A stretch of 64,000 bases of DNA from Roseateles sp. XES5 (GTDB lineage: Bacteria > Pseudomonadota > Alphaproteobacteria > Rhizobiales > Rhizobiaceae): assembly GCF_020535545.1 (NCBI RefSeq), contig NZ_CP084752.1, positions 1,781,501 to 1,845,500 on the forward strand. Reading direction: 5' to 3'. The position numbers were made by a program, and so were the translations under genes. The first letter of the stretch is position 1, and the number at the start of each line of letters is the position of its first letter. Under the pieces are notes generated by a model. It did no database searches. It had not been told where the DNA came from and saw only the letters and a program-made list of their open reading frames with translations. Shown piece after piece: positions 1-64,000 of this stretch.

Positions 1-1596
1 GCGGACCGAAAGCTGTATCGCGAAGCGATGCAGGCCGAAATCGCGACCATTGCCAATCTCGACGTGATTGAGGGAGACGCCGTCGATCTCGAAGTTGATG
101 GTGGGCACATTGCCGGCGTAGTCTTGAAAGATGGTCGGCGCGTCGCATGCCGTGCCGTGGTCATTACGACCGGGACGTTCCTGCGCGGCCTTATCCATAT
201 CGGCAACGAAAAGATTCCCGCTGGCCGTGTCGGCGAAGAACCATCGCTGGGCCTCTCGGCAACCTTCGAGCGCCTTGGCCTTCGTCTCGGTCGATTGAAG
301 ACCGGAACACCGGCGCGGCTGGACGGGCGGACCATTGACTGGCAATCCATCGGGCGGCAGGCTGCGGATGAGGATCCTGTCCCCTTCTCGTTCATGACGG
401 ATCGCATCACCACGCCGCAGATCGATTGCGGCGTGACCCGCACCACGCCGGCGACCCATCGGATCATCGAGGAGAATATCGGCAAGTCCGCGATGTATTC
501 CGGACAGATCGAGGGTGTTGGCCCACGCTACTGCCCGTCCATCGAGGACAAGATCGTTAAATTCGGCGAGCGTGACGGCCATCAGATCTTCCTGGAGCCC
601 GAGGGTCTTGACGACCATACGGTTTATCCCAATGGCATTTCCACGTCTCTTCCCGCGGATGTGCAAGACGCCTTCATTCGAACGATTCCGGGGCTTGAAG
701 CTGTTCGGATCCTTCAGGCGGGTTATGCCATAGAATATGACCATGTCGACCCGCGTGAGCTGGCGCCGACATTGGAAGTGAAGCGCCAGCCCGGGCTTTT
801 CCTCGCGGGCCAGATCAACGGAACGACCGGCTACGAGGAAGCTGCTGCTCAAGGGCTCGTCGCCGGTCTCAACGCGGCGCGCCGGGCGACGGATGTTGAA
901 GGACATGTTTTCAGTCGGACAGACAGCTATATCGGCGTCATGCTCGACGACTTGACGTCGCGCGGCGTGACCGAACCCTATCGCATGTTTACATCGCGAG
1001 CCGAGTACCGGCTGTCGCTGCGGGCTGACAATGCGGATGTGCGCTTGACCCCGCTCGGTCTGGAACTTGGCCTCGTGAGAGCTGCGCGCGCATCGCGGTT
1101 TGGGAATTGGTCGGGCGAGATGCAGGCGGTGCGCGAGACATTGCAGACCCTCAAGCTTTCCCCCAACGAAGCAGCCGTCCACGGTCTTCGCCTCAACCAG
1201 GACGGGGTTCGCCGCAGCGCATATGACCTGCTGGCCTATCCTGATATCGATTATGCGCGGCTGGTTTCGGTCTGGCCTGAGCAGCTTGGCGCCTTCTCGC
1301 CACGGGTGCGCGATGCCATCGAGATCGAGGCCGGCTATGCGGTCTATATGAACCGGCAGGAAACGGACATCGCTGAAGCCCGTCGTGAGGAAGAGCGCCG
1401 TATCCCGGATGACTTCGATTTTGGAACCCTTCCCGGCCTTTCCATCGAGCTTCGTCAGAAACTGACGGCCGCGCGGCCAGCCAACCTAGCACAAGCGGCG
1501 CGCGTCGACGGCATGACACCGGCCGCCTTGACGCTGCTTCTGGCCTATCTGAAACGCTTGCCGGCAGATCCGGCATCCCGGATTGCACACGCATGA
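1..1596 (+). CDS. mnmG: tRNA uridine-5-carboxymethylaminomethyl modification enzyme MnmG (GidA), 5' end missing
   Basis: With MnmE this FAD-dependent enzyme installs the carboxymethylaminomethyl group on U34 of certain tRNAs. The reading frame is open from the first base ([10 protein letters not shown]), so the gene begins before the window and lacks its N-terminal FAD-binding start. Visible family blocks are [11 protein letters not shown], the GYEEAAAQG segment of the C-terminal FAD-binding half, TSRAEYRL and the helical C-terminal domain. The stop overlaps the rsmG start by four bases (ATGA), as in the classical gidAB pair. Family assignment is very secure. Confidence 0.96.
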
Positions 1597-2225
1597 ATAC
1601 GCTTCCCCGCGAACTCCACGGCCTGAATGTTTCACGTGAAACTGTGGACAGGCTGAACGCCTTTGTTGCGCTTTTCCAGAAATGGGCAAAGGCGATCAAC
1701 TTGGTGGCGCCTTCGACCCTTGCCGAGACTTGGCGCCGGCACGTGGTCGACAGCGCGCAAATCTACGCGCTGCAGCCCGGTGCTCGGACCTGGGTGGATC
1801 TCGGCAGCGGCGGCGGTTTTCCTGGCATCGTCACCGGCATTTTCCTTGCTGGCGAAGGCGATGGATGGGTTCATCTCGTGGAAAGCAACAACAAGAAGGC
1901 CGCGTTTCTACGCACCGCGATTCTTGAAACGGGCGCGCGCGCGTCCGTTCACGCCCTACGAATCGAGGATGCGCCGCAAGTGATCGAGCACTGTGATGCC
2001 ATTTCCGCGCGGGCGCTTGCCGATCTCGACCTTCTCATGGAATTTGGTCTCCCCTGGGTCGAGCGCAATGATAATCTGCGATTTTTCCTGCACAAAGGCC
2101 GGGATTACCAACGCGAAATCGATAAAGCGCTTGGTCGGTGGAGATTCGATCTGGTAAAACATGCCAGCATCGTCGAGCCGGACTCCATCGTGCTCGAAGT
2201 GTCGAAACTTTCGCGAAACCCTTAG
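1593..2225 (+). CDS. rsmG: 16S rRNA (guanine-527-N7)-methyltransferase RsmG (GidB)
   Basis: RsmG methylates G527 of 16S rRNA; loss gives low-level streptomycin resistance in several bacteria. The 210-residue protein has the usual family length. The SAM-binding glycine-rich loop is visible at residues 68-80 ([13 protein letters not shown]). Its start codon overlaps the mnmG stop, and parA follows after 15 bases, so mnmG, rsmG, parA and parB may be one operon. Codons 12-17 carry a parS-like palindrome (separate entry). Confidence 0.96.
1628..1643. promoter_or_regulatory. parS-like centromere site 1
   Basis: TGTTTCACGTGAAACT matches the known bacterial parS palindrome TGTTTCACGTGAAACA at 15 of 16 positions. 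It lies inside the rsmG coding sequence, about 600 bp before parA. ParB is expected to load here and spread, and ParA then moves the origin region. Position next to parAB is typical. Assignment rests on motif and context. Confidence 0.8.
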
Positions 2226-2240
2226 GGACTGGCGGCGTCC

Positions 2241-3035
2241 ATGACAGGCGAGAAGAACCGGATCATCACCATTGCGAACCAGAAGGGTGGCGTCGGCAAA
2301 ACGACGACGGCGATCAATCTGGCAACGGCCCTTGCCGCCATCGGCGAGCGCGTCCTGATCGTTGACCTCGATCCGCAGGGCAATGCCAGCACGGGCCTCG
2401 GCATCGACCGGCGCAACCGTGAGCTTTCGTCCTTCGATCTCCTCATCGGCAGCCACAGTGTCGCCGATACGGCGGTGGAAACGGCCGTGCCGAACCTTTC
2501 CATCATTCCCTCGACGATGGACCTGTTGGGTATCGAGATGGAGATCGCCCAGCAGAGCGATCGAGTCTTCCGGCTGAAACGCGCGCTCGCCGCTGCCGAT
2601 GCGCTGTCTTACTCTTACGTGCTGGTCGATTGCCCACCGTCCTTCAACCTCCTGACGATGAATGCTCTGGCGGCCGCCCATTCGGTGCTGGTGCCGCTTC
2701 AGTGCGAATTCTTCGCACTGGAAGGCCTCAGCCAGCTCCTCGAGACGGTCGACCAAGTGCGCCGGACCGTCAATCCGCGGCTCGACATCCAGGGTATCGT
2801 GCTGACGATGTTCGATTCGCGCAACAATCTCGCGCAGCAGGTCGTCAACGATGTGCGCACGCATCTCGGCGAGAAGGTCTATCACACGCTTATTCCCCGC
2901 AATGTGCGGGTTTCCGAGGCGCCGTCCTACGGCAAGCCGGCCATTCTCTACGACCTTAAATGCGCCGGAAGCCAGGCCTATCTCCAGCTTGCTTCCGAAG
3001 TCATCCAGCGTGAACGGCAGCGCAAAGCGGCCTGA
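2241..3035 (+). CDS. parA: Chromosome partitioning ATPase ParA
   Basis: ParA is a Walker-type ATPase that forms a nucleoid-bound gradient and pulls ParB-parS complexes to the new pole. The 264-residue protein has the deviant Walker A motif KGGVGKTTT at residues 15-23 and VDLDPQGN at 41-48. It lacks the N-terminal helix-turn-helix of plasmid-type ParA, as expected for a chromosomal (Soj-type) protein. parB follows after 24 bases. Confidence 0.96.
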   Translation: MTGEKNRIITIANQKGGVGKTTTAINLATALAAIGERVLIVDLDPQGNASTGLGIDRRNRELSSFDLLIGSHSVADTAVETAVPNLSIIPSTMDLLGIEMEIAQQSDRVFRLKRALAAADALSYSYVLVDCPPSFNLLTMNALAAAHSVLVPLQCEFFALEGLSQLLETVDQVRRTVNPRLDIQGIVLTMFDSRNNLAQQVVNDVRTHLGEKVYHTLIPRNVRVSEAPSYGKPAILYDLKCAGSQAYLQLASEVIQRERQRKAA

Positions 3036-3059
3036 ATTCAGTATCCGTGAGTAGAACCG

Positions 3060-3953
3060 ATGAATGAAGACAACTCAAAGCGGCGTCTTGGCCGTGGTCT
3101 TGCCGCCCTGATCGGCGAGATGGACCAGCTTCCGGCCGCGGATGTCGGCGCACAGCCGTCGGTCAATCCGGACCGTCTGGTTCCGATCGAGTTCGTCGGC
3201 CGCAACCCGCGCAACCCGCGCCGCTATTTCGACGAATCGGAACTGCAGGATCTTGCCTCCTCGATCCGCCAGCATGGCATCGTCCAGCCGGTCGTCGTAC
3301 GCACCATCGCGGACAACCGGTATGAAATCATCGCCGGCGAGCGTCGCTGGCGGGCGGCGCAGCTGGCGGGTCTCACAGAGATTCCCGTTATCATTCGCGA
3401 TGTCGACGATCGTACGGCGCTAGAAATCGCCATCGTGGAAAACGTCCAGCGTTCGGACCTCAACCCGCTGGAAGAGGCGATGGGCTACGAGCTGCTGATC
3501 GCCGATCACGGTTACACACAGAACGATCTGGGTGAGATAATCGGCAAGAGCCGCAGCCACGTGGCCAACAGCCTGCGCCTTCTGAAACTGCCGGAGCCCG
3601 TGCGGGACATGCTGGCGTCCGGGACGCTTTCTGCCGGCCACGCCCGGGCACTGGTGCCGACGTCGGATCCGGTGGCGCTTGCCAAGACCATCGTGGCGAA
3701 GGGCATGTCGGTGCGCGATGCCGAGCGTATCGCGCAGAACGACATCAAGGCGCAGAGCGATCCCAATCACGGTCAGCCCGTCGCGCAGAAGGACGACAAG
3801 GATGCCGATACGCTGGCGCTGGAGCGTACGCTGTCGGATGTGCTGGGCCTTGACGTGACGGTCAACCACAAGGGCAATGGCGGCCACCTGCGGATCGCCT
3901 ACAAGACGCTCGAACAGCTTGAAGAAATCTGCCGGCTTCTTGAACGCCGGTAG
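3060..3953 (+). CDS. parB: Chromosome partitioning protein ParB (CTPase, parS-binding)
   Basis: ParB binds parS, hydrolyses CTP and slides as a clamp. The 297-residue protein shows the ParA-stimulating N-terminal segment LGRGLAALIGE (10-20), the CTP-binding motif GERRWRA (93-99), ENVQR (127-131), a helix-turn-helix around 153-176 and a C-terminal dimerisation tail. It follows parA, and three parS-like sites lie within 12 kb. Probable last gene of the mnmG-rsmG-parAB run; no strong terminator is seen in the 15 bases before the convergent holA. Confidence 0.96.
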   Translation: MNEDNSKRRLGRGLAALIGEMDQLPAADVGAQPSVNPDRLVPIEFVGRNPRNPRRYFDESELQDLASSIRQHGIVQPVVVRTIADNRYEIIAGERRWRAAQLAGLTEIPVIIRDVDDRTALEIAIVENVQRSDLNPLEEAMGYELLIADHGYTQNDLGEIIGKSRSHVANSLRLLKLPEPVRDMLASGTLSAGHARALVPTSDPVALAKTIVAKGMSVRDAERIAQNDIKAQSDPNHGQPVAQKDDKDADTLALERTLSDVLGLDVTVNHKGNGGHLRIAYKTLEQLEEICRLLERR

Positions 3954-3968
3954 GATATTTAGCCGGAG

Positions 3969-5003
3969 TCAGCGCCGACCCGACTGAAGCACGGTCGCCA
4001 GCATTGTCTGCATGGCGATCGTATCTTCCAAGGCCGGGCGTTGCCGGCTTTGCAGGATGGCGGATTGCAGCCGCTGTGTTTCCCGGCGAATGGCCGGTCC
4101 CGTCCACGTCTTGAGCGCGTTTTCCACGATCGGCTTGCGCCGGAAGTGCAGGTGGCGGCCGAGCGTCGCCATTGCCTGCGCGGCCGGCGCGCGCTTCTCG
4201 TCCATTTCCGCGCGCATCAGCTCGAGAAGCTGGAACTGCCGCAGGCAGCCCTGCAGCACGAGGAAGACCGGGGTCTTCGAGGAAACGATCTTCTGGATCG
4301 CGTGCAGGAAACCGTCCCGGTCGCCCTTCAGGATCGCGTCGATGGCGTCATCGGTGGAAATCGCGCTGGCATCGCCGACGATCTCTTCCACGTCCTGCTC
4401 TTCGATGAGCGTCTTACCGCGGCAATAGAGGGCAAGCTTGCGCACCTCGTTGCGGGAGGCGAGCCGGTCGCCGCCAATGGTTTCCACGAGGCGTTCCCGG
4501 GCCGCTGGAGAAATTCTGAGGCCCTCGGCGGCGAGTTCCTGATCGATGAGTGCCTGCAAGGCACGGCCGTCGTCCGCGTAACAGGCGATGGCGACGACTT
4601 GGGAATGGGATTCCGCCACCTTGCGAAGCGCCGCACCCTTCTTCAGGTCGCCGGCCTCGATAAGGAGGGTGGAAGGGCCGGCCGGCGTTCCCGCCAGCAT
4701 CTCCAGGGCATCGGAAACCCCCTTTTCGCTGGCGGCATTGCGAATCCAGACGAGGCGATCGCCACCGAAGAGGCCGATGGCGTTCATCTCGTCCATGAGA
4801 CGGCCGGGCTGGCTGCCGATTTCGCCGGCATCGAGCTTCACGACGGAGAAGGCATCCGCAAGATCGACGCCACTGGCGGCGGCAAGCGCAGCGGCGCGTT
4901 CCGATACGAGGCCACGGTCTGGCCCGTAGACGAGGAACAGCCGCACGGGCAGAGGCTTCCGCTTCAGGAAGGCATCGAACTCGTGCGACTTGACCTCTGC
5001 CAT
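3969..5003 (-). CDS. holA: DNA polymerase III subunit delta HolA
   Basis: HolA is the clamp-loader wrench that opens the beta clamp. Start chosen at the ATG giving MAEVKSHEFDAFL, seven bases after the lptE stop; an upstream in-frame ATG would overlap lptE. The product is 344 residues, normal for the family, with the N-terminal AAA-like fold (LVYGPDRGLVSERA) lacking a functional Walker A, as usual for delta. It is co-oriented with leuS and lptE and is probably translated from their message. Confidence 0.93.
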   Translation of the reverse strand: MAEVKSHEFDAFLKRKPLPVRLFLVYGPDRGLVSERAAALAAASGVDLADAFSVVKLDAGEIGSQPGRLMDEMNAIGLFGGDRLVWIRNAASEKGVSDALEMLAGTPAGPSTLLIEAGDLKKGAALRKVAESHSQVVAIACYADDGRALQALIDQELAAEGLRISPAARERLVETIGGDRLASRNEVRKLALYCRGKTLIEEQDVEEIVGDASAISTDDAIDAILKGDRDGFLHAIQKIVSSKTPVFLVLQGCLRQFQLLELMRAEMDEKRAPAAQAMATLGRHLHFRRKPIVENALKTWTGPAIRRETQRLQSAILQSRQRPALEDTIAMQTMLATVLQSGRR

Positions 5004-5010
5004 AGCCGGC

Positions 5011-5535
5011 TCAGCGACGAGCGAGCGCCGTCGCGACATCCGCGCGGATCAGCTCGGCAAGCTCACGCGCGCCACGGTTTTCCGCATCGCGCTTTGCGCG
5101 AAGCTTGGCGAATTCCTGCGGCGAGAAATCGACGACGGCAACGGCCGAGCGCTTGCCGGAGGTGATCGTTTCGCCGGAGTCTGACTTCGTGAGGTTATAG
5201 TCCGCCGTAACGATGACGCGGCCGGCGCGATCGATGTCCGTCGTGACGTCGTTCAGAACGCCAACGGTCTTGACGCTTACGTCCATCTCCAGGTGATAGG
5301 CAGCAGACTGGGTTTCGCCGGCGCCGCCGCTGAAGAGGAAGATCAGGTCGTTGCGGACCTGCTGCTCCACGCGGTCGTCCGCCTCGGAAATGGAAACGGA
5401 GGCAAGTTTGCCCTCTGTGCCGCTTTCGGTGGAATAGAGCGGCCGCACCTGGCAGCCGGCGAGCGCGCCGACAAGCGCGATGCCGGCGAGCACCTTGACG
5501 AGCCGCGGAAGGCCGATTCCGTCAGACAACAACAT
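5011..5535 (-). CDS. lptE: LPS assembly lipoprotein LptE
   Basis: LptE plugs the outer-membrane LptD barrel that inserts lipopolysaccharide. The 174-residue protein has a hydrophobic signal segment ending in a lipobox LAGC (about residues 25-28), so the mature protein starts at the Cys and is acylated. The start overlaps the leuS stop by 14 bases. The position leuS-lptE-holA is conserved in many Proteobacteria, which supports the call since LptE diverges quickly. Confidence 0.9.
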
Positions 5536-8152
5536 TCACGATCCTCTGCGGTACGACGATGATCTTCTTGGGGTGTTGGCCGGCAAGCACAGCCTGAACC
5601 GCCTCGAGCGCGAGCACGGCCTGTTCGACCGCACTCTGGTCCGCATCGCGGGCGATTGTCAAATCCGCGCGCTTCTTGCCGTTGATCTGCACGGGCAGCG
5701 TGATCTCGTTTTCGGCAACCAGCCGGTCCTCGTAGGCGGGCCAGCCGGCCGTGGCGACGAGACCTTCGCCACCGATTTCGCGCCAGCACTCTTCCGAAAG
5801 ATGGGGCGTCATCGGCGCGACGATGCGAATGAGGATGCCGACGGCCTCGCGCAGCGCGGAAACCAGTTCCGGCGCTGCCTTGCCGCTTGCCGCGGTGGCC
5901 AGCGGGGCCGCCAGCGCGTTGACGAATTCGTAGATGCGCGCGACGGCCTTGTTGAAGGCGAGCTTGTCGTAATCGCCCTGCACGGCCTTCAAGGTCTTGT
6001 GGGCGATCTGCGAGACGGTGAGCGCTTCGCCGTCCGTGCCCGGGCGGCTTTCGGCGCCCCTCAGCACCGGCGCGGCTTCCGAGACGAGACGCCAGACGCG
6101 CTGGACGAAGCGGTGTGCGCCTTCGACGCCGGCTTCCGACCAGATGACGTCACGGTCCGGCGGAGAGTCGGACAGAACGAAGAAGCGGGCCGTATCGGCG
6201 CCGTAGGAGGCGATGATATCGTCGGGATCGACGACGTTCTTCTTCGACTTCGACATCTTTTCGATCGAGCCGATGGCGATTTCTTCGCCGGATTCGAGAT
6301 GCAGCGCACGGCGCTTGCCGTCGACATCCTCGATGCGGATCTCGGCCGGCGTCACCCATTCGCGCTTGCCGTCGACGGCGCGGCTATAGGTTTCATGCAC
6401 GACCATGCCCTGCGTGAAGAGACCCTTGAAGGGTTCCTTCAGGTCGAGATGGCCTGCGACCTGCATGGCGCGGGTGAAGAAGCGCGAATAGAGCAGGTGC
6501 AGGATCGCATGCTCGATGCCGCCGATATACTGGTCGACCGGCAGCCAGGCATTCGCGGCGGCCGGGTCCGTCGGGTCGTTTTCCCACGGCGCGGTGAAGC
6601 GGGCGAAGTACCAGGACGAATCGACGAAGGTGTCCATCGTATCCGTCTCGCGGCGCGCGTCCTTGCCGCAATGCGGGCAGGCGACGTGGCGCCAGGTCGG
6701 ATGACGGTCGAGCGGGTTGCCCGGCTTGTCGAAGGTGACGTCGTCGGGCAGCTTGACCGGCAGGTCGGCCTTCGGCACGGGAACCACGCCGCAGTCCTCG
6801 CAATGGATGACCGGGATCGGGCAGCCCCAGTAGCGCTGGCGCGAAATGCCCCAGTCGCGCAGGCGGAAGTTCACCTTGCGCTCGCCCACGGGCGCATTGC
6901 CCAGCGTGGCCGCCGTGAGGCGCCTTGCGACCTCCTCGAAGGCTTCCTCCGTGCCGAGGCCGTCGAGGAAGCGGGAATTGATCATCACGCCGTCGCCGAC
7001 ATAGGCCTCGTCGGCAATGGCGAAGGTGGCGGCATCGCCGTCCTTCGGCATGACGACGGGCACGACCGGCAGGTCGTATTTGCGGGCGAAGTCGAGGTCG
7101 CGCTGGTCGCCGGAGGGGCAGCCGAAAATGGCGCCCGTGCCGTAATCCATCAGCACGAAGTTCGCGATATAGACCGGCAGCTCCCAGCTGGGATCGAAGG
7201 GATGGCGGACGCGCAGGCCCGTATCCATGCCCTTCTTCTCGGCGGTTTCGAGCGCGGCGAGCGAGGTGCCGGCACGGCGGCATTCCTCGCAGAACGCCAT
7301 GATCTCGGCGTTCTTGGCGGAGACGTCCCTGGCCAGCGGATGATCGGCCGAGATCGCCAGGAACGAGGCGCCGAACAGCGTGTCGGGACGGGTCGTGTAG
7401 ACGGTGACGTCCTTCTCGCCCGTCAGGCCGGCAGCGTCGGCGATTTCCCAGCGGACCAGCATGCCTTCGGAGCGACCGATCCAGTTCTTCTGCATCAACC
7501 GGACCTTTTCCGGCCACTGGTCGAGGGTCTCGAGCGAATCGAGCAGGTCCTGGCTGAAGTCGGTGATGCGGAAGAACCATTGGGTCAGTTCACGCTTCTC
7601 GACCAGGGCGCCGGAGCGCCAGCCGCGGCCGTCGATCACCTGCTCATTGGCCAGCACGGTCTGGTCCACCGGGTCCCAGTTCACGACCTGGGTGCGGCGC
7701 TCGGCGATGCCCTTCTCCAGCATCTTCAGGAACAGCCACTGGTTCCACTTGTAGTACTCGGGCTGGCAGGTGGCAATTTCGCGCGACCAGTCGATCGCCA
7801 GGCCCATGGCCTGCATCTGCGACTTCATGTAGGCGATATTCGAGTAGGTCCACTGTGCCGGCGGCACCTTGCCCTTCATGGCGGCGTTCTCGGCCGGCAG
7901 GCCGAAGGCGTCCCAGCCCATGGGCATGAGCACGTTGAAACCACGGGCACGCTTGTAGCGGGCGACGACGTCGCCCATCGCGTAGTTGCGCACATGGCCC
8001 ATATGGATGCGGCCCGAGGGATAGGGGAACATCTCGAGGACGTAGTACTTTTCGCGCGGATCGTCGTTCTTGGTCAGGAAGACGCTGTCGTCATTCCATT
8101 TTGCCTGCCAGCGGGGTTCGGCATCGCGCGGATTGTAACGTTCGGTGGCCAT
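5522..8152 (-). CDS. leuS: Leucyl-tRNA synthetase LeuS (mosaic gene)
   Basis: LeuRS charges tRNA-Leu and edits misacylated products. The ATG giving [10 protein letters not shown] is the family start; the 876-residue length is normal. HMGH is at residues 50-53, and KMSKS lies in the C-terminal half ([12 protein letters not shown]). The C terminus [10 protein letters not shown] is rhizobial. Residues about 72-186 are unlike Rhizobiaceae Leu[15 protein letters not shown] and [16 protein letters not shown] are the wording of Burkholderiales enzymes, and CTG and GTG codons dominate there. Editing and catalytic blocks look intact, so the enzyme may well work. Confidence 0.96.
7595..7940 (-). other. 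Betaproteobacteria-like patch inside leuS
   Basis: Over roughly 115 codons, read on the minus strand, the codons shift to CTG, GTG and CCC, and the protein matches what I know of Burkholderiales LeuS ([41 protein letters not shown]) rather than Rhizobiaceae LeuS, which has ERGVHPASWTY and a YYQ.QQHLFLDF type block. Both edges fall in stretches conserved between the two groups, so exact breakpoints cannot be given. Confidence 0.75.
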
Positions 8153-8362
8153 GTCTTTGATGTTCCGGAAGTCTTTTGGAGGTTTTGGCGGGCGGTTCGC
8201 CCATGCGAATATGGTGCCGAGACCTTCATCATGAAACCGCCGGAGCGTCAAGTTTTCCGGTCCCGCGCGGGCTGGCGCTTGGCAAGCGGCGCCGTTTTCG
8301 CTAGGTGCGGGAAACGGCCGCACGCTCGCGCGTGTCCCTATTTTCGCCGATGGAGAATGACC

Positions 8363-9022
8363 ATGCAGCTTCAGGACCGTCTCGACGAGGTTCGCAACCG
8401 GATGGGCAAGGCGGCGGCGGAAGCCGGCCGGAAGCCGGAAGCGGTCACGCTCGTCGCTGTGTCGAAGACTTTCGATGCGGACGCCATTCGTCCCGCCATC
8501 GCCGCAGGCCAGCGTGTCTTCGGCGAGAACCGCGTCCAGGAGGCGCAGGGCAAGTGGCCGACGCTTCGGGACGAGACGGCCGGCATCGAACTGCATCTGA
8601 TCGGACCGCTGCAGTCCAACAAGGCAGCGGAGGCGGTGGCGCTGTTCGACGTCATTGAGACGGTCGACCGGGAGAAGATCGCGCGGGCGATTGCCGCGGA
8701 GATGACGCGGCAGGCACGCGCGGTGCGGCTTTATGTCCAGGTCAATACCGGGCTGGAGCCGCAGAAGGCCGGCATTGCGCCCGACGATACGGTCGCCTTC
8801 GTTTCCTTCTGCCGCGACGAGCTCGGCCTCACCGTCGAGGGGCTGATGTGCATTCCCCCTGCGGACGAAAATCCCGGCCCGCATTTCGCGCTCCTCGGCA
8901 AGCTTGCGGCGCGCTGCAATCTCGACAAGCTGTCGATGGGCATGTCGGGCGACTATGATGTCGCCATCGGCTTGGGTGCGACGAGCGTTCGCGTCGGTTC
9001 GGCGATTTTCGGCACGCGCTGA
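8363..9022 (+). CDS. YggS/PROSC family pyridoxal-phosphate homeostasis protein
   Basis: This family binds PLP in a TIM-barrel without known catalysis and keeps free PLP and keto-acid pools in balance. The 219-residue protein contains LVAVSKTF with the PLP lysine near residue 37, [22 protein letters not shown] and [27 protein letters not shown]. Of two close ATGs (8357, 8363) the second is chosen because GGAG at 8352 then has a seven-base spacing. It is divergent from leuS across a 210-bp gap. Confidence 0.93.
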
Positions 9023-9156
9023 TCCCGGCTTGACGAAGCGCAAGGGCGGGCCGGCCCGTTTCAGGCTTTCGTCTGGCTTTGCGGAAGGAGCGCCCTCCCC
9101 TATTCTCCCTGCTGGAGGAACCGGCCGCCTGGCGGCCGGGCATGCGGGAGGATGCG

Positions 9157-11055
9157 ATGCAAAAGACCTATGCCGAGACCTATCGCGCCTGGCAGGATGA
9201 CCCCGAGGGGCACTGGGCGGAGGTGGCGGAGGCCATCGAGTGGTACGAGAAACCGGGCCGGATTTTCGATGGCGAACAGGGCGTCTACGGGCGCTGGTTT
9301 CCCGATGCGACGGGCAATACCTGCCACAACTGCGTCGACCGGCATGTGGCGGCGGGGCGCGGGGGCGATGCGGCGCTGATCTACGACAGTCCCGTCACCG
9401 GTCGCAAGGCGCGATACAGTTATGCCGATCTCCTGGCGCGGGTGAACGCCATGGCGGCGGTGCTGGTCGACCAGGGCGTCGAAAAGGGTGACCGGGTCAT
9501 CCTCTACATGCCGATGATCCCCGAGGCGATTTTTGCCATGCTGGCCTGCGCGCGGATCGGCGCCATCCATTCGGTCGTCTTCGGCGGGTTCGCCGCCAGC
9601 GAGCTTGCCGCGCGCATCGACGATTCGCGGGCGAAGCTTGTCGTCAGCGCAAGCTGCGGCATCGAGCCCAACCGGGTGGTCGCCTACAAGCCGTTGCTCG
9701 ATGCGGCCGTCGCGCTTGCCGGCCACAAGCCGGAACGGTGTCTCGTGCTGCAGCGGCCGGAACTCGCCGCGGATCTTGCGGCGGGCCGCGACGTCGACCT
9801 GGGGGCCGCGCTGGCCGCGGCCACCGGACGGACGGTGCCCTGCGCGCCGCTGGCCGCCACCGATCCGCTCTACATTCTTTACACCTCGGGCACGACCGGC
9901 CAGCCGAAGGGCGTCATCCGCGACAATGGTGGGCATATGGTGGCCCTCGCCTGGTCGATGCGCGCGATCTACGGCGTCGCCCCCGGCGAGGTCTATTGGG
10001 CGGCTTCCGATATCGGCTGGGTCGTCGGCCATTCCTATATCGTCTATGCGCCGCTGCTGAACGGCAGCACGACGGTGCTCTATGAAGGCAAGCCGGTCGG
10101 CACGCCGGATGCCGGGGCTTTCTGGCGCGTGGTCGAGGACTACAAGGTTTCCGTGCTCTTCACCGCGCCGACGGCCTTCCGCGCCATCCGCAAGGAGGAT
10201 CCGGAAGGCGCGCTCGTGAAACACTACGACCTTTCCAGCCTGCGGGCGCTGTTCCTCGCCGGCGAGCGCGCCGACCCGGAAACGCTTCGCTGGGCGGAAG
10301 AGGTCCTCGGCGTGCCGGTCATCGATCACTGGTGGCAGACGGAAACAGGTTGGACGATCGCCGGCAACCCGCTCGGCCTCGGCCGGCTTCCGGTGAAACA
10401 CGGTTCGCCCACCGTGCCGATGCCCGGCTACGATCTGCAGGTGCTCGACGACGCGGGCTATCCGGTGCCATCGGGCACGCTCGGCAATATCGCGCTGAAA
10501 CTTCCCCTTCCCCCCGGGTGCCTGACGACCTTCTGGAATGCCGACGAACGTTTCCGTTCGGCCTGCCTGTCGGAATTTCCCGGCTACTACAAGACGGCCG
10601 ATGCCGGCTATGTCGACGAGGACGGGTATGTCTTCGTGATGGCGCGCACGGATGACATCATCAATGTCGCCGGTCACCGGCTTTCGACCGGGGCGATGGA
10701 AGAGGTCTGCGCCAGCCACCCGGATGTCGCCGAATGCGCGGTCATCGGTGTCGCCGACGGCCTGAAGGGACAATTGCCGGCCGGCTTCCTCGTTTTGAAG
10801 AGCGGTGTTTCACGTGAATCATCGCTCGTCGAGCAGGAGGTGGTGGCGCTGGTGCGCGAGCGCATCGGCCCGGTCGCCGCCTTCAAGACGGCGATCTGCG
10901 TGAAGCGCCTGCCGAAGACGCGCTCCGGGAAAATCCTGCGCGGCACGATGCAGAAGATCGCCGATCGGGAGGACTGGAAGATGCCGGCCACCATCGACGA
11001 TCCGGTAATCCTCGATGAAATCGCCGAGGCGCTGGCGGGCCGGCGGATCGTCTGA
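9157..11055 (+). CDS. prpE: Propionyl-CoA synthetase-like AMP-forming acyl-CoA synthetase (PrpE)
   Basis: The enzyme activates a short acid, probably propionate, to its CoA ester through an acyl-adenylate. The ATG at 9157 has GGGAG six bases upstream; the product is 632 residues, closer to PrpE (~630) than to Acs (~650). Core motifs are [21 protein letters not shown] and the C-terminal [10 protein letters not shown] lysine that is regulated by acetylation in this family. WTIAGNP after WWQTETG is PrpE-like. Substrate is inferred. A parS-like site lies in the coding sequence at 10806. Confidence 0.88.
10806..10821. promoter_or_regulatory. parS-like centromere site 2
   Basis: TGTTTCACGTGAATCA differs from the 16-bp parS consensus at one position. 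It is embedded in the prpE coding sequence, about 7 kb from parB. A second site within ~10 kb of parAB fits the usual clustering near the origin. Confidence 0.7.
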
Positions 11056-11160
11056 CGCTTCAGGGGCGCGTTTCCCCGGCCCCCGCCGGGGCTGGGCCTG
11101 ACCGGCCATGGGGCGCGTGCTCTTAGATATCGGGTCGAGCCGGGGAATGAGGCCGCCAAC

Positions 11161-11192
11161 AAAAAACCCGGCTGCGGAGCAGCCGGGTTTTG
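11161..11192 (-). terminator. Bidirectional terminator between prpE and trcR
   Basis: A 12-bp perfect stem (AAACCCGGCTGC / GCAGCCGGGTTT) with a GGA loop is centred at 11177. Read on the minus strand it is followed by TTTTTTGTT, so it mainly ends trcR; the plus-strand side has a weaker TTTT tail for prpE. Confidence 0.85.
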
Positions 11193-11214
11193 ATCCTTTG
11201 CGATGAAACGTCGC

Positions 11215-11913
11215 TTAGAAGCGGTCGTCTTCATCCTCGTCCGGCGTGGACGACTTCAGCGACTTGAGCTTGGCGAAGACGGCATCGGCGTCGATTTCCT
11301 TCTCTTCCTCGCGGTCGCTGTAGGGCAGCTTTTCCGTTTCCTGGGCCGATTCCAGCGTGGCGCCGAGTTCCGCCGCGGTCGGCAGTGGGCGGCCCTTGGA
11401 CGCGCGTTCGACTTCGAGGTCGAGGTCGATCTGCGAGCAGAGGCCGAGCGTGACCGGGTCCATCGGGGTCAGGTTGGTCGAGTTCCAGTGGGTGCGCTCG
11501 CGGATCTGCTCGATCGTCGACTTGGTGGTGCCGACGAGACGCGAGATCTGCGCATCCTTCAGTTCCGGATGGTTGCGCACCAGCCAGAGAATGGCGTTCG
11601 GGCGGTCCTGGCGCTTGGAGACCGGGGTGTAGCGCGGGCCCTTGCGCTTGGACTCGGGAACGCGGACCTTCGGTTCGGAAAGCTTCAGCTTGTGGTTCGG
11701 GTTGCCTTCCGCGCGGGCGATTTCCTCGCGGGAGAGCTGACCGGTCGAGATCGGGTCGAGGCCCTTGATGCCCTGGGCCGATTCGCCATCGGCGATGGCC
11801 TTCACTTCGAGCGGATGCAGTTTGCAGAACGTTGCGATCTGTTCAAACGACAGCGCCGTGTTGTCGACCAGCCAGACCGCGGTCGCCTTGGGCATGAGGA
11901 GCTGCTGAGCCAT
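11215..11913 (-). CDS. trcR: Cell-cycle transcriptional regulator TrcR (DUF1013)
   Basis: DUF1013 proteins are conserved in Alphaproteobacteria and have been tied to transcription of cell-cycle genes (TrcR). The 232-residue protein starts MAQQLLMPKATAVWLVDNTALSFEQIA and has a central helix-turn-helix-like stretch (DAQISRLVGTTKSTIEQIRERTHW). The C-terminal third is acidic and probably disordered (DEDEDDRF). It is transcribed alone, divergent from acs, and ends at a strong hairpin. The family call is secure; the function is from literature on relatives. Confidence 0.88.
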   Translation of the reverse strand: MAQQLLMPKATAVWLVDNTALSFEQIATFCKLHPLEVKAIADGESAQGIKGLDPISTGQLSREEIARAEGNPNHKLKLSEPKVRVPESKRKGPRYTPVSKRQDRPNAILWLVRNHPELKDAQISRLVGTTKSTIEQIRERTHWNSTNLTPMDPVTLGLCSQIDLDLEVERASKGRPLPTAAELGATLESAQETEKLPYSDREEEKEIDADAVFAKLKSLKSSTPDEDEDDRF

Positions 11914-12143
11914 GGATATAGTCCTTCTGTCCGTCCGCGCCGGTGTCGCGGGCCGTGGGGTGTAACCACTATTTTCCGGGAATTGCGCCCTCTATAACTC
12001 CACTGTCGCAGAAATGCAATTCTTCAAGCGCAAATGACCTTTTGTCTAATTGCCGGAAGACTTTGACCTGATATGAATGGGCCAGGAAGTGCCGCGGTCG
12101 GAGGAGACACGGCCGTGTGTATGTGCAGTCTAGGGAGGAATCC

Positions 12144-14111
12144 ATGTCCGCAAAGACCTATCCGGTCCTGAAATCCGCAAAAAGCCGCACGCTGATCGAC
12201 AACGAGACCTATCAGAAATGGTATCGCGAAAGCGTCGAGAACCCGGAGCGTTTCTGGGACAAGCACGGCATGCGGATCGACTGGTTCAAGCCCTACACCA
12301 AGGTCAAGAATACGTCCTTCAGCGGCAAGGTGCCGATCAAATGGTTCGAGGACGGCATCACCAACGTCTCCTACAACTGTATCGACCGGCACCTGAAGGC
12401 GCATGGCGATCAGGTCGCCATCATCTGGGAAGGCGACAATCCCTATATCGACAAGAAGATCACCTATAACGAGCTCTACGAACACGTCTGCCGCATGGCC
12501 AACGTGATGAAGAAGCACGGGGTGAAGAAGGGCGACCGCGTCACCATCTACATGCCGATGATCCCGGAAGCGGCCTATGCCATGCTCGCCTGCGCGCGCA
12601 TCGGCGCCGTGCATTCCGTCGTCTTCGGCGGTTTCTCGCCGGATGCGCTGGCCGGTCGTATCGTCGACTGCGAATCGACCTTCGTCATCACCTGCGACGA
12701 AGGCGTGCGCGGCGGCAAGCCGATCCCGCTCAAGGAAAACACCGACACGGCCATCGACATCGCCGCCAAGCAGCATGTCATCGTCAACAAGGTTCTGGTC
12801 GTGCGCCGCACCGGCGGCAAGACCGGCTGGGCGCCGGGCCGCGACATCTGGCATCACCAGGAAGTGCTGACCGTGCCGCGCGATTGTCCGCCGGCCAAGA
12901 TGAAGGCGGAAGACCCGCTCTTCCTGCTCTACACCTCGGGCTCTACCGGCAAGCCCAAGGGCGTGCAGCACAGCACCGGCGGCTATCTGCTGCATGCGGC
13001 CCTGACCACCAAGTGGACCTTCGACCTCAAGCCCGATGATGTGTTCTGGTGCACGGCCGATATCGGCTGGGTCACGGGCCACACCTACATCAGCTACGGC
13101 CCCCTGGCCCTGGGCGGCACCGAGATCGTGTTCGAGGGCGTGCCCACCTACCCGGATGCCGGCCGCTTCTGGCAGATGATCCAGAAGCACAAGGTCTCCA
13201 TCTTCTACACCGCGCCCACGGCCATCCGCTCCCTGATCAAGGCGGCCGAGACCAATGAGGCGGTGCATCCCAAGAACTACGACCTGACAAGCCTGCGCCT
13301 GCTGGGCTCGGTGGGCGAGCCCATCAACCCCGCCGCCTGGGAGTGGTATCACCAGCATGTGGGCGGCAGCCGCTGCCCCATCGTGGACACCTTCTGGCAG
13401 ACCGAGACCGGCGGCCACATGATCACGCCGCTGCCGGGCGCCACGGACCTCAAGCCCGGCTCGGCGACACGGCCGTTCTTCGGCATCAAGCCGCAGCTCG
13501 TCGACAACGAGGGCAACGTGCTGGAGGGGCCGGCCGACGGCAATCTGTGCATCGTCGATAGCTGGCCGGGCCAGATGCGCACCGTCTACGGCGACCACAA
13601 GCGCTTCGTCGAAACCTATTTCTCCACCTATAAGGGCAAGTACTTCACCGGCGACGGCTGCCGGCGCGACGAAGACGGCTACTACTGGATCACCGGCCGC
13701 GTCGACGACGTGCTCAACATTTCGGGCCACCGTCTCGGCACGGCGGAAATCGAATCGGCGCTCGTCTCGCACCACCTCGTTTCGGAAGCCGCCGTCGTCG
13801 GCTACCCGCACAGCCTCAAGGGCCAGGGCATCTATTGCTATGTCTCGTTGATGGCCGGCGAAGAAGGTACGGATGCGCTGCGCCAGGACCTCGTCAAGCA
13901 CGTCCGCAAGGAAATCGGCCCCATCGCCTCGCCGGACAAGATCCAGTTCGCGCCCGGCCTGCCGAAGACCCGCTCGGGCAAGATCATGCGCCGCATCCTG
14001 CGCAAGATCGCCGAGGACGATTTCGGCGCGCTCGGCGACACCTCGACGCTGGCCGATCCGGCGGTGGTGGACGACCTTATCGCCAACCGGCAGAACAAGG
14101 CGGCCGGTTGA
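12144..14111 (+). CDS. acs: Acetyl-CoA synthetase Acs (mosaic gene)
   Basis: Acs converts acetate, ATP and CoA to acetyl-CoA via acetyl-adenylate. The ATG at 12144 is preceded by AGGGAGGA; the product is 655 residues, normal for Acs. Motifs: [43 protein letters not shown] and [11 protein letters not shown] with the acetylation-sensitive lysine. Residues about 298-438 carry betaproteobacterial wording ([30 protein letters not shown]) and CTG/CCC-rich codons; from [13 protein letters not shown] onward the sequence is rhizobial again. A hairpin terminator follows the stop. Confidence 0.96.
13035..13455 (+). other. Betaproteobacteria-like patch inside acs
   Basis: Between about 13035 and 13455 codon use changes abruptly to CCC, GGC, CTG, GTG and GAG, and protein wording changes to the Burkholderiales type. 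Rhizobial Acs has [20 protein letters not shown] and a shorter segment after TAIRSL; here it is [21 protein letters not shown]. Flanks on both sides are rhizobial in codons and protein. Edges lie in conserved stretches and are approximate. Confidence 0.75.
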
Positions 14112-14132
14112 TCGGCCTGGCCGAACCAAACG

Positions 14133-14158
14133 AAACGGCGGCCGATGGCCGCCGTTTT
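14133..14158 (+). terminator. acs terminator
   Basis: An 11-bp perfect stem (AAACGGCGGCC / GGCCGCCGTTT) with loop GAT, followed by a further T, lies 21 bases after the acs stop. The remaining 128 bases to the next gene show nothing recognisable. Confidence 0.8.
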
Positions 14159-14287
14159 CATGTGAGGGATTGCCTGGGAAGGTACCCTTCCCTTCCGATA
14201 TCATCCGCGGGCCTCGACCCAGACGATCCATTGCCACGGCGTGGATGGCCGGTCACGGCCCGGAGATCGTGAGCCGGATTCCCGCGC

Positions 14288-14485
14288 TCAGAAATCGATG
14301 GCCCGGCCCTTGATTTCCCAGTCGCCGAACCGCGCCGGGTCCTCGCCGCCGCGTCCGCCGATTTCCGCCGCGCGCTCCACGGGCTGCGCGGCCTTGCGCC
14401 GGGCTTCGGCTTCCTCGAGGGCGCGGAGCGCGGCGGGCGGAAGCACTTTCCGGCCGTCCGCGTGATTGTCGTTGTCGTTCTGCAT
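14288..14485 (-). CDS. DUF1674 small protein, SdhAF4-like succinate dehydrogenase assembly factor
   Basis: The 65-residue product ends GGRGGEDPARFGDWEIKGRAIDF, the DUF1674 signature shared with eukaryotic SDHAF4 (Sdh8), which helps flavinylated SdhA assemble. The remainder is charged and likely disordered. Start MQNDNDN is preferred because GGAAGG then sits 12 bases upstream; an ATG at 14497 would abut it. It stands alone between acs and htpX. Family is clear, role inferred from eukaryotic relatives. Confidence 0.8.
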   Translation of the reverse strand: MQNDNDNHADGRKVLPPAALRALEEAEARRKAAQPVERAAEIGGRGGEDPARFGDWEIKGRAIDF

Positions 14486-14568
14486 GAAAATCGGCATCCT
14501 TCCGGGATATTGAAGAAGTCCTCTTCGTTTCCCATCATATAGGGACGTGAAGACGCTGTGGAAAGCGC

Positions 14569-14584
14569 TGATTCACGTGAAACA
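14569..14584. promoter_or_regulatory. parS-like centromere site 3, just upstream of htpX
   Basis: TGATTCACGTGAAACA has one mismatch to the parS consensus. It ends 54 bases before the htpX start, so ParB bound there would occupy the htpX promoter or leader. Confidence 0.7.
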
Positions 14585-14637
14585 TGCCCTTGACAGCAAG
14601 GGCGGATGACAACGGACCAGACAGGAGCCGGAAACGC

Positions 14638-15603
14638 ATGAACATCGTTCGCACAGCCATGCTGCTCGCCGTCATGACGGCGCTTTTCATGGGGGTGGGC
14701 CTGCTCATCGGCGGCAAGGGTGGCATGATGATCGCGCTTCTCGTGGCGATCGCGATGAACTTCTTCTCCTACTGGAACTCCGACCGCATGGTTCTGTCCA
14801 TGTATGGCGCCAAGGAGGTCGATGAGCGCTCGGCGCCGGAATATTACGGCATCGTGCGCGATCTTGCGCAGCGCGCCGGCCTTCCCATGCCGCGCGTCTT
14901 CGTCATCAACAGCGATCAGCCGAATGCCTTCGCCACCGGCCGCAATCCGCAGAACGCCGCCGTCGCCGCTTCGACGGGCCTTCTCCAGGCGCTTTCCTAC
15001 GAGGAAGTCGCAGGCGTGATGGCGCACGAGCTTGCCCATATTCAGAACCGCGACACCCTGACCATGACGCTGACGGCGACGATTGCCGGCGCGATCTCCA
15101 TGCTCGCCAACTTCGCCATGTTCTTCGGCGGCGGCAACAACCGCGAGAACAACAATCCGCTCGGCTTCGTCGGCGTGCTGATCGCGATGATCGTCGCGCC
15201 TTTCGCCGCCATGCTGGTGCAGATGGCGATCAGCCGCACACGCGAATATTCCGCCGACAAGCGCGGCGCGGAAATCTGCGGCAACCCGCTCTGGCTCGCC
15301 TCGGCGCTGAAGAAGATCGCCGTCGCGGCCGGCCGCATTCCCAACGATGCGGCCGAGCACAATCCGGCAACGGCGCACATGTTCATCATCAACCCGCTGT
15401 CGGGCGAGCGCATGGACAACCTCTTCTCCACCCACCCGAACACGGAAAACCGCATCGCCGCGCTGCAGGAAATGGCGCGCGGCATGCAGGCGCGCTCGAC
15501 GGAACCGGTCCGGGCTGATAATCCCGTGCGCAAATCGCGCTCCGTTCCGTCGACGGGCTGGGGACGCGGTGGTTCCGAACCACCAAAAGGTCCCTGGTCT
15601 TGA
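14638..15603 (+). CDS. htpX: Membrane zinc metalloprotease HtpX
   Basis: HtpX is an inner-membrane M48 protease for quality control of membrane proteins. The ATG at 14638 has AGGAG upstream and gives 321 residues. Two hydrophobic segments occupy residues 5-45, the zinc motif HELAH is at 130-134, and a second hydrophobic pair follows (about 143-200). [10 protein letters not shown] contains the downstream zinc ligand region. The C-terminal tail is basic and Pro/Ser-rich. rsmB starts at a TTG overlapping the stop. Confidence 0.93.
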
Positions 15604-17003
15604 ACGACGACAAAAGAAGAGCGCATCCGAAACGTCACCGCGGCGGCAAAGGCCCTAGGCCCGACGAAACCGTCGCGAACCAACCGGAAAAGCCGGGCCT
15701 TCGCGCCCGGCAGGCCGCCGCCAAGATCCTCGCCGCCGTGGTGGACCGCAGGACGCCGCTCGACGGCATGCTGGACCTTGAAAACGGCAACCCGGTCTAT
15801 CGGCAGCTCAACGACGCCGACCGCGCGCTGGTGCGCGCCATCCTCAACACGGCATTGCGCCATCTGCCCCGTATCGAAGCGATACTCGACACATTGGTCG
15901 GCACGCCGCTGCCGGACGGCGCACGCGCGCTGCAGCATGTCCTGACGGTCGCCGCCGCGCAGATCCTCTATCTCGACGTGCCCGACCATTCCGCCGTCGA
16001 CCTCGCCGTCGAGCAGGCGCAGATCGATCCGCGCAACCGCCGCTTCGCGAGCCTCACCAATGCCGTGCTGCGCCGGTTGTCGCGTGAAAAGGCGTCGCAC
16101 CTGACGGCAACGCGTGGGGTTTCCGTCATCCCGGCCTGGTTCCGTGACCGGCTCGTCGCGATCTATGGCCCTGACCATGCCGCGCGCATCGGCGAAGCGC
16201 TGCTGGAGCCCTCGTCCATCGACCTTACCGTGAAATCCGACGCCGAAGGCTGGGCGGCGAAGCTCGGCGGTCTCGTCCTGCCGACCGGCTCCGTGCGCCT
16301 TCCTACATCCTCCGGTGCGATACCGGCACTCGAAGGCTTCGAGGCCGGCGAATGGTGGGTGCAGGATGCGGCGGCCAGCCTGCCGGCGAAACTCTTCGGC
16401 GATCTCTCGGGCAAGCGCGTCGCCGATCTTTGCGCCGCACCCGGTGGCAAGACCGCGCAGCTTGCGCAGGCCGGCGCCGATGTCACGGCGCTTGACCAGT
16501 CTGGCAATCGCCTCAAGCGACTTGTCGGCAATCTTGCCCGGCTCGGTCTTTCGGCGACGACCGTGGAAGCGAACATGGCGGAGTACAAGCCCGCCGAGCT
16601 GTTCGATGCCGTCCTGCTCGATGCGCCCTGCTCATCCACCGGCACGATCCGCCGTCATCCCGACGTGCTCTGGACCAAGGGGCCGGAGGACATCGAAAAA
16701 CTCGCGCGCCTGCAGGAGCGCCTGCTGCGCCATGCACTGACGCTGGTGAAACCCGGTGGACAGCTCGTCTTCTCCAATTGCTCGCTCGATCCCAGCGAAG
16801 GCGAAGAGATGGTGACGCGCGTGCTCGCGGATCATCCGGCCTGGCGCATCGAGCCCGCCATTCCCGCCGAATGGCCCGGCCTCGAGGCGGCGATTTCTCC
16901 GCTCGGTGCGTTCCGCACCACGCCTGCCATGCTGCCGGCGACGGCCACCCATGCGGGCGGGGTGGATGGTTTCTATGCCGTCCGGCTGCGCCATGGCGGC
17001 TGA
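15600..17003 (+). CDS. rsmB: 16S rRNA (cytosine-967-C5)-methyltransferase RsmB
   Basis: RsmB has an N-terminal NusB-like RNA-binding domain (about residues 30-165) and a C-terminal NOL1/NOP2/Sun methyltransferase. SAM loop [14 protein letters not shown], catalytic [15 protein letters not shown] and the second cysteine in [13 protein letters not shown] are visible; the usual TCSL is written NCSL. The start is TTG (MNDDKRR) overlapping the htpX stop, with AAAAGG upstream, so translation is coupled. 467 residues include a basic N-terminal extension. Confidence 0.92.
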
Positions 17004-17106
17004 GGAAGATGGTCGCGGCAACCCTCATCAACAGCCCATCCGGCCCGATGAATTGACGCCGCTCCTCTCCTCGGCCTACCTATAGGTCTGGAGGCACTCG
17101 TTAACC

Positions 17107-18786
17107 ATGCAGCTTTCCGACAGGCAGCGGCTTCTCTATCTGTATATGCGTGAGGGTTGGCGCCGGTTCTCGCGAAGGCTTGCCTTGGGCCGAATCAGCG
17201 CCATGCGGTTTTCCGGCGGTACGCCGGACCGACTGGTCGTGGCGCCGACGGACCTGCATCCTGCCGATTCCTTTGCCGGCGAAGAAATCACCGCCGGCCG
17301 CTTCCCGCTTGCCGGCCGCATCCTCGAATGCGAGGGCGAATCGCCCTTCGCGCTCGAGCTGCCGTCGGAAGAATTCGCGGTTCGCCTGCATTCCTTCGGC
17401 TGGCTGCGCCATATGCGCCTCGTCGATCCGGAAAAGGCGGCGCATACCGCCCGCTTCATCGTCGACGACTGGCTGCAGAGCCATGGCCGCGTCATCGGAG
17501 GGCTTGCCTGGCGGCCGGACGTCACGGCCCAGCGCATCATCGCCTGGCTCTCCCATTCGCCCGTCGTGCTGAAGGACGCCGACTATCCCTTCTATCGCCG
17601 CTTCCTGAAGAGCCTCGCCTTCCAGGTGCGCTATCTGCGCCATGTTGCCGATACGACGCGGGACGGAGAGCCGCGGATGCGCGTGCGCATCGCGCTTGCC
17701 ATGGCGTCCATCGCCATGCCCGCCTCGCCGTCCAAGATGCGCAAGGCCGCCCGGCATCTGGACGAGGAGCTGGATCGCCAGATCCTGCCCGATGGAGGCC
17801 ATTGCTCGCGCAATCCGCGCGCCGCGCTCGATATCCTGCTCGACCTGCTGCCGCTGCGCCAGACCTATGTCAATCTCGGCCACGACATGCCGTTGCAGCT
17901 TATTCCGTGCATCGACCGCATTTTCCCGGCGCTGCGCTTCTTCCGCCATCAGGGCGGCGAACTTGCGCTCTTCAACGGTGCGACCTACACGCTGGCCAAT
18001 GAATTGATGTCGGCGCTGCGCTACGACGAGACGGGCGGCGCGCCTTTCAAGGCCCTCCCCTCGATCAACTACGACCGCATGGCCGTGAAGGAAACGGTCG
18101 TGCTGATGGATACCGGCGTGCCGAAATCCGTCGACCTCTCCTCGACCGCGGCGGCCGGCACGCTGTCCATCGAAATGTCCTCGGGGCGCAATCGCTTCAT
18201 CGTCAATTCCGGCCGGCCGCGTTTTGCCGGCGAGGCGATGCGGCAGATGTCGCGCATGACGGCCGCCCATTCCGTCGCCACCCTCAACGATACGTCGTCC
18301 TCGCGCGTTTCGGGCTCGCGGTTCCTCGGACCGATCGTCATTGGCGGCGTCGGCAAGGTCGAGGTGTCGCGCATCGAGCGCGACTCGGGCGCCGATGGCG
18401 TCACCGCCACCCATGACGGTTACCTCAAGCGTTTCGGCCTCCTCTACGAGCGCGATATCCTCGTCGCTGCCTCGGGCGGAGAAATCCGCGGCCGCGAGCG
18501 CTTTCTCAAGCCGGGTGCGCCCAACGCGCCCGTTTCTGGCCTTGCTGTGGTGCGTTTCCATATCCATCCCACCATCCAGCTCTACCAGGCCTCCGAGAAC
18601 GAAACGCGGCTCGTCGCGCCCGACGGCGAGGCCTGGGCGCTGACCTGCCTCGACGTGCCCGTCGAGGAAGAAGAGGACGTCTTCTTCGCCGATCCCTCCG
18701 GCGTGCGCGCCTCGCGCCAGCTGACGCTCACCATGCCGCTTGGCGAGATGCCCGAGGTTCAGTGGTCGCTGGTGCGGCGACGCTGA
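17107..18786 (+). CDS. Heparinase II/III family protein
   Basis: The 559-residue protein has the alpha-helical toroid (about residues 90-320) and beta-sandwich C-terminal half of heparinase II/III-like polysaccharide lyases. Recognisable blocks are HSFGWLRHM, DGGHCSRNPRAAL and FNGATYTLANE. A gene of this family between rsmB and purH is common in Rhizobiales, so it is a core gene and not a degradation locus; its natural substrate is unknown. No signal peptide is evident. An AT-poor 103-bp gap separates it from rsmB. Confidence 0.83.
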   Translation: MQLSDRQRLLYLYMREGWRRFSRRLALGRISAMRFSGGTPDRLVVAPTDLHPADSFAGEEITAGRFPLAGRILECEGESPFALELPSEEFAVRLHSFGWLRHMRLVDPEKAAHTARFIVDDWLQSHGRVIGGLAWRPDVTAQRIIAWLSHSPVVLKDADYPFYRRFLKSLAFQVRYLRHVADTTRDGEPRMRVRIALAMASIAMPASPSKMRKAARHLDEELDRQILPDGGHCSRNPRAALDILLDLLPLRQTYVNLGHDMPLQLIPCIDRIFPALRFFRHQGGELALFNGATYTLANELMSALRYDETGGAPFKALPSINYDRMAVKETVVLMDTGVPKSVDLSSTAAAGTLSIEMSSGRNRFIVNSGRPRFAGEAMRQMSRMTAAHSVATLNDTSSSRVSGSRFLGPIVIGGVGKVEVSRIERDSGADGVTATHDGYLKRFGLLYERDILVAASGGEIRGRERFLKPGAPNAPVSGLAVVRFHIHPTIQLYQASENETRLVAPDGEAWALTCLDVPVEEEEDVFFADPSGVRASRQLTLTMPLGEMPEVQWSLVRRR

Positions 18787-18885
18787 GATTTCCGGGCCTT
18801 CGCGGTTTTCTCGCGGCGGCGCCTGTGATAACGGGGCGCATGACCATCCGGCCCCTCCTTCCGGGCCGTCAGAACGGAGCGCCCC

Positions 18886-20496
18886 ATGGCCGTCATTTCC
18901 AAGAAAATTCCTGCCCCCGATCGCGTCGCCGTGCGCACCGCGCTGCTGTCGGTTTCCGACAAGGCCGGCGTCGTCGCGCTTGCGACGGCGCTTGCCGAAA
19001 AGGGCGTGCGCCTGCTGTCGACCGGCGGCACGCACAAGGCGCTCAGCGATGCAGGCCTTGCGGTCACGGACGTCTCCGAAGTCACCGGCTTTCCGGAAAT
19101 CATGGACGGCCGCGTCAAGACGCTGCATCCCTCCGTTCACGGCGGCCTGCTGGCGATCCGCGACGATGCCGAGCATGTCGAGGCGATGAAGGCCCACGGC
19201 ATCGGCGCCATCGATCTTGCCGTCATCAATCTCTATCCCTTCGAGGAAGTCCGCGCCAAGGGCGGCGACTATCCAACAACCGTCGAGAACATCGATATCG
19301 GCGGTCCGGCGATGATCCGCGCCTCGGCCAAGAACCATGCCTATGTGACCGTCGTCACCGATCCGGCCGACTATCCGGCGCTTCTGGAGGAACTGGCCGA
19401 CGGCTCGACCTCCTACGCCTTCCGCCAGCGCCTCGCCGCCAAGGCCTATGCCCGCACGGCGGCCTATGACGCGGCGATCTCCAACTGGTTCGCCGAGGCG
19501 CTCGACATCGCCATGCCGCGCCACCGGGTGCTCGGCGGCGTGCTGAAGGAAGAGATGCGCTATGGCGAGAACCCGCACCAGAAGGCAGGTTTCTACGTCA
19601 CCGGCGAGAACCGTCCGGGCGTCGCTACCGCGACGCTGCTGCAGGGCAAGCAGCTCTCCTACAACAACATCAACGACACGGACGCCGCTTTCGAGCTGGT
19701 CGCCGAGTTCCTGCCGGAGAACGGGCCGGCCTGCGCGATCATCAAGCACGCCAATCCCTGCGGCGTTGCCACCGGCAAGACGCTGAAGGATGCCTATGCA
19801 CGGGCGCTCGCCTGCGACCCGGTCTCGGCCTTCGGCGGTATCATCGCGCTCAATTCGACGCTCGACGGCGAGACGGCGGAAGAGATCGTCAAGCTCTTCA
19901 CCGAGGTCATCATCGCGCCTGACGCCGACGAGAAGGCCCGCGCCATCATCGCCGGCAAGCCGAACCTGCGCCTGCTGGTGACGGGCGCCCTGCCCGATCC
20001 GCGCGTACCGGGCCTTTCCGCCAAGACCGTTTCCGGCGGCCTGCTCGTGCAGAGCCGCGACAACGGCATGGTCGAGGATCTCGAACTGAAAGTCGTCACC
20101 AAGCGCGCGCCGACGGCGCAGGAGCTCGAGGACATGAAGTTCGCCTTCAAGGTCGCCAAGCATGTGAAGTCGAATGCCGTGGTCTATGCCAAGGACGGGC
20201 AGACGGCGGGCATCGGCGCCGGGCAGATGAGCCGTGTCGATTCGGCCCGCATCGCCGGCCTGAAGGCCGAGGAAGCCGCCAGGGCCATGGGGCTTGCCGA
20301 ACCGCTGACGCGCGGTTCCGCCGTTGCCTCCGAAGCCTTCCTGCCCTTCGCGGACGGCCTGCTTTCGGCCATTGCCGCCGGCGCGACGGCGGTCATCCAG
20401 CCGGGTGGCTCGATGCGCGATGCGGAAGTGATCGCCGCAGCGGACGAGGCCGGCGTCGCCATGGTCTTCACCGGCATGCGCCACTTCAGGCACTGA
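18886..20496 (+). CDS. purH: Bifunctional AICAR formyltransferase/IMP cyclohydrolase PurH
   Basis: PurH performs the last two steps of IMP synthesis. Its 536 residues hold the N-terminal MGS-like cyclohydrolase domain (about 15-165; [19 protein letters not shown]) and the AICAR transformylase domain ([22 protein letters not shown]). The C terminus FTGMRHFRH is the family ending. It has its own terminator at 20525. Confidence 0.97.
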
Positions 20497-20524
20497 GCTT
20501 ATCCGGATTCTTCGCCGGAGACGG

Positions 20525-20548
20525 AACGCCCCGCTTGCGGGGCGTTTT
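20525..20548. terminator. Terminator shared by purH and the convergent transporter gene
   Basis: AACGCCCCG / CGGGGCGTT forms a 9-bp stem with loop CTTG, followed on + by TT then GCGTTT. It lies between two convergent genes and can serve both. Confidence 0.8.
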
Positions 20549-20553
20549 GCGTT

Positions 20554-21939
20554 TCAGGCGTCCATTTTCGCCGCCGGATAGGGCGTGCGCAGCAAAAGCA
20601 GGAAGCCGACGACGAGGAAGGCGATGAGCGCCATCATGCCCGTCCTCGCCGAGCCCGTGGCCGTGGTGATGAGGGCGACGGAGAGCGGGGCGAGGAAGGA
20701 CGTGGCACGGCCCGAGAGGGCATAGAGGCCGAAATAGCGCCCGGCCTCGTCCGGATGAATGCTCTGCGCGAGATAGGAACGCGCGGAGGCCTGCACGGGG
20801 CCGAAGGCGACCCCGATCAGCAGGCCGTAGAGGATATAGGCCTTTTCCGCGGCGGTGCCGAAGAGGCCGTTGTTGTCGGCGGTCGGCAACGGAATGAGGC
20901 CGAACAGCGTGAAACCCGGACCGGTCGAGACGATGCCGATGGTCGCCAGGGTGAGGCATATGAGGCTCATGATGACGACTGTCTTCGAGCCGAGGCGCTT
21001 GTCCAGCCGGCTGGCATAGAGGCAGCCGCCGATGGCGACGACGTTGAGAATGATGCCGTAGATGCCGAGCTCGAAGGTCCGCCAGGCGAACATGCCGGCC
21101 GCGAAGGTGCCGCCGAGGGCGAGCAGGCCATTGACGCCATCCTGGTAGATCATGCGGGCGACGAGGAAGCGCAGGATGCCGGGCTTGTTCTTCAGGTCGC
21201 GCAGCGCCGCTGAGAGGTCGGAAAAACCGGCGCGCACGGCGCTCGCGATCGGAAGACCCTTGCTCTGGTCCGGCGTGAAAAAGAACATCGGCAGGATGAA
21301 GACAAGATACCAGACGGCGGAGATCGGCCCGGTGACACGCGCGTCCTCGCCCGTCGCGGGGTCGAGGCCGAAGAGCGGCGCGATGCCGATGGCGGTCTTG
21401 CCCGTTTCGGGATTGGCGGCGAGCAGGGCGACGACGGCGATCAGAACGATCATACCGCCGAGATAGCCGAGCCCCCAGGCGATGTTGGAGATGCGGCCGG
21501 CGTCTTCCGGCTTTACGAGCCGCGGCATCATGGAATCGTTGAAGACGATGGAAAATTCCGCCGCGACGGTGGCGAGCACGATCATGGCCATCGCAAACGG
21601 CAGGCTGCTGCCGGGCGCGGCCTGCCAGAGAGCGAAAAGCGAGAGAATCTTGATGACCGCGAAGGCGGCGATCCAGGGTTTTCGCGCGCCCGATGCATCG
21701 GCGATGGAGCCCATGACGGGGGCGAGCAGCGCGATGGCGATGCCGGCGATGGTGAGCGTGTAGCTCCAGGCCGCCTGCCCTGCTGCGTGGTCTTCGGTAA
21801 GGCGCGAGACGAGATAGGGGCCGAAGATGAAGGTGGTGATAACCGTGAAAAAGGGCTGGGCCGCCCAGTCGAACAGCATCCAGCCCGCAATGCCGAACTT
21901 GCCCGGGCGTGGCTCCCGGCTTTCCGTGACGACCGTCAT
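20554..21939 (-). CDS. MFS transporter, UMF1 (Atg22-like) family
   Basis: A 461-residue polytopic inner-membrane protein with about twelve hydrophobic segments. The N-terminal FGIAGWMLFDWAAQPFFTVITTFIFGPY is the hallmark of the UMF1/Atg22-like transporter family (vacuole amino-acid effluxers in yeast); bacterial substrates are mostly unknown. Start chosen at MTVVTES because AAGGAGG lies just upstream; the ATG at 21963 has none. Transcribed alone. Confidence 0.85.
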   Translation of the reverse strand: MTVVTESREPRPGKFGIAGWMLFDWAAQPFFTVITTFIFGPYLVSRLTEDHAAGQAAWSYTLTIAGIAIALLAPVMGSIADASGARKPWIAAFAVIKILSLFALWQAAPGSSLPFAMAMIVLATVAAEFSIVFNDSMMPRLVKPEDAGRISNIAWGLGYLGGMIVLIAVVALLAANPETGKTAIGIAPLFGLDPATGEDARVTGPISAVWYLVFILPMFFFTPDQSKGLPIASAVRAGFSDLSAALRDLKNKPGILRFLVARMIYQDGVNGLLALGGTFAAGMFAWRTFELGIYGIILNVVAIGGCLYASRLDKRLGSKTVVIMSLICLTLATIGIVSTGPGFTLFGLIPLPTADNNGLFGTAAEKAYILYGLLIGVAFGPVQASARSYLAQSIHPDEAGRYFGLYALSGRATSFLAPLSVALITTATGSARTGMMALIAFLVVGFLLLLRTPYPAAKMDA

Positions 21940-22026
21940 TGCCCCTCCTTGGCTATGGGGCAACGACCGCGCCCGTCCTCAGCCGGCTAACGGAACCCTC
22001 GTCCCGTCAGCCGGCAGCGGACTGTC

Positions 22027-25000
22027 TCACTTCGCCCTTTCCTGCGCAAGGTCGCTCAGGATGCCGGCGGCGACGCTGACCTTGGCGAGCGTCGCTTCGC
22101 CCGTTTCCGTCAGCGCCGAGAGGTTCGCCGTCACGCGGGCAAGCCGCTCCTTCTCCGCCTGCTGCCAGGCGGCAAGCGGGGCCTTGTCGCCCTTGTGGCG
22201 GGCAAGCACGGCGCTTGCGAGGTCGCGGCGGGCATTGGCGATGTCGGTGAGGCTGCGCTGCAAGGCGAGCGCCTCATAGAGATCGCCGGTTGGAATGCGG
22301 CCCGCCGCCGAGAGCAGACGGCCGATGTTCAGCGCCGAGCTGATGCCGGCGAAGGTTTGCGCCGTCTTGCCGAGCGTATCGCCGGTGGCATTGGCGATCA
22401 GCATGACCTCGGGCACGAAGGTGAGCATGGAGAGCGTGGCGATCTCTTCCGCCAGCTCGCCCGGAACGCCTTCGTCCTCATAGGCATGGGCCTTGCGGCG
22501 GGCCTCGTCGCCGGCGGCTTCCGAAACCAGCGTCGCAAGGTTGGGGCGAAGCTGCTTCAGCGCCTGCTTGAGCTTGTGCACGGCCTGATCCATCGGGCCG
22601 GCGACCGCGCCGGTCGTCAGCAGCAGGCTGGTGACGGAGGCGTAGATGCGGCCGATCTCCTCGTAGAGCTCGTTCTGCACCGCGCCCGACACCACGTTGT
22701 CCAGCGCATCGACGCCGGCATAGAGCGTTGCCAGGCCGTAGCCATCACGGGCGATGATCGCCGCCTTCACCGCATCGGCGGAGCCGAAGCCGGTGCCGTC
22801 GGTCAGGGTGTTGACGAAGGCCGGGCCGCCGCGATTGATCACCTCGTTGGCGAGGATCGTCGCGATGATCTCGCGGCGCAGGCGATGCGAACGGATATCG
22901 TCCGCATGCGCCTTCTGCATCTTCGCCGGGAAGTAACCCGTCAGCGTCGGTTCGAAATAGGGCTCGTCCGGCAGGTTCGTGTGGATCAGTTCATCGAACA
23001 GCACCAGCTTGGCATAGGAGAGCAGCACGCCGATCTCCGGCCGCGTCAGCGGCTTGCCGGCCTGGTAGCGCTCTGCGACGGTGCGGTCGTCGGGCAGAGT
23101 CTCGACCTTGCGGTTGAGCTGGCCGGCGGCCTCGAAGCGATCCATCAGGCGCGTCAGCGGCGCGCGGTTGGCCGTGCCCTGCCGTTCCGTCAGCGAGATC
23201 GCCAGTGACTGCAGGTAGTTGTTGCGCAGCACGAGATGGGCCACCTCGTCCGTCATCGAGGCAAGCAGCACGTTGCGCTTGGCGCGCGTCAACCGCTCGT
23301 CGCGCATGGCCGAGGCGAGCGCGATCTTGATGTTGACCTCGACGTCCGACGAGTTCACGCCGGCCGAGTTGTCGATGGCGTCGGAATTGCTGCGTCCGCC
23401 CTTGAGGCCGAAGGCGATGCGGCCGCGCTGGGTGACGCCGAGATTGGCGCCCTCGCCGATCACCTTGGCACGCACGTCCTCGCCGACGATGCGGATCGGG
23501 TCGTTGGCGCGGTCGCCCACTTCCGCGTCCGTCTCGTTCTGGCCGCGGATATAGGTGCCGATGCCGCCGAACCACAGCAGGTCGACCGGGGCCTTGAGGA
23601 TCGCCGTCATGATTTCGAACGGCGTTGCCTTGGGCTTGTCGAGGCCGATCACGGCCATGGCTTCCGGCGTCAGCGTCACGGATTTTTCCGTACGCGGAAT
23701 GATCATCGCGCCCTTGGAGAGGACCGAGCGATCATAGTCCTGCCAGCTCGAGCGCGGCAGGTTGAACATGCGGCGGCGCTCGGCAAAGGACGTGTCGGTA
23801 TCCGGATTCGGATCGATGAAGATGTCGCGGTGGTCGAAGGCCGCGACGAGGCGAATCTTGCGCGACAGCAGCATGCCGTTGCCGAAGACGTCGCCAGACA
23901 TGTCGCCGACGCCGGCGACGGTGAACGGCGTCTTCTGGATGTCGATGTTCATCTCGCGGAAGTGGCGCTTGACGGTTTCCCAGCCGCCGCGGGCGGTGAT
24001 GCCCATCTTCTTGTGGTCGTAGCCGGCCGAGCCGCCCGACGCAAAGGCGTCGTCGAGCCAGAAGCCGGCTTCCTGGGCCAGCCCGTTCGCCGTGTCGGAG
24101 AAGGTCGCGGTGCCCTTGTCGGCGGCGACGACGAAATAGGGGTCGTCCCCGTCGATGCGCACGGTATCGGCCGGCGGCACGACGTCCTGGCCGACGATGT
24201 TGTCGGTGACGGAGAGCAGCGTGCGGATATAGGTCTTGTAGGCTTCGGTGCCGGCCTTGAAGACGGCGTCGCGGCTGCCGCCGACGGGAAGCTGCTTGGG
24301 ATAGAAGCCGCCCTTGGCGCCGACCGGCACGATGACCGAGTTCTTCACCTGCTGCGCCTTCACGAGGCCCAGCACTTCCGTGCGGTAGTCCTGCGCGCGG
24401 TCGGACCAGCGCAGGCCGCCGCGAGCGACCTTGCCGAAGCGCAGGTGCACGCCTTCCACTTCCGCGCCATAGACGAAGATTTCGCGGAAGGGGCGCGGCT
24501 CCGGCAGGCCGTCGAGGGCCTTCGGATCGAGCTTGATCGCCAGCGTCTTGCGCGGCTTGCCGTCCGCATCCTTCTGGAAATAGTTCGTGCGCAGCGTCGC
24601 CTCGATGGCATTGACGCAGCGGCGGAGCATCCGGTCCTCGTCGAGGCTCGGCACGTTTGCCAGCGCTTCCTCGATGGCCGCGGCCACCTCGGCAGACTTC
24701 TTCTCGCGCTGGCGATCCGAAAGCTTCGGATCGAGACGGGTCTCGAACAGGCGGAAGAGGTTCGCGGCGATGGCCGGATATTTGTTCAGCGTATCGGCGA
24801 TGTAGCCTTGCGAATAGGCGATGCCCGTCTGGCGCAGGTAACGCGAATAGGTGCGTAGCGCCATGATCTCGCGCGCCGAAAGGCCGGCGGTGAGGATCAG
24901 GCGGTTCAGCGCGTCGTCGTCCACCTCGCCGTGCCAGGCCGCGAGGAAGGCTTCCTCCAGGATCGGGCTCAGCTTGGCAAGGTTCACTTCCTGGCCGTCG

Positions 25001-26808
25001 CGCTGCTTCAGCTCCATGTCATGCAGGATGACGCGGCGCTGCTTGCCGTCGAGGCCGACGAGCGTCAGGTCGTGCGTCTGCTCGCTGACGACGTTGAAGC
25101 CGAGGTTTTCGAGCAGCGGGACGCGCTGCGAGAGCGAAACCGGCTCGCCGGCATGGAAGATCTTCAGTTCGACGGAGGTGAGATCCGTGTTCCAGGCCTT
25201 GCGGTAGAAGGCGATGCTGATCGGGTTTTCCGCCGTTGCCGTGGTGATCAGCGCAAGATCCGCATGGGCTTCGGCCGGAGTGAAGTCTTCCTGATAGCCG
25301 CGGTCGGTGTCGAGGCGCACGCCATCGGCATTGGACAGGGCCTCGAAACGGTCGGTCCAGCGCGTCGCGATCTCGCGCACCGCCTGTTCCAGCTTCGGCT
25401 GCGGAATGCGCGGCGTCTTGCCGCCGGAGCGGCCGATGATGAAGTGCACGCGGGCAAGGCCGCCTTCCGGGAAGGCCGGATAGTAAGCCGAGACACGGCC
25501 GTCGTAAGCCGACTTCAGATAGTTGCCGATCTTCTCGCGCACGTCCGAATCGTACTGCTCGCGCGGCACGTAGACGATCACAGAAACGAAGCGGTCGAAG
25601 CGGTCGATGCGCGGCAGGACGCGGATGCGTGGCCGGTCCGAGAGTTCGTTGATCTGTTCGCAGAAGCTGGCGAGCAGGCCTGTGTCGATCTGGAAGAGAT
25701 CGTCACGCGGATAGGATTCCAGCGTGTTGATCAGCATCTTGCCGGAATGGCTCTTCGGGTCGTAGCCGAAATGCTCGACGACCGCCTCCACCTTGGAGCG
25801 CAGGAGCGGAATCTGGCCGGCGGCATGGGTATAGGCGGTGGAGGTGAAGAGGCCGACGATGCGCAGTTCGCCGATGACCTTGCCCTTCTCGTCGAAGCGC
25901 TTGAGGCCGACATAGTCCATATAGGCCCGGCGGTGCACGACGGATTTCACATTGGCCTTGGTGACGATGAGGAAATCCGGGCCTTCGAGGAATTCGAGAA
26001 TTTCCGGCGTCGTCGTCACGGCATCCTTGCCGAGGCGCAGCACGCGCACATCAGGATCGGAGAGAATGCCGAGGCCTTCGCCGCCGCGTTCCACGGTCGC
26101 CGCCTCGCCCTTGCCGGAATAGCTGTATTCCCGCATGCCGAGGAAGGTGAAGTTGTTGGCGCGCAGCCAGTCGAGGAAGGCGAGCGCCTCGTCCTTGCCG
26201 GGCTTCTCCTTGGCGTAACGGGCCATGTCGGCCATGGTGCTGTCGAGCTTTTCCAGCATGGACGGCCAGTCGTCGACGGCAAGGTGCACCTGGTTCAGCG
26301 CATTGCCGACGCGCTCGGCGAGGGAGGCGGCCTCGGCCGGCGCAAGTTCGGACAGATGGATCTCGATGTGGCTGACCCGGTGTGACGGATCGCTTTCCTC
26401 GTCCGGCGAGAAGAGCTTCGGCGCCTCGCCCGGCGCCACGACGAGGATCGGGTGGATCGCAAGGTGGATGTCGCGATGCGTGCTCGTCACTTCGCCCATG
26501 ACCGAATCGTAAAGGAACGGCTGGTTGCGGTCGGTGACGGAGAGGACGGAGACCGGCTGGCCCTGCGGCTTCACGTCGGTAAGCGTGGTGACGGTGACGC
26601 GCGGCGCGCTGCCGTCCCAGGCCTCGATTTCGGCCATGGCATGGGCGGCTGCTGCGGCCAGCATCTCACCCGTATAGTGCTCGATATCGTCCTTGCTGGC
26701 ACGCCCGAAAAGGATGTCCGGGTTGAGCGTCTTTGCGCCGAGGGCGGCTGCTGCGGCCTTTGCGGCCTCGATGTGTTTTTCTCGTTTCATATTGGTCCTG
26801 GCACCCAT
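22027..26808 (-). CDS. gdhB: NAD-specific glutamate dehydrogenase, large (~180 kDa) type
   Basis: The enzyme oxidises glutamate to 2-oxoglutarate and ammonia. At 1,593 residues it belongs to the large GDH class known from Caulobacter, Pseudomonas and Streptomyces, with a long N-terminal ACT-containing regulatory part and catalytic domain in the third quarter (GAKGGFYPKQLP, DVVPPADTVRIDGDDPYFV, SGGSAGYDHKKMG, GDMSGDVFGNGML). Start MGARTNMKREK has AGGGAGAA upstream; an in-frame open stretch further upstream lacks coding character and covers the divergent pdxY. The symbol is by analogy and less certain than the product. Confidence 0.94.
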   Translation of the reverse strand: MGARTNMKREKHIEAAKAAAAALGAKTLNPDILFGRASKDDIEHYTGEMLAAAAAHAMAEIEAWDGSAPRVTVTTLTDVKPQGQPVSVLSVTDRNQPFLYDSVMGEVTSTHRDIHLAIHPILVVAPGEAPKLFSPDEESDPSHRVSHIEIHLSELAPAEAASLAERVGNALNQVHLAVDDWPSMLEKLDSTMADMARYAKEKPGKDEALAFLDWLRANNFTFLGMREYSYSGKGEAATVERGGEGLGILSDPDVRVLRLGKDAVTTTPEILEFLEGPDFLIVTKANVKSVVHRRAYMDYVGLKRFDEKGKVIGELRIVGLFTSTAYTHAAGQIPLLRSKVEAVVEHFGYDPKSHSGKMLINTLESYPRDDLFQIDTGLLASFCEQINELSDRPRIRVLPRIDRFDRFVSVIVYVPREQYDSDVREKIGNYLKSAYDGRVSAYYPAFPEGGLARVHFIIGRSGGKTPRIPQPKLEQAVREIATRWTDRFEALSNADGVRLDTDRGYQEDFTPAEAHADLALITTATAENPISIAFYRKAWNTDLTSVELKIFHAGEPVSLSQRVPLLENLGFNVVSEQTHDLTLVGLDGKQRRVILHDMELKQRDGQEVNLAKLSPILEEAFLAAWHGEVDDDALNRLILTAGLSAREIMALRTYSRYLRQTGIAYSQGYIADTLNKYPAIAANLFRLFETRLDPKLSDRQREKKSAEVAAAIEEALANVPSLDEDRMLRRCVNAIEATLRTNYFQKDADGKPRKTLAIKLDPKALDGLPEPRPFREIFVYGAEVEGVHLRFGKVARGGLRWSDRAQDYRTEVLGLVKAQQVKNSVIVPVGAKGGFYPKQLPVGGSRDAVFKAGTEAYKTYIRTLLSVTDNIVGQDVVPPADTVRIDGDDPYFVVAADKGTATFSDTANGLAQEAGFWLDDAFASGGSAGYDHKKMGITARGGWETVKRHFREMNIDIQKTPFTVAGVGDMSGDVFGNGMLLSRKIRLVAAFDHRDIFIDPNPDTDTSFAERRRMFNLPRSSWQDYDRSVLSKGAMIIPRTEKSVTLTPEAMAVIGLDKPKATPFEIMTAILKAPVDLLWFGGIGTYIRGQNETDAEVGDRANDPIRIVGEDVRAKVIGEGANLGVTQRGRIAFGLKGGRSNSDAIDNSAGVNSSDVEVNIKIALASAMRDERLTRAKRNVLLASMTDEVAHLVLRNNYLQSLAISLTERQGTANRAPLTRLMDRFEAAGQLNRKVETLPDDRTVAERYQAGKPLTRPEIGVLLSYAKLVLFDELIHTNLPDEPYFEPTLTGYFPAKMQKAHADDIRSHRLRREIIATILANEVINRGGPAFVNTLTDGTGFGSADAVKAAIIARDGYGLATLYAGVDALDNVVSGAVQNELYEEIGRIYASVTSLLLTTGAVAGPMDQAVHKLKQALKQLRPNLATLVSEAAGDEARRKAHAYEDEGVPGELAEEIATLSMLTFVPEVMLIANATGDTLGKTAQTFAGISSALNIGRLLSAAGRIPTGDLYEALALQRSLTDIANARRDLASAVLARHKGDKAPLAAWQQAEKERLARVTANLSALTETGEATLAKVSVAAGILSDLAQERAK

Positions 26809-27075
26809 GGAATTCTCCCTCGAATCCGATGGCCGGGACGTTAGCAGAAGAAAAAATACGCGCGACGAAATTTGTGCGTTTGCGAGAAAATTCAATCGAT
26901 TTTGTCCGGAATAGGTCAGTTTTGCTGTCGTTTTGTCGTGAAATTCATGATTTTTCGTCGAAAAGTAGCCCAAAACCGGCCTGAACCGCTCAATCCGGTC
27001 ATTTCCCAAGAGAACCGAATGTTGACAGAAAAGGACCCCCTTGCGATCACTTCGGCCAAGCGAAGGGAGCCGGCT

Positions 27076-27951
27076 ATGCACGACAGCGACAAGGGCACGG
27101 TCATCGTCATTTCGAGCCATGTGGTGCGTGGAACGGTGGGCAACCGCGCCGCTGTCTTCGCACTCGAAACGCTCGGCCACCCTGTCTGGGCGCTGCCCAC
27201 CGTCATCCTGCCCTGGCATCCCGGCCATGGCCGCGCGACCCGCATTCCGCTCGCGGCCGACGATTTCGACGCGGTCGTTTCCGATCTCATTCGCGCGCCC
27301 TGGCGCGGCGAGGTGAAGGCGGTGCTGACCGGCTATCTCGGAAGTGCGGACCAGGCCCGCTCGGTGGCGCGGCTTGTCGAGAGCCTCAGGGCCGACAATC
27401 CCGACCTTCTCTATATGTGCGATCCCGTCTGCGGGGACGAGCGTGGCCTCTATGTGCCGGAGGAGACGGCGGTGGCGATCCGCGATAGCCTGATCCCGCT
27501 CGCCTCCATTGCCACGCCGAACCGCTTCGAACTGTCCTGGCTCGCCGGTGCGCCGCTGGAGACCAATGCGGCGATCGTCGACGCGGCGCTGTCGCTCGGT
27601 CCGGCCCGCATGCTCGTCACGTCGGCGCATCCGCTGATGGTCGGCAGTACCGGCAACCTCTATCTGTCCGGCCGCAGCGCGCTTCTGGCCGAACACCGCC
27701 TCGTGCCCAACCCGCCGAACGGCACCGGCGACCTGCTGTCGGCCATTTTTCTCTCGCGGGTGATGGAGGGCTTGGCCGACGAGCGCGCTTTGATGAGCGC
27801 GACGGCCAGCGTTTTCGAGATCGTCGCGCGCACCGCCAAGCGCGGCGCCGACGAATTGACGCTGGAGCAGGACGCGTCCAGCATCTCGACCCCGATGGCC
27901 ATGGTGCACATGCGCCGCCTCATGCATCCGGCGCAAACGCGCCGGCCGTAA
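27076..27951 (+). CDS. pdxY: Pyridoxal kinase (PdxY/PdxK-like)
   Basis: Phosphorylates B6 vitamers in the PLP salvage pathway; ribokinase superfamily. 291 residues from an ATG with AAGGGAG upstream. SSHVVRGTVGNRAA and LPTVILPWHPGHG match the N-terminal substrate region, DPVCGDERGLYV the central block, ATPNRFEL the acceptor region and NPPNGTGDLLSAIFL the GTGD anion-hole with catalytic Asp. Divergent from the NAD-GDH gene across a 267-bp, unusually AT-rich gap (26809-27075) that must hold both promoters. Confidence 0.9.
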   Translation: MHDSDKGTVIVISSHVVRGTVGNRAAVFALETLGHPVWALPTVILPWHPGHGRATRIPLAADDFDAVVSDLIRAPWRGEVKAVLTGYLGSADQARSVARLVESLRADNPDLLYMCDPVCGDERGLYVPEETAVAIRDSLIPLASIATPNRFELSWLAGAPLETNAAIVDAALSLGPARMLVTSAHPLMVGSTGNLYLSGRSALLAEHRLVPNPPNGTGDLLSAIFLSRVMEGLADERALMSATASVFEIVARTAKRGADELTLEQDASSISTPMAMVHMRRLMHPAQTRRP

Positions 27952-28048
27952 CGCGATCCGGTCTTGCGCCCTGCCCTTCGGAATGGTTTATGCGTCAAGC
28001 CGGATGGAGCCTCGTCCGGCAGATCGTATCACGGGGGTATTCCGACGC

Positions 28049-28690
28049 ATGAACCGCTTTCCCGATCGTCTCCTGAATGGCTACCGCAATTTCATGTCCG
28101 GCCGTTATGCCGAACAGTCGGCGCGCTACAGGGCGCTGGCCGAGACCGGCCAGAAGCCGAAGACCCTTGTCATCGCCTGTTGCGATTCCCGCGCCGCGCC
28201 GGAGACGATCTTCGACAGCGGGCCGGGCGAACTCTTCGTCGTGCGCAACGTCGCGAACCTCGTGCCGCCCTATGAGCCGGACGGCCAGTTCCATGCCACC
28301 TCCGCGGCGCTCGAATTCGCCGTGCAGTCGCTCAAGGTCACCGATATCCTCGTGATGGGTCACGGCCGCTGCGGCGGTATCTCCGCCGCGCTCGATCCCG
28401 ATGCCGAACCGCTGTCGCCGGGCGATTTCATCGGCAAGTGGATGGGCATGCTGAAGCCCGTCGCCGAGCAGATCCAGGGTGCGGAAATCCTGACGCAGGG
28501 CGAACGCCAGCGCGCCCTCGAACGCGTCTCCATCCGCAATTCCATCGCCAATCTCAGGACGTTCCCCTGCGTGCGCATCCTGGAGGAAAAGGGCCGCATC
28601 CAGTTGCACGGCGCCTGGTTCGACATCTCGACCGGCGAGCTCTGGATCATGGACGCCGCCACTGGCGACTTCAAGCGCCCGAGCGCATAA
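28049..28690 (+). CDS. Beta-class carbonic anhydrase
   Basis: Interconverts CO2 and bicarbonate with zinc. The 213-residue protein has the zinc/active site motifs CCDSR (44-48) and HGRCGG (105-110), giving the Cys-Asp-Arg dyad and Cys-His-Cys ligands. Start MNRFPDRLLNGYRNFM is the family start; an upstream ATG at 27983 is open but lacks a ribosome-binding site. Ends at a strong shared terminator. Confidence 0.93.
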   Translation: MNRFPDRLLNGYRNFMSGRYAEQSARYRALAETGQKPKTLVIACCDSRAAPETIFDSGPGELFVVRNVANLVPPYEPDGQFHATSAALEFAVQSLKVTDILVMGHGRCGGISAALDPDAEPLSPGDFIGKWMGMLKPVAEQIQGAEILTQGERQRALERVSIRNSIANLRTFPCVRILEEKGRIQLHGAWFDISTGELWIMDAATGDFKRPSA

Positions 28691-28692
28691 CG

Positions 28693-28729
28693 AAAAAGCC
28701 CGGCACGGTTTCCCGCGCCGGGCTTTTTG
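28693..28729. terminator. Bidirectional terminator, carbonic anhydrase / transglycosylase
   Basis: AAAAAGCCCGGC / GCCGGGCTTTTT forms a 12-bp stem with a 12-base loop and T-runs on both strands, between two convergent genes. Confidence 0.9.
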
Positions 28730-28744
28730 TTGAAGAGAACCGGC

Positions 28745-29566
28745 TTAGTTGCCGTCGATTTCCGCACCGATGATGGCGATCGCGCGCTGGTAGACGCTGG
28801 CTGCGTTCCAACCCTGCAGGGCGCCGAAATTGCCTTCGCCCGGCTGGTAGCCGCCGCCGGCGCGCCAGCCGTGGCCGCGCAGGAAGTTCGCCGTGGAGGC
28901 GAGCGCGTCGGCCTTCGAGCCGACGAGATCGATGCGGCCGTTGCCGTCGCCGTCGACACCGTATTTCAGCACGTTTGCCGGCAGGAACTGGGTCTGGCCG
29001 ATTTCGCCATGCGCGGCGCCGCGCGCCGTGGTGCTCAGCGTGCCGTTCTGCACGAGCTGCAGGGCGGCATAGAGCTGGTTCGTGAAATAGTCAGAGCGAC
29101 GGCAGTCATAGGCGAGCGTCGCGACGGCCGAAAGCGTGTGTTCCTTGCCGAGGAAGCCGCCGAAGCCGGTTTCCATGCCCCAGATGGCGATGAGCGGGCC
29201 GGCGGGAACGCCGTAGCGGCTCTCGATGCGCTGGAAGAGCGCGGCGTTCTGCTTCTTCATGCTCTTGCCGCGGCTGATGATGGCCTTGCCACCGCGCTTC
29301 TGCATGAACTGGTCGAGCGAGAGCTTGAAGCTCTTCTGGCCGCGGTCGGCGCGGATCGTGGCGCGAGCATAGCTGACATTGGCGAAGGCCTTGTCGAGCG
29401 TTCCGCGGCTGATGCCGCGACCGGCTGCCTCATCCTTGAACGCTTCAACCCAGGCCGGAAAACCGCCCGCATCATTGCCGCACTTGGCGGCCTGTGCCGC
29501 TGCCGGTACCGCCGCCGTGGCGATCATTGCGGCCAGAACCTTGGCCACGCTCTTGATCATGCCCAT
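28745..29566 (-). CDS. Lytic murein transglycosylase, MltB-like (GH103)
   Basis: Cleaves peptidoglycan glycan strands to 1,6-anhydro products. 273 residues with a Sec signal peptide (about 1-27, ending AAAQAA) and no lipobox, so it is periplasmic and soluble. The catalytic glutamate is E132 in GMETGFGG; IGQTQFLP and DGDGNGRIDL are further MltB blocks. Start MGMIKSV is chosen over an ATG 45 bases upstream, which has no signal-peptide character. Confidence 0.9.
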   Translation of the reverse strand: MGMIKSVAKVLAAMIATAAVPAAAQAAKCGNDAGGFPAWVEAFKDEAAGRGISRGTLDKAFANVSYARATIRADRGQKSFKLSLDQFMQKRGGKAIISRGKSMKKQNAALFQRIESRYGVPAGPLIAIWGMETGFGGFLGKEHTLSAVATLAYDCRRSDYFTNQLYAALQLVQNGTLSTTARGAAHGEIGQTQFLPANVLKYGVDGDGNGRIDLVGSKADALASTANFLRGHGWRAGGGYQPGEGNFGALQGWNAASVYQRAIAIIGAEIDGN

Positions 29567-29598
29567 GAAAAACCCCGTGATCTCGTGAATTCCGCTGC

Positions 29599-29727
29599 GG
29601 GAGCATGGCATGCTCCCCTGTTCCTGTCATCGCACCATGCCGTGAACCCTTGCCGGCGACACTGGCCGGACCGGTTCAAAGCGAAGTCCCGATTGTTCTC
29701 AAACGGAACAACCGGGACTTTTATTTA
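29599..29727 (+). ncRNA. Possible small RNA between mltB-like gene and asd
   Basis: The 224-bp gap between two minus-strand genes holds a perfect 19-bp palindrome (29599-29617, GGGAGCATG-G-CATGCTCCC) and, at 29684-29727, a hairpin AAGTCCCG...CGGGACTT followed on the plus strand by TTATTTAAATT. A plus-strand terminator with no plus-strand gene before it suggests a short transcript. No promoter is clear and I match no known family; the hairpin could also serve asd weakly. Confidence 0.3.
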
Positions 29728-29790
29728 AATTGGGTTAAGGGATCGTTGCCACATCCTGCCGGAATGCGGAAAAACGGTCCTTCCCAAAAA

Positions 29791-30825
29791 TCAGGCGGCC
29801 TGCTTCTTCGCCTTGATCAGACCGCGGGCGACGAGCAGCTCCGCGATCTGGATGGCGTTGAGGGCGGCACCCTTGCGCAGGTTGTCGGAGACGACCCAGA
29901 GATTGAGGCCGTTTTCGACGGTCGCGTCCTCGCGGATGCGCGAGATGTAGGTGGCGTCTTCACCGGCCGATTCGTACGGGGTGATGTAGCCGCCGTTCTC
30001 GTGCTTGTCGATGACCTGGCAACCGGGCGCTTCGCGCAGGATCTCGCGCGCCTCGTCGGCGGTGATTTCCTTCTCGAACTCGATGTTGACCGATTCGGAG
30101 TGGCCGATGAAGACCGGGACGCGCACGGCCGTGCAGGTCACCTTGATCTTCGGGTCGAGCATCTTCTTGGTCTCGGCGAGAACCTTCCACTCTTCCTTCG
30201 TGTAGCCGTCTTCCATGAAGACGTCGATGTGCGGGATGACGTTGAAGGCGATACGCTTGGTGAACTTCTTCGATTCGATCGGATCGGCGACGAAGACGGC
30301 GCGGGTCTGGTTGAAGAGCTCGTCCATGCCGTCCTTGCCGGCGCCGGATACGGACTGGTAGGTCGACACGACGACGCGCTTGATGGTGGCGCGGTCATGC
30401 AGCGGCTTCAGCGCGACGACGAGCTGGGCGGTCGAGCAATTCGGATTGGCGATGATGTTCTTGCGGGTGAACTGCGCGATGGCGTCAGGGTTCACTTCCG
30501 GAACGATCAGCGGCACGTCGGCGTCGTAGCGCCAGGCCGAGGAGTTGTCGATGACGACGCAGCCCTGCGCGCCGATCTTCGGCGAGTACTTCTGCGATAC
30601 CGAACCGCCGGCCGACATCAGGCAGATGTCCGTGTCGGAGAAATCGTAGTTTTCGAGGTTCTGCACCTTCAGCGTCCGGTCGCCGAAGGAGACTTCGGTG
30701 CCCTGGGAACGGGCGGAAGCGAGCGCAACGACTTCGTCAGCCGGAAAACCGCGCTCGGAAAGGATGTTCAGCATTTCGCGGCCGACATTGCCGGTCGCGC
30801 CGGCGACTGCGATCTTGAAACCCAT
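29791..30825 (-). CDS. asd: Aspartate-semialdehyde dehydrogenase Asd
   Basis: Reduces aspartyl phosphate to aspartate semialdehyde, the branch point to lysine/diaminopimelate, threonine and methionine. 344 residues; NADP loop GATGNVG at 9-15 and active-site Cys130 in NPNCSTAQL are present. The ATG at 30825 has AGAGAG eight bases upstream; that site can pair with GCTCTCT in the leader (see leader peptide). The message probably begins near 31074 and contains a Thr/Lys-rich small ORF. Confidence 0.96.
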   Translation of the reverse strand: MGFKIAVAGATGNVGREMLNILSERGFPADEVVALASARSQGTEVSFGDRTLKVQNLENYDFSDTDICLMSAGGSVSQKYSPKIGAQGCVVIDNSSAWRYDADVPLIVPEVNPDAIAQFTRKNIIANPNCSTAQLVVALKPLHDRATIKRVVVSTYQSVSGAGKDGMDELFNQTRAVFVADPIESKKFTKRIAFNVIPHIDVFMEDGYTKEEWKVLAETKKMLDPKIKVTCTAVRVPVFIGHSESVNIEFEKEITADEAREILREAPGCQVIDKHENGGYITPYESAGEDATYISRIREDATVENGLNLWVVSDNLRKGAALNAIQIAELLVARGLIKAKKQAA

Positions 30826-30869
30826 GACTAAAGCTCTCTTTCTCTGTCTCTCCGCAGGTTCAGGAGGGG

Positions 30870-30923
30870 AAACCCGCCGGCCTCGACGCGGGTTTCGGTC
30901 CCCGGCCATACCGGGGAGAGAGC
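30870..30923 (-). promoter_or_regulatory. asd: Candidate attenuator hairpins in the asd leader
   Basis: On the minus strand, downstream of the small ORF, lie CCCCGG-TATGG-CCGGGG (30900-30916) and AAACCCGC...GCGGGTTT (30870-30895). Neither has a following U-run, so they are not classical terminators. GCTCTCT (30917-30923, minus strand) is complementary to AGAGAGC (30833-30839) covering the asd Shine-Dalgarno. This could allow translational rather than transcriptional control. Inference only. Confidence 0.35.
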
Positions 30924-30938
30924 GGTGGGCCAGAGACG

Positions 30939-31058
30939 TCAGACGGTTTTCGTCGTCGTTTTGGCCGTTGTTTTGGAAATCGATACGCAATGGCGAACCC
31001 GTCCGGCGTTGAAGGCCGGAGCGATCATGCGGGCGATGGCAATCCCATAGCGGTACAT
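30939..31058 (-). CDS. 39-residue ORF, candidate Thr/Lys leader peptide of asd
   Basis: The ORF starts MYRYGIAIARM, has AAAGGAA at good spacing, and ends SKTTAKTTTKTV, so six Thr and three Lys codons fall in its last eleven positions. Asd makes a precursor of exactly threonine and lysine. It lies on the same strand, 113 bases before asd and directly after a sigma70-like promoter. Geometry and codon content resemble attenuation leader peptides such as that of the E. coli thr operon. No homologue is known to me. Confidence 0.5.
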   Translation of the reverse strand: MYRYGIAIARMIAPAFNAGRVRHCVSISKTTAKTTTKTV

Positions 31059-31080
31059 GGCGGTTCCTTTGCGTGCGACG

Positions 31081-31108
31081 TGAATACGCCGATCTGCCGA
31101 AGAGTCAA
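31081..31108 (-). promoter_or_regulatory. asd: Sigma70-like promoter of the asd transcript
   Basis: On the minus strand TTGACT (31108-31103) and TATTCA (31086-31081) are separated by 16 bases. The predicted start, about 31074, is only some 16 bases before the 39-codon ORF, so that ORF would be the first thing translated. The further 200 bases up to the MHS transporter gene show no other gene. Confidence 0.5.
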
Positions 31109-31308
31109 GCCTTCCGTGCTGCATCGCGCAAAGACATCCGCCCGCGACTTAAGTCGTACACCCAAAGTCATAAGTCCAAAGCAGCGCTGATGTCACAAGG
31201 CGTTTTCTGCCATCCTTTCATCAGGCGCACCCCGTCCGGCGTTTTAGGGAGAAATTCCGGACCATTCCTGGGTTGCCCCGCTACGCCGTTTTTGTGGAGG
31301 ACAAACAA

Positions 31309-33198
31309 ATGGCTAATGTTTCGACCGTGGGCAACGCCAAGTCGGCGCCGATGACGGCCGAGGAAAAGAAGGTCATCTTCGCCTCCTCGCTCGGCACGGT
31401 GTTCGAGTGGTACGACTTTTACCTCTACGGCTCCTTGGCGGCCATCATCGCCAAGCAGTTCTTCGCTGGCCTTGATGCCGGCTCGGCCTTCATCTTCGCC
31501 CTGCTGGCCTTTGCCGCGGGCTTCATCGTGCGCCCCTTCGGCGCCCTGGTGTTCGGCCGTCTGGGCGACATGATCGGTCGCAAGTACACCTTCCTGGTGA
31601 CCATCCTGATCATGGGCCTGTCGACCTTCATCGTCGGCATCCTGCCCACCTACAACTCGATCGGCGTGGCCGCTCCGGTGATCCTGATCGCCCTGCGTCT
31701 GCTGCAGGGCCTGGCCCTGGGCGGCGAGTACGGCGGTGCTGCCACCTATGTGGCCGAGCACGCGCCGCACGGCCGTCGCGGCGCCTTCACTTCCTGGATC
31801 CAGACCACCGCGACCCTGGGCCTGTTCCTGTCGCTGATGGTGATCCTGGGCACCCGCACCTGGGTGGGTGAGGAAGCCTTTGCGGACTGGGGCTGGCGCG
31901 TGCCTTTCCTGGTGTCCATCCTGCTGCTGGGCATCAGCGTGTGGATCCGCCTGTCCATGAACGAGTCGCCCGCCTTCAAGAAGATGAAGGCCGAGGGCAA
32001 GACCTCCAAGGCACCGCTGTCCGAGTCCTTCGGCCAGTGGAAGAACCTGAAGATCGTGATCCTGGCCCTGATCGGCCTGACCGCCGGCCAGGCCGTGGTC
32101 TGGTACACGGGCCAGTTCTACGCCCTGTTCTTCCTGACGCAGTCGCTGAAGGTGGACGGTGCGACCGCCAACATCATGATCGCGATCTCGCTGATCATCG
32201 GCACGCCTTTCTTCGTGATCTTCGGCTCGCTGTCGGACAAGATCGGCCGCAAGCCCATCATCATGGCCGGCTGCCTGCTGGCGGTGCTGACCTACTTCCC
32301 GCTGTTCCAGGCCCTGACCAACGCCGCCAACCCCGACCTGGCTGCTGCCCAGGCCAAGGCCAAGGTGACCGTCAATGCCGACCCGGCCGAGTGCTCCTTC
32401 CAGTTCAACCCGACCGGCACGGTGAAGTTCACCAGCTCCTGCGACATCGCGACGTCGTTCCTGACCCGCAACTCGGTGCCCTATGACGTCGTTTCGACGG
32501 CGGCGGCCGGCACGGCCGCCACGGTCAAGATCGGTGAACAGACGATCTCCAGCTACGACGCGGTCGCAGCGGGCGATCAGGCCAAGGGCCTCGATGCGGC
32601 CTTCCAGAAGCAGACCAACATAGCGCTTCACGATGCCGGCTATCCGCTGGTCCGCGGCGCTGCGAAGGTTCCGGACGCCAAGCTCGACGCCTTCGTCGCC
32701 GCCAACCCGGAACTGAAGCTCGATGCAGCGGCTATCCGTGCCGGCGAAAAGGCGACCATGCCGGCCGCCGATCTCGTTTCCGGCAAGCTGCTGACGGCCG
32801 ATGAAGCCAATGGCGTCACCGACATGGCCGTCTACACGATTGCCGGCGGCGGCGCCTATACCATGGTCGCCGATCCGGCCAACGTGAACTGGATCACGAT
32901 CATCGCCGTGCTGACCGTGCTCGTGATCTACGTCACGATGGTCTATGGCCCGATTGCCGCCCTGCTGGTCGAACTCTTCCCGACCCGCATCCGCTACACC
33001 GGCATGTCGCTGCCCTATCATATCGGCAACGGCTGGTTCGGCGGCCTGCTTCCGGCAACGGCCTTCGCGATGAGTGCGGCCCAGGGCGATATCTACTACG
33101 GCCTCTGGTACCCCATCGTCTTCGCGGGCATCACCCTCGTCATCGGCCTTCTCTTCCTGCCGGAAACGAAGGACCGCGACATCCACGCCATGGATTGA
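31309..33198 (+). CDS. MHS-family MFS transporter with large periplasmic insert (mosaic gene)
   Basis: A proton symporter-type permease of the metabolite:H+ symporter family (relatives carry citrate, proline betaine, shikimate or dicarboxylates); substrate unknown. The ATG at 31309 has GGAGG upstream; length 629 residues, well above the usual 430-550. FGRLGDMIGRKYTF and LSDKIGRKPIIM are the two MFS loop signatures. A ~185-residue insert (about 338-524) sits between transmembrane segments in the C-terminal half, presumably in the periplasm. Codons from about 31450 to 32460 are betaproteobacterial in style, then rhizobial. Confidence 0.9.
   Translation: MANVSTVGNAKSAPMTAEEKKVIFASSLGTVFEWYDFYLYGSLAAIIAKQFFAGLDAGSAFIFALLAFAAGFIVRPFGALVFGRLGDMIGRKYTFLVTILIMGLSTFIVGILPTYNSIGVAAPVILIALRLLQGLALGGEYGGAATYVAEHAPHGRRGAFTSWIQTTATLGLFLSLMVILGTRTWVGEEAFADWGWRVPFLVSILLLGISVWIRLSMNESPAFKKMKAEGKTSKAPLSESFGQWKNLKIVILALIGLTAGQAVVWYTGQFYALFFLTQSLKVDGATANIMIAISLIIGTPFFVIFGSLSDKIGRKPIIMAGCLLAVLTYFPLFQALTNAANPDLAAAQAKAKVTVNADPAECSFQFNPTGTVKFTSSCDIATSFLTRNSVPYDVVSTAAAGTAATVKIGEQTISSYDAVAAGDQAKGLDAAFQKQTNIALHDAGYPLVRGAAKVPDAKLDAFVAANPELKLDAAAIRAGEKATMPAADLVSGKLLTADEANGVTDMAVYTIAGGGAYTMVADPANVNWITIIAVLTVLVIYVTMVYGPIAALLVELFPTRIRYTGMSLPYHIGNGWFGGLLPATAFAMSAAQGDIYYGLWYPIVFAGITLVIGLLFLPETKDRDIHAMD
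31450..32460 (+). other. Betaproteobacteria-like patch inside the MHS transporter gene
   Basis: Roughly 1 kb of this gene is dominated by CTG, GTG, CCC and GAG codons (for example the stretch around 31680-31860), whereas the first ~100 bases and everything after about 32480 use the rhizobial pattern of CTC, GTC and GAA/TCG. The change occurs within the insert domain at residues ~380-390. Edges are approximate. Confidence 0.7.
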
Positions 33199-33225
33199 TC
33201 TCCCCCCTTCCGATAGTTCATGGCG

Positions 33226-33264
33226 ACCCGGCCCGCGGCAACGCGGGCCGGGTTCTTCATTTTG
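33226..33264 (+). terminator. Terminator of the MHS transporter gene
   Basis: ACCCGGCCCGCG / CGCGGGCCGGGT forms a 12-bp perfect stem with loop GCAA, followed by TTCTTCATTTT. It overlaps the end of the convergent PAP2 gene slightly. Confidence 0.8.
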
Positions 33265-33946
33265 GGAGAAGCGATTTCGGCAGTGGCCAGCCGCGTTCGT
33301 CGAAGCGGAAGAGCCAGTCCTGCCGGGCGAAGGCGAAGGCGAGTGCGATGGCGGTCCACATGCCGAGCAGCAGGCCTGCCGCCACGTCGCTCGGATAGTG
33401 CGCACCGACGACGATGCGCGAAAGGCCGATGGTCAGCGCGCCCATGAGAAAGAGCGGCCGCAGCCGCGGCGCGACCATGGAGAAGGCGCCGAAGAAGGCG
33501 CCGACGGCCGCCGAATGGCCGGAGGGAAAGCTGGAATAGAGATCGTCATAGGCGAACGGCGTCAGGCTGTAGGCGCCGTGCTCGGCAAAAAGTGCCGGTC
33601 GGGCGCGGCCGACGACAAGCTTGACCAGATGCACCAGCGCGCTGGTCGCACCGATCGTCAGGAAGAAATAGAGCGACAGCCGCCAGGCGGTTCTCGCCCG
33701 GCCCGCCAGTGTCTCGCTGCCGCTCACCCGGTGCAGGATATAGGCGAGCATGACGATGAGGCCGGAGCCGTAGATCATCCAGCGGAACGTGCCGAAATCC
33801 GTGATGCGCCTGTTCCAGGTGACGATGGTTTCCGGAAGCCCCTGGGCGCGTTGCGAGATCAGGGGATCGAAGGGAACGAGCGCCACCACAAGTATTGCCG
33901 TGGCGGCAAGGATCCAGAGCGAGGAGGTCGCGAGCGATCGGTTCAT
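33257..33946 (-). CDS. PAP2-family membrane phosphatase
   Basis: A 229-residue integral membrane protein with about six hydrophobic segments and the three acid-phosphatase motifs KLVVGRARP, PSGHSAA and SRIVVGAHYPSD. Members dephosphorylate lipid phosphates such as undecaprenyl pyrophosphate, phosphatidate, or lipid A in rhizobia; the substrate here is not evident. The ATG at 33946 is chosen because AAGGGA then has six-base spacing. Confidence 0.9.
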   Translation of the reverse strand: MNRSLATSSLWILAATAILVVALVPFDPLISQRAQGLPETIVTWNRRITDFGTFRWMIYGSGLIVMLAYILHRVSGSETLAGRARTAWRLSLYFFLTIGATSALVHLVKLVVGRARPALFAEHGAYSLTPFAYDDLYSSFPSGHSAAVGAFFGAFSMVAPRLRPLFLMGALTIGLSRIVVGAHYPSDVAAGLLLGMWTAIALAFAFARQDWLFRFDERGWPLPKSLLPK

Positions 33947-34014
33947 GGGCATCCCTTGAAATCGGCGTTGCCTCCATGTGCTGGCGGCTGGCGGCTTTTC
34001 AAGGGCGCGAAACG

Positions 34015-34051
34015 AAAAAGGCTCCCGGAGCGGGTGCGCCGGGAGCCTTTT
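34015..34051 (-). terminator. leuB terminator
   Basis: AAAAAGGCTCCCGG / CCGGGAGCCTTTT with a 10-base loop; on the minus strand it is followed by a T-run. Located 17 bases after the leuB stop. Confidence 0.85.
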
Positions 34052-34067
34052 CAGCGATGGGATCGGC

Positions 34068-35177
34068 TCAGGCCGAGAGTGCCTTGAAGGCAGTGAGGAT
34101 GGCGTCGCCCATGTCCGCGGTGCCGACCTTGCGGCAGCCGTCGGCCATGATGTCGCCGGTGCGGATGCCGCTGTCGAGCACGTCGGCGATCGCCTTTTCC
34201 AGGTTGTCGGCTTCCTTGACCATGTTGAACGAGTAACGCAGGCACATGGCGAAGGAGGCGATCATGGCGATCGGGTTGGCGATGCCCTTGCCGGCAATGT
34301 CCGGTGCCGAGCCGTGCACGGGCTCGTAGAGCGCCTTGCGCTGGCCCTTGGCGTCCGGCGCGCCGAGCGAGGCGGACGGCAGCATGCCGAGCGAGCCGGT
34401 CAGCATGGCGGCGACGTCGGAAAGCATGTCGCCGAAGAGGTTGTCGGTGACGATGACGTCGAACTGCTTGGGCGCACGCACGAGCTGCATGCCGCCGGCA
34501 TCGGCCAGCATGTGCTCGAGCTGCACGTCGGAATAGCTGCGCTTGTGCGTTTCCGTCACCACCTGGTTCCAGAGCACGCCCGACTTCATGACGTTGCGCT
34601 TTTCCATCGAGCAGACGCGGTTCTGGCGCGTGCGGGCCAGCTCGAAGGCGACGCCGGCGATGCGCTCGATCTCGTAGGTGTCGTAGACCTGGGTGTCGAT
34701 GCCGCGCTTCTGGCCGTTGCCGAGATCGATGATCTCCTTCGGCTCGCCGAAATAGACGCCGCCCGTCAGCTCGCGCACGATGAGGATGTCGAGGCCTTCC
34801 ACCAGCTCCGGTTTCAGCGAGGATGCGTTGGCCAGCGCCGGATAGCAGATGGCTGGGCGCAGATTCGCGAAGAGCTTGAGGTCCTTGCGCAGGCGCAGCA
34901 GGCCGGCTTCCGGACGCACGTCGTAAGGAACGGCATCCCATTTCGGACCGCCGACGGCGCCGAACAGCACGGCGTCGGCCGCCAGCGCCTTCTCCATGTC
35001 GCCTTCCGAGATCGCCACGCCATGGGCGTCATAGGCCGAGCCGCCGACGAGGCCTTCGTCGGTGGTGAAACCGGCACCGCATTCGGCGTTCATATAGGCG
35101 ATGATCTTGCGGACTTCCGCCATGGCTTCCGGGCCGATGCCGTCGCCGGGCAGAAGGAGGAGGTTACGCGCTGTCAT
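34068..35177 (-). CDS. leuB: 3-isopropylmalate dehydrogenase LeuB
   Basis: Oxidative decarboxylation step of leucine synthesis. 369 residues from an ATG with AAGGAAA upstream. [13 protein letters not shown] is the family start, [13 protein letters not shown] the substrate-binding arginine block, and [12 protein letters not shown] / [16 protein letters not shown] the cofactor region (here [11 protein letters not shown]). leuD lies 550 bp upstream on the same strand with ridA between; leuB probably has its own promoter in the 164-bp AT-rich gap before it. Confidence 0.96.
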
Positions 35178-35341
35178 GGGATTTTCCTTGATGTCACGGA
35201 AGGGTTGCGCGCTTCTTAGCGCAACTTCCGTTCAAGGAAAATCGCCGAAAAGAAAGAATTTTGCGCAAACACCTTCACCTTTCGGCGAAAGCAGCAGCGG
35301 CAAGTGCGCGACGGTTTTGCCTTCGGGGCGGCGGAAACGCC

Positions 35342-35722
35342 CTAGGATCCGCGGAGCGCCGTGACTTCGATCTCGATCAGCATTTCGGGGCGGATGAGAT
35401 CGCAGACCACCATGGTGGCCGCGGGGCGGATCGCGCCGAAGGCCTCGCCGAGAATGGGGAAGACGCGGTCGGCAAAGGCTGCGTCGGTGACATAATAGTG
35501 GCAGCGCACCACGTCCGCGAAGGAGAAGCCGCCATCCTGCAGGGCCTTGCCGATGGTGGCAAGGCAGTTGCGTGTCTGGTCCTCGACGCTGTCGGGCATG
35601 GTCATGCTGGCATAGTCGTAGCCGGTCGTGCCGGAGACGAAGCACCAGTCGCCCTGGATGACGGCGCGCGAATAGCCCGCCGTCGCCTCGAAGGGAGAGC
35701 CGGACGAGATCAGCCGGCGCAT
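35342..35722 (-). CDS. RidA/YjgF family enamine/imine deaminase
   Basis: RidA-type proteins hydrolyse reactive enamines released by PLP enzymes. The 126-residue protein has the small chorismate-mutase-like fold signature (FVSGTTGYD, TRNCLATIGKALQDGGFSFADVVRCHYYVTD). The archetypal arginine is in the region IRPAATMV, shifted from the RidA IPARST wording, so it belongs to an Rid subfamily whose activity may differ. It starts four bases after the leuD stop and is probably cotranscribed with it. Confidence 0.85.
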   Translation of the reverse strand: MRRLISSGSPFEATAGYSRAVIQGDWCFVSGTTGYDYASMTMPDSVEDQTRNCLATIGKALQDGGFSFADVVRCHYYVTDAAFADRVFPILGEAFGAIRPAATMVVCDLIRPEMLIEIEVTALRGS

Positions 35723-35726
35723 CGTC

Positions 35727-36332
35727 TTACGCCCAGGGACGCGAGGTTGCGGTCTGCTTCTCGAACGTGTCGATGGAGGTCGCCTTTTCCAGCGTCAGGC
35801 CGATATCGTCGAGCCCGTTCAGCAGGCAGTGGCGGCGGAAGGCGTCGATTTCGAAGCCGATGCGGCCGCCGTCGGGACCGGTGATTTCCTGGGTTTCCAG
35901 GTCGACCGTCAGGATGGCGTTGGAGCCGCGGCTGGCGTCGTCCATCAGCTTGTCCAGGTCGTCCTGGCTGACGACGATGGGCAGGATGCCGTTCTTGAAA
36001 CAGTTGTTGTAGAAGATGTCGGCGAAGCTGGTGGAGATGACGCAGCGGATGCCGAAGTCGAGCAGGGCCCACGGCGCATGCTCACGCGAGGAGCCGCAGC
36101 CGAAATTGTCGCCGGCGACGAGGATCGTGGCATTCTGGTAGGCCGGCTTGTTCAGCACGAACGTTTCGTTGACGCTGCCGTCCTCGTTGTAGCGCGCTTC
36201 GGCGAAGAGGCCCTTGCCGAGACCCGTGCGCTTGATCGTCTTGAGGTAGTCCTTCGGAATGATCATGTCCGTGTCGACATTGACTACGGGAAGCGGCGCG
36301 GCGACGCCGGTCAGCTTGACGAACTTTTCCAT
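35727..36332 (-). CDS. leuD: 3-isopropylmalate dehydratase small subunit LeuD
   Basis: With LeuC isomerises isopropylmalate. The ATG giving [24 protein letters not shown] is the family start; 201 residues is normal. [14 protein letters not shown] is the aconitase swivel-domain signature. The leuC gene is not in the window, as is usual in rhizobia, where leuC and leuD are separate. Confidence 0.95.
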
Positions 36333-36491
36333 GGCAGGACCCTCGGAATACGGTGATGTCGGTTGGTGCAAGCGTTTAGATCAGTTTTCCCGGGATTTGA
36401 AGGAGAATCTTCGGGAAAAGCGGGGCGTCAAGCGCAATTGCCGGGCGCGAGGATAGCGCCCGGTCGTTCCTTCCGCAGGGAAGGTCTCGAC

Positions 36492-36740
36492 TCAGAGGTC
36501 GATGATCGTACCGCGACCGTCGTTCCAGATGCGCGGCTCGCGCTGACCCGGGGGCCTGCGGTCGGCGCGGGCGGTCGCGCGGACCGGCGCCGGCTGGAGC
36601 TTGGCGGCCAGCATGGAACCGAGCATCAGCACGGCGACGATGCCGGCGATGGCAAGGCCGATCGAGGCGGCGAACACGAACGTCGCGCCGGCGACCAGCA
36701 TAGCGAAGACGGTGAAGACGATGGAGCGGATGCGCTGCAT
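36492..36740 (-). CDS. Small membrane protein of unknown function
   Basis: 82 residues from an ATG with AAAGGG nine bases upstream. Residues 7-48 form two adjoining hydrophobic segments (FTVFAMLVAGATFVFAA, then GLAIAGIVAVLMLGSMLAA); the C-terminal half is basic and Pro/Arg-rich and ends RIWNDGRGTIIDL. Short rhizobial proteins with this RIWNDGRGTIIDL-type ending exist in my memory only vaguely. Stands alone, divergent from the citrate-lyase-like gene. Confidence 0.7.
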   Translation of the reverse strand: MQRIRSIVFTVFAMLVAGATFVFAASIGLAIAGIVAVLMLGSMLAAKLQPAPVRATARADRRPPGQREPRIWNDGRGTIIDL

Positions 36741-36848
36741 TTTGATTTGCCCTTTCTCTAGCAAACAATGTGGGGGCCGATTTTGTCCATTGCAAGGCCG
36801 AATTTCGCAGCGCTTGCGGCCTGCGGCAAAGCGCGTCACAAAGGAGGG

Positions 36849-37760
36849 ATGAACAGAACGCCCCATCACCATCCGCTTCGCCTGCGCCGCTCGGTACTGA
36901 CGGTTCCCGCCGTCAACGCACGCGCGCTCGCCAAGTCGGCGACGCTTGATTGCGATGCCATCATCTTCGATCTCGAGGACTCCGTCCTGCCGGAAAAGAA
37001 GGCGGAGGCGCGGGCCGCGCTGCTTGCGCATTTCGGCACGCTCGATCGTTCGTCGGGCCGCGAGCACGTCATCCGCATCAATTCCCTCGATGGTCCCGAC
37101 GGCGCCCTCGATCTCGAAACGGTGCTCGACTGCATGCCGGATGCCGTGCTGGTGCCGAAGGTCTGCGAACCGCAGGACGTGCTCACCGTTGCCGACTGGT
37201 TTTCCGAGGCCGGCGCCGACGACGGACCGCGGCTCTGGGCAATGATCGAGACGGCCGCCGGTCTTCTCAACCTTGCCGCCATCGCCGAAACGGGCCACAC
37301 CCATGGCGGCCGGCTCGACGGCTTCGTCGTCGGTCTCAACGACCTGCGCAAGGAAACCGGCATCGCCGACATTCCCGGCCGCCCGTTCCTCGTGCCGCTG
37401 CTGCTTCAGGTGGTCGTGGCGGCGCGAGCCTCCGGGCTCGATGTCATCGACGCCGTCTTCAACGATTTTGCCGATGTCGACGGTTTTGCGGCCGAATGTC
37501 TTCAGGGCCTCCAGATGGGCTTTGACGGCAAGATGCTGATCCATCCCGCGCAGATCGCTCCGGCCAATGCGGCCTACGGCGTGAGCGAGGCCGAGGCCGC
37601 CGAGGCGCTTGCCGTGGTCGCCGCCTTCGCCGCGCCGGACAATGCCGGCAAGGCGGTGGTCAGCATCGCGGGCCGCATGGTCGAAAAGCTCCATGCCGAC
37701 CAGGCCCGGCGCACCATCGCCAAGGCCGACCTCATCAACGAGAGAAAGAAAGACGCATGA
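36849..37760 (+). CDS. HpcH/HpaI aldolase/citrate lyase family protein (CoA ester lyase)
   Basis: 303 residues, TIM-barrel family that includes malyl-CoA/citramalyl-CoA lyase and CitE. RSVLTVPAVNARALAKSATLDCDAIIFDLEDSV is the family N terminus with the acidic metal ligands; GFDGKMLIHPAQI is the C-terminal signature. No CitD/CitF partners are near, so it is a stand-alone lyase and substrate is uncertain. AAGGAGG touches the ATG, unusually close, but no other start fits. The stop overlaps the next ATG. Confidence 0.87.
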   Translation: MNRTPHHHPLRLRRSVLTVPAVNARALAKSATLDCDAIIFDLEDSVLPEKKAEARAALLAHFGTLDRSSGREHVIRINSLDGPDGALDLETVLDCMPDAVLVPKVCEPQDVLTVADWFSEAGADDGPRLWAMIETAAGLLNLAAIAETGHTHGGRLDGFVVGLNDLRKETGIADIPGRPFLVPLLLQVVVAARASGLDVIDAVFNDFADVDGFAAECLQGLQMGFDGKMLIHPAQIAPANAAYGVSEAEAAEALAVVAAFAAPDNAGKAVVSIAGRMVEKLHADQARRTIAKADLINERKKDA

Positions 37761-37963
37761 AAGTCTATCGCTTCCTGACCGCTCCGGATGACGCCTCGTT
37801 CTGCCACAAGGTCACGCTGGCGCTGAACAAGGGCTGGGAGCTGCACGGCTCGCCCACCTATGCCTACAATGCCGAGGCGAAAGTCATGCAATGCGGCCAG
37901 GCCGTGGTGAAGGACGTGCCGGGCAAGGAATATACGCCTGATATCAAGCTGTCGGAGCAGTAG
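37757..37963 (+). CDS. DUF1737 small protein
   Basis: 68 residues, MKVYRFLTAPDDASFCHKVTLALNKGWELHGSPTYAYN, which is the DUF1737 pattern (a short fold with the GWELHGSP turn). Function is unknown. The ATG overlaps the preceding lyase stop (ATGA), so the two are translated together and may be functionally linked. Confidence 0.85.
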   Translation: MKVYRFLTAPDDASFCHKVTLALNKGWELHGSPTYAYNAEAKVMQCGQAVVKDVPGKEYTPDIKLSEQ

Positions 37964-38030
37964 GGGACAGGCGGTTCAGGCCTCCGGCCCCGCGTCCTTT
38001 CGTCGTCATGGGCGGGCTTGGCCCGCCCGC

Positions 38031-38465
38031 TTAACCCGCCGCGATCTCCACACTCGCCTCGATGCGCTCCATGTCGTCGTCCGACAGGCCGAAATGGTGG
38101 CCGATCTCGTGGATGAGGACGTGGGTGACGATGTCGCCGAGGGTCTCCTCGTTTTCGGCCCAATAATCGAGGATCGGGCGACGATAGAGGGTGATGCGGT
38201 TCGGCATCTCGCCGGTCTCGACAGTAAAGCGTTCGCTGATGCCGCGCCCTTCGAAGAGACCCAAGAGGTCGAAGGGGGTTTCCAGCGCCATGTCTTCAAA
38301 AACATCGTCGCTGGGGAATTCGGCGATCTCGATGATGAGGTTGCCCGTCAGCGCACGGAATTCTTCCGGCAGGTGGCCATAGGCCTCCAGCGCCAGGGAC
38401 TCGAACGTGCTGATGGTCGGGGCATGGCGGTTGCGCCAATCCTCGGTCTGGTCAATGCGGGCCAT
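38031..38465 (-). CDS. Zincin-like metallopeptidase (DUF1025 family)
   Basis: 144 residues; HEIGHHFGLSDDDM (119-132) is the extended zinc motif HExxH plus downstream Asp cluster of the small Zincin_1 metallopeptidases. Start at MARIDQTEDW is set by AAAGGAG six bases upstream; an in-frame ATG far upstream is not supported. Cytoplasmic, substrate unknown. Convergent with DUF1737. Confidence 0.87.
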   Translation of the reverse strand: MARIDQTEDWRNRHAPTISTFESLALEAYGHLPEEFRALTGNLIIEIAEFPSDDVFEDMALETPFDLLGLFEGRGISERFTVETGEMPNRITLYRRPILDYWAENEETLGDIVTHVLIHEIGHHFGLSDDDMERIEASVEIAAG

Positions 38466-38717
38466 GGGCTCTCCTTTGCCCGTCATATAGACGATTTCCC
38501 ACAATTTTCGAGGGTCGAATTTGCATGCCGCCCCTGCGTTGTCCGAGGAAACCGGGCCTCGGGCGCGATTCGGCGCGGTTTGCGGGATCGGTGGGCAAAG
38601 CCGGCTGGCCGGGCGAGGCGCAATAAAACGTGATCGGTCAGTTTGCCGCACCCGCACTTTTGTGCTGCGCGCCGAAGGGCGAGTAAGCGTCTGAAAAGGC
38701 GATCTTTTCAGTCATGA

Positions 38718-38732
38718 TTGGAACGAGTCTAA
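38718..38732. promoter_or_regulatory. Irr-box-like palindrome upstream of bfd-bfr
   Basis: TTGGAACGAGTCTAA resembles the rhizobial iron control element recognised by Irr (TTAGAA-N3-TTCTAA) with mismatches at two positions. It lies about 100 bp before bfd, and Irr control of bacterioferritin genes is known in rhizobia. The rest of the 369-bp gap 38466-38834 holds only the promoter noted next and no gene. Confidence 0.45.
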
Positions 38733-38765
38733 GATTTTGAGTCAGCAAGGCTGACCTGTTCATTC

Positions 38766-38794
38766 TTGACAATCAGGGTCCTCTTTTGCTTAAT
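38766..38794 (+). promoter_or_regulatory. Sigma70-like promoter of bfd-bfr
   Basis: TTGACA at 38766-38771 and CTTAAT at 38789-38794 with a 17-base spacer, about 40 bases before the bfd ATG. The Irr-like box lies upstream of it. Confidence 0.5.
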
Positions 38795-38834
38795 CCCGGA
38801 AACTCAGTACTTTGCGTATGGCAGGCAAGACGAA

Positions 38835-39146
38835 ATGCTGGTTTGCAGCTGCAACTTCATCACCGAAAAAGAAATCGTCGACGTGATCAACACCCTCCTC
38901 GACGAGGACTGTTGGCAGCTTATCGTGCCTGCGAAAGTCTACCACGCGATGCAGAAGCGCGGCCGTTGCTGCGGCTGCTTCCCCAATGTTGTCGATATCA
39001 TCATCCGCACCACCGAGCAGTATCACGCCCGGGGCGACTCGACGGATGCCGAGATTTTTGATTTCATGGCCCGCCTCAAACAATTCCATGAAGATAACAG
39101 GAGAGCGGACCTTGAAAGGCGACAAAAAAGTCATCGAGCAGCTTAA
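38835..39146 (+). CDS. bfd: Bacterioferritin-associated ferredoxin (Bfd-like)
   Basis: Bfd carries a [2Fe-2S] cluster and donates electrons to bacterioferritin to release stored iron. 103 residues; the four ligands fit Cys4, Cys6 (CSC) and Cys45/Cys48 (RCCGC), followed by the Bfd turn CFP. A ~40-residue charged C-terminal extension is longer than E. coli Bfd and overlaps the bfr start by 35 bases. Directly precedes bfr, which supports the assignment. Confidence 0.9.
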
Positions 39147-39597
39147 CGAAGCGCTCTATCTCGAGCTTGGTGCCGTCAACCAGTACTGGCTTCACTATCG
39201 CCTGCTGGAAGACTGGGGCTACACGCTTCTCGCCAAGAAGGAGCGTGCCGAATCGATCGAAGAGATGCAGCATGCCGACAAGCTCGTCGCCCGCATCATC
39301 TTCCTCGAAGGCCATCCGAACCTTCAGACCGTCGCGCCGATGCGCATTGGCCAGAACGTCAAGGAAGTGCTGGAAGCCGACCTTGCCGGCGAATACGACG
39401 CCCGCACGGCCTACAAGAAGTCGCGCGACATCTGTTATCAGGCCGGCGACTATGTCAGCATGAAGCTCTTTGAAGAGCTGCTGATGGACGAGGAAGGCCA
39501 TATCGACTTCCTCGAAACCCAGCTGGAACTGCTCGACAAGATCGGCGAAGCGAAATACGGCCAGCTCAACGCGGCCCCGGCGAACGAAGCCGAGTAA
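39112..39597 (+). CDS. bfr: Bacterioferritin Bfr (TTG start)
   Basis: Haem-containing 24-mer iron store. The family start (M/L)[14 protein letters not shown] falls on a TTG with AGGAG seven bases upstream; the in-frame ATG at 39088 would add eight residues not seen in the family. 161 residues, with ferroxidase ligands Glu18, Glu51, His54 and haem ligand Met52 at the canonical positions. It overlaps bfd, implying coupled translation. Confidence 0.94.
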
Positions 39598-39620
39598 GGC
39601 TTCCGCCTCTGCAGATACGG

Positions 39621-39647
39621 AAAACCCCGGCTTTGCCGGGGTTTTTT
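39621..39647. terminator. bfr terminator
   Basis: AAAACCCCGGC / GCCGGGGTTTT with loop TTT and a TTTTTT run on the plus strand, 23 bases after bfr; it can also serve the convergent rppH. Confidence 0.9.
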
Positions 39648-39650
39648 GTT

Positions 39651-40178
39651 TCAGGGCGCCAGATGCGCGAAGGCCGCGACGACCTCTTCATAGACCTTGC
39701 GTTTGAAGGGCACGATCAGTTCCGGCAGGTCGCGCATCGCCTTCCATTCCCAGGCGTCGAATTCGGCGTCGTGGCCGCCGGGCGGCGGGTTGATGGCGAT
39801 TTCGCTCTCCGTTCCTTCGAAGCGGAAGGCGAACCAGCGCTGGGTCTGGCCGCGATACTTGCCCTTGAGGCCGATGCCGAGAAGATGGGCCGGCAGGTCG
39901 TAGTTGATCCAGCGGCCGGCATCGGCGATCAGCGAAACGCTTTTGATGCCGGTTTCCTCGTAGAGCTCGCGATAAGCGGCCTCCAGCGGATCCTCGCCCT
40001 CGTCGATGCCGCCCTGCGGCATTTGCCAGAGTTGCGGCGAACCGTCATATTCCGAATTGCCGACGGGAATGCGCCGACCGGCCCAGACCTTGTTCTCGGC
40101 GTTCAGCACCATGATGCCGACGCAGGGGCGATAGGGCAGATCCTCGGCCCTTATCACCTTGTCCTTTTCCTTGCCCAT
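39651..40178 (-). CDS. rppH: RNA pyrophosphohydrolase RppH
   Basis: Nudix hydrolase that removes pyrophosphate from mRNA 5' ends and starts decay; the rhizobial/Bartonella homologue is also called IalA. 175 residues, [12 protein letters not shown] at the start and Nudix box [23 protein letters not shown] (residues ~56-78). Last gene of the long minus-strand block; nine bases separate it from the deacetylase gene. Confidence 0.93.
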
Positions 40179-40187
40179 CGAAGCTTC

Positions 40188-41426
40188 CTATTTCTTGGCG
40201 GGAACGGCTGCGAGCGCGGCGACGCCGACGATCTCGATACCGCGGGTCTGGGCTTCCTCGCACCATTTGCTGATCGCGTCTACACTTTCATCGAAGGCCG
40301 AGGCGATGCCGATCGCCGTGCCGTTGCGCCGGGCGATGCGCTCCAGTTCGTCGAGCTTCTTCAGCACCGAAGCCTGCGACAGGTCGGCGTCGAGCTGGAG
40401 ATCGGCGAAGGCATGCGGCGCCTCGATGGCGCCGGCCAGCGTGCCGGAGAGCGATTGCGCCGTGCTGCCGTCGTCGAGGAACAGGAGGCCACGGTTTGCG
40501 ACATCGCGCATGACCGGCTCCAGCGCGTCCGCATCCGAAAGGAAGCGGCCGCCCATGAAATTCACGATCCCGGTATAATTGGTGATTTTCGCCATGGCGC
40601 GGTGCAGCTCTGCGAGGTTCTGCGCCTCCTTGGCGTCGGTGCGCAGCGTGAAGGGGCCGGGGTCGTTCTGCGGGTAGTCAAAGGGCTCCAGCGGCATCTG
40701 CAGCAGGATTTCATGGCCATTTCGGCGTGCCTCCTGCATCCAGCGCGGCAGGCTGTTGCCGCTGGCGGCGAAGGCAAGCGTCACCTCGCCCGGCAGTTCG
40801 CGGATCGCGCGCTGCGTGCCCGTCTGGCTGAGGCCGAGGCCGCCGACGACGATGGCGATGCGGGTGCCGCGCGCGCCCGACCAGGGACGGGCATACTGAT
40901 CCATCGGCCGCGTGCCATCGAGGCCGATGACGGGAATCTTGCCGTCGGACGTGTCTTCCAGGAGGTCGTCGTTGGGGAAGGCGGCCGTGCGGGCGTCCTG
41001 GCCGATGCGGTTCGCCTCGATTAGCAGCGGGCCGGTGCCGTCGCGTGTGCCGGGTGAATATTTGCGCACGACATTGCCGTTGTCGGTCACGGTTTCCTCG
41101 ACGTGGGCGCCAGAAAGGCCATTGGCACGGCGCACGCCGTCCTTGGCTTCCGCCACCTTCTGGTCGAGCCCCGTTTCCGGGGTTGCGGCGGCCGTATCGT
41201 CGGCGGGGATGGTGAGCGGCGCGGTGCGCAGGCCGCTCGGCGCCAGCGCCGTCCAGCCGGAAAAGCCGAGCAGGCTGGTAAGCGCCACGGCGAACACGAC
41301 ATTGCCGGCGGAGAACCGGGACGGTCCCGCGGGTCCTGGCCTTGCCTTGCGGTCCTGGCCGAGCGGTGCGTGAATGTCTGTGCCCAAGGTCAGTCCGCGC
41401 TGGCTGGCCGGTCCGAAAGGAGACAT
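40188..41426 (-). CDS. Divergent polysaccharide deacetylase family protein
   Basis: 412 residues, one N-terminal membrane anchor (about 44-62), a Pro/Thr-rich linker, then a divergent polysaccharide deacetylase (DUF610/YibQ-like) domain: RIAIVVGGLGLSQTGTQRAI, EILLQMPLEP, GRFLSDADAL, LFLDDG. The VGGLG block replaces the usual VDDGG, so the first metal-site aspartates are absent. Position after ctpA and envC, conserved in rhizobia, suggests a role in envelope or division-septum remodelling. The start is uncertain; a TTG 39 bases later (LGTDIHAPLG) is possible. Confidence 0.85.
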   Translation of the reverse strand: MSPFGPASQRGLTLGTDIHAPLGQDRKARPGPAGPSRFSAGNVVFAVALTSLLGFSGWTALAPSGLRTAPLTIPADDTAAATPETGLDQKVAEAKDGVRRANGLSGAHVEETVTDNGNVVRKYSPGTRDGTGPLLIEANRIGQDARTAAFPNDDLLEDTSDGKIPVIGLDGTRPMDQYARPWSGARGTRIAIVVGGLGLSQTGTQRAIRELPGEVTLAFAASGNSLPRWMQEARRNGHEILLQMPLEPFDYPQNDPGPFTLRTDAKEAQNLAELHRAMAKITNYTGIVNFMGGRFLSDADALEPVMRDVANRGLLFLDDGSTAQSLSGTLAGAIEAPHAFADLQLDADLSQASVLKKLDELERIARRNGTAIGIASAFDESVDAISKWCEEAQTRGIEIVGVAALAAVPAKK

Positions 41427-41459
41427 GGCCCGCGCGATGGCGGGCCCTGCGCATGCGGT

Positions 41460-42782
41460 TTACTTCTTCAGTTCGGCCTTTTCCGGATTGGCCGGGAAGG
41501 ACGGGTCGGTCTTCTGGCCGCGCAGCAGTTCCAGCGCGTATTGAAGCTGTACGTCGTCCTTGGCTTCCGGCGGGACATAGGCGGACGAGCCCGAACCGGT
41601 TTCCGTCTCACTCTGGCCCTGGATATGGCCGCGCAGGCTCGATTCGCTGGCATTTTCCAGCTTGCCCTGCAGTTCCGGCGGCAGCGGCTGCTCGACGGTG
41701 ATGTCGGGCGTGATGCCGGTGCCCTGGATCGATTTGCCCGACGGCGTGTAATAGAGCGCCGTCGTCAGGCGCAGCGCGCCGGCTTCGCCCATCGGGATGA
41801 TGGTCTGGACAGAACCCTTGCCGAACGAACGCGTGCCGAGCACGGTGGCGCGGCGCAGGTCCTGCAGCGCGCCGGCGACGATTTCCGAGGCCGAGGCCGA
41901 GCCGCCATTGACCATGACGATGACCGGCTTGCCGTCGACGATGTCGCCCGGCGTCGCGTTGAAGCGGCGGGTTTCGTCCTCGTTGCGGCCGCGGGTCGAG
42001 ACGACCTCGCCGCGTTCCAGGAAGGCGTCGGAGACGTTGATCGCCTGGTCGAGCAGGCCGCCCGGATTGAGGCGGAGGTCGAGCACGTAGCCCTTCAACT
42101 TGTCGGCCGGAACCTCTTCCTTGATCTTGGTGATCGCAGCTTCCAGGTCGTCATAGGTCTTCTCCGTGAAGGAGATGACGCGCAGATAGCCGACATCGCC
42201 CTCGACGCGCGACTTGACTGCCTTCACCGCGATGATGTCGCGCATGATAGTCAGCTCGATCGGCTTGTCGGCGCCCTTGCGGATCAGCGTCAGCTTGATC
42301 GGCGTGTTGACGGCGCCGCGCATCTTCTCGACTGCTTCTTCCAGCTTCAGGCCGCGCACATCCGCGCCGTCGATCTTGGCAATGAAGTCACCGGCAAGAA
42401 CACCCGCCCGGGCGGCCGGCGTGTCGTCGATGGGCGTGATGACCTTGACGAGCTCGTCTTCCATCGTGACCTCGATGCCGAGGCCGCCGAATTCGCCGCG
42501 CGTCTGGGTGCGCATGTCCTCGGCGTCCTTCGCATTCATGTAGGAGGAATGCGGGTCGAGCGAGGAGAGCATGCCGTTGATGGCATTCTCGATGAGCTGG
42601 TCTTCCTTCGGCGGGGTCACGTACTGGGCGCGCACGCGCTCGAAGACGTCGCCGAAAATGGAGAGCTCCCGATAGGTCGACGAGCCGGCGGCTTCGGCGG
42701 GCAGCGTTACCGTGTTGATGACGCTCATGGCCGTGGCACCCATGAGTGCACCGACAATAACAAGTGAAGCCCTACGTATCAT
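41460..42782 (-). CDS. ctpA: Carboxy-terminal processing protease CtpA (S41)
   Basis: Periplasmic serine protease. 440 residues from the ATG with GGAAAGG upstream; signal/anchor segment at residues 5-32, PDZ domain about 99-180, S41 core with likely catalytic Ser297 (GGSASASEIVAG) and Lys322 (SFGKGS). The C-terminal tail is acidic/Ser-rich. Its start overlaps the envC stop by 11 bases; EnvC-like proteins and Ctp proteases are often linked in cell separation. Confidence 0.93.
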   Translation of the reverse strand: MIRRASLVIVGALMGATAMSVINTVTLPAEAAGSSTYRELSIFGDVFERVRAQYVTPPKEDQLIENAINGMLSSLDPHSSYMNAKDAEDMRTQTRGEFGGLGIEVTMEDELVKVITPIDDTPAARAGVLAGDFIAKIDGADVRGLKLEEAVEKMRGAVNTPIKLTLIRKGADKPIELTIMRDIIAVKAVKSRVEGDVGYLRVISFTEKTYDDLEAAITKIKEEVPADKLKGYVLDLRLNPGGLLDQAINVSDAFLERGEVVSTRGRNEDETRRFNATPGDIVDGKPVIVMVNGGSASASEIVAGALQDLRRATVLGTRSFGKGSVQTIIPMGEAGALRLTTALYYTPSGKSIQGTGITPDITVEQPLPPELQGKLENASESSLRGHIQGQSETETGSGSSAYVPPEAKDDVQLQYALELLRGQKTDPSFPANPEKAELKK

Positions 42783-44202
42783 TGCGTGCCTTTCCAGATT
42801 TTTTTGCGGACCACCACGGCCGGGAATCAACCGGTTTTCCGTTCTTTCGGAATTCAATGTAAAGTGTCGGCTTGTCCGTTTCCAGCGTCAAAGCGTTGAC
42901 ACTCGCGACCCTTTTTTCACCCATCACGGCGAGCGGTTCTCCCGCCACGACGAACTGACCCTCGCGCACGCTCACCTTGTCCATGCCGGCGAGAACCAGA
43001 TGGTATCCCTCTCCGGCATTCAGGATGATCATGCGGCCATAACTGCGAAACGTTCCGGCAAAGACGATCCATCCGTCCGAGGGCGCGGTCACAAGCGCGC
43101 CGGGATTGGCGGCCAGCGTCAGCCCCTGCGAATCATGGCCGGTACCATCCGCCTCGCCGAATTGGCGCAGGACGTCGCCCGCCACGGGATAATCGAGTTT
43201 TGCCTGCAGCTCCTGGAATTCGTATGCCGGAGCAATGCGGTTTTTGTCGGGCACCGTCTCGCGGGCGAGCGCCCGCGCTTTCTCCCGTTCCGCCTCGCTC
43301 TGGCCGCGTCGTTCCTCTTCCTTGGCGCGGGCGAGCGCGGCGGCGTCGCGCACCGAGCCGATCTCCTGCTCCAGGCTGCCGATCAGGCCTTCGAGGCTGG
43401 TGGCGCGGGCGGCAAGCTCCTCGGCGCGGCGGCGCTCGGCGGCGAGCGTGCGGTTGTTCGTCTGGGCCAGGGCTTCGTTTTCGGCGACCAGAAGCTCGGT
43501 GCGCTTCTCCGCCTCGATGCGCACCTGCATGGCGTCGGTCAGCTCGGTCTTTTCCCGGTCGATATCGCTCTTGATGTCCATGAGGGCGGAGAGATCGTCG
43601 ATCAGCGCGTCGGTTTCCTTGCGGATGCCGGGCACGACGGCGCCAAGCAGGATGGCGCTGCGCACGGAGGCGAGCGCATCGTCCGGCGTCACGAGCAGCG
43701 CCGGCGGCGGGTTTCGCCCCATGCGCTGGAGCGCGGCGAGAACCTCGGCCAGAAGCCCGCGGCGCTCGTGCAGCGAGGCGCGCACGCCCGCCTCCTCCTC
43801 GCGCATGCCTTCCAGCCGCTTCTCGCCGGCAAGGATCTTCTCTTCCATCTGCTTGCGCAGCGCGGCCGACTTGACGATTTCCTCGCGCAGGGTCTGCCGG
43901 GATTTTTCGAGGGTGGCGATCTCGGTTTCGAGCTGCTTCGTCTTCTCGTCGGAAACGGTAATCGACTGCGAGAGCGCTTCGAGTTCGCGGCGCGTGCTGT
44001 CGCGGCGCAGCGCAAGGGCCGCGGCGGGATCGGGCTCGGCCCTCGGCAGCGAACCGGTCTTCTCCAGCGTGACGGCGGCGTCCTGCGGTTCGGCGAAGAG
44101 GGGCGCCGAAATCACTGATGAGGCCAGGACAGCCGACAGCAATGCCGGCCGCAGCAGGCGGCTGACACCCTTACCGGGATTGGCTGTGCCGGTTTTCCTC
44201 AT
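42772..44202 (-). CDS. envC: Murein hydrolase activator EnvC-like protein, degenerate LytM domain
   Basis: 476 residues: signal peptide (about 15-40), long coiled coil (about 60-340, Glu/Arg-rich heptads), C-terminal LytM/M23 domain. In active M23 enzymes the end of the domain reads HxH; here it is PTLYIEFR, and the GHLS-type His block reads YHLVLAGM, so the zinc site is incomplete as in EnvC, which activates amidases instead of cutting itself. Start MRKTGTANPG chosen; a longer open frame upstream is unsupported. Confidence 0.88.
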   Translation of the reverse strand: MRKTGTANPGKGVSRLLRPALLSAVLASSVISAPLFAEPQDAAVTLEKTGSLPRAEPDPAAALALRRDSTRRELEALSQSITVSDEKTKQLETEIATLEKSRQTLREEIVKSAALRKQMEEKILAGEKRLEGMREEEAGVRASLHERRGLLAEVLAALQRMGRNPPPALLVTPDDALASVRSAILLGAVVPGIRKETDALIDDLSALMDIKSDIDREKTELTDAMQVRIEAEKRTELLVAENEALAQTNNRTLAAERRRAEELAARATSLEGLIGSLEQEIGSVRDAAALARAKEEERRGQSEAEREKARALARETVPDKNRIAPAYEFQELQAKLDYPVAGDVLRQFGEADGTGHDSQGLTLAANPGALVTAPSDGWIVFAGTFRSYGRMIILNAGEGYHLVLAGMDKVSVREGQFVVAGEPLAVMGEKRVASVNALTLETDKPTLYIEFRKNGKPVDSRPWWSAKKSGKARNDT

Positions 44203-44318
44203 CGTCTCCCGAACGTCCGTTGTGCCCGCTCTATGCTGATTTGCCGATTTCGCCAAGAAACAGCGCCGAAAATACGGCCTCGGCCATCCTGCACGCCAGA
44301 GCTTGCGCGGCGATGATG

Positions 44319-44801
44319 TCAGGAACGGTGATAGGGATGGCCGGAAAGGATGGTGACGGCACGATAAAGCTGTTCGGCAAGCAGGATGCGCACGAGTTGG
44401 TGCGGCCAGGTCATCTTGCCAAGGCAAAGCGTGGCGTTGGCGCGCTCGTAAAGGGCGGGGTCGAGCCCGTCCGCGCCGCCGATGGCGATCATCAGCTCGC
44501 GCTTGCCGGCGTCACGGTAGTTTCCGAGAAGATCCGCGAAGGCAGGGGAATCGAGCGATTTGCCACGCTCGTCGAGCAGGATCAGCACGGCGCCGTCGGG
44601 CAGCGCCTTTTCCAGCATCGCCGCTTCCTCGCGCTTGCGCGTCTCGGCATTGCCGGCGCGGCTTTCGCCGACTTCGGCAAGCTTGCCGAGTTCGAGGCCG
44701 ACGGCGGGGCCGGCCTTCGCGAAACGGTCGATATATCGGGCCGCAAGATCCTTCTCAGGGCCGGCTTTCAGCCGTCCCACCGAAAAAAGTCCAACCCGCA
44801 T
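44319..44801 (-). CDS. rlmH: 23S rRNA (pseudouridine-1915-N3)-methyltransferase RlmH
   Basis: SPOUT-class methyltransferase acting on assembled ribosomes. 160 residues from MRVGLFSVGRLK. ILLDERGKSLDSPAFA, IGGADGL and LGKMTWPHQLVRILLAEQLYRA(V)TI are the knot motifs; the C terminus GHPYHRS is the family ending. rsfS precedes it 134 bases upstream. Confidence 0.95.
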   Translation of the reverse strand: MRVGLFSVGRLKAGPEKDLAARYIDRFAKAGPAVGLELGKLAEVGESRAGNAETRKREEAAMLEKALPDGAVLILLDERGKSLDSPAFADLLGNYRDAGKRELMIAIGGADGLDPALYERANATLCLGKMTWPHQLVRILLAEQLYRAVTILSGHPYHRS

Positions 44802-44935
44802 CGCCCGAAGCCCTGTCCGTTCGGGTGGCGCCAAGGTCGCCACCGCCGTTCCTCGCCGGACAGGCGCCCGGCGTATCGTTTAAATCTCTATCGAAATTCC
44901 GGATGCAAAACCGCTGCGCGCTTTTGCCGGAATTT

Positions 44936-45367
44936 CTAGTGCATCGTGCCGTCTTCGATCTCGGGAGCCGCCCACATCCGTTCGATGTTGTAGAACTCCC
45001 GGACTTCCGGCCGGAACACGTGGACGATGATATCGCCGGTGTCGATCAGCACCCAGTCGCCCGCCTCAAGACCTTCGACGCGGGCATTGCCCAGGCCTTC
45101 CTCCTTGAGATCGGAAATGAGGTGATCGGCAATCGCCATGACATGACGGTTCGAGCGTCCGGACACGACCACCATGTAGTCGCCCAGCGCCGATTTGCCC
45201 GCAATGTTGATGCTGACGATATCTTCTGCCTTGGAGTCCTCGAGGCTTGCGAGGACCAGTTGAAGAGCCCGGTCGGCGGCATCGTCGCCCCGTCCCGCGT
45301 TCTTGGAGAAAACGCCGACGACGTTTCCCTTTGCGTGCACTGTTGTCAGGTTCGTTCCTTTCCGCAT
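44936..45367 (-). CDS. rsfS: Ribosomal silencing factor RsfS
   Basis: RsfS binds uL14 and blocks subunit joining during starvation. 143 residues from the ATG MRKGTNLTTVHAK, or shorter if a non-ATG codon is used: AAAGGAA inside the first codons points to CTG (LTTVHAKG) at good spacing, and relatives begin near MTTVHAKG. Core: LASLEDSKAEDIVSINIAGKSALGDYMVVVSGRSNRH and HVFRPEVREFYNIERMWA. Confidence 0.93.
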   Translation of the reverse strand: MRKGTNLTTVHAKGNVVGVFSKNAGRGDDAADRALQLVLASLEDSKAEDIVSINIAGKSALGDYMVVVSGRSNRHVMAIADHLISDLKEEGLGNARVEGLEAGDWVLIDTGDIIVHVFRPEVREFYNIERMWAAPEIEDGTMH

Positions 45368-45448
45368 AACAAAACAGCACGTCCGTACCGGCAAAACCGC
45401 GCCGGCACCTACTAAATGTAGGCACCGATGGGTGTGAGTTTCAAGACG

Positions 45449-46093
45449 TCACTTCTGAGGGATGGTTTTCTCTAGGGCCTGCTGGTCGCGCAGCGCCGTG
45501 GAGCTGAGCGGTGAACGGGGCCCGTGGATGAAGGTCCAGGCCGGCGCGCGGCGGCCCGGCAGGGACAAGGCGTCCTCCTCGTCGACGCGGGCATAGTCGA
45601 AGGTTTTCGCCATGCGCGAGGAGAGATAGGCGAGCGTCGAGCCGGGTCGGTCGATGACGGCGATCGGGAAGGTGCAGGCGATCTTCTGCCAGTTCTGCCA
45701 GCGGTGGAAGGTGCCGAGATTGTCCGCGCCCATGATCCAGACGAAGTTCACGCCGCGGTTCAGGGCCTGCACGCGCTCCAGCGTGCGGGCCGTATAGCTC
45801 TGGCCGAGCCGTTTCTCGAAAGCGGTTACCTTCACGCGCGGACCGGGGGCGATCTCCTCGCTGAGGCGGAGGCGCTCGGCAAGCGGGGCAAGCTGGCGAT
45901 GATCCTTCAGCGGATTGCCGGGCGTCACCATCCACCAGAGCTGGTCGAGGCCGAGGCGACGAAGTGCGATTTCCGCGACGAGCGCGTGGCCCTGGTGCGG
46001 CGGATTGAAGGAACCGCCGAACAGGCCGACCGCCATGCCTTTTTCGACATGGGGCATCCTCAGATACTGTTCCGCGACCGCCTGCGCCGTCAC
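45449..46093 (-). CDS. nadD: Nicotinate-nucleotide adenylyltransferase NadD
   Basis: Makes nicotinate adenine dinucleotide in NAD synthesis. VGLFGGSFNPPHQGH is the nucleotidyltransferase GSFNPxHxGH motif; WIMGADNL and the C-terminal SSTALR (ISSTxIR) are present. GTG at 46093 is preferred because QYLRMPHVEKGMAV upstream of the motif is conserved in rhizobial NadD and the GTG sits one base after the proA stop. 214 residues. Confidence 0.92.
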   Translation of the reverse strand: MTAQAVAEQYLRMPHVEKGMAVGLFGGSFNPPHQGHALVAEIALRRLGLDQLWWMVTPGNPLKDHRQLAPLAERLRLSEEIAPGPRVKVTAFEKRLGQSYTARTLERVQALNRGVNFVWIMGADNLGTFHRWQNWQKIACTFPIAVIDRPGSTLAYLSSRMAKTFDYARVDEEDALSLPGRRAPAWTFIHGPRSPLSSTALRDQQALEKTIPQK

Positions 46094-46094
46094 G

Positions 46095-47372
46095 TCAGGG
46101 CCGCACCTGTCCGGTGCCGCGCACCCGGTATTTGAAGGAAGTGAGCTGTTCGACGCCGACGGGGCCGCGCGCATGCATCTTGCCTGTCGCGATGCCGATC
46201 TCGCCGCCCATGCCGAACTCGCCGCCGTCGGCGAACTGGGTGGAGGCGTTGTGCAGCAGGATGGCCGAATCGATTTCCGTGAAGAAGCGCTCGACGACCT
46301 CGGGATTGTCGGCGATCACCGCCTCGGTATGGGCGGAGGACCAGCGATTGATATGCTCGATGGCGCCGGAAATGCTGTCCACCAGCGAAACCGAGAGGAT
46401 GGCGTCGAGATATTCCGTCGACCAGTCCGCTTCCGTCGCGGCAACGAGGTTGGGGAGGCGGGCGCGGATCTCGTCGGTCGCACGCACTTCGCAGCCGGCG
46501 GCCAGCAGGCCTTCGACCAGCGGGGCGAGATGGGTGTCCACGACGGCGCGGTCGATCAGCAGCGTTTCCATCGCGCCGCAGATGCCCGTGCGGCGCATCT
46601 TGGCGTTGACGACGATCCTCTTCGCCATGTCGAGATCGGCGGACCGGTCCACATAGATATGGCAGAGGCCCTCGAGATGGGCGAAGACCGGCACGCGCGC
46701 CTCGCTCTGTACACGCGCGACAAGGCTCTTGCCGCCGCGCGGCACGATGACGTCGATGGCGCCGCCAAGGCCGGAGAGCATGGCGCCCACGGCGGCGCGG
46801 TCCGTCACGGGCACATATTGGATCGCATGCTCTGGAAGACCGGCGGCTTTCAGACCCGCGACGAGGCAGGCATGGATCGCCTGCGATGAATTCACGCTGT
46901 CGGAACCGCCGCGCAGAATCACGGCATTGCCCGCCTTCAGGCACAGCGCGCCGGCATCCGCCGTCACATTGGGGCGGCTCTCATAGATGACGCCGATGAC
47001 GCCGAGCGGCGTACGCACGCGCTCGATATGCAAGCCGTTCGGCCGGTCCCATTCGGCGATCACGTCGCCGACCGGATTCTTCAGGTCGGCAATGTCGCGG
47101 ATCGCGGCGGCGATACCCTCGATGCGTTCCGGCGTCAGCGTCAGCCGGTCGATGAAGGAGGCGGCGACGTCGCTGTCCTTGGCATTGGCAAGATCGACGG
47201 CGTTGGCCGCAAGGATTGCATCGCGGTTGGCGAAGATCTCCGTCGCCATGGCTTCGAGCGCGCGGTTCTTCTGATCGGCCGTCGCGATGGCGAGCGGGCG
47301 GGCGGCGGCGCGGGCGTTGCGGCCGATCCCGGCCATCAGGCTGTCGATATCGGTCTTCACCTGGTCAAGCAT
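46095..47372 (-). CDS. proA: Gamma-glutamyl phosphate reductase ProA
   Basis: Second step of proline synthesis. 425 residues of the aldehyde dehydrogenase fold; catalytic Cys in [15 protein letters not shown] region and [18 protein letters not shown] C-terminal block ([17 protein letters not shown]) present. The ATG overlaps the proB stop by eight bases, so proB and proA are coupled. Confidence 0.95.
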
Positions 47373-48534
47373 GGCTCAAATCCTTCCCCGCTTCCGTGGC
47401 CGGCGCTGCAAGGCCCGTCACGACGAGATCGTCCCGGTGCACCATCGCGGCGCGGCCGGCATACCCGAGGATAGCCGCGATCTCCGCAGATTTCTTGCCG
47501 ACGATCAGCCGTGCCTCGTCCGCATCGTAGCCGGCAAGCCCGCGGGCGATCTCGCGCCCGTTCGCGCCGTAGATCGAGACCGTATCGCCGCGCGAGAACG
47601 AGCCCCAGACACCGCGCATACCGGCGGGCAGCAGGCTCTTGCCGGAGGCAAGAGCCGTTTCAGCACCCGCGTCGATCTCCAGCCGGCCAGCCGGCTGCAA
47701 CTGTCCGGCGATCCATGTCTTGCGCGCCGTCACCGGGGAGCCCGAAGGCGCGAACCAGGAGGAGCGTGCACCTTCCTCGATGGCGCGCAGCGGATGATCG
47801 ACCTTGCCGGAGGCGATGATCATGGCGCAGCCCGCGCCCGTCGCGATCTTGCCGGCGTCGATCTTGGTGCGCATGCCGCCGCGCGACAGTTCCGAAGCCG
47901 CACCGCCGGCCATCGCCTCGATCTCGGGCGTGATGGCGTCGATGGTTTCGAGGAAGCGCGCTTCGGGGTCGAGATGCGGCGGGGCCGTGTAGAGACCGTC
48001 GATGTCGGAGAGCAGGACCAGGAGATCCGCGCCCGTCATGGTGGCGACGCGGGCAGCGAGCCGGTCGTTGTCGCCGTAGCGGATTTCCGTAGTGGCGACC
48101 GTGTCGTTCTCGTTGATGATCGGCACCGCGCCGAGCTTCAGGAGCTGGTTGATCGTCGCGCGGGCATTGAGGTAGCGGCGGCGCTCTTCCGTGTCGCCCA
48201 GCGTCAGCAGGATCTGGCCGGCGACGATGCCGTCTGCCGAAAGGCTTTCCGACCAGGCGCGCGCAAGCGCGATCTGTCCGACGGCGGCCGCGGCCTGGCT
48301 TTCCTCCAGCTTCAGCGCGCCCGCGGGCACCTTCAGCACGGAGCGGCCGAGCGCTATGGCGCCCGAGGAAACGACGAGGACGTCGGTGCCGCCGGCCCGG
48401 AGCGCCGCGATGTCGCGGCACATGGCGTCGAGCCAGGCCTTCTTGAGGCCGGTTGCCCGGTCCACGAGCAGGGCCGAGCCGATCTTGATCACAATCCGGC
48501 GGTACTTTCCGAGCGGTTTGCGGTTCTTCGTCAT
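47365..48534 (-). CDS. proB: Glutamate 5-kinase ProB
   Basis: First, feedback-inhibited step of proline synthesis. 389 residues: amino-acid kinase domain ([48 protein letters not shown]) and a C-terminal PUA domain from about residue 295. Start [10 protein letters not shown] is one base after the obgE stop. Confidence 0.95.
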
Positions 48535-48535
48535 C

Positions 48536-50492
<1,957 letters not shown>

Positions 50493-50496
50493 AATC

Positions 50497-50520
50497 GGGG
50501 CGGATCGCTCCGCCCCGTTT
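50497..50520 (+). terminator. Terminator of the EEP-family gene
   Basis: GGGGCGGA / TCCGCCCC, loop TCGC, then GTTTCTCG, four bases after the stop; convergent with a GNAT gene. Confidence 0.75.
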
Positions 50521-50541
50521 CTCGTCACCGCCGTGCCGGCG

Positions 50542-51132
50542 CTACTGTCTTACGGGCGCCGGGCGAAAATCCCCCGGCTCCAGCCGCGTCTCGATATGCG
50601 ACACCATGGTCCCGCGCGCGACGCAGAAGAGATCGCTGCATCCGGTGATGCGGAAGCCCGTCTTCTCCTGCACCCGGAGCGAGGCCGGGTTGTCGGCGAA
50701 GACGCCGGAATGGATGTCCGTGCCGGGCATGCGCATCAGGAACCGCGCCGTCGCCGCGCGCACCGCCTCGCTCATGTAGCCGCGCCGCCAGTAGAAGCGG
50801 TTCAGCCAGTAGCCGAGATGCCATGCATCGCCGCGCCACTCGAAGGCGACGCAGCCGATATGCACGTCGTCGCCGGTGGTGATGGCGAAGGCCCAGCCCT
50901 CGTTGAGATCGGTGGTGGCGACCGAAAGCCATTCGGCCGCGTCTTCCCGATCATAGGGGGCGGGAGCCCGCGCTAACATGCGCGAGACCTCGAAATCGCC
51001 GAGCGACTGGGCGATCGCGCCTGCATCGCTCATGCGGTGCGGGCGCAGGGTCAGGCGCGCCGTCGTGATGGTGGGGCAGGGGCCGGGACCGGTGACGCGA
51101 TCGTGGACCCTCTGGGTCTGCATGGCGTTCAT
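50542..51132 (-). CDS. GNAT-family N-acetyltransferase (RimJ/RimL-like) 1
   Basis: 196 residues. RLTLRPHRMSDAGAIA is the RimJ-type start; WHLGYWLNRFYWRRGYMSEAVRAAT holds the acetyl-CoA-binding R/QxxGxG/A-like loop. Its ATG overlaps the upstream GNAT stop (ATGA), so the two are coupled. Pairs of GNAT genes between rpmA and obgE are conserved in Rhizobiaceae; the target is unknown, perhaps a ribosomal protein by context. Confidence 0.87.
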   Translation of the reverse strand: MNAMQTQRVHDRVTGPGPCPTITTARLTLRPHRMSDAGAIAQSLGDFEVSRMLARAPAPYDREDAAEWLSVATTDLNEGWAFAITTGDDVHIGCVAFEWRGDAWHLGYWLNRFYWRRGYMSEAVRAATARFLMRMPGTDIHSGVFADNPASLRVQEKTGFRITGCSDLFCVARGTMVSHIETRLEPGDFRPAPVRQ

Positions 51133-51761
51133 CGCATGCCTCCCCAGCTCTTCAGCGAGACCCAGGTCTTGCGGTCGAGCCTGTACCATTCGACGGGCAC
51201 CATGCCGCCGACGGCGAGGCTCTGCACCATGCCGGTCGCCTGGAACTGGAAGCCGCACTTCTGGATGACCCGCCGCGAGGGAATGTTCATGACCCGGCAG
51301 CGCGCATCGATCTGCTCGATGTCGCGGGTGCGGAAGACCATGTCGATCAGCGCGTGGGCCGCCTCGGTGGCATAGCCGTCGTTCCAGTAGGGTTCGCCCA
51401 GCCAGTAGCCGAGTTCCACCGTCCGCCCGTCTTCATGCGGTTCGATGCCGCAGCAGCCGAGGAACGCACCGTTGTCAGCTTTCGTAATCGCATAGACGCA
51501 CTTGCCAATCGCGCCGGCGCGTGTGCGTCGCACGAAATCGGCGGCATCGGCCACCGTGTAGGGGTGGGGCATGCGGGCGACCATGTTGGCGATGTTGGCG
51601 TTGTTGGCGAGATGGGCAAGGGCGTCGATGTCGTCTTCGTGCGGGGCTCTCATGACGAGCCGCGGCGACAGTAAGATCGGGCAATCGGTCCTCGACCGTT
51701 CAGGCCTCAGCCTTTCCCTGGGAGACCTCGATTGGTCTTCCCGCAACAATTCGGTCTGCAT
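51129..51761 (-). CDS. GNAT-family N-acetyltransferase (RimJ/RimL-like) 2
   Basis: 210 residues with a ~28-residue basic N-terminal extension, then LLSPRLVMRAPHEDDIDALAHLANNANIANM and the CoA loop ELGYWLGEPYWNDGYATEAAHAL. RVIQKCGFQ is the usual C-terminal alpha4 block. Similar architecture to the downstream paralogue, from which it has diverged strongly. Confidence 0.87.
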   Translation of the reverse strand: MQTELLREDQSRSPRERLRPERSRTDCPILLSPRLVMRAPHEDDIDALAHLANNANIANMVARMPHPYTVADAADFVRRTRAGAIGKCVYAITKADNGAFLGCCGIEPHEDGRTVELGYWLGEPYWNDGYATEAAHALIDMVFRTRDIEQIDARCRVMNIPSRRVIQKCGFQFQATGMVQSLAVGGMVPVEWYRLDRKTWVSLKSWGGMR

Positions 51762-51780
51762 GGCTCGGTCCTCCAGAGCA

Positions 51781-51818
51781 AAAAAGGGAGATAAGGTCTT
51801 GCCTCATCTCCCTTTTTG
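51781..51818 (-). terminator. rplU-rpmA terminator
   Basis: AAAAAGGGAGAT...ATCTCCCTTTTT, followed on the minus strand by a TTTTTT run, about 70 bases after rpmA. It separates the ribosomal pair from the downstream GNAT-obgE block. Confidence 0.85.
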
Positions 51819-51887
51819 TCGGCAGGTCCGAAACCTGTAGCGTCAGCCGGGTCGATGAGACGCCGGCTGTTTTAGAGCGCTACCGGC

Positions 51888-52157
51888 TTATTCCGCTGCT
51901 TCCGCTTTCATGGCGACAGACACGTAAACGCGACCGTTGGCCTTCGTACGGAAATTCACATTGCCAGCTGTAAGGGCGAAGATCGTGTGATCCTTGCCGA
52001 TGCCGACATTGGCACCGGGATGCCACTGCGTGCCGCGCTGGCGGACGATAATGTTACCGGCGAGGACGGCTTCGCCGCCGAACTTCTTCACGCCGAGGCG
52101 CTTGGACTGGGAATCGCGACCGTTGCGCGAGGAGCCGCCAGCTTTTTTGTGTGCCAT
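51888..52157 (-). CDS. rpmA: 50S ribosomal protein L27 (bL27)
   Basis: 89 residues starting [29 protein letters not shown], the invariant bL27 N terminus that reaches the peptidyl transferase centre. No Firmicutes-type cleavable leader. 25 bases after rplU. Confidence 0.98.
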
Positions 52158-52182
52158 GGGAGTTCTCCTTTACCTGTCCGGA

Positions 52183-52554
52183 TTATTCGGCTGCTGCTTC
52201 GGCGGCGGCTTCAGACTTCTTGGAAGCCTTCTTTGCCTTGCCGGCGGCGGCGATGTCGATGATGCGGACGGTCGTGTTGTGCTGGCGATGGCCGCGCGAG
52301 CGCTTCGAGTTCTGGCGGCGGCGCTTCTTGAAGGCGATAACCTTCTTGCCACGGCCATGTTCGACGACTTCGGCGGTCACGACGGCGCCTTCGACGAAGG
52401 GCGCACCGATCGTGGCATCGGCGCCGACGCCGACCATCAGCACTTCGGTGAATTCGATCTTTGCACCAGCATCGCCGGACAGCTTTTCAACCGTCAGGAC
52501 GTCGTTGGCGGCCACGCGGTACTGCTTACCGCCGGTCTTGATGACTGCGAACAT
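52183..52554 (-). CDS. rplU: 50S ribosomal protein L21 (bL21)
   Basis: 123 residues from [20 protein letters not shown] with GAAAGGA upstream; an ATG five codons earlier is inside that ribosome-binding site. [23 protein letters not shown] is the RNA-binding block. The C-terminal Lys/Ala/Glu tail ([16 protein letters not shown]) is an alphaproteobacterial extension. Confidence 0.97.
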
Positions 52555-52897
52555 TTTATATCCTTTCATGTTCGTGCCGGCTCTTTGCCCGGAGGCACGG
52601 CCGTCTTTTTGTCAGTCGCTACGAGTGGCGATGCCCTGGGGCATCCCCGGTTAATCGGTTCCTTCCGTGCCACGACCTTGCAAAGGGCAACATCGTTCGG
52701 CACAAAGAACCATCGGCGCGGCGCAAGATAGACCTATGCCACTGCACCTTGCGCAATAGGCGAGGCCTTGGAAACTGTCAAGGCGCTTTCGCGTCACCGT
52801 TACAAATAGATGCATTTTCCGCGCGCCTGCCCCCTTGCAAGCCCGCCCGACACCCGCTATGTACCGCCCCGCGCTCCAAGGGCGCCGACCGACATCC
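52555..52897. other. Gap between rplU and tRNA-Ser
   Basis: 343 bases holding the rplU-rpmA promoter and leader on the minus strand; several short GC-rich inverted repeats occur (for example GATGCCCTGGGGCATC around 52630). An L21 leader structure is possible but I cannot match a known one. No gene is supported. Confidence 0.5.
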
Positions 52898-52987
52898 GGA
52901 GAGGTGGCAGAGTGGTCGAATGCACCGCACTCGAAATGCGGCATACCTGCAAGGGTATCGTGGGTTCGAATCCCACCCTCTCCGCCA
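52898..52987 (+). tRNA. tRNA-Ser (anticodon CGA)
   Basis: A complete 90-base class II tRNA with encoded CCA: acceptor GGAGAGG/CCTCTCC, anticodon stem CCGCA/TGCGG with loop CTCGAAA (anticodon CGA, reads UCG), a long variable arm and T-arm GGGTTCGAATCCC. Its 3' side borders an integrase relic, making it the attachment gene of a decayed integrated element. Confidence 0.96.
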
Positions 52988-53133
52988 TTTCCCCTCGGTT
53001 TCCATTCGCATAGTTTCCCAGCGCTCTTTGAAGGCGCGCGGTTTTTCGTGCTTTCTCTTTCCAATATTTCCCATACGTGCTCACCGCATCCTGCGCATTT
53101 TCGGCCAGGACTGCGGTCATCGACGATAGGAAA

Positions 53134-53320
53134 TATGGTACCTTCGTTTTCGCTACCGCTGCAACGGCAAGGAAAAGCCCTTTGCGCTCGGCACATATCC
53201 TGATGTGTCGTTGCTGATGTGCGGCAGGGGCGGGAGGGAGCGAAGCGGATTTTCAAATCTGACCGCGCTCTCAGGGCCATACGTATGTTTATCGCTGCAG
53301 GGGCACGGGAGAAACGATAG
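53134..53320 (+). pseudogene. Relic of a tRNA-targeting tyrosine integrase (P4-type N-terminal domain)
   Basis: One frame reads RFRYRCNGKEKPFALGTYP followed by DVSL, the DUF4102 arm-binding domain of P4-like integrases. After SL the sequence continues the family pattern only in another frame (ADVRQGREGAKR, from 53213 to the stop at 53320), which a single inserted G would restore. In-frame stops lie before it and the catalytic domain is missing. It lies about 150 bases past tRNA-Ser, where such integrases sit. Confidence 0.75.
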
Positions 53321-53325
53321 AGGCA

Positions 53326-54246
53326 ATGAAAAACCGATATGCCCAAATGCTTGAACAAGCCAGGCTACATGTCGCGGAAGGCGGGCTTGGAAAGAACGAC
53401 GCCTACGGGACATTTCCCACGGACCCCATTGCTGTTCATCTGCTGTATATAAAACCGGAACTGACCCCAAACGAGATTTATTGCGGTGCTTATCGCAGGT
53501 TGAAATATTCTGTTGTCGCCGATTACTATGGCTATCCTGCCTGGATTGTCGCGCTTCACGATGCGATTTTCTACGGCTTACCTCTCGCGGAGAGTCTTGA
53601 CTGGCATATCCAGATTGCCGAGACGATCGTTGCTTACGGAGAACGTGCTGATTGGCGTAAGGCGTTTCACCGGTCTCATATCGGCCTCCTGTCCATGGCC
53701 CTCGAAGCTATACCATCGACATACGTCGATCGGGTTGCACAAAGAGATGCTGTGCGCCGTGTCGCCACCCTGCATGAGATCGCCCTTGAGGGCGGCACGT
53801 TAAGCCGAACCGAATGGAATGAGGCCGCGGAAGTCGCATCGGCTCAATCCTATTTTATCACATACCCCGTAAACGGGCTCAACCATGCTGGTAGAGAAGC
53901 AGCTCGAGCTGCCCACTGCTCAGCGCAATGGTTTTCAGACGAAAAAGACGGTCTTGCGCATCCGGAACCCGAAAGAACACTAGACGCTGCTAATTGTGCT
54001 GCTTGTGCATCGGCATACGTCGTGCGCCACGGCGTCGAATGGAGTCATACACTTCCAATGTTGCAAGCTGAATGGCACCCAGGTGAATCCGTGCTGCCGT
54101 TCGTCGAAAACGTTATCGCTTATGAAAAGGCACGTTCGGAAGAGTATCACGCGGCACAAAGCGCATATGAAGCGGCGCTCGTTATAAACTACCAAAAAAT
54201 TCGCGATCTAACTCTGAGTGCTATTCGGGATGCAGCGTCTGGATAA
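53326..54246 (+). CDS. Hypothetical protein of the tRNA-Ser island
   Basis: 306 residues with no family I recognise. It looks wholly helical and soluble, with Ala-rich stretches (NHAGREAARAAH, ERTLDAANCAACASAY) and several Trp/Tyr/His-rich turns; no signal peptide or membrane segment. Base composition is visibly lower in GC than the neighbours and rare codons (ATA, TTA, AGA) occur, which with the integrase relic points to horizontal transfer. An immunity-type helical protein is conceivable but unproven. GAGGC precedes the ATG. Confidence 0.65.
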   Translation: MKNRYAQMLEQARLHVAEGGLGKNDAYGTFPTDPIAVHLLYIKPELTPNEIYCGAYRRLKYSVVADYYGYPAWIVALHDAIFYGLPLAESLDWHIQIAETIVAYGERADWRKAFHRSHIGLLSMALEAIPSTYVDRVAQRDAVRRVATLHEIALEGGTLSRTEWNEAAEVASAQSYFITYPVNGLNHAGREAARAAHCSAQWFSDEKDGLAHPEPERTLDAANCAACASAYVVRHGVEWSHTLPMLQAEWHPGESVLPFVENVIAYEKARSEEYHAAQSAYEAALVINYQKIRDLTLSAIRDAASG

Positions 54247-54267
54247 GAGAAAGAGCGCATGCGATGC

Positions 54268-54453
54268 TTAATCGGTGACCTCGTGATCTTTCCGTGAAAC
54301 TGTAATTCCGATCTGTGTTTCGGGAAGCGGTCCAATACGCTCCTCGTACAGCCGATAATACTCTGCAGTATATTTGGTGTGGAATTCACGCTGTGCCTCA
54401 CTGGACAGCTCGTCCCAGTTTGTTGGCATCACCATTGGTATCATTTTACTCAT
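54268..54453 (-). CDS. Small hypothetical protein of the tRNA-Ser island
   Basis: 61 residues: MSKMIPMVMPTNWDELSSEAQREFHTKYTAEYYRLYEERIGPLPETQIGITVSRKDHEVTD in outline, acidic, helical centre. Low-GC composition matches the neighbour, with which it is convergent. No homologue known to me; coding status rests on length and composition only. Confidence 0.4.
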   Translation of the reverse strand: MSKMIPMVMPTNWDELSSEAQREFHTKYTAEYYRLYEERIGPLPETQIGITVSRKDHEVTD

Positions 54454-54730
54454 AGCAACATTATGAATATTTATCCCATGCTAGGCAAGATTTTGATCCG
54501 CAGTCATACTGGCCAAGCTGCGATCGCCTTCATTCTGGCGTGCGTCGATTCATCCGGCACGGTCGCGTGATGCCCTCTCCATGGACGATCAAAAAGTACC
54601 GACGCTTTGCGATGCGCACGAGAAACGGTGCGAGACTCTTCGGCGGCTGTGGCCACAGCGTTTCTAAAGCAAATTGTCAGCCCTGGGTCTCGACAAGAAA
54701 ACTCTGCGCTGAAGAACATGACCGTAGAGA

Positions 54731-54786
54731 CAGCGGGGTGTCGAACGCACCGCACTCGAAATGCATCATATCCGCGAGTATATCGT
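54731..54786 (+). repeat. Degenerate tRNA-Ser fragment, probable distal attachment remnant
   Basis: The stretch repeats the D-arm/anticodon part of the tRNA-Ser at 52898: GCACCGCACTCGAAATGC is identical (18 bases), with weaker similarity through the variable arm to ATCGT. The anticodon stem 3' side is mutated (ATGCATC instead of TGCGG), so it is not a working tRNA. It marks the far end of the island. The rest of the gap 54454-54865 shows no gene. Confidence 0.7.
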
Positions 54787-54865
54787 CTTCGTCCCTGTGG
54801 TTCCCGCATGGACTGCCGCGCCGCGCCATGGCATAGGGCGCAGGACACGACGAGGCCGCTTTTTC

Positions 54866-56488
54866 ATGATCCGCATCGAGAATATCAGCAAGTCCAACAG
54901 CCACCGCATCCTCTTTATCGAGGCGTCCGCTGCGTTGAATCGCGGGGAGAAGATCGGGCTTGTGGGGCCGAACGGGGCGGGCAAGACGACGCTGTTCCGG
55001 ATGATCACCGGACAGGAGCAGCCGGACGAGGGGCAGGTCTCGGTCGAGAAGAACGTCTCCATCGGCTATTTCAGCCAGGATGTCGGAGAGATGGAGGGGC
55101 GCAGCGCCGTCACCGAGGTGATGGACGGGGCGGGGCCGGTGAGTGCGGTGGCCGCGGAGTTGCGGGCGCTCGAGGCCGATATGGTCGATCCCGACAAGCT
55201 CGACGCGATGGATGCGATCATCGAACGCTATGGCGAGGTGCAGGCGCGCTACGAGGAGCTCGACGGCTATGGACTGGAAAGCCGGGCGCGCGAGGTGCTC
55301 GCCGGGCTCAGTTTCAGCCAGGAAATGATGGACGGCGATGTCGGCAAGCTTTCGGGCGGCTGGAAGATGCGCGTGGCGCTCGCCCGCATCCTGCTGATGC
55401 GGCCGGATGTCATGCTGCTCGACGAGCCGAGCAACCATCTCGACCTCGAGAGCCTGATCTGGCTGGAGCAGTTTCTGAAGACCTATGACGGCGCGCTGCT
55501 GATGACCTCGCACGACCGCGAGTTCATGAACCGCATCGTGACCAAGATCATCGAGATCGACGCCGGCGCGCTGACCACCTATTCCGGCGACTACGGCTTT
55601 TACGAGCAGCAGCGCGCGCAGAACGAGAAGCAGCAGCAGGCGCAGTTCGAGCGCCAGCAGGCGATGCTCGCCAAGGAGATCAAGTTCATCGAGCGCTTCA
55701 AGGCGCGCGCCTCCCATGCGGCGCAGGTGCAGAGCCGCGTGAAGAAGCTCGACAAGATCGAGCGCGTCGAGCCACCGCGCCGGCGCCAGACCGTGATGTT
55801 CGAGTTCCAGCCGGCGCCGCGTTCGGGCGAGGATGTCGTCAACCTGAAGAATGTCGACAAGGCCTATGGCAGCCGGTCGATCTACAAGGATTTCAGCTTC
55901 CTCATCCGCCGCCGCGAGCGCTGGTGCGTGATGGGCGTCAACGGCGCGGGCAAATCGACCCTGCTAAAGCTCGTCGCCGGTGCGGCGAACCCGGACGAAG
56001 GCAGCGTAACCATTGGGGCGAGCGTCAAGGTCGGCTATTTTGCACAGCATGCGATGGATCTGCTCGATGGCGATCTCACGGTCTTCGAATGGCTGGAGCA
56101 GGAGTTTCCGCGCGCGGGGCAGGGGCCGCTCAGGACGCTGGCCGGCTGCTTCGGCTTTTCCGGCGATGATGTCGAGAAGAAGTGCCGGGTGCTGTCGGGT
56201 GGCGAGAAGGCGCGGCTCGTCATGGCGGCCATGCTGTTCGACCCGCCGAACTTCCTCATCCTCGACGAACCGACGAACCATCTCGATCTCGACACCAAGG
56301 AAATGCTGATCAAGGCGCTCGCCGATTACGAAGGCACCATGCTCTTCGTCTCGCACGACCGCCATTTCCTCGGGGCGCTGTCGAACCGCGTTCTGGAGCT
56401 CAATGGCGACGACGTGCACCAGTATCCGGGCGGTTATACCGAGTATGTCGCCCAGAGCGGCCATGAGGCGCCGGGCCTTCCCAACTGA
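54866..56488 (+). CDS. ABC-F family ATPase
   Basis: 540 residues with two ABC domains and no membrane part: Walker A GPNGAGKTT and GVNGAGKST, signatures LSGGWKMR and LSGGEKAR, Walker B LLDEPSNHLD and ILDEPTNHLD, and a charged Gln/Arg linker between them (about 240-330). ABC-F proteins act on the ribosomal E site in translation quality control or antibiotic protection. A housekeeping member is most likely. Start MIRIENISKSN; upstream in-frame ATG lies in the tRNA fragment. Confidence 0.92.
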   Translation: MIRIENISKSNSHRILFIEASAALNRGEKIGLVGPNGAGKTTLFRMITGQEQPDEGQVSVEKNVSIGYFSQDVGEMEGRSAVTEVMDGAGPVSAVAAELRALEADMVDPDKLDAMDAIIERYGEVQARYEELDGYGLESRAREVLAGLSFSQEMMDGDVGKLSGGWKMRVALARILLMRPDVMLLDEPSNHLDLESLIWLEQFLKTYDGALLMTSHDREFMNRIVTKIIEIDAGALTTYSGDYGFYEQQRAQNEKQQQAQFERQQAMLAKEIKFIERFKARASHAAQVQSRVKKLDKIERVEPPRRRQTVMFEFQPAPRSGEDVVNLKNVDKAYGSRSIYKDFSFLIRRRERWCVMGVNGAGKSTLLKLVAGAANPDEGSVTIGASVKVGYFAQHAMDLLDGDLTVFEWLEQEFPRAGQGPLRTLAGCFGFSGDDVEKKCRVLSGGEKARLVMAAMLFDPPNFLILDEPTNHLDLDTKEMLIKALADYEGTMLFVSHDRHFLGALSNRVLELNGDDVHQYPGGYTEYVAQSGHEAPGLPN

Positions 56489-56525
56489 TCTGTCGCTGCC
56501 TGCCGTTTCGGGCTATCGTCCAGAC

Positions 56526-56990
56526 ATGGATCGAAAGAAGCCGCTTTATCGCAGCGTCAACACGCGGACCCATGGCGTACGCCATGGCTCGGGCGGCCAA
56601 TACCGCTGGTCGCGGCGGCGCGAGGACCGGATACAGGACGGGGCGATGGGCGGCCGGCAGCAGCGCGGCCTCGATTACACGCCGCTTTTCAGGTTCCTGC
56701 TGTCGCGGGTCGGGGACGATTGGGATGCCGTCTTTGCCGAGGCGGTCGGCCGCCTCGACAAGGCCGAACCGATCTTCTGGATGGTCGCACGCTCCGAGGC
56801 GGAGAAGAAGCCCTTCATCCTGATCGGCGAGCATTCCTATTACAGCGGTCTTTTCGTCGATGAAGGCAACCGGTTGCGGCTGGTCGATCCCGACCTGCGG
56901 GTCGAACATATGGAGCCCGGCTGCGCCTGCTGCACGCACACGTTCAACGGCGCGCCCTTCACGCGGAAATACGCGCCGCCGGGCGACTGA
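56526..56990 (+). CDS. Hypothetical protein with CxCC motif
   Basis: 154 residues, not recognised. The N-terminal third is basic (VRHGSGGQYRWSRRRED), the centre compact (LSRVGDDWDAVFAEAVGRL), and the C terminus has CACCTHTFNGAPFTRKY, a cluster of cysteines and a histidine that could bind metal. It starts 37 bases after the ABC-F gene, so cotranscription is possible. Related short proteins are seen across bacteria as I recall, without function. Confidence 0.7.
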   Translation: MDRKKPLYRSVNTRTHGVRHGSGGQYRWSRRREDRIQDGAMGGRQQRGLDYTPLFRFLLSRVGDDWDAVFAEAVGRLDKAEPIFWMVARSEAEKKPFILIGEHSYYSGLFVDEGNRLRLVDPDLRVEHMEPGCACCTHTFNGAPFTRKYAPPGD

Positions 56991-56992
56991 CC

Positions 56993-57394
56993 TCAGCCTT
57001 TTCCGCGATATTGTTCGTCCGTCACCTGCTCCAGCCAGGTCACGGGCGAACCATTCTCCGCTTCGGCGATCGCCACATGGGTCATGGCCGATCTGTCGGT
57101 CGCGCCGTGCCAGTGTTTTTCGCCCGGCGGGAACCAGACGACGTCACCGGGGCGGATTTCCTCGATGGGGCCGCCCTCGCGCTGCGCCCAGCCGAGGCCG
57201 GCGGTGACGATGACGGTCTGGCCGAGCGGATGGGTGTGCCAGGCGGTGCGTGCGCCCGGCTCGAAGGTGACGATGGCGCCACTCGCCCGGCCCGGCGCCT
57301 CGGCCTTGAAGGGCGTGTCGAGACGCACCTTGCCGGTGAAGTAGTCCGCCGGTCCGAGTGTCGAGGGGCTGGTGCCGTTGCGCTTGATGTCCAT
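56993..57394 (-). CDS. Cupin-domain protein
   Basis: 133 residues forming one cupin barrel: metal motif 1 at [15 protein letters not shown] (G(x)5HxH..E-like with Gln) and motif 2 at [17 protein letters not shown]. The wording resembles the (R)-mandelonitrile lyase-like/carboxymuconolactone-associated single cupins. Convergent with the CxCC gene (two bases apart), divergent from the flavoprotein. Substrate unknown. Confidence 0.85.
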
Positions 57395-57489
57395 GTCGCT
57401 CTCCTGTTCCCGTACTGACCATACACCCTGGCTGGCGAAGCCGCTGCAGACGATTTATGAGAACGGCGATGGGTTTCAAGGCGGAAGCG

Positions 57490-58701
57490 ATGGCAAAGCG
57501 GATCGGGATTGTCGGCGGCGGACCGGCCGGGCTGATGGCGGCGGAAATGCTGTCGGCGCGCGGCCATGCCGTGACCGTGCTGGAGGCGATGCCCACCATC
57601 GGCCGGAAATTCCTGCTTGCCGGAAAATCCGGTCTCAACATCACCCATTCGGAAGCCTATGAGCGCTTCGTCACCCGCTTCGGGGCCGCGGGTGGGCGGC
57701 TGTGCACCGCGCTCGACGCCTTCCCGCCGGCGGATCTTCGCGCCTGGGCGGCGGGGCTCGGCACGCAGACCTTCGTCGGCACGTCGGGCCGGGTGTTCCC
57801 GACGGTCATGAAGGCCTCGCCGCTGCTGCGCGCCTGGCGGGCGCGGCTGGAAGGGCAGGGCGTGGACATCCGCGTGCGTCATCGCTGGACGGGCTTTGTG
57901 CCCGGCGGCCTCTCCGTCGAAACGCCCGGGGGGACGGTGGACATGGAGTTCGATGCGGTGCTGCTGGCGCTCGGCGGCGCGAGCTGGCCGCGGCTAGGGT
58001 CGGATGCCGCCTGGGTCGATGGTCTCGCACGGCAGGGGGTGGCTATCGCGCCGTTCCGTCCGGCCAATTGCGGTTTCGACGTGGACTGGTCGTCGTTTAT
58101 CGTGGAGCGTTTCGCGGGCGCGCCGGTCAAGGGCGTCACAGCGCAATCGACGGCCGGCACGATACCCGGCGAATTCGTGCTCTCGAAAGCCGGTATCGAA
58201 GGCAGCCTCGTCTATGCCCATGCCGCCGCGCTGCGCGATGCGCTGGAATCCACCGGCACGGCGAGCCTTGTGCTCGACCTTGCACCGGGGCGCACGGCGG
58301 CGCGGCTTTCGGCAGATCTCGCCCGTCAAGGGAGCAAGGCGAGTTTTTCCACGCGCCTTCGTAAAGGTGCGGGGCTCGATGGCGTCAAGGCCGCGCTTCT
58401 GCGGGAATGCGTGGCCGATGCCGCACATCTTGGCCCGGACGCCCTGGCATCGGCGATCAAGGCCCTGCCGATCCGCCTTGTGCGGTCGCGCCCGATTGCC
58501 GAGGCGATTTCCGCGGCCGGCGGCGTCCGCTTCGATGCGGTCGATGGCGCTTTCATGCTGAAGGCGCTGCCGGGCGTTTTCGTTGCCGGCGAGATGCTGG
58601 ACTGGGAAGCCCCCACCGGCGGCTATCTGCTCACCGCCTGTTTCGCCACGGGCCGCGCCGCGGCGGCGGGCATGGATCGCTGGCTATGCAATGCGCCGTG
58701 A
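57490..58701 (+). CDS. TIGR03862-type flavoprotein (HI0933-like)
   Basis: 403 residues. FAD dinucleotide motif IGIVGGGPAGLMAAEML at the N terminus, GRKFLLAGKSGLNITHSE (the HI0933/YhiN loop), and C-terminal GVFVAGEMLDWEAPTGGYLL. HI0933-like proteins are putative oxidoreductases of unknown substrate. ATG at 57490 chosen with AAGG eight bases upstream; two closely spaced upstream ATGs remain possible. Confidence 0.87.
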   Translation: MAKRIGIVGGGPAGLMAAEMLSARGHAVTVLEAMPTIGRKFLLAGKSGLNITHSEAYERFVTRFGAAGGRLCTALDAFPPADLRAWAAGLGTQTFVGTSGRVFPTVMKASPLLRAWRARLEGQGVDIRVRHRWTGFVPGGLSVETPGGTVDMEFDAVLLALGGASWPRLGSDAAWVDGLARQGVAIAPFRPANCGFDVDWSSFIVERFAGAPVKGVTAQSTAGTIPGEFVLSKAGIEGSLVYAHAAALRDALESTGTASLVLDLAPGRTAARLSADLARQGSKASFSTRLRKGAGLDGVKAALLRECVADAAHLGPDALASAIKALPIRLVRSRPIAEAISAAGGVRFDAVDGAFMLKALPGVFVAGEMLDWEAPTGGYLLTACFATGRAAAAGMDRWLCNAP

Positions 58702-58707
58702 TGCCGA

Positions 58708-59481
58708 TCAGCCGCGCTTCGGCGCATGGCTGAGGCCGGCGGCCGCCATTTTCAGGCAATCGAGATAGCGGTCGCGATTGGCGAGCCCATCATCCTTGGG
58801 CGTGACGAGGCAGAGCGTCGCGGCGGCGTGTCCCTCGTCCATCACAGGCACCGCGAAGCAGTGCGTGAAGCTGTCGACGATGCTGTTGAAGGTGAAGAAG
58901 CCCTCGTGCCCGGCCTGGCGCACCTCGGCAAGAAAGGTTTCTGGCTCCAGCCATTCGCCGTTCGGCAGCCGGAAATCCTCCGGCGGGATGAAGGCGAGGA
59001 TTTCGTCATCCGTCATATGCGCAACGAGCAGGCGGCCGGAGGCCGTCCACGGGATCGGCACCGACTGGCCGATATCCGTGGAGATGCGGAAGGGACGGGC
59101 ACCCTCGCGCATGCGCACGACCGTGTATTTGTTGCCGTCGAGCATGCAGAACTGCGCCGTCTCCCGCGTCTCGTCCGCCAGCCTTTCCAGTGCTGCCTCG
59201 CATTCGCGGGTGAAGTCGAAATGGTGTTCGTAGGCCGCGCCCAGAAAATAGAGCTTGCGGCCGAGATAGACGCGGCCGTCGCCGCCGGTGAATTCCAGGA
59301 TGCCATTGCGCAGCAGAAGGTTCACCAGTTCGTAGACCGACGAGCGCGGCGCACCGATCTGCGCGGCGATCTCATTGGGCTTCAGGGCCTGCCGCTTCTG
59401 CCGCAGGAAATCGAGGATTTCGAAGGCGCGGTCGAGCCCGCGGGCGCGCTTTCCCCCTGCTTCGTCGGCAATAGCATCCAT
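58708..59481 (-). CDS. IclR-family transcriptional regulator
   Basis: 257 residues: winged helix (KPNEIAAQIGAPRSSVYELVNLLLRNGIL, about 38-66) and the IclR ligand-binding domain with RISTDIGQSVPIPWTASGRLL and FAVPVMDEGHAAATLCLV. The next gene on the same strand upstream, 70 bases away, is a TIM-barrel enzyme whose promoter has repeated TGTCCA motifs; that gene is the likely target. Inducer unknown. Confidence 0.9.
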   Translation of the reverse strand: MDAIADEAGGKRARGLDRAFEILDFLRQKRQALKPNEIAAQIGAPRSSVYELVNLLLRNGILEFTGGDGRVYLGRKLYFLGAAYEHHFDFTRECEAALERLADETRETAQFCMLDGNKYTVVRMREGARPFRISTDIGQSVPIPWTASGRLLVAHMTDDEILAFIPPEDFRLPNGEWLEPETFLAEVRQAGHEGFFTFNSIVDSFTHCFAVPVMDEGHAAATLCLVTPKDDGLANRDRYLDCLKMAAAGLSHAPKRG

Positions 59482-59550
59482 CGCATCGGTTCCTGTCTTC
59501 TGTCGGCCAAGCTTCTCACGTCCGCCCGGCCGTCTGTCAATCCGTTCGGC

Positions 59551-60771
59551 CTAATCCGCCGGGCGAAGGCTTCCGCCGGACGAAGGCTGGCCAAGGCCTG
59601 CGACCGCCGCGCCCACCCAGTCGAGGCGCTTTGCGGGAATGAGTCCGTAATTGTAGAAAGTGACCCCATCGGCGTCGGCGTCCACGGCGCTTTTCACGCG
59701 CGCCGTCAGGATCTCCGGACCGTCGACCTCGGGATAGAAGACGCGCAGGCCGAGCCCGAGGAATTTTCCCGGTCCGAGTATTGCCCGTCCCTTGCGGATA
59801 ACCGCGCCCACAGCGTCCGGTGTCATGTCGTAGCAGCAGAGGATCGCGCCGTCGCAAAGCCTTCCGGCGGCCGCAAGGTCGATGCCGCCCAGCCACGCAT
59901 CCGGGCCGTCGATCAGGACGATGCGCGTTGCCGGATCGGCGGCTGCCTTGATCTCGCCGATCAGGCTGGTCACCGGCGCGATGCGCCAGGCAAGATAGGC
60001 ATGAAGGTCGGCATGATCGCGGAAGGCATCGATGCCCGCGCTCGGGAAACCAGGAAACTGCCGTTCCGGCACCGCTCGTTCGCACATCTCGGCGATGAAG
60101 CGCTTTGCCGTCCTGCGCGCCCCGTCCACCGGCACGCCGGCCTTGAGCGCCCGCGCCGTGCAATGCTCGCAGAAGCAGAGCGAGAGCAGGAAGTCGTCCT
60201 CGGCGGTGAGGCCGATGCCATCCTTCTCATGGTGGTAGCCATGGGCATAGCCCATGAAGCTGGGGCTTTCCAGCTCCAGCATGTCGGGCTTGTAGGCGGT
60301 GGTGATGTCGCGCACGAGCGTCACGACATAGTCCCGCGCCGCCGGGCTCGACGGGCAGAGATTGAAGACACTGGGATTGCCGAAGGCATTGCGCGTCACG
60401 TGCTCGGGATGCAGCGCGCCGAGCCGGCTGTTGTGCAGGCAGACCGTCCAGCAGGAGACCTTGAGACCAGTTGCTGCGCGCGCCTTGGTCAGTGCCTCCA
60501 GCATGTCGCCACGCTCGACAAGGTTCTGCGCCACCAGCGGGCGGATCTCCTTGTCCCGCCAGAGGGTTTCGGTGGGCTGGAAATAGGCCGTGCCGTCTTC
60601 CGGAAAATAGATCTTCTCTCGCGGGCTGCGCGGCTGCAGGAAGCGGCCGGCATGGTAGACCGTGGCCATGCTGACGGTGTTCAGTCTGGCGCGACCGGCA
60701 AGGTCGGCGGCCAGCGTCGTGAGGCCCTGGTCCTGGACGTCCCAGGGATAGGTCCACATGGAAAGATGCAT
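59551..60771 (-). CDS. Putative glycoside-hydrolase-like TIM-barrel protein
   Basis: 406 residues from MHLSMWTYPWDVQDQG, set by GGGAG six bases upstream; an open frame further upstream is unsupported. Alternating beta-alpha pattern, LELESPSFMGYAHGYHHEKDG with acidic/aromatic residues, and CFCEHCTARALKAG, the Cys cluster found in several uncharacterised glycosyl-hydrolase-like families (GHL type). No signal peptide, so cytoplasmic. Together with the IclR gene it suggests a small sugar- or glycoside-responsive unit, but no transporter is adjacent. Assignment is tentative. Confidence 0.6.
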   Translation of the reverse strand: MHLSMWTYPWDVQDQGLTTLAADLAGRARLNTVSMATVYHAGRFLQPRSPREKIYFPEDGTAYFQPTETLWRDKEIRPLVAQNLVERGDMLEALTKARAATGLKVSCWTVCLHNSRLGALHPEHVTRNAFGNPSVFNLCPSSPAARDYVVTLVRDITTAYKPDMLELESPSFMGYAHGYHHEKDGIGLTAEDDFLLSLCFCEHCTARALKAGVPVDGARRTAKRFIAEMCERAVPERQFPGFPSAGIDAFRDHADLHAYLAWRIAPVTSLIGEIKAAADPATRIVLIDGPDAWLGGIDLAAAGRLCDGAILCCYDMTPDAVGAVIRKGRAILGPGKFLGLGLRVFYPEVDGPEILTARVKSAVDADADGVTFYNYGLIPAKRLDWVGAAVAGLGQPSSGGSLRPAD

Positions 60772-60790
60772 GTTGCGCTCCCGCCGATAC

Positions 60791-60828
60791 TGTCCATTTT
60801 TTAGAACATGTGTCCATAATAGTGTCCA
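60791..60828 (-). promoter_or_regulatory. Triple TGTCCA repeats, candidate IclR operator
   Basis: TGTCCA occurs at 60791, 60811 and 60823 (TGGACA on the minus strand), in an AT-rich stretch 20-57 bases before the TIM-barrel gene. The central copy could also act as a -35 element. Repeated half-sites over a promoter fit IclR-type binding; this is inference from position. Confidence 0.45.
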
Positions 60829-61052
60829 GTTGGTTTTTTGACCGGCTGCCGACGCGTGTCGTGGCATTTTCGACGCATTGGATGTCGCGAACCGGAGGGA
60901 TTCCTGGCGGGAGGCGGCGTAGTTTCTCGCCATTGCAGGGGCTTGCGCTGCCGCAGGCGGCCTGAAATATGCGACATGCCGTGATCGCGGCTGTAAGACC
61001 AGGGGATCGCCGGCGCCCGCCCACGCACCGGAAGAACGCGAGAAAAGAACCG

Positions 61053-61937
61053 ATGAAGAGCCATGTGCTGACCGTATCCTGCCAATCGACCCGCGGCATC
61101 GTCGCTGCGATCACCGGCTACCTCGCCGAGAAGGGGTGCTACATCTCCGATTCGTCGCAGTTCGACGATCTGGAGACGGGCCTGTTCTTCATGCGCCTCA
61201 CCTTCCTGTCGCAGGAAGGCGTGTCGGAAGAGGACATCAAGTCGGGCTTCGCCCCCGTCGCCAAGAAATACGCGATGACCCATCGCTTCAACGACAGCGA
61301 CGAGCGCATGAAGGTCCTGCTCATGGTCTCGCGCTTCGGCCACTGCCTCAACGACCTGCTCTACCGCTGGAAGATCGGCGCCCTGCCGATCGATATCGTC
61401 GGCGTCGTTTCCAACCACTTCGATTACCAGAAGGTCATCGTCAACCATGATATCCCCTTCCACCACATCAAGGTGACGAAGGAGAACAAGCCGCAGGCCG
61501 AAGCCCGTCTGATGGAGGTGGTCGAGCAGTCCGGCGCCGAACTCATCGTTCTCGCCCGCTACATGCAGGTCCTGTCGGACGCCGTCTGCAAGAAGATGTC
61601 GGGCCGCATCATCAACATCCACCATTCCTTCCTGCCGTCCTTCAAGGGTGCCAACCCCTACAAGCAGGCGTTCGAGCGTGGCGTGAAGCTGATCGGCGCG
61701 ACGGCGCACTACGTCACCGAGGACCTCGACGAGGGTCCGATCATCGAGCAGGACGTCGCCCGCATCACCCATGCGCAGTCGGCCGAGGACTACGTCTCGA
61801 TCGGCCGCGACGTGGAGAGCCAGGTTCTCGCCCGCGCCGTGCACGCCCACATCCACCACCGCACCTTCATGAACGGCAACAAGACCATCGTCTTCCCGCC
61901 GTCGCCGGGCTCCTACGCCTCCGAGCGCATGGGGTGA
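61053..61937 (+). CDS. purU: Formyltetrahydrofolate deformylase PurU
   Basis: Hydrolyses 10-formyl-THF to formate and THF. 294 residues: N-terminal ACT domain (HVLTVSCQSTRGIVAAITGYLAEKG) and formyltransferase-like domain with NHDIPFHHI, HHSFLPSFKGANPYKQA and HYVTEDLDEGPIIEQD. The ATG has only a weak purine run upstream. It is followed by two hairpins and then an IS110 element. Confidence 0.95.
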   Translation: MKSHVLTVSCQSTRGIVAAITGYLAEKGCYISDSSQFDDLETGLFFMRLTFLSQEGVSEEDIKSGFAPVAKKYAMTHRFNDSDERMKVLLMVSRFGHCLNDLLYRWKIGALPIDIVGVVSNHFDYQKVIVNHDIPFHHIKVTKENKPQAEARLMEVVEQSGAELIVLARYMQVLSDAVCKKMSGRIINIHHSFLPSFKGANPYKQAFERGVKLIGATAHYVTEDLDEGPIIEQDVARITHAQSAEDYVSIGRDVESQVLARAVHAHIHHRTFMNGNKTIVFPPSPGSYASERMG

Positions 61938-61944
61938 CAACAGG

Positions 61945-62019
61945 GCCGGCGGAAACGCCGGCTCTTATACATTGCGAGGCCGGAGCATCGGTTATGATGC
62001 TCCGGCCTCGTTTGTCATT

Positions 62020-62020
<1 letters not shown>
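61945..62020 (+). terminator. purU terminator hairpins
   Basis: Two hairpins: GCCGGCG-GAAA-CGCCGGC (61945-61962) and a perfect 14-bp stem 61976-61989/61996-62009 (GAGGCCGGAGCATC, loop GGTTAT) followed by GTTTGTCATTT. The second is a good terminator; it may also mark the boundary of the insertion element. Confidence 0.75.
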
Positions 62021-63370
<1,350 letters not shown>

Positions 63371-63374
63371 AGCC

Positions 63375-64000
63375 ATGACCAAGCCGGCTCGCACAGACCA
63401 GACCTTCGTCGTCCTTCTCGGGGGCGTGCTTTCGGCGACGCCGCGGCTTCGGGCCGATGTCGCCGGTGCGCGCGTCGTGGCGGCGGATGGCGGCATGCGG
63501 CATGCGGCGGGGCTTGGCCTCACGCCGGAACTCTGGGTCGGCGATTTCGATTCGACACCGGCCGATCTTGTCGCCGCCTGGCCTGATATCGAGCGTCAGC
63601 CCTATCCCGTCGCCAAGAACGAGACGGACGGGGCCATCGCGGTTTCCGTCGCTATCGAGCGCGGCGCGCGAAACATCCTTCTGGCCGGTGCGCTCGGCGG
63701 CGAACGCAGCGACCATGCCCTGATGCATCTCCTCCATGCCGTTTCGCTGGAAGAAGAGGGCTTTGCGATCAAGCTCACCTCCGGCGAGGAGGAGGCCTGG
63801 CCGCTCCTGCCGGGGGTACGCGAGATCGACCTGCCGAAGGACAGCCTTTTTTCCGTTCTCGGTCTCACGCCGCTGTCCGGCCTTTTCATCGAGAACGTGC
63901 GCTATCCGCTCGCCGACTTTTCCTTGCCCTTCGGCTCGTCGCGCACCATTTCCAATGTCGCGGAAGGCCCGATCCGCCTTTCGCTCGCCTCCGGCCGCGC
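63375..64000 (+). CDS. Thiamine diphosphokinase, 3' end missing
   Basis: Pyrophosphorylates thiamine to TPP. 208 complete codons up to the window edge. VAADGGMRHA, WVGDFDST, KNETDGAIAV and ALGGERSDHALMHLLHA are the catalytic thiamine pyrophosphokinase blocks; the TPK vitamin-B1-binding domain begins near residue 140 and SNVAEGPIRLSLASG is its end, so only a few residues are missing. No TPP riboswitch motif is visible in the 244 bases upstream. Confidence 0.92.
   Translation, partial: MTKPARTDQTFVVLLGGVLSATPRLRADVAGARVVAADGGMRHAAGLGLTPELWVGDFDSTPADLVAAWPDIERQPYPVAKNETDGAIAVSVAIERGARNILLAGALGGERSDHALMHLLHAVSLEEEGFAIKLTSGEEEAWPLLPGVREIDLPKDSLFSVLGLTPLSGLFIENVRYPLADFSLPFGSSRTISNVAEGPIRLSLASGR

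Follow-up and report, generated by a model that had tools for sequence, protein, structure and literature searches.

When individual genomes from metagenomes are polished, cross-mapping of conserved genes has been reported, as far as the accessible text of that study goes (PMC6854639). Together with a general remark in the available part of a paper on chimeric metagenome-assembled genomes (PMC10688829), this was the one direct precedent that our literature search, over the accessible portions of such papers, returned for the locus described here. The likeness to the polishing case would lie in foreign reads changing the calls in a conserved gene to which they align; in the portion of that report available, though, the outcome was spurious SNP calls between organelle genomes, whereas here blocks of hundreds of bases are exchanged between bacterial classes, in many genes and in rRNA. 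With the chimeric metagenome-assembled genomes our locus would share a published consensus that mixes several organisms, which in the accessible text are strains or closely related species and here belong to two classes. A third system, the natural transformation of B. subtilis (PMC13344027, excerpted text), likewise leaves multiple short discontinuous donor tracts close together, but the excerpt reports no distinction by overall percent identity, whereas the tracts described below come from a different class and conversion rises with local identity.

The window (the whole stretch of DNA analysed, 64,000 nucleotides) holds a putative MHS-type transporter gene (Table 1), whose product matches two profiles of the major facilitator fold, PF00083 (130.1 bits, cut-off 22.3) and PF07690 (91 bits, cut-off 33.4). 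We call it MHS-type only, since its 354.4 bits against the NCBIfam metabolite/H+ symporter model TIGR00883 (best stretch residues 29-346) miss the curated cut-off of 443.45 bits; "MHS family" is the label of some database relatives. An orthologue spanning residues 1-628 or 1-629 was found in 19 of the 20 same-genus genomes searched, and none in the other (G006). The host genus appears to be Shinella-like, because the nearest match over residues 381-629, 95.2% identical there, is named Shinella sp.

Table 1 Coordinates of the transporter gene, of the two other patched genes in the window and of their tracts.
Feature	Position in window	Strand	Details
MHS-type MFS transporter gene	31309..33198	+	629 aa; frame open through both switches
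Genus-type (putatively Shinella-like) 5' end of transporter gene	31309..31341	+	8 genus-type sites, last at 31341
Beta tract in transporter gene	31348..32440	+	91.6% identical to G702; 86.3-90.2% to six others of G702's family
Genus-type 3' part of transporter gene, including most of the large insert	32453..33198	+	window identity and tree
acs (acetate--CoA ligase)	12117..14111	+	TIGR02188 and NF001208 above cut-off
Beta tract in acs	12927..13440	+	93.4% identical to G703, 90.9% to G702
ORF holding leuS	5522..9043	-	TIGR00396 998.6 bits (cut-off 548.4); leuS match starts at frame residue 303
Beta tract in leuS	7601..7930	-	90.4% identical to G487, 89.0% to G702 and G703, over 7600-7900

The transporter gene is a mosaic in the deposited sequence. 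From codon use, the first-pass annotation had proposed a betaproteobacterial patch at 31450-32460 within a rhizobial gene, and homology bears the mosaic out through identity windows, a site-by-site comparison with the betaproteobacterial genome G702 and discordant trees. In overlapping 30-residue windows, we compared the protein with orthologues from the same genus (19) and from betaproteobacteria (36 of 37, L089 being left out for its cut frame). Over residues 31-360 (21 windows), identity reaches 83-100% for the best betaproteobacterial orthologue and 53-97% for the best genus member, which is the lower in 19 windows, the exceptions falling at residues 136-165 and 151-180. From residue 376 onward, the best genus member reaches 90-100% amino acid identity per window, and the betas reach 46-93% or fail to align. 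Own-genus identity at the nucleotide level across ~31348-32440 is 57-88% (mean per 90-bp window), and eleven 90-bp rows at 31399-32388 carry 138 beta-type against 20 genus-type sites. Informative beta-type sites relative to G702 run from 31350 to 32435 (the first 90 bp of the gene hold three, starting at 31350), with genus-type sites up to 31341, mixed sites at 32421-32453 and a predominance of genus-type sites from 32453 onward. The predicted 5' edge was thus about 100 bp late and the predicted 3' edge right within about 25 bp; the start and the last ~700 bases, said to look rhizobial, are indeed of genus type, and the 3' switch, said to lie inside the large insert, falls at the insert, where betaproteobacterial alignments begin to fail. 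Residues about 436-525 of the insert (window 32614-32883) are present in all 19 genus orthologues, and the betas fail to align to them.

FastTree protein trees of the two parts are discordant. With residues 15-372, the protein groups with the betas, in a clade of 14 made up of 12 betas, one other MAG and our own sequence (support 0.845); the next clade has a support of 0.377, and a clade of 34, which contains 31 of the 36 betas and no genus member, has a support of 0.933. With residues 385-629, all 19 genus tips and our own sequence form a clade (support 0.885). The beta tract was looked for in close relatives, as the first-pass annotation had proposed, and was found in none of the 19 genus orthologues, none of them conspecific, and in none of the 120 protein matches listed among 8000 scored, which speaks against a recombinant common to the genus. 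A second copy within this genome (G000) was likewise rejected as a source of gene conversion, the other matches there being at most 39% identical.

The nearest genome to the beta tract is G702 (91% over 31420-32420), the best among 299 genomes drawn from its family, f64. By blastn, the best of the 80 named loci kept are a Piscinibacter MAG (L114, 86.7%), Ideonella livida (L089, 86.4%) and Pelomonas (L100, 85.5%). The family probably belongs to the Burkholderiales, because one of its members, G304, shares 95.5% identity with the Piscinibacter MAG over 3425 bp and because G702, G487, G703 and G496 each have a betaproteobacterial record as their best named match. Of six tracts, five have G702, G487 or G703 as the best match and the sixth has G496, genomes that all belong to one family (4-7 of seven genomes compared per tract). 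The top genome varies between tracts, which are short, and the best genome is 90-96% identical per tract; a near-identical donor was not found among the beta genomes compared.

The transporter gene had been described as the third of three mosaics in 64 kb, all from the same kind of donor and far beyond chance. A scan of the alignable part of the window agrees, yielding three runs, in leuS, acs and the MFS gene, all nearer to betas; in acs, the best genus identity is 60-86% inside the tract and 91-98% outside it. The scan covered 464 kb of the chromosome against the sister genomes G003 and G008, marking 300-bp windows in which our genome departs while both sisters agree (4988 of 6183 windows alignable). 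This gave 27 runs (25 and 27 with other sister pairs), against 1-4 when the same rule was applied to control genomes, of which G017 and G003 do show a few runs themselves (four and three, the latter falling to one with another pair) and G008 shows one. All runs but one overlap script-called genes, and the remaining run lies in 23S rRNA; the genes named by profile include dnaK, malate synthase G, trpB, gyrB, rho, leuC, aconitase, sdhA, sucC and typA, and a further one encodes an FtsK-like protein, below its cut-off. Origin was compared for eight of the 27 runs, with gyrB and rho representing the profile-named genes just listed, and all eight (MFS gene, acs, leuS, gyrB twice, rho, SSADH and 23S) resemble betas more closely than the genus, the SSADH tract being just 86-91% like the betas compared. 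The SSADH-like gene (L157:2527-4002) accounts for two of the 27 runs; the sisters align to it at merely 61-64%, with matches far from the syntenic place, and perhaps lack an orthologue, so these two runs, which the count includes, may be paralogue misalignments. Fifteen tracts in seven loci are clean and measure 30-1440 bp (median 360), and extrapolation from the 464 kb gives roughly 300-340 tracts genome-wide.

Other conserved genes, which the first-pass annotation had suggested checking, are patched as well: gyrB, rho, the rpoB locus, both tuf genes and the 16S and 23S rRNA. At one of the three rRNA loci, the 16S gene shares 93.8% identity with G702 across 1525 bp, individual 100-bp bins falling as low as 72% (same-genus 16S being masked in the sisters, the comparison is with betas only); 16S identity between classes is normally near 80-85%. 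In 23S, beta-type blocks (92-100% to G702 per 100-bp bin) alternate cleanly with genus-type blocks of up to 100% between and beside them, and the operon at L157:4300-10100 is beta-like in 16S and most of 23S and genus-like toward 5S. Across 3490-3538 bp that cover 23S, the other two loci match the first at 99% identity. In the rpoB locus, 20 of 47 bins are beta-type, forming four beta blocks, of which three reach into or lie in rpoB, with genus-type blocks in between; bins below ~67% identity are mostly genus-type, and single divergent bins are carried inside long tracts (3601-3750, 62%). The two tuf genes are patched at different places, leaving the pair 85.0% identical, against 97.1-99.7% in G003, G008, G017, G702 and G496. 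No such patch is present in mutS, where the frame is open, the profile cut-off is passed and 0 of 28 bins are beta-like.

Conversion depends on local identity. In 60 kb searched with overlapping, non-independent bins against the beta genomes (a set from which the genus loci L249 and L250 and the alpha loci L238 and L251 were removed), beta-type bins make up a growing share as local identity between genus and beta increases. From below 0.60 to above 0.90, successive counts were 0/70, 0/130, 6/142, 15/129, 47/83, 26/52, 9/9 and 1/1 with 150-bp bins, and 0/85, 1/112, 6/128, 21/127, 31/89, 38/73, 14/24 and 0/2 with 90-bp bins. Conversion is thus found in 0/200 and 1/197 bins below 0.65, in 83/145 (57%) and 83/188 (44%) at 0.75 or above, and in 10/10 and 14/26 at 0.85 or above (0/2 at 0.90 or above with 90-bp bins). 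Many tracts end at points of declining genus/beta identity. The relation has departures in both directions. At 0.78 or above, ten 150-bp blocks are unconverted, in SSADH, gyrB, rho, acs, the MFS gene (32891-33130), the frame at 22027-27936 and 35981-36130, and the rpoB locus is spared despite conservation at 4951-5250 (79-87%) and 5851-6000 (85%); conversely, codons 31-75 of the MFS gene (57-59%) and the divergent rpoB stretch already mentioned are converted.

We consider it very probable that the transporter patch is artefactual, an error that contaminant reads introduced into the published consensus by overwriting conserved genes. The first-pass annotation had left the choice between a recombination-prone lineage and a mixed assembly; our data favour the second, in the form of block-wise overwriting by Burkholderiales-type reads, and disfavour the first. 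As a plausible mechanism, Shinella-type DNA would have been sequenced together with an abundant Burkholderiales-type organism (a mixed culture, a contaminated library or a metagenome bin), and during read correction or polishing, the presumed faulty step, contaminant reads would map onto the Shinella contigs at places where the two genomes share sufficient similarity across a few hundred bases. By outvoting the true reads, they would rewrite the consensus in place, leaving genes unmoved and frames unbroken; where local similarity is low, as in the transporter insert and the variable parts of rpoB, reads would no longer align and the true sequence would stay. The exchange would accordingly be the work of reads, not cells, which may come from a single donor organism, and the median tract length would be in keeping with short reads or with local alignments that were clipped. 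This reading is favoured because conversion rises with local alignability, as read recruitment does, because the affected sequences include the most conserved (rRNA, the rpoB locus, gyrB, both tuf genes and rho), and because the tuf copies differ, the best matches fall in one family and no relative examined carries the transporter patch. Replacement is in place where donor and host align, apart from the spared and the divergent but converted stretches. On the other side stand the varying top genome, the lack of a near-identical donor, the fair number of conserved blocks spared, an estimated completeness of 100 with a contamination of 0.15, and the fact that all frames are open, which selection would explain too.

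The same open frames and clean tracts count in favour of a reading to which we give little credence, in which a Shinella-type lineage repeatedly took up Burkholderiales DNA and swapped short conserved housekeeping segments by massive homeologous recombination. Recombination also needs local identity, several conserved blocks are spared, and the donor segments left by natural transformation can be short, discontinuous and clustered, a pattern that MutS does not explain in the excerpted account (PMC13344027). It would, however, have to account for the extrapolated number of tracts, those tested all deriving from one family of another class, across a divergence of roughly 10-40%, whereas transformation in B. 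subtilis drops logarithmically with divergence up to 15%, according to the available part of that study (PMC6382021). The intact mutS removes relaxed mismatch repair through mutS loss, the divergence of the tuf pair is at odds with that in the five other genomes, and the transporter tract is confined to this genome among the relatives listed above; the three rRNA loci agree in their 23S genes, which gene conversion could however explain. Recombination would also be expected to affect a small fraction of the eligible blocks, to draw on many donors with preference for closer ones, and to bring divergent stretches with it. It retains a small probability because a near-identical donor was lacking, the top genome varies, blocks are spared and origin was compared for only part of the runs. 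Slightly less credible still is its full consequence, a living rhizobial lineage with a two-class mosaic core genome, in which hundreds of conserved segments, rpoB, tuf, gyrB and rRNA among them, were swapped with a Burkholderiales partner. If the tracts were true, present limits on recombination between bacterial classes would be overturned.

A chimera made by the assembler, with graph paths crossing between two genomes at common words and correction or polishing playing no part, seems more improbable than recombination. It too could yield in-place blocks of two genomes from one sample, but for every tract the path would have to cross twice within a single 4.03-Mb contig, which at a constant density amounts to hundreds of crossings, and each time come back to the Shinella locus; many tract ends, moreover, lie at drops in genus/beta identity. 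That there is no mosaic, and that codon use differs through the composition of the membrane and insert parts of the protein, is ruled out: AT skew does change sign near 32350, but the switch appears in sequence identity and trees, not in composition.

With overwriting of the consensus as the preferred reading, we regard the patch not as a real biological feature but as a useful data-quality case, because the quality scores given above miss the chimerism. A contamination score that relies on duplicated markers would not necessarily respond to in-place replacement; a local-identity scan against sister genomes does reveal it. Despite those scores, the widely used markers 16S, 23S, rpoB, gyrB and tuf are chimeric in the consensus, and a record of this kind could put the strain in the wrong part of marker trees, mimic transfer between classes and introduce possibly non-existent proteins into databases.

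Some further features of the window were noted. The mnmG gene (28-1596) was considered as a patch, its genus identity of 69-82% being below that of its neighbours, and rejected, since it is only 66-71% like betas over 491-1077. The large frame at 22027-27936 (minus strand), which we take to be an NAD-type glutamate dehydrogenase, matches no NCBIfam family at 1e-50 and has unconverted conserved blocks at 23771-24460; two of seven beta genomes match it over long stretches, and the donor may lack the gene. Two stretches, 53001-54750 and 62001-64000, went unmatched when compared with 80-kb segments from five sister genomes. The second may merely mark the end of synteny or of those segments; just before the first lies a tRNA gene (52898-52984), as with an inserted element.
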